Below, in pieces: positions 1 to 22,700 of a stretch of 22,700 bases of DNA. Position 1 is the first letter of the stretch. Each line of letters starts with the position of its first letter. A model generated the notes under the pieces. It ran no database searches and was not told where the DNA came from. It saw nothing but the letters and a program-made list of their open reading frames with translations. The stretch is from an uncultured Oscillospiraceae bacterium. GTDB lineage: Bacteria > Bacillota_A > Clostridia > Oscillospirales > Oscillospiraceae. A program made the position numbers and the translations under genes. The stretch lies in assembly GCA_900762245.1 (NCBI GenBank), contig CAAFFR010000033.1, positions 1 through 22,700 of the forward strand, given 5' to 3'.

Positions 1-2820
1 AGAGCTTTCAAAGGGCATTCCCTCTGCCTCAAAGCGCAGGCCGAAGCCGCTGTCATCGGTGACTTCCAGCCAACGGGTGCCCATGCGGTTGCCGCATTCG
101 CCGGGAACCATGTACCGGGACAGGTTGGCAGCCGCATTGCCGCCGAAGATGCCCAGCTTGGCACCGTCCATACGGTCCCAGTAATTTTCCTCGGGGCCGT
201 AGCCATAGTAGCGGAAGTTGTGGTATTTTTCCTTCAGCTTGAAGTTCATGCCGAAGGCGGGCAGACTGGGCAGGTTCTCCTGACCGAAGTAGGTTGCCTC
301 CACGGTAATGGCACCGTCGCCGGTGACGGTGTAGGAAATGGTCTGCTTCACTACGGGCACCATAGGAACCTCGTAGTCCATGGTAACGGTGACTTCGTTT
401 TCACCTTCTGTGACCCGGCAGTCCACTATTTTCTGATACAAACCTGCGGTCATCCACTGTCCACGGTCAAAGCCATGCTTGCAGCCCCGGTCGTTATCGG
501 TCAGGGCACGCCAGTAGGTGGTTCTGGGAACCCGGGTAATCATTTCCACATCGTCATAGCGGAGGCTGGAAATGCCGCCCTCGCCTCTGGAAATGTGGAC
601 GTGGAAGCCCTCACCCTTAACGCCGATGTTCACATCGCCCCAGATGACCTGCAGAGGCTTGGTGCACTTAACCTTGGGTCCTTCGATGGTTCTAATGTAC
701 TGGCCGAAGCAAATTTCATAGCCCTTTTCCGCCCAGTCCGTATCCGCAGGCTGAACCATAGACACTTCATAGGTATATTCTCCGGCTCCGGTAACCTCCG
801 GGAAAGGAAGGGCGAAATAGGCCTTCTCCCCTGCCTCCGCCACCAGCTTCAGAGGTTCACTTTCAAAAACAGGTTCACCGTTTTTCAGCACCCGGCAGAC
901 AAAGTCATAGCAGGCAGTGGTGATAAAGAGGTTTTCGTTCTTCACGGTGACACCCTTCTCATCGGGGAAGAGCTTGACATTGGAGAACCAGGCCTTGACC
1001 TCCTGGGCCTTGGGAGAAACGGTGCGGTCAGCATAGACCAGGCCGTTGGTGCAGAACTCGTAGTCGGTAGGCCGCTCATCATGGTCGCCGCCGTAGGACA
1101 GGTATTCCTCGCCCTGCTCATTGACATGGACCACTGCCTGGTCCATATAGTCCCAGATAAAGCCGCCCTGATACTGCTCATACTTATCTTCCAGCTCCAT
1201 ATACAGGTTCAGGTTGCCGCCGGAATTGCCCATGCAGTGGAGGAACTCGCAGCTGATATAGGGCTTTTCGGGCTTGGAGGCCAGATATGCGTCAATATCC
1301 ACAGGCTTGGCATACATCCGGCTTTCCATGTCGGAGATGTGGCACCAGTCCCGATTCCAGACGCAGCCTTCGTAATGGACCAGACGGGTATCATCCACCT
1401 TATGGAAGAATTTGGTCATATTTTCCAGGCAGGTGCCCACATAGGACTCATTGCCCAACGACCAGATCAGGATGGAAGGATGGTTCTTATCCCGCTGGAA
1501 CATGGAGTTGGCACGGTCCAGGACGCATTCCTGCCATTCAGGCTCGCTGCCGGGAACATTCCAGCTGGGCTCCAGCTGGCCCAGCTTCTGCCAGGAGCCG
1601 TGGCTTTCCAGATTGGTCTCGTCAATGAGGTAGATGCCGTAGCGGTCACAGAGCTTGTACCACAGGCTCTGGTCGGGATAATGGCAGGTGCGCACAGCAT
1701 TGAGGTTATGGCGCTTCAGGAAGCGGATGTCCCACAGCATATCCTCCTCAGTGATAGCCCGGCCCCGCTTGCAGTTAAATTCGTGACGGTTCACACCCCG
1801 GAAGAGGATGCGCTTGCCGTTGATGTGCATGACGCCGTTCTTCATTTCAAAGCTGCGGAAGCCTACATCCATGGGAACTGCTTCCACGGTGATGCCGTCT
1901 TCTCCGGTGATGTAGAGGTACAGCTGATAGAGGTTGGGCACCTCAGCACTCCACTGCTTTACGCGGGGAACCACGGTCTTAAAATGAACGGTTTCCGAAA
2001 CAGGAAGGGTCTCGGTATAGACGGCATTTCCATCGGCATCTTCCAGCACGGCGGTAATGGTGCCTTTCAGCTTGCCGGACAGCTTCGCAGCAATGTCCAG
2101 CATACCGTTTTCATAGGCTTCATCCAGAGTGGATTTCAGGAAGAAGTCCTCCACATGGGTCTCAGGCACGGCATACAGGTACACATCCCGGAAGATACCG
2201 GAGAAGCGCCAGAAGTCCTGGTCCTCGATCCAGCTGGCACTGGCCCGCTTGTAAACTTCCACGGCCAGCTTATTCTCGCCCTCTACCAGATAGTCGTCCA
2301 ACTGGAATTCAGAGGGAGTGAACGTATCCTCGCTGTAGCCCACAAAATGACCGTTCAGCCAGACATAGAACGCGATTTCTACGCCCTGGAAGGAAATGGA
2401 GATAGGCCTGCCCTTCAAGGCTTCCTCCACTTCAAAATAGCGGACATAGCTGCCCACGGGATTGTAGCTTTCAGAAATCTCAGGGGGACGCAGGAACTCT
2501 GTACCATCCCAGGGGTACTGGGTGTTGATGTACATCATGGTATCATAGCCCTGGGTCTGGATATGACCGGGGACCTGAATTTTGTCAAAGCTGCGGCAGT
2601 CAAAGTCTGCCTTGTAAAAATCTTTTACCCGCAGGGAAGGATTTTTTGCATAAGAGAAATACCAGGTTCCATTTAAGCACTGACGCAGGGGCATTTTCTC
2701 CTCTGCCCGGGCTTCGGCCATGGTTTCATAATACAGATGATCGGAATGGGCATCCTTACGGTTCACCGCAAAGACTTCCGGATCAGAAAGCCAGGATAAA
2801 TCGGGGTGATTTGCTTTCAT
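1..2820 (-). CDS. lacZ: Beta-galactosidase, GH2 family (3' end beyond window)
   Basis: Hydrolyses terminal beta-galactosides such as lactose in the cytoplasm. From the ATG at 2820 the frame stays open for 940 codons to the window edge, so roughly 70-90 C-terminal residues are missing compared with the usual ~1020. The GH2 layout is visible: an N-terminal jelly-roll with WRFSGIFRDVYL, then the TIM barrel with FRGVNRHEF and NAVRTCHYP. The acid/base Glu is in WSLGNES (about residue 458) and the nucleophile Glu in ISCEFLHCMGNS (about residue 525), close to E461 and E537 of the E. coli enzyme. The C-terminal part matches the small-chain domain (PRTTYWRALTDND, YYGYGPEENYWDR). There is no signal peptide. 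AAAGGAA lies just upstream of the start. The gene is separated from the kinase gene upstream by a terminator and has its own promoter. The family call is very secure. The natural substrate could be a host or milk galactoside rather than lactose. Confidence 0.96.
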   Translation of the reverse strand, partial: MKANHPDLSWLSDPEVFAVNRKDAHSDHLYYETMAEARAEEKMPLRQCLNGTWYFSYAKNPSLRVKDFYKADFDCRSFDKIQVPGHIQTQGYDTMMYINTQYPWDGTEFLRPPEISESYNPVGSYVRYFEVEEALKGRPISISFQGVEIAFYVWLNGHFVGYSEDTFTPSEFQLDDYLVEGENKLAVEVYKRASASWIEDQDFWRFSGIFRDVYLYAVPETHVEDFFLKSTLDEAYENGMLDIAAKLSGKLKGTITAVLEDADGNAVYTETLPVSETVHFKTVVPRVKQWSAEVPNLYQLYLYITGEDGITVEAVPMDVGFRSFEMKNGVMHINGKRILFRGVNRHEFNCKRGRAITEEDMLWDIRFLKRHNLNAVRTCHYPDQSLWYKLCDRYGIYLIDETNLESHGSWQKLGQLEPSWNVPGSEPEWQECVLDRANSMFQRDKNHPSILIWSLGNESYVGTCLENMTKFFHKVDDTRLVHYEGCVWNRDWCHISDMESRMYAKPVDIDAYLASKPEKPYISCEFLHCMGNSGGNLNLYMELEDKYEQYQGGFIWDYMDQAVVHVNEQGEEYLSYGGDHDERPTDYEFCTNGLVYADRTVSPKAQEVKAWFSNVKLFPDEKGVTVKNENLFITTACYDFVCRVLKNGEPVFESEPLKLVAEAGEKAYFALPFPEVTGAGEYTYEVSMVQPADTDWAEKGYEICFGQYIRTIEGPKVKCTKPLQVIWGDVNIGVKGEGFHVHISRGEGGISSLRYDDVEMITRVPRTTYWRALTDNDRGCKHGFDRGQWMTAGLYQKIVDCRVTEGENEVTVTMDYEVPMVPVVKQTISYTVTGDGAITVEATYFGQENLPSLPAFGMNFKLKEKYHNFRYYGYGPEENYWDRMDGAKLGIFGGNAAANLSRYMVPGECGNRMGTRWLEVTDDSGFGLRFEAEGMPFESS

Positions 2821-2857
2821 TTGAGCATTCCTTTCTTTTACATCTTATTCCTTTGTA

Positions 2858-2886
2858 ATAATACCATAAAACGCCTTGTATTACAA
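2858..2886 (-). promoter_or_regulatory. Promoter of lacZ with overlapping palindrome
   Basis: On the minus strand TTGTAA (2886-2881) and TATTAT (2863-2858) are separated by 17 bp, about 38 bp upstream of the lacZ ATG. The odd-centred palindrome TTGTATTACAA (2876-2886) covers the -35 box, which is a suitable place for a repressor. Box matches are 4/6 and 5/6, so this is a prediction only. Confidence 0.5.
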
Positions 2887-2966
2887 ACAATTTGCCCCGG
2901 CAAGATGAACAAAAAATACGCAAAAATTTTGTAATATTAACGAAATAGAAGAAATGCAGCTTCAAC

Positions 2967-2999
2967 AAAAAACGCCCGCAGCTGTTACTGCGGGCGTTT
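2967..2999 (-). terminator. Intrinsic terminator after the ROK-like kinase
   Basis: A perfect stem, CGCCCGCAG/CTGCGGGCG, with a 6-nt loop lies 12 bases past the kinase stop codon. On the minus strand it is followed by a T-rich run (TTTTTTGTTG). It separates the sialic-acid operon from lacZ. A-rich sequence on the other side could let it work in both directions. Confidence 0.85.
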
Positions 3000-3011
3000 A
3001 AAAAGACAGAT

Positions 3012-4394
3012 TTACTTGACCTTGGGCAGAGATGCTGCAGCCACGGACTGACCGACGCGGCGCATCTTTTCATCAGGCAGAGTGACGTTGCACTTGGCAG
3101 CCAGCTCAGGATATTCTTCAGCCAGCACTTCCTTGCAGACACGCAGGATGGTGTCGCCGCCCTTGCCGGACATAACGCGGCCCAGCAGCATCATGTACTC
3201 GATGTCATAGAACTGAGAGTACAGAACCGTGGTGTAAGCCAGATAGACACCGATGGTCTCGAAGATGGCCTGCGCTCTGGGATCGTCAGCTTCCATCAGC
3301 TTCTGGACAAACTTCAGTTTTTCTGCCAGAGTCAGTTCCTCGGGGATCTCAATACCGGCAGCGGGAGCCAGCTTGATAACAGCATCCTGAGAGAAGTACT
3401 TGCAGCCAACGCCGAAGTCGGTGGACCACTCGTCCTGCATGGCATTCTCACACAGGTCAACGGGAGCGAAGGCCAGCTCGTTAATCCAGCCCAGAACGTT
3501 CTGGTCCTTGTCAACATAGCCCACAGCCTCAGAAGTACCCATGGCAATGCCCATCAGGTTGCCCTTACCCAGACCCATGGCACCGGCCAGGGCAGAAACG
3601 TCACCATCGTTGGCAACCAGCAGAGGTGCATCGGGATTCACCGCTGCACCGGCCCGATCGTAGATGGTCTTGACCTTGTCCCAGTTGGAGCGGGGGACCT
3701 TGATGAACAGGGAAGCAACCATGGGAGCATTGCCGATGAAGGTACCGGCAGAGGAAACGCCGATGGCATCGACTCTGGGCATCTTGGATGCAGCCAGCTT
3801 CATAGCCTTGACGATGTGCTCGAAGTGATACTCAGGATCGCTGTTCAGCTTGGGCAGCCAGACAACTTCTTCAGAGAAGATGGTCTCACCGTCCACAACA
3901 GCGGAAACCTTCATATCAGAGCCGCCGGCATCGAAGCCGATACGGCAGCCATCCATATAACCGCCGATAGACTCAGGAACTTCGCTGGAAGCAGGCACCT
4001 GATCCAGAGACAGCGCCACGATCTCCAGATCCCGCTCGTAGAGCTGGTTGACGAAGGTATAGTCAAATTCACGGTCACCGCCGATCTTGTAAGCCTTCTG
4101 CAGCTTCTCGGCCAGTTCAGGGCAGCCGCAGATAGAGACACGGAAGCCGCCGGTGGACCACAGCAGGAACTTCACATAACGCTCAACATAGCGGTAGTCA
4201 GCAGCTGCCATCTCGGGAGTGCCGTGGATGCAGGTATGATGGACGGAAACGCGGCCCTTGTCCCGCTCAACGGCAATGGCAATGGGCTGCTTTGCATCCT
4301 TCAGATAAGCGGCGCGCCAAACGCCGAAGGGAATGAACTGAGGGTCCAGCTTGGGGGTGAATTTCTGCTGGTATTCAACGCCTAAGTACTGCAT
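3012..4394 (-). CDS. ROK/ASKHA-fold sugar kinase, putative GlcNAc or ManNAc kinase
   Basis: 460 residues. The start at 4394 is chosen because TAGGAGGAAC precedes it; a longer reading from 4448 would run across the predicted promoter. Residues 1-148 form an N-terminal extension with no motif I recognise. The kinase core then begins with a phosphate-binding loop, RIGFDAGGSDMK (151-162, family DxGGTxxK). It continues with GVSSAGTF (212-219), NDGDVSALAGA (262-272; Asp263 is the likely base, as in ROK NDAN motifs) and AMGTSEAVG (284-292). The ROK zinc motif CxCGxxGCxE is absent and the length exceeds the usual ~300. It follows nanA and a YdcF gene but has its own promoter. With a 2-epimerase for free sugars nearby, GlcNAc is the substrate I favour; ManNAc is the main alternative. 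Kinase fold is fairly sure, substrate is inference. Confidence 0.75.
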   Translation of the reverse strand: MQYLGVEYQQKFTPKLDPQFIPFGVWRAAYLKDAKQPIAIAVERDKGRVSVHHTCIHGTPEMAAADYRYVERYVKFLLWSTGGFRVSICGCPELAEKLQKAYKIGGDREFDYTFVNQLYERDLEIVALSLDQVPASSEVPESIGGYMDGCRIGFDAGGSDMKVSAVVDGETIFSEEVVWLPKLNSDPEYHFEHIVKAMKLAASKMPRVDAIGVSSAGTFIGNAPMVASLFIKVPRSNWDKVKTIYDRAGAAVNPDAPLLVANDGDVSALAGAMGLGKGNLMGIAMGTSEAVGYVDKDQNVLGWINELAFAPVDLCENAMQDEWSTDFGVGCKYFSQDAVIKLAPAAGIEIPEELTLAEKLKFVQKLMEADDPRAQAIFETIGVYLAYTTVLYSQFYDIEYMMLLGRVMSGKGGDTILRVCKEVLAEEYPELAAKCNVTLPDEKMRRVGQSVAAASLPKVK

Positions 4395-4430
4395 AAAGAA
4401 GTTCCTCCTAAATTTATTGTTTCTGATTTC

Positions 4431-4458
4431 ATTATAGCATAGTTGCACCGGTATGCAA
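4431..4458 (-). promoter_or_regulatory. Promoter of the ROK-like kinase with operator-like dyad
   Basis: Minus-strand TTGCAT (4458-4453) and a perfect TATAAT (4436-4431), preceded by TGC (extended -10), are spaced 16 bp apart. A dyad TTGCA-N6-TGCAA (4443-4458) covers the -35 box and part of the spacer, which suggests repressor control independent of the upstream operon. Confidence 0.65.
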
Positions 4459-4490
4459 TAGCATTATCGACTATTTTTTGTCAAAATCAA

Positions 4491-5141
4491 CTATTTGGCA
4501 AGCTGCTTGTCATAGCCCATTTCCACCAGTTCGCGGAAAGCCTGCCACGCCTCCTCCGGAATCGTCTGGGGCAGCTGCCAGCCCTTTTGGGCATACAGCT
4601 CCATTCTCTGGAAATCGCCTACGATGACGGAAATGGAAGCATTTTCGCTGATGCCCTGCTGCTTCGCCCGGTGCAGGTATTCAGGAATCGTAACCTGGGG
4701 AGAAGTCACCTGAAACGCAAGGTCCGGCCAATAGACACCCATAGCCGCCGTGATCCGCCGCTCCATGAAGGGCTGATGAACACCCAGGAGCCGGGGGTGC
4801 ATCAGCCCCAGTTCCTGCAGCATTTCCCGGGTAAAGAGAATGTTTTCCGCCGTATTCCGGGATTTATCTTCCAGAATGATATCTTCCTCCGGCACACCGC
4901 ATTCCATAGCCACCCGGGCGAACCGCACCGCTTCCGGTTCCGGCAGCAGGCCTTCCGTATTACGGCCCAGGCCCCCCGTAAACAGGACCTTTGGGGCATA
5001 GCCCTGCAAGTACAGCTCTGCCGTCCGGCGGGCAATGTCTGTGTTGAAGTTGCCAAAGCCCACGATACAGTCTGCCTTTTCCGGTTCCTGATGGAGGCAC
5101 AGATAATCCCAGATAATTTGTAACGGTTTTAGGTATTCCAT
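4491..5141 (-). CDS. DUF218/YdcF-family protein
   Basis: 216 residues. The ATG at 5141 follows GGGGAG at a normal distance; an in-frame ATG 21 bases upstream lacks a site. The DUF218 signature is clear: IVGFGNFNTDIARRTAELY near the N-terminus, KVLFTGGLGRNTEG, and the conserved KSRNTAENILFTREML helix near the middle. There is no signal peptide or membrane segment, unlike SanA/ElyC members, so it resembles the soluble YdcF type, whose biochemical role is unsettled. It lies 67 bases after nanA, beyond a terminator hairpin, and 97 bases before the kinase gene. Its position suggests a link to amino-sugar metabolism, but no reaction can be assigned. Family call secure, function unknown. Confidence 0.85.
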   Translation of the reverse strand: MEYLKPLQIIWDYLCLHQEPEKADCIVGFGNFNTDIARRTAELYLQGYAPKVLFTGGLGRNTEGLLPEPEAVRFARVAMECGVPEEDIILEDKSRNTAENILFTREMLQELGLMHPRLLGVHQPFMERRITAAMGVYWPDLAFQVTSPQVTIPEYLHRAKQQGISENASISVIVGDFQRMELYAQKGWQLPQTIPEEAWQAFRELVEMGYDKQLAK

Positions 5142-5169
5142 AGCTTCTCCCCGCGAAATCATCTTTTGG

Positions 5170-5199
5170 AAAAAGCCGCCGGAGTTTGCCCCCGGCGGC
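5170..5199 (-). terminator. Intrinsic terminator after nanA
   Basis: Stem GCCGCCGG/CCGGCGGC (5175-5182 with 5192-5199), followed on the minus strand by TTTTTCC. It begins 10 bases after the nanA stop and ends about 30 bases before the YdcF start, so expression of the downstream genes probably depends on read-through or their own promoters. Confidence 0.8.
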
Positions 5200-5208
5200 A
5201 TTGGGTTT

Positions 5209-6117
5209 TTAGCAATACTTGGCAACAGCAGCCTGAATCATGGCGACAGCCTCGTCAACGATCGCATAGTCGCTTTCGATCAGCTCTGCCAGAGGGGCGC
5301 GGACAGAGCCGCAGTCGGGGCAGCCCATCTTCCGCAGGGCTTCCTTAATCATGCCGTACATATTGCCGTGGCCGGAGCACAGCTTGTAGATGATGCGGCA
5401 GCAGTCATTCTGAATTTCCAGAGCCTTTGCCAGATCACCGGCCTTGACACAGCGGTACAGCTCCACATACAGCTCGGGCATTGCACCGTAGGTGCCGCCG
5501 ATGCCGCCGATGGCACCCATCACCAGGCCGGAAATCAGCTGCTCGTCGGGACCGTTGAAGACGATAGCGCCCTCGTCCTTCCACATCTGAATGTCCTGAG
5601 TGGGCATAGAGGAGTTCTTGACACCGATGCAGCGGGGGTTCTTCAGCATTTCCTTCAGCAGAGGAACGGACAGGGAAACGCCGGCCAGCTGGGGAATGTT
5701 GTAGATGATGAAGTCAGTGTTGGGAGCAGCTGCGCTCATGTCATTCCAGTACTTGGCAATGGCATAGGGAGGCAGCTTGAAGTAGATGGGAGGAATGGAA
5801 GCGATGGCATCGACACCCAGAGCTTCTGCGTGGGCAGCCAGTTCCTGAGAATCGGCAGTGTTGTTGCAGGCGATATGGGCAATGATGGTCAGCTTGCCCT
5901 TGGCCTCGGCCATGACATTCTCCAGAACGAGCTTACGCTCTTCCTTGCTCTGGTAGATGCACTCGCCGGAGGAACCGCCAACGTACAGACCCTGAACACC
6001 CTTTTCGATGAACCAGCGGGTCAGTGCACGGACAGCCTCAGTGTCAATGCCGCCATCTTTGTTGTAGCAGGCATAGAAGGCAGGGATAATACCCTCGTAC
6101 TTTTTCAGATCAGACAT
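5209..6117 (-). CDS. nanA: N-acetylneuraminate lyase
   Basis: Class I aldolase that cleaves N-acetylneuraminate to ManNAc and pyruvate. At 302 residues it has the normal length of the DapA/NanA family. Visible motifs are YVGGSSGE (45-52, carboxylate-binding GS-GE loop), IPPIYFK (108-114), YNIPQLAG with catalytic Tyr139, and GVKNSS with Schiff-base Lys167. These agree in spacing with Y137/K165 of the E. coli lyase, and the NIPxLAG continuation favours NanA over dihydrodipicolinate synthase. AAGGAG precedes the ATG at 6117. It follows two permease genes on the same strand, separated by a 113-base gap with secondary structure. The neighbouring 2-epimerase for free N-acylhexosamines supports the sialic-acid assignment. 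Confidence 0.9.
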   Translation of the reverse strand: MSDLKKYEGIIPAFYACYNKDGGIDTEAVRALTRWFIEKGVQGLYVGGSSGECIYQSKEERKLVLENVMAEAKGKLTIIAHIACNNTADSQELAAHAEALGVDAIASIPPIYFKLPPYAIAKYWNDMSAAAPNTDFIIYNIPQLAGVSLSVPLLKEMLKNPRCIGVKNSSMPTQDIQMWKDEGAIVFNGPDEQLISGLVMGAIGGIGGTYGAMPELYVELYRCVKAGDLAKALEIQNDCCRIIYKLCSGHGNMYGMIKEALRKMGCPDCGSVRAPLAELIESDYAIVDEAVAMIQAAVAKYC

Positions 6118-6151
6118 ACGTTATCTCCTTGTAATGATATGCTTAAATTAT

Positions 6152-6210
6152 CTCGAATCGGGCTGGCCACCTATTGGTGATGGATAAGCAGCCAGCCATC
6201 AGGCTCGAAT
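6152..6210 (-). other. Structured gap between permease 2 and nanA
   Basis: The gap holds an inverted repeat GGCTGGC...GCCAGCC (6161-6167, 6191-6197) with a small CACC-TATT-GGTG hairpin inside, flanked by a direct repeat of CTCGAAT (6152-6158, 6204-6210). There is no T-tract, so it is probably not a terminator. It might be an mRNA-processing or stabilising element. No convincing promoter was seen before nanA. Confidence 0.35.
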
Positions 6211-6230
6211 TGCCGGCGGCGGCTTACCGC

Positions 6231-7190
6231 TTAGCCCTTAACGGCACCCATGGTGATGCCCTTGGTGAAGTACTTCTGGAAGATCAGGAACACGATGATG
6301 ATGGGCACGGAGGCCAGTGCTGCACCTGCCATCAGCAGACCATAGTCGGTGGAGGATTCGCCCTGCATGGTGGCGATACCCAGAGAGATGGTCAGGTTCT
6401 TGTTGGAGGTCAGCATGATCAGCTGCATGAAATAGTCATTCCAGGAGTTGATGAAGGTAAAGATGGCGCAGGCGCCGACACCGGGCTTGATCATGGGGAA
6501 CATGACATCGGTGAAGGTTCTCCACTCGGAGGCACCGTCAATGCGGCAGGCTTCCACCATTTCGGTGGGGATGCCTTCTGCAAACTGCTTCAGCAGGAAC
6601 ACGCCGAAGGGCCAGCCGACGATGGGGAAGATAACAGCCCAGATGGTGTCATACAGACCCAGTGCAGACATTTCCCGCAGCAGGGGGATCAGAATGACCT
6701 GCTTGGGCAGAGCCATGGCGCAGACCACCAGGGTGAAGATCAGGGTCTTGCCCCAGAAACGCTTCTTGGCCAGGACATAGCCAGCCATAGCGGAGGTCAG
6801 GCAGGTGATCAGCATAGCTGCCACGGACATGAACACGGTGTTGATCAGCCAGCGGATAGCAGCGGGAACGGTGGGGCCGGTGATTTTAATGGTGCTGCCC
6901 AGACGGATCACATAACCAAAGGCGCTGATCTTCAGGCCGGGGATGGTCATGTCAAACAGGGGTGCAGAGCGCTTGCTCATCAGGCGCTGGAAGTTGCCCA
7001 TATCCCACTCAGAGGGAATCCAGATGGGGGTGGTGGAGTTGATTTCCTTACCGGTTTTGAAAGCACCGGTGATGATCCAGTACAGGGGGAATGCAAACAG
7101 GAAGGCAATGATGCCGACGGCCACAAAAGAGAGGATGTAGTAGGCTCTCTGTCTTGCAGCATTCTGGTTCAGACGGTTCTGATTCTTCAT
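6231..7190 (-). CDS. CUT1 ABC transporter permease, MalG type (putative sialic acid uptake)
   Basis: 319 residues; inner-membrane subunit of a binding-protein-dependent sugar importer. The ATG at 7190 is chosen because GGGAGG sits 9 bases upstream, while a GTG at 7196 would be only 3 bases away. About six hydrophobic segments are visible, the first at residues 19-41 (YYILSFVAVGIIAFLFAF) and the last near 290-307. The ATPase-contact loop reads VEACRIDGASEWRTF (about 212-226), with EAC in place of the common EAA. The second periplasmic loop is long, as in MalG proteins. The ribosome site lies across the end of the upstream permease, a tightly coupled arrangement. The sialic-acid substrate is inferred from nanA and the epimerase. 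No ATPase gene is present. Confidence 0.88.
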   Translation of the reverse strand: MKNQNRLNQNAARQRAYYILSFVAVGIIAFLFAFPLYWIITGAFKTGKEINSTTPIWIPSEWDMGNFQRLMSKRSAPLFDMTIPGLKISAFGYVIRLGSTIKITGPTVPAAIRWLINTVFMSVAAMLITCLTSAMAGYVLAKKRFWGKTLIFTLVVCAMALPKQVILIPLLREMSALGLYDTIWAVIFPIVGWPFGVFLLKQFAEGIPTEMVEACRIDGASEWRTFTDVMFPMIKPGVGACAIFTFINSWNDYFMQLIMLTSNKNLTISLGIATMQGESSTDYGLLMAGAALASVPIIIVFLIFQKYFTKGITMGAVKG

Positions 7191-7205
7191 ATCCACACGC
7201 CTCCC

Positions 7206-8114
7206 TTACTTTTCTTCACCCAGTTTAAACTGGATGGCGGACAGGATTGCGATGATGATTGCCAGAATAACACCCATTGCATTGCCGTAGCCGTACTTGT
7301 ACAGCTTGAAGGCGTTGTAATAGATGTAGTACATGATGGTCATGGTCGAGTTGTTCGGTCCGCCCAGAGTCAGCAGCTGGATCAATGCGAAGCACTGGAA
7401 GGAGTTGATGGTGGTAATGACCAGGATGTACAGGGTGGTGGGCATCATCTGGGGCCACTTGATGCGCCAGAAGGCCTGCATCTGGGTGGCGCCGTCCACT
7501 TCGGCAGCTTCCACCAGAGACTTGTCCACGTTGTCCAGAGCGGAAACGTACAGGACGATGGGCTGACCCACGGAGGTGGTCAGCAGGATCAGAATGATAC
7601 AGCCCAGAGCATACTTGGGATCGCCCAGCCAGTTGATGTTCTTATCCAGCAGGCCCATGTTGGTGCCCAGGTAGTTGAAGATGCCGTAGTAGTTATTGTA
7701 CATCCACTTCCAGACCATGGTAACGGCAACAGAACCGGTAACCACGGGCAGATAGAAGATGCAGCGGAATGCGGAGGTTGCCGCAACCGGCATCTTTGCG
7801 ATGACAGAGGCCACCCACAGGGAGAAAGCGCAGGTCACAGGCACAGACACCAGAACGATGATCAGCGTATTCTTCAGCGCGATCCAGAATACATCATCGT
7901 TGAACAGGGTCTTATAGTTTTCAAAACCAACAAAGATATCCTCACGGCCCATGGTAGCGTCAAAGAAACTGGTATAGACGCACATGAACATGGGGTAGAT
8001 CACGAACAGCACAAAGAACACCAGGAAGGGTGCCAGGAACAGGTAGGACGTAGTGGTTTCACGGATCATCAGACGCCGGGACTTGGCGTTGACGGAAATT
8101 TTCTTATCTGCCAA
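7206..8114 (-). CDS. CUT1 ABC transporter permease, MalF type (putative sialic acid uptake)
   Basis: 302 residues. I choose a TTG start at 8114 because GAGGAGG lies 9 bases upstream. Reading back to another TTG at 8150 would place that ribosome site inside the coding sequence. The protein has a basic N-terminus (KSRRLMIRETTTSY), a first membrane segment at about 24-48 and five more after it. The EAA loop reads VEAAEVDGATQMQAFW (201-216) followed by IKWPQMMP, which docks the ATPase. It is separated from its binding-protein gene by a palindromic repeat and a terminator-like hairpin, and lies 15 bases before the next permease start. Family assignment is firm; substrate is inferred from context. 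Confidence 0.88.
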   Translation of the reverse strand: MADKKISVNAKSRRLMIRETTTSYLFLAPFLVFFVLFVIYPMFMCVYTSFFDATMGREDIFVGFENYKTLFNDDVFWIALKNTLIIVLVSVPVTCAFSLWVASVIAKMPVAATSAFRCIFYLPVVTGSVAVTMVWKWMYNNYYGIFNYLGTNMGLLDKNINWLGDPKYALGCIILILLTTSVGQPIVLYVSALDNVDKSLVEAAEVDGATQMQAFWRIKWPQMMPTTLYILVITTINSFQCFALIQLLTLGGPNNSTMTIMYYIYYNAFKLYKYGYGNAMGVILAIIIAILSAIQFKLGEEK

Positions 8115-8153
8115 GGTTGAGATCCTCCTCTCAGAATAACCAAAATACAATAT

Positions 8154-8226
8154 GTAGGGCAGGGGCTTACCCCCACCGTGGCAGCAATGGTTACAACTTG
8201 CCGGTGGGGGCAGGCCCCCACCCTAC
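8154..8226. repeat. GC-rich palindromic intergenic repeat
   Basis: Two 25-base arms pair with about 21 matches (8154-8178 and 8202-8226), beginning GTAGGG and ending CCCTAC, with a 23-base loop. Such GTAGGG...CCCTAC elements are commonly seen dispersed in Oscillospiraceae genomes (general knowledge, not checked here). It lies just upstream of the ribosome site of the permease gene, so it is transcribed within the operon and may behave as a MITE- or REP-like element. Confidence 0.7.
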
Positions 8227-8258
8227 GGTGAAATCCATTATCATACTTTATAAAACTC

Positions 8259-8290
8259 AGCGCCCCTCCCCTTGGATGGGAAGGGGCGCT
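8259..8290 (-). terminator. Hairpin between binding protein and permeases
   Basis: Two 13-base arms (8259-8271, 8278-8290) pair with one mismatch around a 6-base loop. On the minus strand the stem is followed by GAGTTTTA, a modest U-tract, about 35 bases past the binding-protein stop. It probably works as a partial terminator or 3' stabiliser that keeps binding-protein mRNA above permease mRNA. On the plus strand it is followed by TTTTGCTTT. Confidence 0.65.
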
Positions 8291-8324
8291 TTTGCTTTAG
8301 GTCTTTTCCGTGTTCAGCAATTGC

Positions 8325-9701
8325 TTACTTGCCGTTAGCCTGGTTGACGTACTGCTCAACAGCGGCGGAGATAGCCTCGACGGAACCGTCGGAAGCACCA
8401 ACCTGCTGCAGCATGTTCCACCAGCAGGTACGAGCCTCAGCCCAACCGGTGGTGACCTGGTAGTAGTCGCCCAGCAGAGGCATCAGGACGTTGTACTCAG
8501 CCATGATAGCGTTGTCAGCCCAGATGGTGGACAGGTCAGCACCCTCAGCGGAGTTACGAACTGCGAAGTAGTTAGCAGCCTTGACAGCGTCAGCGGTAGC
8601 AGCGGAGTCGCAGAAGTACTTGATGAAGGTCTTAGCAGCTTCGATCTTGGCAGCGTCGCCATTGTCGAAGATACCGAAGCCCCAGATACCGCCCTGCAGA
8701 GCGGGGGTGGTGTCGGAGGGGAATGCCATGAACATGATCTCGTCGCCGTTAGCAGTCAGCTCAGCACCGGTGTTGGCGGTGTTGGGGTTCAGCTGCTGTG
8801 CGATGTTCCAGCAGAATGCAACGTTCAGAGTGCCGTTGTAGAACAGAGCGATCTCGTCGCCGCCAGCGATACCGGCGTCGAATGCGATAGCGGGGTTGTC
8901 ATACAGCTTCTTCAGAGCAGCGACGTTCTCGTCGGAGCCCCAGGTGTACTCGGTGTGCTCAGCGTTGGTGAAGGTGCCGCCGCACAGGTTGTTGACCAGT
9001 GCACGGGTACCCTGGTCACCGCCCTGACCGACGCAGTAGACAGCGCCGACCTGAGCACCGGTGTACTCGTAAACAGCAGCGATAGCAGCTTCGAAGTCAG
9101 CAACGGACTTCCAGGTGTGGGTGTCTTCGTTGATGTACTGCATAGCGCCGGCAGCCTCGAAGACGGTCTTGTTGATGCCCATGCAGTGAGCGGTCATGAC
9201 CAGAGGATACTCGTAAGCAGTGTTCTCGTCAGCGAAGCAGGCAGCCAGAGCGGCAGCGTTGACTTCAGCCTTGTCGGTGTCGTCGTACAGGTCAGCGATG
9301 TTGACCATCTTGCCCTTGGCGCCCCAGTTGGCGACCAGACGCTCGGGACCTTCCATGATCAGGTCGGGAGCAGCGTTGCCCTCGATAGCGGTGTTGACCT
9401 TGTCGTCGCCGTCAGCGTAGGTCAGGTACTCAACGGTAACCTTGATGCCGGTGTCGGCCTCGAACTTGGCCATCAGAGCATCAACGGTCTCCTGAGTGCC
9501 CCAGCCACCGATGGGATAGGTCCACAGGGTGATCTCGGAAGCGACAGCGGGAGCGGCAGGTGCGGCAGCCTCGGTCTCAGCGGGAGCGGCGGGAGCAGCA
9601 GCCTGAGTCTCTGCGGGCTTGGGCTCTTCCTTCTCAACGGAGCAGGCAGCCAGGGACATGACCATAGCCAGAGCCAGCAGAAGTGCGATAAACTTCTTCA
9701 T
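8325..9701 (-). CDS. Extracellular sugar-binding lipoprotein of CUT1 transporter (putative sialic acid)
   Basis: 458 residues. A lipoprotein signal peptide ends in LAAC with the lipidated Cys at 20, followed by an Ala/Pro/Glu-rich linker to about residue 54 that tethers the domain outside the membrane. The mature part starts ITLWTYPIGGWGTQETVDAL and continues with IKVTVEYLTYADGDDKV, the usual opening of cluster 1 (MalE-like) binding proteins. PDLIMEG and LQGGIWGFGIF are further family landmarks. TAGGAGG precedes the ATG at 9701. The gene has a promoter about 140 bases upstream and a leader with two hairpins, and is followed by a terminator-like stem before the permeases. Its ligand is inferred as sialic acid or a derivative from nanA and the epimerase. 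It could also bind a sialylated or amino-sugar oligosaccharide. Confidence 0.88.
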   Translation of the reverse strand: MKKFIALLLALAMVMSLAACSVEKEEPKPAETQAAAPAAPAETEAAAPAAPAVASEITLWTYPIGGWGTQETVDALMAKFEADTGIKVTVEYLTYADGDDKVNTAIEGNAAPDLIMEGPERLVANWGAKGKMVNIADLYDDTDKAEVNAAALAACFADENTAYEYPLVMTAHCMGINKTVFEAAGAMQYINEDTHTWKSVADFEAAIAAVYEYTGAQVGAVYCVGQGGDQGTRALVNNLCGGTFTNAEHTEYTWGSDENVAALKKLYDNPAIAFDAGIAGGDEIALFYNGTLNVAFCWNIAQQLNPNTANTGAELTANGDEIMFMAFPSDTTPALQGGIWGFGIFDNGDAAKIEAAKTFIKYFCDSAATADAVKAANYFAVRNSAEGADLSTIWADNAIMAEYNVLMPLLGDYYQVTTGWAEARTCWWNMLQQVGASDGSVEAISAAVEQYVNQANGK

Positions 9702-9765
9702 TGTTTTTCCTCCTAGATTTTTTACTGATATGCTTACGGCTTGTGCCGTGAAAGCCAGAAATCAT

Positions 9766-9807
9766 CCATCCTCAGATTATGAGGATGGAAAAAGGGCTAG
9801 CCCTTTT
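9766..9807 (-). promoter_or_regulatory. Double-hairpin mRNA leader of the binding-protein gene
   Basis: In the minus-strand leader the first element is the 18-bp palindrome AAAAGGGCTAGCCCTTTT (9790-9807). It is followed at once by a hairpin CCATCCTCA/TGAGGATGG with a 5-base loop (9766-9788). The leader of malE at 20567-20612 has the same design with a different second stem. About 64 bases separate the hairpins from the start codon. No known riboswitch class was recognised. Confidence 0.55.
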
Positions 9808-9840
9808 AAAAATTGCGGATTTGCACAATTTTCAGTATTC

Positions 9841-9869
9841 ATATTACAGCAAAGTTTTTGCAAAGTCAA
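9841..9869 (-). promoter_or_regulatory. Promoter of the sialic-acid transport operon
   Basis: Minus-strand TTGACT (9869-9864) and TAATAT (9846-9841) are spaced exactly 17 bp. The spacer TTGCAAAAACTTTGCTG matches the malR promoter spacer (14236-14252) at 12 of 17 positions. The 331-base divergent region 9702-10032 contains only this promoter, the leader hairpins, a cre-like site and the plus-strand promoter. Confidence 0.65.
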
Positions 9870-9931
9870 CAGCTTTCCGAAAATTGTTTTCCTGTTTTCT
9901 ATGTTTCTGAAAACTTTTTCCGTTTCGCACA

Positions 9932-9946
9932 AGAAAACGTTTCCAA
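9932..9946. promoter_or_regulatory. Candidate cre (CcpA) site
   Basis: The minus-strand 15-mer TTGGAAACGTTTTCT fits the cre consensus WTGNAANCGNWNNCW at every defined position. It lies 62 bp upstream of the -35 of the transport operon and 34 bp upstream of the -35 of the esterase gene, between the divergent promoters. Catabolite control of both units is plausible. A local LacI-family repressor could use the same AAACGTTT core. Confidence 0.6.
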
Positions 9947-9980
9947 ATTTTAGCAACTTGACGAAAGTATTCCGATACCC

Positions 9981-10008
9981 TTGACGCATCTTGAAAACAT
10001 GATATTCT
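9981..10008 (+). promoter_or_regulatory. Promoter of the SGNH esterase gene
   Basis: TTGACG (9981-9986) and TATTCT (10003-10008) are separated by 16 bp and lie 25 bases upstream of the start codon, with GGGAGG at 10018-10023. The short leader leaves little space for other control elements. Confidence 0.55.
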
Positions 10009-10032
10009 GTAAGAAAAGGGAGGTATGATCCT

Positions 10033-10674
10033 ATGAAAAAACACATTCTCTGCTTAGGCGATTCCAATACCCACGGCTACTGTGCCGATCCTTCCGACTG
10101 CGCAGACGGCGGCATTCGCTTCAACGAAAACGAGCGCTGGACCTGCCTGCTGCAGAAGGCTCTGGGCGACGAGTATCTGGTCACGGAAGAAGGTCTGTCC
10201 GGCCGCACCACCGTTTTTGTGGATCCTCTTCACGAAAGCATGGATGCCCTCAGCGTTGCCTACCCTCTGCTGAAGAGCCATGAATTCATCGACCTGCTGA
10301 TCATTATGCTGGGCACCAACGACACCAAGGACCGTCTGGGCATGAATGCTGCCTGCATCGGTCTCGGCATGGAGCGCCTGGTCCGCAAGTGCATGAGCGT
10401 GGACTGCTGGGGCAGCCACGGTCCCAACATTCTCATCGTCTCTCCCCCTCCCATCGGCGAGAAGCTGAACGATCCCTGCATGGGCACCACCTGCGCAGCA
10501 AAATCTCAGGAGCTGGCTCATTATTATAAATTGAAGGCAGACCTGCTGGGCTGCCACTTTATGGATGCCAACGGCTGCGAATTCAATCAGATTGACTACA
10601 TGCACCTGACCCGCAAGGGCCATGCCCAGCTGGCAGAGCGCTTCGCCCAGCTGATTCCCCAGATTGTAAAATAA
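10033..10674 (+). CDS. SGNH/GDSL hydrolase, putative intracellular sialate O-acetylesterase
   Basis: 213 residues with all SGNH blocks: CLGDSNTHG (7-15, nucleophile Ser11), GLSGRT (54-59), MLGTNDTKD (92-100, oxyanion Asn96), and DYMHLTRKGH (188-197) carrying the catalytic Asp188 and His191. There is no signal peptide or membrane anchor, so it should act in the cytoplasm. The length suits the arylesterase/TesA-like branch. It is transcribed divergently from the sialic-acid transporter and is followed by yesL on the opposite strand. Host sialic acids are often 9-O-acetylated and lyases handle these poorly, so an imported O-acetyl sialic acid is a reasonable substrate. That part is inference from location; the SGNH fold is firm. 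Deacetylation of another imported sugar is the alternative. Confidence 0.85.
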   Translation: MKKHILCLGDSNTHGYCADPSDCADGGIRFNENERWTCLLQKALGDEYLVTEEGLSGRTTVFVDPLHESMDALSVAYPLLKSHEFIDLLIIMLGTNDTKDRLGMNAACIGLGMERLVRKCMSVDCWGSHGPNILIVSPPPIGEKLNDPCMGTTCAAKSQELAHYYKLKADLLGCHFMDANGCEFNQIDYMHLTRKGHAQLAERFAQLIPQIVK

Positions 10675-10688
10675 TCCAAGTCTGAATA

Positions 10689-10716
10689 TCATTGCCGGTG
10701 CGTGCGCCGGCAATGA
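10689..10716 (+). other. Hairpin 3' of the SGNH gene
   Basis: Stem TCATTGCCGG/CCGGCAATGA (10 bp) with an 8-base loop starts 14 bases past the esterase stop. It lacks a T-tract (CAGAAAACAAAAA follows), so it is more likely a 3' stabilising or palindromic repeat element than a complete terminator. Confidence 0.45.
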
Positions 10717-10725
10717 CAGAAAACA

Positions 10726-10755
10726 AAAATGCCGCCGGTTATTCGGCAGCATTTT
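10726..10755 (-). terminator. Terminator overlapping the yesL stop codon
   Basis: AAAATGC-c-GCCG pairs with CGGC-a-GCATTTT around a 6-base loop that contains part of the yesL stop codon (10739-10741). On the minus strand TTTTTGTTTT closes and follows the stem. The plus-strand transcript of the esterase may also stop here. Confidence 0.6.
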
Positions 10756-11365
10756 CAGCAGGCATATAGGGTTTGAACATAGGCTCGATGAGCAGCGTGG
10801 ACAGCAGTGCTGTCAGAGCCGGCAGGAAAAACAGGGGTACTACATAGAAAGCGCACATCAGCAGAGAAAAGGCATTCAGCATTCCCAGCAGCAGTGTCCG
10901 GGGCAGATTGGCCATCGCCAGCAGCAGTGTGTTTTTCAGCAGTGCTGCCAAAGAATTATCAAACCGGGACAGCATGGGAAACAGCACGCTTAAAATGCCC
11001 AGCACAAAGACCCCGGCAAAGGCTCCGCCGGAGAACACGGTCCAGGAAACCGCACCGTAGACCGCCGCATTCCAAAGGGAAATCAACACCTTTGTCAGCA
11101 CCGCAAATACCATTAGGAAAATTGCGGTGGGCAGAATGCCGGATTTCCAGTTTCCCCGGAAGGTCCGCCAAAACCGCTGCCATCCCTGCTTGTCTCCCTT
11201 GCGGTAGGCATGGAACACCGCATCATACAGCGCAGCAAACGCGGCTCCCATGGTAAACAGGGGAAAACATCCCAGAACCCAGAACAGACTCAGGAAAATG
11301 CAGTCGGTGATCTGAGTCATGGTGATCATCAGCGGACTGTCGGGACGAAGAAGGTTTCGGAACAT
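10739..11365 (-). CDS. YesL-like DUF624 membrane protein
   Basis: 208 residues with about five hydrophobic segments (roughly 18-48, 77-100, 108-132, 140-155, 163-195). The N-terminus, MFRNLLRPDSPLMITMTQITDCIFLS, is typical of the DUF624/YesL family: a short amphipathic lead and then a first membrane helix ending in GCFPLFTMGAAFAALYDAV. YesL proteins are usually found beside CUT1 sugar transporter genes and their function is not established; a role in transporter assembly or regulation has been guessed. Here it is divergent from the epimerase gene. GGAGG sits 7 bases before the ATG at 11365 and a good promoter precedes it. Family call is secure, function unknown. Confidence 0.85.
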   Translation of the reverse strand: MFRNLLRPDSPLMITMTQITDCIFLSLFWVLGCFPLFTMGAAFAALYDAVFHAYRKGDKQGWQRFWRTFRGNWKSGILPTAIFLMVFAVLTKVLISLWNAAVYGAVSWTVFSGGAFAGVFVLGILSVLFPMLSRFDNSLAALLKNTLLLAMANLPRTLLLGMLNAFSLLMCAFYVVPLFFLPALTALLSTLLIEPMFKPYMPAENAAE

Positions 11366-11391
11366 AGGGTCGCCTCCAAAGGTTTTTCCCT

Positions 11392-11420
11392 ATTTTAGCA
11401 CAGTTTCCCCGTTCTGTCAT
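11392..11420 (-). promoter_or_regulatory. Promoter of yesL
   Basis: Minus-strand ATGACA (11420-11415) and TAAAAT (11397-11392) are spaced 17 bp, with TGC just before the -10 (extended -10). It is back-to-back with the epimerase promoter, 40 bp away. Confidence 0.6.
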
Positions 11421-11459
11421 CTGTCTTTCACAAAAATCCTTTTCTCATCGGAATAATCA

Positions 11460-11488
11460 TTGAAATCATTTTTCATCAGTGATATAGT
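11460..11488 (+). promoter_or_regulatory. Promoter of the epimerase-RpiR operon with operator-like dyad
   Basis: TTGAAA (11460-11465) and TATAGT (11483-11488) are spaced 17 bp. The inverted repeat TGAAA-TCATT-TTTCA (11461-11475) overlaps the -35 box and half the spacer, a position where a bound repressor would block RNA polymerase. The RpiR regulator encoded in the same operon is the obvious candidate. Confidence 0.6.
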
Positions 11489-11516
11489 ATATAAAAACAC
11501 AACAGGAGGAACTTTT

Positions 11517-12707
11517 ATGGATCGTAAAAAATTTCTCGCAGAGCGTCAGTGGATTCGCAGCCAGCTGGCAAACGTTGCCGATTTCTGGCTGAAGAACGGC
11601 TGGGACCATGAGCACGGCGGTGTCACCACCTGCCTGGACCGCACCGCCCAGGTCTACTCCACCGATAAGAGCGTCTGGATGCAGGGCCGCTGCGGCTGGA
11701 CCTATGCTTACCTGTGCAGCATCTACGGCGTTCGGGAAGACTGGCTGAAGTTCTCCAAGAGCTGCATCGACTTCCTGGAAGAGCACTGCGTCAACCATGA
11801 CGCTGACGGCCGCCTGTACTTCACCGTGGAGGCCGACGGCACTCCCCTGCGTCAGCGCCGCTACTGCTACTCCGAAGCTTTCTACTGCATCGCCAATGCC
11901 GAATACTACGGCGTTACCGGCGAACGGGAGCACCTGCTCCGCGCCCGCCGCGCCTATGACATGTACTGGAATCTGAACCACGGCATGACCGATCCCACCG
12001 GCATGGGCCCCAAGTCCACCCGTACCGGCCGCGCTCTGGGCATCCCCATGATCATTCTGAACGTCACCGGCGTCATGAAGCGGGTGGACCCCGAGATGAA
12101 GGAGCTGTACGATGAGCGGGCCAAGGAATGCGTCGCCGACATCTTCAACTACCATGTCAAGCCCGAGCTGGGCTGCACTCTGGAATCCGTCTGTGTCGAC
12201 GGCACTCCCCGTCTGAATGTCACCGAGGGCCGTATGGTCAACCCCGGTCACGATATTGAGTGCGCCTGGTTCCTGATGGACTACGCCAATGATGTGGGCG
12301 ATCCCGAACTGCACAAGAAGGCCATCAACGTCTTCGACATGGCCTTCTCCAAGGGCTGGGACGATGAGTTCGGCGGCATCCTGTACTTCATGGACTGCCT
12401 GGGCAATCCTCCCGAGGCTTACGAGCACGACATGAAGCTGTGGTGGCCCCACAACGAAGCGCTGATCGCTTCCATGATGATCTACCGCGACACCAAGGAC
12501 GAAAAGTATCTGGACATCTTCTACCAGATCCTGGATTACTGCAAGAAGTACTTTGCCGATGAGTATGGCGAGTGGTACGGCTATCTGCGCCGTGACGGCA
12601 AGCCCACCCTGCCCGCCTGCAAGGGCTCTACCTTCAAGGGTCCCTTCCATGTCCCCCGCTGCCTGATCCTGGTGGATCAGATGATGACCCAGGTCCTGGG
12701 CGAATAA
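11517..12707 (+). CDS. N-acylglucosamine 2-epimerase (AGE/RnBP family)
   Basis: 396 residues, full length for the family. It interconverts free ManNAc and GlcNAc without phosphorylation. The (alpha/alpha)6-barrel landmarks are seen in order: MQGRCGWTYAYL with Arg58, RRYCYSEAFYCIANAEYYGVTG, NVTEGRMVNPGHDIECAWFL with His245, KLWWPHNEALIA with His312, and KGPFHVPRCL with His378. His245 and His378 correspond to the catalytic pair of the porcine enzyme. CAGGAGGA precedes the ATG at 11517; an in-frame ATG at 11460 lies inside the promoter. Codons are strongly biased to C-ending forms, suggesting high expression. It is cotranscribed with an RpiR regulator. With nanA nearby and no nanE seen, it supplies the ManNAc-to-GlcNAc step. 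Cellobiose 2-epimerases share the fold, but the sialic-acid context argues against that. Confidence 0.9.
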   Translation: MDRKKFLAERQWIRSQLANVADFWLKNGWDHEHGGVTTCLDRTAQVYSTDKSVWMQGRCGWTYAYLCSIYGVREDWLKFSKSCIDFLEEHCVNHDADGRLYFTVEADGTPLRQRRYCYSEAFYCIANAEYYGVTGEREHLLRARRAYDMYWNLNHGMTDPTGMGPKSTRTGRALGIPMIILNVTGVMKRVDPEMKELYDERAKECVADIFNYHVKPELGCTLESVCVDGTPRLNVTEGRMVNPGHDIECAWFLMDYANDVGDPELHKKAINVFDMAFSKGWDDEFGGILYFMDCLGNPPEAYEHDMKLWWPHNEALIASMMIYRDTKDEKYLDIFYQILDYCKKYFADEYGEWYGYLRRDGKPTLPACKGSTFKGPFHVPRCLILVDQMMTQVLGE

Positions 12708-12720
12708 CCGACTGCCATTG

Positions 12721-12743
12721 GGGTCGGGTCATTGACCCGACCC
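12721..12743. repeat. Perfect GGGTCGGGTCA palindrome
   Basis: A 23-base odd-centred palindrome: GGGTCGGGTCA, a central T, then its exact complement. It lies between the epimerase stop and the RpiR ribosome site. It is followed by TGCAAAC, not a T-tract, so it is not a typical intrinsic terminator. It resembles dispersed GC-rich palindromes of gut Clostridia and may lower regulator expression relative to the epimerase. Confidence 0.6.
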
Positions 12744-12780
12744 TGCAAACAGATTCCTGCCAATCGAAAGGAGACACGGT

Positions 12781-13635
12781 ATGAACGAACAGAATAGCAT
12801 TGACATTTTGGAACGCATCCATGCCTCCTATTACCAGCTGACCGCTGCGGAACGAAAGGTTGCCGACTATGTTCTGACCCAGCACAGCCAGGTCCAATTT
12901 ATGTCCATTACGCAGCTGGCAGATGAATGCGGAACCGCGGAAGCCACCATCTCCCGATTCTGCCGGAGTCTTAAACTGAAGGGCTTCAATGCCTTTAAAA
13001 TCGAGCTTGCACGACGCTCTGCCGCCAATCCTGTTGCCGCGGCGCAGGAGCCATCCAGGGACTCCACCCTGGGCCGCAGCCAGGAAGTCGGCCGCATGGC
13101 AGGCGATGCCGTCCGGCAAACCATTGAGCTGGTGGAACCGCAGCAGGTTCAGAAGGCTGTGGAATTGATTGAAGGTGCGCCTCATGTTATTTGCATCGGC
13201 TCCGGCGGCTCCATGCTGCTTGCTCAGGAGTGCGCTCACCTGTTTTCCACCGTCACAGGCAAGTTTTACGCCGTGTCTGATTCCCATATGCAGATGTCTG
13301 CCGCTGCCACCATGGGCAAGGAAGATATCATTATCCTCTTCTCCTACTCCGGTGCCACCACCGGCGGTCTGCAGATTCTGGAATACGCCAGAGAAAAGGG
13401 AATCCGCACCATTCTCATCACCCGGTTCAACAAATCCCCGGCCGCGAAGCTGGCAGATGTGGTGCTGCGGTGCGGCTCCAACGAAGGCCCCTTCCAGTTC
13501 GGTTCCGTCCCCGCAAAAATCGCCCAGCTTGTTGTCGTGGATGTACTGTTTCAGGAATATTTCCACCGCAACCGGGAATGCTGCGAAGAAAATATTCAGA
13601 ACATTGCCTCTGCCCTCTCCGGCATGCATGTTTGA
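12781..13635 (+). CDS. RpiR-family transcriptional regulator (HTH_6 + SIS)
   Basis: 284 residues. Residues 1-77 form the winged-helix domain, with LTAAERKVADYVLTQHSQV and the recognition region ITQLADECGTAEATISRFCR (43-62). A linker leads to a SIS sugar-phosphate-binding domain from about 120 to 265, with VICIGSGGSMLLAQE and FSYSGATTGG, the loops that bind the phosphate. GAAAGGAGA precedes the ATG. RpiR proteins usually sense phosphosugars such as ManNAc-6-P or GlcNAc-6-P and often control nan genes. Here the gene follows the epimerase in one transcript, so it is the likely local regulator of sialic-acid use, probably acting on the dyad over the epimerase promoter. The effector is not determinable from sequence. 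Confidence 0.9.
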   Translation: MNEQNSIDILERIHASYYQLTAAERKVADYVLTQHSQVQFMSITQLADECGTAEATISRFCRSLKLKGFNAFKIELARRSAANPVAAAQEPSRDSTLGRSQEVGRMAGDAVRQTIELVEPQQVQKAVELIEGAPHVICIGSGGSMLLAQECAHLFSTVTGKFYAVSDSHMQMSAAATMGKEDIIILFSYSGATTGGLQILEYAREKGIRTILITRFNKSPAAKLADVVLRCGSNEGPFQFGSVPAKIAQLVVVDVLFQEYFHRNRECCEENIQNIASALSGMHV

Positions 13636-13648
13636 TTCCAAATGTCAA

Positions 13649-13682
13649 CACCCCGGACCTGAATGGTCCGGGGTGATTTTCT
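13649..13682 (+). terminator. Intrinsic terminator after the RpiR regulator
   Basis: CACCCCGGACC/GGTCCGGGGTG, an 11-bp perfect stem with a TGAAT loop, is followed by ATTTTCT, 14 bases past the stop codon. It ends the epimerase-regulator operon and faces the end of the convergent CBM48 gene. Confidence 0.88.
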
Positions 13683-13704
13683 ATGCGGTTTTCCGCTGAA
13701 CTGT

Positions 13705-14028
13705 TTATCTTACCTCGCCATGAGCGACCACGGTTTTGACCCGGCAGGTGTCCCAGAGGGTATCCTCTCCCGGCAGATACAGCACCCAGCTGCCATTGCC
13801 CACGGGAACCATAGGATCCCTTTCCGGATTCCAGCCGTTGAACTCTCCCATCAGAAAAATCCCCCGGGCATCCGGTGCCCATTCCCGAAAGACCCAGCCG
13901 CCGCTGACCCGATGAAAACCATAGTAGTCATGCTCTCCGGTAAATTCCCCGACAGTGCCGCCCCGGGTCAAACGTCTTCTTCGATTTTCCAAATGCCGGT
14001 ACATGCCGGCTTGCTGTATCTCCTGCAT
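13705..14028 (-). CDS. CBM48-only fragment of a glycogen branching enzyme (GH13_8-like)
   Basis: 107 residues from the ATG at 14028, which has AAGGGG 6 bases upstream; an ATG at 14085 would lie at or before the predicted transcription start. The protein matches the glucan-binding N-terminal module of eukaryote-like branching enzymes: YYGFHRVSGGWVFREWAP, then GIFLMGEFNGWNPERDPM and GSWVLYLPGEDTLWDTCRVK. The full enzyme would continue with a catalytic barrel of more than 500 residues. Here a stop follows VVAHGEVR at the end of the module. It is either the remnant of a deleted glgB or a free-standing glucan-binding protein. An intact promoter, ribosome site and operator-like dyad make the second option worth considering. 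It is divergent from malR. Confidence 0.7.
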   Translation of the reverse strand: MQEIQQAGMYRHLENRRRRLTRGGTVGEFTGEHDYYGFHRVSGGWVFREWAPDARGIFLMGEFNGWNPERDPMVPVGNGSWVLYLPGEDTLWDTCRVKTVVAHGEVR

Positions 14029-14060
14029 TGGCATCCCCTTGTCTGTCCCATGTGCAAAGT

Positions 14061-14091
14061 TTTTAGTTGCGGAAATTTTCTGCAACTAAAA
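14061..14091. promoter_or_regulatory. Operator-like inverted repeat
   Basis: Ten-base perfect arms TTTTAGTTGC and GCAACTAAAA are separated by 11 bases. The repeat extends from the -10 box to about +20 of the CBM48 promoter. There is no T-run after either arm, so it is not a terminator. It probably binds a dimeric regulator, most simply the adjacent MalR-like protein. Confidence 0.6.
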
Positions 14092-14116
14092 TACATCATT
14101 TGCATGAATTTTTCAA
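14088..14116 (-). promoter_or_regulatory. Promoter of the CBM48 gene
   Basis: Minus-strand TTGAAA (14116-14111) and TATTTT (14093-14088) are spaced 17 bp. The predicted start is near 14081, about 50 bases before the chosen ATG. The inverted repeat at 14061-14091 overlaps the -10 and transcription start. Confidence 0.5.
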
Positions 14117-14229
14117 GTCTCTTTTATTATTTCTTCAGGATTCTACATTTTATACAAGTGTTCTTTGTTTCCGTCCCCCTTTTCTCCCATTTTCACGAGT
14201 TCCGCAATCTATTTATGCAATGAATTTCG

Positions 14230-14258
14230 TTGACTTTGCAGGAATTTTGCACTAAAAT
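14230..14258 (+). promoter_or_regulatory. Promoter of malR
   Basis: TTGACT (14230-14235) and TAAAAT (14253-14258) are spaced 17 bp. The spacer TTGCAGGAATTTTGCAC carries a TTGCA-N7-TGCAC dyad and is nearly the same as the spacer of the sialic-acid transport promoter, hinting at a shared regulator or autoregulation. Confidence 0.7.
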
Positions 14259-14291
14259 TAAAGCATCTATGAATGTTAAGGATGTGCAACT

Positions 14292-15314
14292 ATGGCTGTT
14301 ACCATCAAAGACGTTGCCAAGCTGGCAGGCGTCTCCCCTTCCACCGTTTCCCGGGTATGCAACAACAATCCCGCCATCAGCCAGGAGACCCGGGAACGGG
14401 TCCAGAAGGCTATGGAGGAACTGGGGTACGAACTCCCCGCATCCGGCGATGCCGCCAATGTCCAGGCCATCAAGACCATCGCTGTTATTCTGCCTCCCTC
14501 TGACCGGGAAGCCTACGAAAATACCTTCTATCTGAAGGCCATTCGCGGTATTTCTCAGGTCTGCAACCAGCGCCGGGTAGCCAGCACCGTAGTCACCGGA
14601 AAGGACTACGATGAGATTCTCCAGTCCATTCAGACTCTCCACCGCAGCGGCAGTGTGGACGGTTTCATCATTCTCTATTCCCGCACCAATGATATCGTTG
14701 TGGATTACCTTTGCAACCAGGGTCTGCTGTATGTCATCGTAGGCAAGGCCAATGAACTGTCCGGGCAGACCATCTGCATCGACAATGACAATCTGCTTGC
14801 GGGCAGGGAAGCGGCGGACTATCTCTATTCTCTGGGACACCGCCGCATTGGTTACCTTGGCAGCAAAAATGATTTTCTTTACGCCTCCGACCGCCGCTCC
14901 GGCTATCAGCTTTCCTGTCTGCTGCACCAGCTTCCCATCCGGGAGGATTACTGCGTGGAAATGAACAGCGTCAGCCCCGACAGTGCTGCCGCCCTGCTGA
15001 CTCTCCTGCAGCAGGAGGACCGTCCCACCGCCTTTGTGGTCAGCGATGACATTCTGGCCCTGGCTCTGGAGCGGGTCTGCAACCAAATCCAGCTGTCCAT
15101 TCCGGAGGATATTTCCATCATCGCCTTCAACAACTCCCTTTACGCCCAGCTGGTCTCCCCTCAGCTGACGGCTGTGGATATCAATTCCTACCGGCTGGGG
15201 CAGGAAGCAGCTCACCAGATCATCAACCACGCAGAGAATCCCAACCTGTTGACCACCAAGATCATCGTTCCCCATCGGATCGTAGCGCGCGACAGCTGCC
15301 GCCGGATGGACTGA
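14292..15314 (+). CDS. malR: LacI-family regulator, MalR-like
   Basis: 340 residues. The N-terminal HTH is canonical: VTIKDVAKLAGVSPSTVSRV (3-22), then ISQETRERVQKAMEELGY for the hinge-proximal helices. The periplasmic-binding-like core has IAVILPPSDREAYENTFYLK, RGISQVCNQ, DGFIILYSRTND, CIDNDNLLAGREAADYL, HRRIGYLG and a late AVDINSYRLGQEAA. The set ENTFYLKAIRGIS, DNDN and AVDINSYRLG resembles Gram-positive MalR maltose repressors more than CcpA. AAGGAT precedes the ATG at 14292. It is divergent from the CBM48 gene and near the malEFG genes, which fits control by maltodextrin. The gene name is given on similarity and context; the ligand is unproven. Confidence 0.85.
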   Translation: MAVTIKDVAKLAGVSPSTVSRVCNNNPAISQETRERVQKAMEELGYELPASGDAANVQAIKTIAVILPPSDREAYENTFYLKAIRGISQVCNQRRVASTVVTGKDYDEILQSIQTLHRSGSVDGFIILYSRTNDIVVDYLCNQGLLYVIVGKANELSGQTICIDNDNLLAGREAADYLYSLGHRRIGYLGSKNDFLYASDRRSGYQLSCLLHQLPIREDYCVEMNSVSPDSAAALLTLLQQEDRPTAFVVSDDILALALERVCNQIQLSIPEDISIIAFNNSLYAQLVSPQLTAVDINSYRLGQEAAHQIINHAENPNLLTTKIIVPHRIVARDSCRRMD

Positions 15315-15324
15315 GGGCACGCCC

Positions 15325-15849
15325 ATGGTCTACCACTGGCATTACCCCGCGCCGGAAGGGTTCTCCGATATGGAAATGACCGGCGATGGAGAAGTTCTCA
15401 CCGGGCTTTGGTTTACCGGCTCCCGGGGTGCATGGAAACATACCGAACCCTGGACGGAGGCATTTCTTCCGGTCTTTGCGGAAACTTCCCAATGGCTGGA
15501 CCTGTATTTTCGAGGTCAGCAGCCCGGTTTTGTCCCCAAATTTCAAATTCAAAATCTCACGCCCTTTCGGCAGGAGGTACTGGAAATCCTGCATGCCATC
15601 CCCCACGGTGAAACCATGACCTACGGTCAAATCGCCCGGCAGATTGAGAAAAAGCAAGGCCTTCCCCAAATGTCCGCCCAGGCAGTGGGCGGCGCCGTTG
15701 GCTGGAATCCCGTCTGCATTCTCATCCCCTGCCACCGTGTTCTGGGTGCGAATGGCAGCCTGACCGGTTATGGCGGCGGGATAGAAAATAAAATCGCCCT
15801 CCTGAAACTGGAGGGCCACGATGTATCCAAATTCAAACTGCCAAAATAA
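15325..15849 (+). CDS. ogt: Methylated-DNA--protein-cysteine methyltransferase
   Basis: 174 residues. Repairs O6-alkylguanine by irreversible transfer of the alkyl group to its own cysteine. The C-terminal domain is complete: TPFRQEVLEILHAIPHGETM (79-98), TYGQIA, AVGGAVGWNPV with the conserved Asn, and the active site IPCHRVLG with Cys136, followed by GSLTGYGGG and KIALLKLEG. The N-terminal part (1-75) is shorter and less conserved, as usual for Ogt. It starts 10 bases after the malR stop, with GAGGG as ribosome site, so the two are probably cotranscribed. A DNA-repair gene in a sugar operon is most likely chance organisation. The family is certain; Ogt versus other MGMT naming is a convention. 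Confidence 0.93.
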   Translation: MVYHWHYPAPEGFSDMEMTGDGEVLTGLWFTGSRGAWKHTEPWTEAFLPVFAETSQWLDLYFRGQQPGFVPKFQIQNLTPFRQEVLEILHAIPHGETMTYGQIARQIEKKQGLPQMSAQAVGGAVGWNPVCILIPCHRVLGANGSLTGYGGGIENKIALLKLEGHDVSKFKLPK

Positions 15850-15851
15850 CA

Positions 15852-15888
15852 AACACCGGTCGGAACGCCAATTCCGACCGGTGTTATT
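15852..15888. terminator. Bidirectional terminator between ogt and traX-like gene
   Basis: A 14-bp perfect stem AACACCGGTCGGAA/TTCCGACCGGTGTT with a 6-base loop is followed by ATTATTCC on the plus strand and TTGTTATTTTGG on the minus strand. It lies between the convergent stop codons of the two genes and probably serves both. Confidence 0.85.
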
Positions 15889-15894
15889 ATTCCA

Positions 15895-16668
15895 TCACAG
15901 AAACAGCCCCACTACCGCTGCCACCGTCAGGATGACAGGATAGGCCAGGTAATTCAGTTTCCGGCTGTTGGTGCTCTTTTCGTCATTATAGAAATGGATC
16001 ACCATGAATGCCATGGGAGAAGCCATAAAGAAGGGAGACATGACGGAGCAGACAATGGCTGCGGTGGCACCGGCAAAATTCCGGTACAGGGGTTTGGCAC
16101 GGAAGTACCACAGCACTGCTGTCACGATCACCAGGGCAGAACCGAAATCGATGCGAAGCATCTCGCACCACACCACAGCCGCGGCCGTGACCGCCAGCTT
16201 GATAAGGGTGTTGGAGAATTTTTCGGCCGCATAGTAACGGTAAAAGCTGATCAGCACCATGCACATCACCAGACCGAACACCGGGTTCCGGCTTTCCAGC
16301 GCCAGAAGCTTTGCTCCCATCGCCAGATTATAAGGAATTTCACACAGCAGGGCCAGTGTTGCGACCCGAAGGAAGTAAGCCTTGAAATCCGTGGTATGCT
16401 GAACGCCCTGCACCAGCATCAGCGCAAAAACCGGCACCGCGCAGGTCTCCACTGCCTGCAAAATCAGAGACAGGGTAGCCATGACCATAGCCTCGTCCGA
16501 CGCACTGATGGCTTCCAGCAGCTGCTGAGCGGAAACCTGTCCGATCCCCAGCAAATGGGTCTGCATTACGCCCCGGCCTACCACACCTGCTGCCGCAAAC
16601 AGCAGCGCCCAGGCCCGCAGTGCGTCACCGTTGATTGCAAAACTTTTCTTTTTTCCGAGTCGTTCCAT
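15895..16668 (-). CDS. TraX-family membrane protein
   Basis: 257 residues with about seven hydrophobic segments. The start at 16668 is chosen because AAAGGA lies 8 bases upstream. TraX-family features are present: an N-terminal basic stretch (MERLGKKKSF) and a core that reads AVPVFALMLVQGVQHTTDFK, then AYFLRVATLALLCEIPYNLA, matching the family pattern of P-F-F-L-VEG-x-HT, LR and SEIPFDL. TraX was named for pilin N-acetylation on F plasmids, but chromosomal homologues in Firmicutes are membrane proteins of unclear role, probably acyltransferase-like. It follows malG after tandem hairpins and may be only partly cotranscribed with it. Its neighbours give no clear functional clue. Confidence 0.75.
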   Translation of the reverse strand: MERLGKKKSFAINGDALRAWALLFAAAGVVGRGVMQTHLLGIGQVSAQQLLEAISASDEAMVMATLSLILQAVETCAVPVFALMLVQGVQHTTDFKAYFLRVATLALLCEIPYNLAMGAKLLALESRNPVFGLVMCMVLISFYRYYAAEKFSNTLIKLAVTAAAVVWCEMLRIDFGSALVIVTAVLWYFRAKPLYRNFAGATAAIVCSVMSPFFMASPMAFMVIHFYNDEKSTNSRKLNYLAYPVILTVAAVVGLFL

Positions 16669-16700
16669 AAAAGGGGTCCTTTCGAGGTAAAAATGTTTTT

Positions 16701-16768
16701 CCCGCAGCTTCCCCGGAAAGCGGGAAAGCTGCGGGTGCCATCCATGACTCACCCCAGTCACGGATGGC
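16701..16768 (-). other. Tandem hairpins between malG and the traX-like gene
   Basis: In minus-strand order, a 13-base stem with one mismatch (arms 16756-16768 and 16737-16749, ending GCCATCC/GGATGGC) is followed directly by CCCGCAGCTT/AAGCTGCGGG (16701-16710, 16726-16735) with a partly paired interior. AAAAACATTTTT follows the second stem, a delayed U-tract. Together they probably end most malEFG transcripts. Confidence 0.6.
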
Positions 16769-16804
16769 ATGGTGAAAAGGAAGCTCTTGTTGCTTGTTCG
16801 GTAA

Positions 16805-17677
16805 TTAACCCTTGACAGCGCCGCCCATTGCTTCCTGATAGAACTTCTGAGTGATCATAAACAGGATGGAGATGGGGATGGAGACCAGAACGGCCGCAGC
16901 ACAGAAACGGGTAAACCAGCCGCCGATGTATTCCATTTCCAGCATCTTCCACATGCCGATGGAAACGGTAGCATACTGGGTCTCAGCACGGACAATGATC
17001 TTGGCGAAGATGAAGTCCATCCAGGGGCCCATGAAGGCGGTAATGACCTGATACACGATCATGGGCTTGCACAGAGGCAGGGTGATCTTGTAGAAGGTCT
17101 GGAAGCGGGTGCAGCCGTCGATCATGGCAGCCTCATCCAGAGCCTTGGGAATGGTATCCATGTAGCCCTTCATGACGTGGAAGCCGGTGCCGGCGCCTGC
17201 GGTAAAGCAGATGACCAGAGCGATGGGAATACGGTTGCCTTCAGTCAGGCCCATAGCCTTCAGCAGGAAGTAGATCGCAACCATGGACATGAAGGCGGGG
17301 AACAGGTTAATGACCATAGCCATATCCATGTAGCTCTTACGCATGGTCCACTTAACACGGGACAGGCTGTATGCAACGCTCAGCACGAAGAAAGTGGAGA
17401 TCACGCAGGTGAAGCAGGCGATGATGAAGGTGTTCAGGAACATCTTGGGGAAGTTCATGGTCTTGACATCGGTAAACAGGCCGATGTAGTTATCCAGGGT
17501 ATACTGGGTGGGAAGGAAGGTGGAGCAGAACATACCGGTGCTCTCACCACGGAAGCTGTGGGCAATGATCCAGATAAAGGGGATCAGCCACACGATGGCC
17601 ACGATCACCAGGAACACGTGGACCACGATATCGGTGACCATCTTTTGCTTCTTAACAGAAACAGGTTTCTTAGCCAT
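16805..17677 (-). CDS. malG: Maltodextrin ABC transporter permease
   Basis: 290 residues, CUT1 permease of MalG type. The N-terminus is basic (MAKKPVSVKKQKM), followed by a first membrane segment (VVHVFLVIVAIVWLIPFIWI) and five more. The coupling loop is DEAAMIDGCTRFQTFYKIT (181-199) with LPLCKP after it. The C-terminus FYQEAMGGAVKG resembles the MalG tail. The start codon overlaps the malF stop by one base (TAATG), and GAGGAGGG lies inside the end of malF, indicating translational coupling. With malE and malF it forms the membrane part of a maltodextrin importer. The ATPase must come from elsewhere, as with MsmK-type shared ATPases. Confidence 0.92.
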   Translation of the reverse strand: MAKKPVSVKKQKMVTDIVVHVFLVIVAIVWLIPFIWIIAHSFRGESTGMFCSTFLPTQYTLDNYIGLFTDVKTMNFPKMFLNTFIIACFTCVISTFFVLSVAYSLSRVKWTMRKSYMDMAMVINLFPAFMSMVAIYFLLKAMGLTEGNRIPIALVICFTAGAGTGFHVMKGYMDTIPKALDEAAMIDGCTRFQTFYKITLPLCKPMIVYQVITAFMGPWMDFIFAKIIVRAETQYATVSIGMWKMLEMEYIGGWFTRFCAAAVLVSIPISILFMITQKFYQEAMGGAVKG

Positions 17678-19068
17678 TATTTGAAGCCCTCCTCATCCTT
17701 GTAAGATCCGGAGCTCCGGTAGGTGACCAGTGCCACAACAGCCAGAACGATGAAGGTGAAGATACCGATAACGGCACCCATGTTGTACTGCTGCTTATCG
17801 ATGGACAGCTTGTACAGCCAGGTGACCAGCAAGTCGGTCTGGCCTGCGGAGTCGCCAACATAGGTGGGGCCGCCGCCGGTGAGCAGGTAGATGATGTTGA
17901 AGTTATTGATGTTACCGGTGAACTGGGTGATGATGTAGGGAGTCAGCACGAAGATCATGTAAGGCAGGGTAACATAGCGGAACTGCTGTGCGGTGTTGGC
18001 GCCGTCGATACGGGCAGCCTCGTACTGCTCAGCGGGAATATTCTGCAGAATACCGGTGACCTGCATGACGGTATAGGGAATACCGACCCACAGGTTGACA
18101 ACGATCAGCAGAACACGGGCCCAGGTTGCGTCGGTCATGAAGGGGAATACTTCGCCCTTGGCCAGGACGCCCAGGCTCTGGAACAGGGTGTTCACAGCAC
18201 CGTTGTCCTTGAACATGTTGCGGATGATCATCAGAGAAACGAACTGAGGAACCGCAATGGTCAGGGACAGAATGGTTCTCCACAGGCCCTTGAAGCGGGT
18301 GGAGGGACGCTGAATGATCATTGCCATGAAAGTGCCCAGGAAGAAGTTCAGGAAGGTTGCGAAGAAAGCCCAAATCAGAGTCCAGGCCAGAACGCCGCCG
18401 AACTGTCTGCCAATAGCACTGCCGGAGTCAAAAATTGCCAGGAAGTTCTTGATGCCCACCCAGTCGAACAGAAGCAGGTGGTCATCCACTGCGGAGTAGT
18501 TGGTGAAGGCCATCAGCATCATGTAGACCAGAGGAACCATGGTGAAGATTGCCAGCATCATGAAGGGGGGAGCCATCAGCAGCTTATGAATGTTCTCATC
18601 GAACAGAGCCACGATGTCCGTCTTCATGGAAGGAGCCTTGGCACCGGAGCGCTTGACGCACAGGCCCATATAGCCGCTGCGGACAGATGCGCGCCATACC
18701 ACGACGAAGAAGGCTACGATAGCCAGAGTAGCAACAGCAAACAGCAGGATCTGCTGAGAGTTGTCGCCCTGAACGTACACATAAACGCCCAGGTCATCGC
18801 TCCAGACTTCCTGAGTGGGAGTGTCGCCCAGAGAGGGCAGCAGGCTCAGCCAGTTCAGGCCGCTGGTAGCCATGTAATAAACAAATGCGATTTCGATTGC
18901 CAGGAACAGCAGGCCCTTCAGGAACTGGCCTGCTGCGATGTTGCCAAGACCCATGATCAGGCAGGACAGCCAAACAATGGCGCCGCCGTTTTTCAGCGCG
19001 CTCTGCAGAGAGGTAGAGCCGATCTTACTGTAAGCGGCGATGGGCTTGGTGGTTTCTTTGTATGCCAC
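17677..19068 (-). CDS. malF: Maltodextrin ABC transporter permease
   Basis: 463 residues. As in other MalF proteins there is an N-terminal region with extra membrane helices before the core: segments at about 30-68 and 107-126, with a loop WLSLLPSLGDTPTQEVWSDD between them. The six-helix permease core starts near residue 165 (LLMAPPFMMLAIFTMVPLVY). The coupling loop is QYEAARIDGANTAQQFRYVT (348-367) and then LPYM. The late segment FNIIYLLTGGGP is a MalF landmark. GGGAGA precedes the ATG at 19068. The gene lies after a strong hairpin that follows malE and overlaps malG by one base. Length and motifs point to the maltose/maltodextrin class. Confidence 0.92.
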   Translation of the reverse strand: MAYKETTKPIAAYSKIGSTSLQSALKNGGAIVWLSCLIMGLGNIAAGQFLKGLLFLAIEIAFVYYMATSGLNWLSLLPSLGDTPTQEVWSDDLGVYVYVQGDNSQQILLFAVATLAIVAFFVVVWRASVRSGYMGLCVKRSGAKAPSMKTDIVALFDENIHKLLMAPPFMMLAIFTMVPLVYMMLMAFTNYSAVDDHLLLFDWVGIKNFLAIFDSGSAIGRQFGGVLAWTLIWAFFATFLNFFLGTFMAMIIQRPSTRFKGLWRTILSLTIAVPQFVSLMIIRNMFKDNGAVNTLFQSLGVLAKGEVFPFMTDATWARVLLIVVNLWVGIPYTVMQVTGILQNIPAEQYEAARIDGANTAQQFRYVTLPYMIFVLTPYIITQFTGNINNFNIIYLLTGGGPTYVGDSAGQTDLLVTWLYKLSIDKQQYNMGAVIGIFTFIVLAVVALVTYRSSGSYKDEEGFK

Positions 19069-19152
19069 TTTACCGTCTCCCTTCGTTTTCTCAGAAAAAT
19101 TCTCTAAAATGCAAGATTTTTCCTGATTTTTCTTGATTTTAAGTAGAGTAAA

Positions 19153-19182
19153 GCGGCGGTCGGAAAGTTTCCGACCGCCGCC
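19153..19182 (-). terminator. Hairpin between malE and malF
   Basis: GCGGCGGTCGGAAA pairs perfectly with its complement over a very short loop. On the minus strand TTTACTCTACTT follows, an imperfect U-tract. It lies about 40 bases past the malE stop and probably allows partial read-through, so that binding protein is made in excess over permeases. The same layout is present at 8259-8290. Confidence 0.75.
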
Positions 19183-19220
19183 GGACTTAAAGCTCAGTCA
19201 AACAACTCGGGTGTATTGAA

Positions 19221-20489
19221 TTACAGGCCGGTGCTGTTCAGCAGTTCCAGAGTAGCGTCCAGCATCTCCTCGACGTTGTCGTAGGTGATGGAGCCGTTCA
19301 GGATGTTCAGGCCGAAGTTCTTGACGGGATCCCAGTATGCGTTCATGGCAGCGATGGTGGGCTGAGCGATGGTAGCGGTAGCCATCTCAGCGGCCTCGGT
19401 CAAAACGACAACATTGGACTTGACAGCCTCATTCTCAGCGCAAGCGGTAGCAGCGGGAGTGATGGCGGACAGCTCGTAACGAGCCAGCTGGCCCTCAGCG
19501 GAAGCCAGGAAAGCAGCCAGCTGCATAGCAGCCTTGGGGTTAGCGGCATTGGGGTTGACGCCGATAGCCTTGGAGCCAGCGAAGGACTTCATCTGGTAGT
19601 CGGTGCCGTTCATGGTGAAGGTGGGCAGGACAGCGCAGCCCAGCTTGTCGCCCAGAGACTCTTCCAGAGCGGGACGATCCCAGGGACCGGAGAACATAGC
19701 GTGGATGGTGCCTTCCTTCATGCCAGCAACGCCGGTGCCGTCAACGTCGTTGACGAAGTTAGCGTTCTTAGCGAAGTCAATCATGAACTTACCAGCCTCG
19801 ACGCACAGGTCGGAGGAGAAGTCGATACCAGCAGCTGCGTCGATGCCCTGGGGGCCGTACAGAGTGCCGCCGACACCGAAGAAGAAGGTTGCGGTGTACC
19901 AGGAGTTATCCATGGGGAAGGAGACAACGCCCTTCTCCAGCATGGTGTTCAGGTTCTTAACATCCTCTTCGGAGAAGATGTCCTTGTTGTACCACATGAA
20001 CCAGGTGTTGGGAGCCATGGGGAAGCCGTAAACGCCGCCGTCGGTGTAGGTGACGGTGTCAATGTAGGTCTGAGCAACGTCAGCCTTGACCTGCTCCAGG
20101 TAGGAGCCGCCCAGCTTAGCCAGAGCGCCAGCCTCGATCAGGGTGCCCATCTGGTCGTTAGCGTACAGGAAAACGTCAGCAGCTGCAGCGGGGTCGTTCT
20201 TGACGATACCGGCAGCGTCGCCTTCACCGCAGACACCAATGTCCCAGGTGATAGCGTACTCGGGGTGAGCTTCCTCGAACTTAGCCAGCATGATGGGCAG
20301 CCAGCAGGTCTCGTCGACCTGGTCGGCCTGAGGAGCCCAAACCTTCAGGGTGATGGCCTCGGGACCGGCAGCCTCGGTAGCAGCGGGAGCTGCAGCCTGG
20401 GTCTCAGCAGGAGCCTCGGTCTTGCCGCCGCAGGCAACCAGGGACAGAGCCATGGCCAGAACCAGCAGCATTGCAATGATCTTCTTCAT
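19221..20489 (-). CDS. malE: Maltodextrin-binding lipoprotein
   Basis: 422 residues. The start at 20489 has TAGGAGG upstream; a longer frame to 20567 would include that site. The lipoprotein signal MKKIIAMLLVLAMALSLVAC has the lipidated Cys at 20 and a Pro/Ala/Glu-rich tether follows. The mature domain begins ITLKVWAPQADQ and has landmarks of maltodextrin-binding proteins: PAAAADVFLYANDQMGTL, GGVYGFPMAPNTWFMWYNKD, AMFSGPWD and a late KNFGLNILNG. It is the first gene of malEFG, downstream of a GH13 oligo-1,6-glucosidase and a malQ remnant, which supports alpha-glucan oligosaccharides as ligand. It has its own promoter and a double-hairpin leader. Confidence 0.92.
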   Translation of the reverse strand: MKKIIAMLLVLAMALSLVACGGKTEAPAETQAAAPAATEAAGPEAITLKVWAPQADQVDETCWLPIMLAKFEEAHPEYAITWDIGVCGEGDAAGIVKNDPAAAADVFLYANDQMGTLIEAGALAKLGGSYLEQVKADVAQTYIDTVTYTDGGVYGFPMAPNTWFMWYNKDIFSEEDVKNLNTMLEKGVVSFPMDNSWYTATFFFGVGGTLYGPQGIDAAAGIDFSSDLCVEAGKFMIDFAKNANFVNDVDGTGVAGMKEGTIHAMFSGPWDRPALEESLGDKLGCAVLPTFTMNGTDYQMKSFAGSKAIGVNPNAANPKAAMQLAAFLASAEGQLARYELSAITPAATACAENEAVKSNVVVLTEAAEMATATIAQPTIAAMNAYWDPVKNFGLNILNGSITYDNVEEMLDATLELLNSTGL

Positions 20490-20566
20490 TGTGTTTTTCC
20501 TCCTAATATCAGAGATAATGTAATATGCTACAACAGAAAATTTCTGTGGAAGCCAAGGGGACATCA

Positions 20567-20612
20567 CGTTCTCAACTTTGGTTGAGAACGAAAAAGGGCA
20601 TGCCCTTTTTCG
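20567..20612 (-). promoter_or_regulatory. Double-hairpin mRNA leader of malE
   Basis: In minus-strand order a 24-bp perfect palindrome (20589-20612; core AAAAAGGGCATGCCCTTTTT) is followed at once by a 10-bp hairpin CGTTCTCAAC/GTTGAGAACG with a TTTG loop (20567-20590). It lies between the promoter and the ribosome site, about 78 bases before the ATG, and repeats the design seen at 9766-9807. Confidence 0.6.
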
Positions 20613-20667
20613 AAACTTTCCGAAACTTTTTTATTCCGGAGCAAATCATTATGAACAGACTATGTAC

Positions 20668-20697
20668 AGTATACCACCGTCACCTTAGAACCGTCAA
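20668..20697 (-). promoter_or_regulatory. Promoter of malE
   Basis: Minus-strand TTGACG (20697-20692) and TATACT (20673-20668) are spaced 18 bp, giving a leader of about 170 bases. The promoter lies just after the malQ remnant, so malEFG can be expressed apart from the upstream glucosidase. Confidence 0.6.
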
Positions 20698-20774
20698 CAA
20701 TCGCATATGTAAAATTTCCTGTTCACATTTTAGCTATTTTAACCAATATTCAATTATTCTTTAATTTTATCCGT

Positions 20775-20987
20775 CTAAGAATCCTGCTTTTCCTCCAGTG
20801 CGTTCAGGGCATCCCAGTTGGTCCGTCCGAAACGTTTCGTAACGTTACGCACTTCCTCCCCCAGCTCCTCCGTAATCTGGCCGGGCAGCAGGCGCCAGCT
20901 CCAGTTGGCATCCACGGTACCGGGGGTGTTCATCCGGGCGCTGTTGTCCAGACCCAGCCAGTCCTGCATAGGAATGATGCAGGTACT
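20775..20987 (-). pseudogene. malQ: 3' remnant of malQ (4-alpha-glucanotransferase)
   Basis: About 71 codons remain, ending in the native stop. The reading TCIIPMQDWLGLDNSARMNT, followed by a GNWxWRL-like segment (ANWSWRLLPGQIT) and TKRFGRTNW, matches the extreme C-terminus of GH77 amylomaltases, including the conserved PMQDxLGL and ARMNxPG loops. The other ~420 residues with the catalytic residues are missing. In frame, a TAA three codons before the homology cuts it off, only 7 bases from the stop codon of the GH13 gene. No ribosome site precedes its first ATG (20969), so it is probably not translated. The open frame and good conservation suggest a recent deletion between the two genes. An assembly error is an alternative. 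Confidence 0.8.
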
Positions 20988-20997
20988 TTATACGATT

Positions 20998-22641
20998 TTA
21001 TTCCACATCTTCGTAATACAGCATGACCGCCTCGTAAGGCATCAGCTCGCTGCAGCCGTCATTGTAGTTGCTGAGGATCATCTCTGCGCCCTGGAAATTC
21101 TCCGGTGCGTCGAAGGACAGGGTCTTGTCGGTGAAGTTGCAGACCACCAGCAGATGTTCCTTCTCCGTATCCCGGGTATAGGCGAAGATATCTTCATTTT
21201 CAGGGCACAGCAGGGTGAAGCTGCCGCTGCGGAAAACATTCTTGCTCTTGCGCAGCTCGATCAGCTTCCGGTAATAATGGAAGACAGAATCAGGGTCCGC
21301 CAGAGCGGCTTCCGCATTGATCTCGGTATAGTTGGGATTCAGGGGCATCCAGGCATCGCCGGTGGTGAAGCCCGCCTTCTCCCCTGCCGTCCACTGCATG
21401 GGAGTCCGGGCATTGTCCCGGCTTCTGGCATGAATGGAAGCCATAACCTCCTCAGGATCATAGCCCTGTTCGATCCGCTCGTTATAGACATTCAGGGTTT
21501 CAATATCCACATGCTGAGAGATATCCAGCCGGATATTGGTCATGCCCAGTTCCTCGCCCTGGAAAATGTAAGGGGTACCCTCCATGCCGTGGAGCATGGT
21601 GGCCAGCATCTTGGCAGATTCCACCCGGTAAGCGCCGTCGTTGCCCCAGCGGGACACGGTGCGGGGCAGATCGTGGTTGTTCAGGAACAGGCTGTTCCAG
21701 CCCTTGCCATGGAGTTCCTGCTGCCAGCGGGTATAGCATGCCTTCAGCTTGGGCAGGCTCAGGGGGATGGTATCCCACTTATCCTTGCCGGGCTCCTGGT
21801 CCAGGCAGATGTGCTCAAACTGGAACACCATGGACAGTTCGCTGGCATCGGGGGCGCTGTACAGCTTCGCCCGCTCAGGGGTTGCGCCCCAGGCTTCGCC
21901 CACAGACACCAGGCCTTCCTCTATAAATGCCTCTGCAGACAATTCCCGCAGGTATTCATGGAGCCGGGGACCGTTGCTGGTGATCTGCTTATCGGCATCC
22001 TTACCGATCTGGTCAATGACATCCAGTCGGAAGCCTTCCACGCCCCGGTCCACCCAGAAACGGATGGTCTTGTACAGTTCCCGGCGCATTTCGGGATTTT
22101 CCCAGTTCAGGTCCGGCTGCTCTACCGCAAACTGGTGGAAATACCACTGCTCCACTTCCGGTACATAGGTCCATGCAGAACCGCCGAAGGTAGCCCGCAT
22201 TCCATTAGGGGGGCAGTCAGGCTCGCCATCGCGCCAGATGAAGTAATCATGATAGGGATTGTCCCGGCTCTTTTTTGCCTCCAGGAACCACTTGTGCTGG
22301 TCAGAGCAATGATTCAGCACCAGGTCCAGAATAATGGAGATGCCCCGCTTTTTTGCTTCCGCAATGAGGGTATCCATATCCTCCAACGTGCCGAACATGG
22401 GGTCAATGGCGCAGTAGTCAGAAATGTCATAGCCATTGTCCACCTGGGGAGAAGCGCACACGGGAGACATCCAGATGCCGTCGATTCCCAGCTTTTCCAG
22501 ATAGTCCAGCTTGGAAATGATACCCTTCAGGTCACCTACGCCGTCGCCGTCGGTATCCAGAAAGCTCTTGGGGTAGATCTGATAGAAGACCGCAGACTGC
22601 CACCAGCCCCATTTGGTTTTATCTAATTTCAGTTTTGCCAT
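20998..22641 (-). CDS. GH13_31 oligo-1,6-glucosidase / alpha-glucosidase
   Basis: 547 residues, cytoplasmic, full length. The GH13 regions are all present: DLVLNH (106-111), GFRLDVID with nucleophile Asp207, VGEAW with acid/base Glu249, and FLNNHD with Asp324. A calcium site of the DTDGDGVGD type is at 29-37. WWQSAVFYQIYPKSF, QPDLNWENPEMR and NARTPMQW are typical of subfamily 31. Val208 straight after the nucleophile is the residue type linked to alpha-1,6 activity in isomaltases, whereas maltases usually have Thr or Ala, so isomaltose or panose-type substrates are favoured. GTGAGG precedes the ATG at 22641; an in-frame start at 22668 lacks support. It is upstream of the malQ remnant and malEFG. 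Trehalose-6-phosphate hydrolase is less likely, as no phosphotransferase gene is near. Confidence 0.93.
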   Translation of the reverse strand: MAKLKLDKTKWGWWQSAVFYQIYPKSFLDTDGDGVGDLKGIISKLDYLEKLGIDGIWMSPVCASPQVDNGYDISDYCAIDPMFGTLEDMDTLIAEAKKRGISIILDLVLNHCSDQHKWFLEAKKSRDNPYHDYFIWRDGEPDCPPNGMRATFGGSAWTYVPEVEQWYFHQFAVEQPDLNWENPEMRRELYKTIRFWVDRGVEGFRLDVIDQIGKDADKQITSNGPRLHEYLRELSAEAFIEEGLVSVGEAWGATPERAKLYSAPDASELSMVFQFEHICLDQEPGKDKWDTIPLSLPKLKACYTRWQQELHGKGWNSLFLNNHDLPRTVSRWGNDGAYRVESAKMLATMLHGMEGTPYIFQGEELGMTNIRLDISQHVDIETLNVYNERIEQGYDPEEVMASIHARSRDNARTPMQWTAGEKAGFTTGDAWMPLNPNYTEINAEAALADPDSVFHYYRKLIELRKSKNVFRSGSFTLLCPENEDIFAYTRDTEKEHLLVVCNFTDKTLSFDAPENFQGAEMILSNYNDGCSELMPYEAVMLYYEDVE

Positions 22642-22670
22642 AAAAGCCTCACTTTTCTTCCAATTCACCT

Positions 22671-22700
22671 TGGCCCCCTCTCTGAGGGGGCTGGCACGGC
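22671..22700. repeat. Partial GC-rich hairpin repeat at window edge
   Basis: GCCCCCTC/GAGGGGGC (22673-22680, 22684-22691) with a TCT loop is followed by TGGCACGGC up to the last base. This resembles the start of a dispersed intergenic element of gut Clostridia whose other half would lie outside the window. It is upstream of the GH13 gene; its limits cannot be seen. Confidence 0.5.

Follow-up and report, generated by a model that had tools for sequence, protein, structure and literature searches.

The stretch of DNA analysed here, which we call the window, covers 22,700 nucleotides of an uncultured Oscillospiraceae bacterium, and it carries, between positions 3012 and 13635, a group of genes whose families point to the handling of sialic acid:

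3012..4394, minus strand: predicted GlcNAc 6-kinase of 460 residues, two-domain, with a ROK fold in residues 148-460
4491..5141, minus strand: DUF218 (YdcF-like) gene, between nanA and the kinase gene (PF02698, 57 bits)
5209..6117, minus strand: NanA, N-acetylneuraminate lyase (DHDPS family, 201.5 bits; PDB 6rab, E 7.8e-127)
6231..7196, minus strand: CUT1 ABC permease 2, a conserved neighbour (PF00528, 83.5 bits)
7206..8150, minus strand: CUT1 ABC permease 1, a conserved neighbour (PF00528, 42 bits)
8325..9701, minus strand: solute-binding lipoprotein (SBP) of the importer, probably for sialic acid (PF13416, 78.3 bits; PDB 9rsi)
10033..10674, plus strand: SGNH/GDSL hydrolase, candidate sialate O-acetylesterase (PF13472, 60.9 bits; PDB 7bxb, E 2.8e-30)
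10739..11365, minus strand: YesL/MusI-like membrane protein (DUF624), possible importer accessory (PF04854, 43.5 bits)
11517..12707, plus strand: AGE-family epimerase, predicted to convert ManNAc to GlcNAc as free sugars (PF07221, 160.9 bits)
12781..13635, plus strand: RpiR-family regulator with HTH and SIS domains, the likely regulator of the module (PF01418 and PF01380; PDB 4ivn, E 1.2e-27)

Profile scans located nanA, the AGE-type epimerase, the CUT1 importer, the SGNH esterase, YesL and RpiR exactly where a previous, sequence-only reading of this DNA had placed them. The DUF218 gene did not figure in its gene list. In NanA, Lys167, Tyr139 and the GPDE motif, which we take to be the catalytic positions, are each conserved in at least 64 of the 65 sequences aligned. 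The closest solved structure, 6rab, is the NanA of R. gnavus according to the accessible text of PMC10017367. The solute-binding protein finds its closest PDB match in an entry titled simply 'sugar-binding protein' (9rsi, E 1.1e-44), and the YesL-like protein reaches 94.5 bits on NF052431, below the cut-off of 160.

The epimerase stands far above the gathering cut-off of its Pfam family (23.4 bits) and reaches 308.3 bits on the corresponding NCBIfam equivalog NF052547, below the cut-off of 600, with far lower scores on the models for cellobiose epimerase (84.6 bits) and mannose isomerase (35.6); its PDB matches are 8bry, 1fp3, 6f04 and 2gz6. Placed by motif from the alignments with these matches, R58, H245, E248, E314 and H378 are invariant in 81 of 81 sequences, and the Arg, Glu and His positions among them (R58, E248, E314, H378) belong to the active site as named in the portion of PMC6333288 available to us. 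The same source puts forward the hypothesis that an N-acetyl pocket is made in AGE by Phe, Ala and Ile in place of Tyr, Asn and His. The window enzyme has Tyr118, Gly175 and Ile179 there (over the 81 sequences, Y46 F35, G77 A4 and I81), so that at Tyr118, one of the three proposed positions, it displays the residue type of cellobiose epimerase.

These genes travel together. Across 80 AGE loci, many of them cut by contig ends, and with a threshold of at least 35% identity over half of the query, NanA recurs in 53, the permeases PERM1 and PERM2 in 33 and 32, the solute-binding protein in 31, RpiR in 30, SGNH in 28, the kinase in 27 and YesL in 22, while the DUF218 gene recurs in 7. NanA lies within 6.7 kb of AGE in all 53 loci that have it, and within 103 bp in 21. 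When all loci were clustered against one another, 14 clusters appeared in at least eight loci, nine of them being the window's module genes plus AGE; the other five are unlabelled frames that, going by where a single example of each lies, seem to run antisense to module genes. The earlier view of a coherent module is thus borne out, as its genes recur around AGE beyond chance.

A second regularity concerns what is missing. NanE, which the sequence-only reading had not seen in view, is found neither among the 15 window proteins scanned, a set that leaves aside the window's maltose-type ABC genes, nor in the stand-in G001, a draft genome of roughly 3.0 Mb whose sequence is collinear with the greater part of the window (82-91% nucleotide identity). 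A nanE gene elsewhere in the genome would have spoken against that reading; among 20 AGE-bearing genomes, G001 included, PF04131 passed its cut-off in none, with one match below it. The genomes compared are mostly drafts, and among the 51 that bear NanA, five have NanE over the cut-off and none of these five has AGE, while AGE is present in 45 of the 46 that lack NanE, once as a fragment (Fisher p 2.6e-6, for genomes that are not independent); eight further genomes of the 51 show PF04131 matches below the cut-off only. In 250 genomes of G001's family, a close AGE (at least 63% identity) occurs in 45, NanE in five, and both together in none; close AGE accompanies 44 of 49 NanA-bearing genomes against 1 of 201 without NanA. 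Among those 49 the epimerase is full length in the 44, and only three have NanE. The route through free GlcNAc therefore appears much commoner than the textbook route in the related genomes sampled. On a NanA tree of 66 rows, where NanE was tested in the rows from searched genomes and the others, L078 included, were scored as without, the NanE label changes four times, gains and losses merged, and at least three of the changes are forced by well-supported branches; 33 of 500 label shuffles gave a count as low. Two combinations speak against the pattern: G436 has AGE and the kinase without NanA, and G424 has NanA without either epimerase.

The upstream regions contain inverted repeats that may be operators:

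4443..4458, no strand: exact inverted repeat TTGCACCGGTATGCAA, possible operator, directly upstream of the TATAAT-like box of the kinase gene
9878..9893, no strand: second, weaker instance of the palindrome, ahead of the importer operon (10.2 bits)
9907..9922, no strand: operator-like palindrome CTGAAAACTTTTTCCG, upstream of the importer/nanA operon (13.6 bits, second best in the window)
11460..11475, no strand: operator-like palindrome TTGAAATCATTTTTCA, upstream of AGE (15.5 bits, best in the window)

The third best site, at 16687 (12.8 bits), lies outside the module, in a TraX frame, and the best site of shuffled windows averages 8.6 bits, in a control of 20 single-base shuffles that ignores local AT-richness. 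Sites of at least 10 bits occur in 42 of 76 training regions upstream of AGE, with a matrix whose seed was picked after the regions upstream of AGE, including that of the window, had been inspected, the window and L001 being excluded from training only; random seeds gave likelihoods of 116-128, lower than 141. The palindrome shared by AGE and the importer has no copy before the kinase gene in the window. The pattern of TTGCACCGGTATGCAA has one exact match in the window and, at two mismatches, 12 matches against 14.45 expected.

The kinase had been called ROK-like, and this holds for its modelled fold, with the C-terminal part (residues 148-460) adopting the ROK fold in the model, and fails in sequence comparison: the protein reaches 14.3 bits on PF00480, below the gathering cut-off of 22.9, and a PDB sequence search returned no match even at E<=10. 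A fused homologue in L131 scores 22.4 bits on the same model. Structural comparison of the N-terminal domain (residues 1-147) gave no confident match. Three features are invariant in 32 sequences: D155-A-G157-G-S159, a candidate for the DxGxT phosphate motif with Ser for Thr; N262-D263, a candidate for the catalytic Asp; and E306-L307-A308-F309, which by visual comparison with the ROK pattern stands where the ExGH motif is missing. The zinc motif CxCGxxGCx(E/D) is not in the sequence either, and the NanK of F. nucleatum likewise has none, as given in the accessible part of PMC5458393. All 8000 scored candidates were homologous to the kinase, and a precomputed Pfam domain was attached to none of 120 relatives among the matches listed; domain models catch this family poorly.

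We consider it highly probable that the module imports sialic acid and breaks it down through free GlcNAc. The CUT1 importer would take up a sialic acid, from which the SGNH esterase may strip O-acetyl groups; NanA would then split Neu5Ac into ManNAc and pyruvate, AGE would convert free ManNAc into GlcNAc, and the two-domain ROK-fold kinase would make GlcNAc-6-P, leaving NagA and NagB to reach fructose-6-P. RpiR would control the transcription units of AGE and of the importer via their common palindrome. The genes for NagA and NagB lie elsewhere in the collinear G001 and adjoin the module in certain relatives, as in G075, where the order is nagA-nagB-nanA-permeases-SBP-rpiR-AGE, with the kinase divergent; nagA is over the cut-off in 62 of 66 genomes given and nagB in 29 of 30, both in G001. 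The order Neu5Ac to ManNAc to GlcNAc to GlcNAc-6-P, predicted beforehand, gains support, at the level of gene content, from the mutual exclusion of NanE and AGE and from the linkage of the kinase with nagA, NahK and AGE.

It could be argued that the kinase serves the use of GlcNAc or hexoses in general and is a mere neighbour, the sialic acid pathway depending on another hexokinase or ROK kinase. The DUF218 gene does part it from nanA, it seems to have its own promoter, and 39 of the 80 family genomes that have it lack NanA at E<=1e-80; moreover, the kinase is missing from five of the 45 close-AGE genomes (and from five of the first 20 AGE genomes tested), and those five genomes carry other ROK proteins. 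Against this, it is found in the other 40, three by partial matches, and in 30 of the 40 it diverges from AGE at less than 400 bp; in G001, the sole Pfam-ROK protein lies on a different contig from the module. We therefore hold this explanation to be improbable.

Still less credit can be given to the idea that the kinase is a NanK acting on ManNAc while AGE merely buffers the pool of ManNAc and GlcNAc. ManNAc-6-P would be a dead end, because NanE is not over the cut-off in 46 of the 51 NanA-bearing genomes. The company that the kinase keeps elsewhere also matters. We fetched its regions from 20 of 37 kinase genomes without NanA and AGE, picked down the score list with those under 55% identity left out: in 12 of them a nagA on the kinase's strand is no more than 250 bp away, in 16 nagA is inside the fetched region, and in four it was not seen, the identity of nagA having been HMM-tested for three of the 24 members of its cluster (L158, L130 and L147) and that of nagB for 1 of 12. 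A NahK cluster is present in eight of the 20, one member of the eight having been tested (4ocj, E 2.9e-93), and two frames are NahK-kinase fusions; NanE appears in G282 alone among these genomes, on another contig. Since the same kinase mostly stands with nagA, nagB or NahK where NanA and AGE are lacking, a ManNAc-specific kinase is unlikely, and GlcNAc is the likeliest substrate on genomic context. That AGE should work towards ManNAc, the module making or salvaging sialic acid, is scarcely credible: the reactions of NanA and AGE are reversible, but the module has an importer, some relatives hold nagA and nagB inside the cluster, and neither sialate synthase nor CMP-sialate synthase is among the recurrent neighbours in the clustered AGE loci.

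Degradation through free GlcNAc has a known counterpart. In Bacteroides fragilis, as described in the accessible text of PMC10017367, NanL, NanE-II and RokA provide a lyase, an AGE epimerase acting on free ManNAc and a kinase making GlcNAc-6-P, followed by NagA and NagB. The analogy, drawn at the outset, holds for the logic of the pathway, the succession of steps predicted here being the same, and not for the kinase, which lacks two ROK signature motifs. The host is a member of the Bacillota, import relies on a CUT1 ABC system, regulation on RpiR, and the lyase is closest to that of R. gnavus; unlike RokA, the window kinase stays below the Pfam ROK cut-off, has its extra N-terminal domain, and is linked to AGE and nagA in relatives. 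The ROK GlcNAc kinase PsNagK, in the available text of PMC10031466, has a structural zinc site that the window kinase lacks, while the latter has 147 N-terminal residues in excess. R. gnavus uses NanK and NanE and phosphorylates ManNAc first, whereas the window module would epimerize first; its nan clusters share the NanA type, and, like the window, the 2,7-anhydro-Neu5Ac cluster encodes an ABC importer and the RJX1126/RJX1128 cluster pairs an RpiR-type regulator with a GDSL esterase, though the latter cluster has a sodium symporter (PMC12323340, accessible text).

The Bacteroides-type logic is already in print for three Firmicutes genomes, where NanE-II is called and given as rare (PMC5583593, which calls NanE and NanE-II homologues and whose calls may include non-AGE enzymes), and NanE-II is called in two Eggerthellales species (PMC8754123). 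The accessible parts of both papers predict the same pathway from genomes and present no such gene cluster or kinase, and neither was found in the available part of the open-licence literature. What is new is the prevalence of the route in G001's family, the exchange of NanE and AGE, and the kinase family, for which the substrate prediction is sharp and which brings with it an orphan domain.

On balance we favour a wider reading, in which gut clostridia of the Oscillospiraceae type would use the free-GlcNAc route as their standard for sialic acid, NanE and the unrelated AGE having taken each other's place next to the same lyase on more than one occasion, with an unrecognized family of GlcNAc kinases carrying an N-terminal domain, an RpiR that senses a molecule other than ManNAc-6-P, and nanE-marker surveys that miss these organisms. 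The NanR of S. pneumoniae binds ManNAc-6-P. As the proposed route makes none, RpiR should sense another molecule, GlcNAc-6-P for example, and the absence of ManNAc-6-P would allow the effector of a NanR-like regulator to be tested cleanly. Using sialic acid is one of the chief ways in which gut microbes feed on the mucus of their host, and a global survey of this use was built on nanE (PMC10570557), the main text of which, by word search, does not mention AGE, acylglucosamine 2-epimerase or RokA. With AGE in 44 of the 49 NanA-bearing family genomes and NanE in three, a count of nanE would therefore miss most of them.

The segment between 3012 and 13635 is a genuine, coherent module, and the sialic-acid assignment that the sequence-only reading gave it was borne out, the genes named all being found there. 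Together with a DUF218 gene absent from that reading, they stand in the following order:

3012-4394, minus strand: two-domain ROK-fold kinase
next, minus strand: DUF218 protein
next, minus strand: NanA, N-acetylneuraminate lyase
next, minus strand: two CUT1 permeases
next, minus strand: solute-binding lipoprotein
next, plus strand: SGNH hydrolase
next, minus strand: YesL/DUF624 protein
next, plus strand: AGE epimerase
last, up to 13635, plus strand: RpiR regulator

A search of solved structures matched NanA to 6rab, the R. gnavus enzyme (E 7.8e-127), and gave as top relative of the regulator 4ivn, which we take to be V. vulnificus NanR. The nearest matches to AGE belong to MAGs of Oscillospiraceae and Clostridiales, several named Faecousia. 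The equivalent locus L001 of G001, a goat rectum MAG, aligns with the window in eight pieces (bases 1608 to 20985) at 82-91% nucleotide identity, which makes G001 a close relative of the organism, probably of a different species.

Overall, we may understand this module as a variant of an already known pathway, its substrates, importer ligand and regulator effector all being predictions. The lyase, AGE, kinase order is established in B. fragilis according to PMC10017367; PMC5583593 reports NanE-II in 56 of 397 genomes analysed, three of them Firmicutes, and PMC8754123 the pathway in two Eggerthellales species. Its logic is therefore not new. Going by searches of open-licence papers, the new elements are its prevalence in the family of G001, the kinase family, and the exchange of one epimerase for the other. 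At the end of the pathway, nagA was over the cut-off in 62 of the 66 genomes searched and nagB in 29 of 30; in G075 both lie on the same strand as nanA, the permeases, the solute-binding protein gene, rpiR and AGE, the kinase and SGNH genes being divergent.

AGE and NanE (PF04131), two unrelated epimerases, appear from these comparisons to have taken each other's place alongside the same lyase. The possibility of a nanE lying elsewhere, raised at the outset, was pursued in relatives: none of 20 AGE-bearing genomes, the collinear G001 included, was over the PF04131 cut-off (one match reached 19.1 bits against a cut-off of 27), while the same search succeeded in 6 of 14 control genomes. A NanA-bearing set of 51 was assembled from 49 of the 250 family genomes (E<=1e-80) plus G055 and G104, drawn from an order-wide sample of 197. 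There, NanE is over the cut-off in five genomes, always within 1.4 kb of a NanA, and another eight have sub-cut-off matches only; AGE is full length in 44; G362 has a fragment of it, residues 308-394, and the genomes without it are exactly the five with NanE plus G424. Fisher's test gives p 2.6e-6 for these 51 genomes, which share ancestry and are not independent. In the family sample of 250, AGE with at least 63% identity is carried by 45 genomes, 44 of them with NanA; two further homologues are weaker (44 and 51%) and come from genomes lacking NanA. NanE occurs in five of the 250, with NanA in G193, G286 and G408, and never together with AGE. G282 and G384 carry NanE over the cut-off despite having no close NanA or AGE. 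The NanA tree goes some way to meeting the problem of shared ancestry: on it the NanE label requires four changes, of which well-supported branches force at least three, rows without a NanE test being scored as NanE-less and gains not being distinguished from losses; in 33 of 500 shuffles as few changes sufficed. One clade of seven mixes G193, G286 and G408 with the AGE-bearing G075, G159, G105 and L078.

The window AGE scores 249-274 bits against the solved AGEs 8bry, 1fp3, 6f04 and 2gz6; cellobiose epimerases (83 bits at most) and YihS are far poorer matches. The active-site positions named in PMC6333288 are conserved in 81 of 81 aligned sequences. Three positions are proposed there to accommodate the N-acetyl group; two of them resemble AGEs in holding small or aliphatic residues, and the third is Tyr in the window protein and across 46 of the 81. 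Because of this Tyr, and because the protein falls below the NCBIfam equivalog cut-off, activity on free ManNAc is predicted at family level.

The most plausible reading is that the kinase phosphorylates GlcNAc, since in relatives its gene tends to lie near that of GlcNAc-6-P deacetylase, with or without NanA and AGE. It occurs in 40 of the 45 close-AGE family genomes (three via partial matches), shares the AGE contig in 37 and is the divergent neighbour of AGE at less than 400 bp in 30. A further 37 family genomes have it but lack NanA and AGE. Of the regions fetched from 20 of these, 12 have nagA on the same strand at 250 bp or less; the distance is at most 800 bp in 15, nagA is somewhere in the region in 16, and four show none; a model confirmed nagA in L158, L130 and L147. 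Nineteen of these 20 genomes have no evident source of ManNAc or ManNAc-6-P among the genes searched; the other, G282, has NanE on a separate contig and the kinase beside nagA. The NahK protein cluster is represented in eight of the 20, one member matching NahK 4ocj (2.9e-93), and in L131 (7167-9647, minus strand) and an equivalent frame of L133 NahK is fused to the kinase in a single 827-residue frame adjoining nagA, which suggests a bifunctional GlcNAc enzyme. Of 19 further same-contig kinase-nagA pairs, chosen by eye, 14 lie within 188 bp, among them that of G333, where AGE is 1.26 Mb from the kinase. The model of the N-terminal domain (residues 1-147; 3954-4394) is confident (pLDDT 92.4), and nothing in the PDB clearly matches it. 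The kinase was not found in G302, G339, G397, G440 and G442, all with AGE and NanA, so another kinase may serve there; members of the nagA and nagB clusters adjoin AGE in G339, G397 and G442, and the search for nagA found none in G302 or G440.

As for control, a 16-base palindrome matrix was trained on the sequences upstream of AGE in 76 loci, neither the window nor L001 among them, from a seed picked after the region had been inspected. Its three best sites in the window lie at 11460, upstream of AGE (15.5 bits), at 9907, upstream of the importer operon (13.6), and at 16687, inside the TraX frame outside the module (12.8); shuffled windows have a mean best score of 8.6. No copy precedes the kinase gene in the window. 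Among the 76 training regions 42 reach at least 10 bits, which makes the palindrome widespread rather than universal. In S. pneumoniae, NanR binds ManNAc-6-P, according to PMC12713135; a route through free GlcNAc should yield none of this compound, and a different effector would therefore be expected.

A YhcH-family gene, possibly a sialate anomerase, adjoins NanA in L163, L165, L167 and L168 and was not seen in the window; the one member scored, that of L165, is over the TIGR00022 cut-off and under that of NF040884. Beside the kinase, a GH2 beta-galactosidase gene (1-2820, minus strand), clipped by the window edge, is not among the recurrent neighbours of AGE. A second, separate sugar locus (14292-22668), collinear in L001 up to base 20985, comprises a LacI regulator, an MGMT-type protein, a TraX-family protein, an ABC set assigned by eye to the maltose type and a GH13 enzyme.
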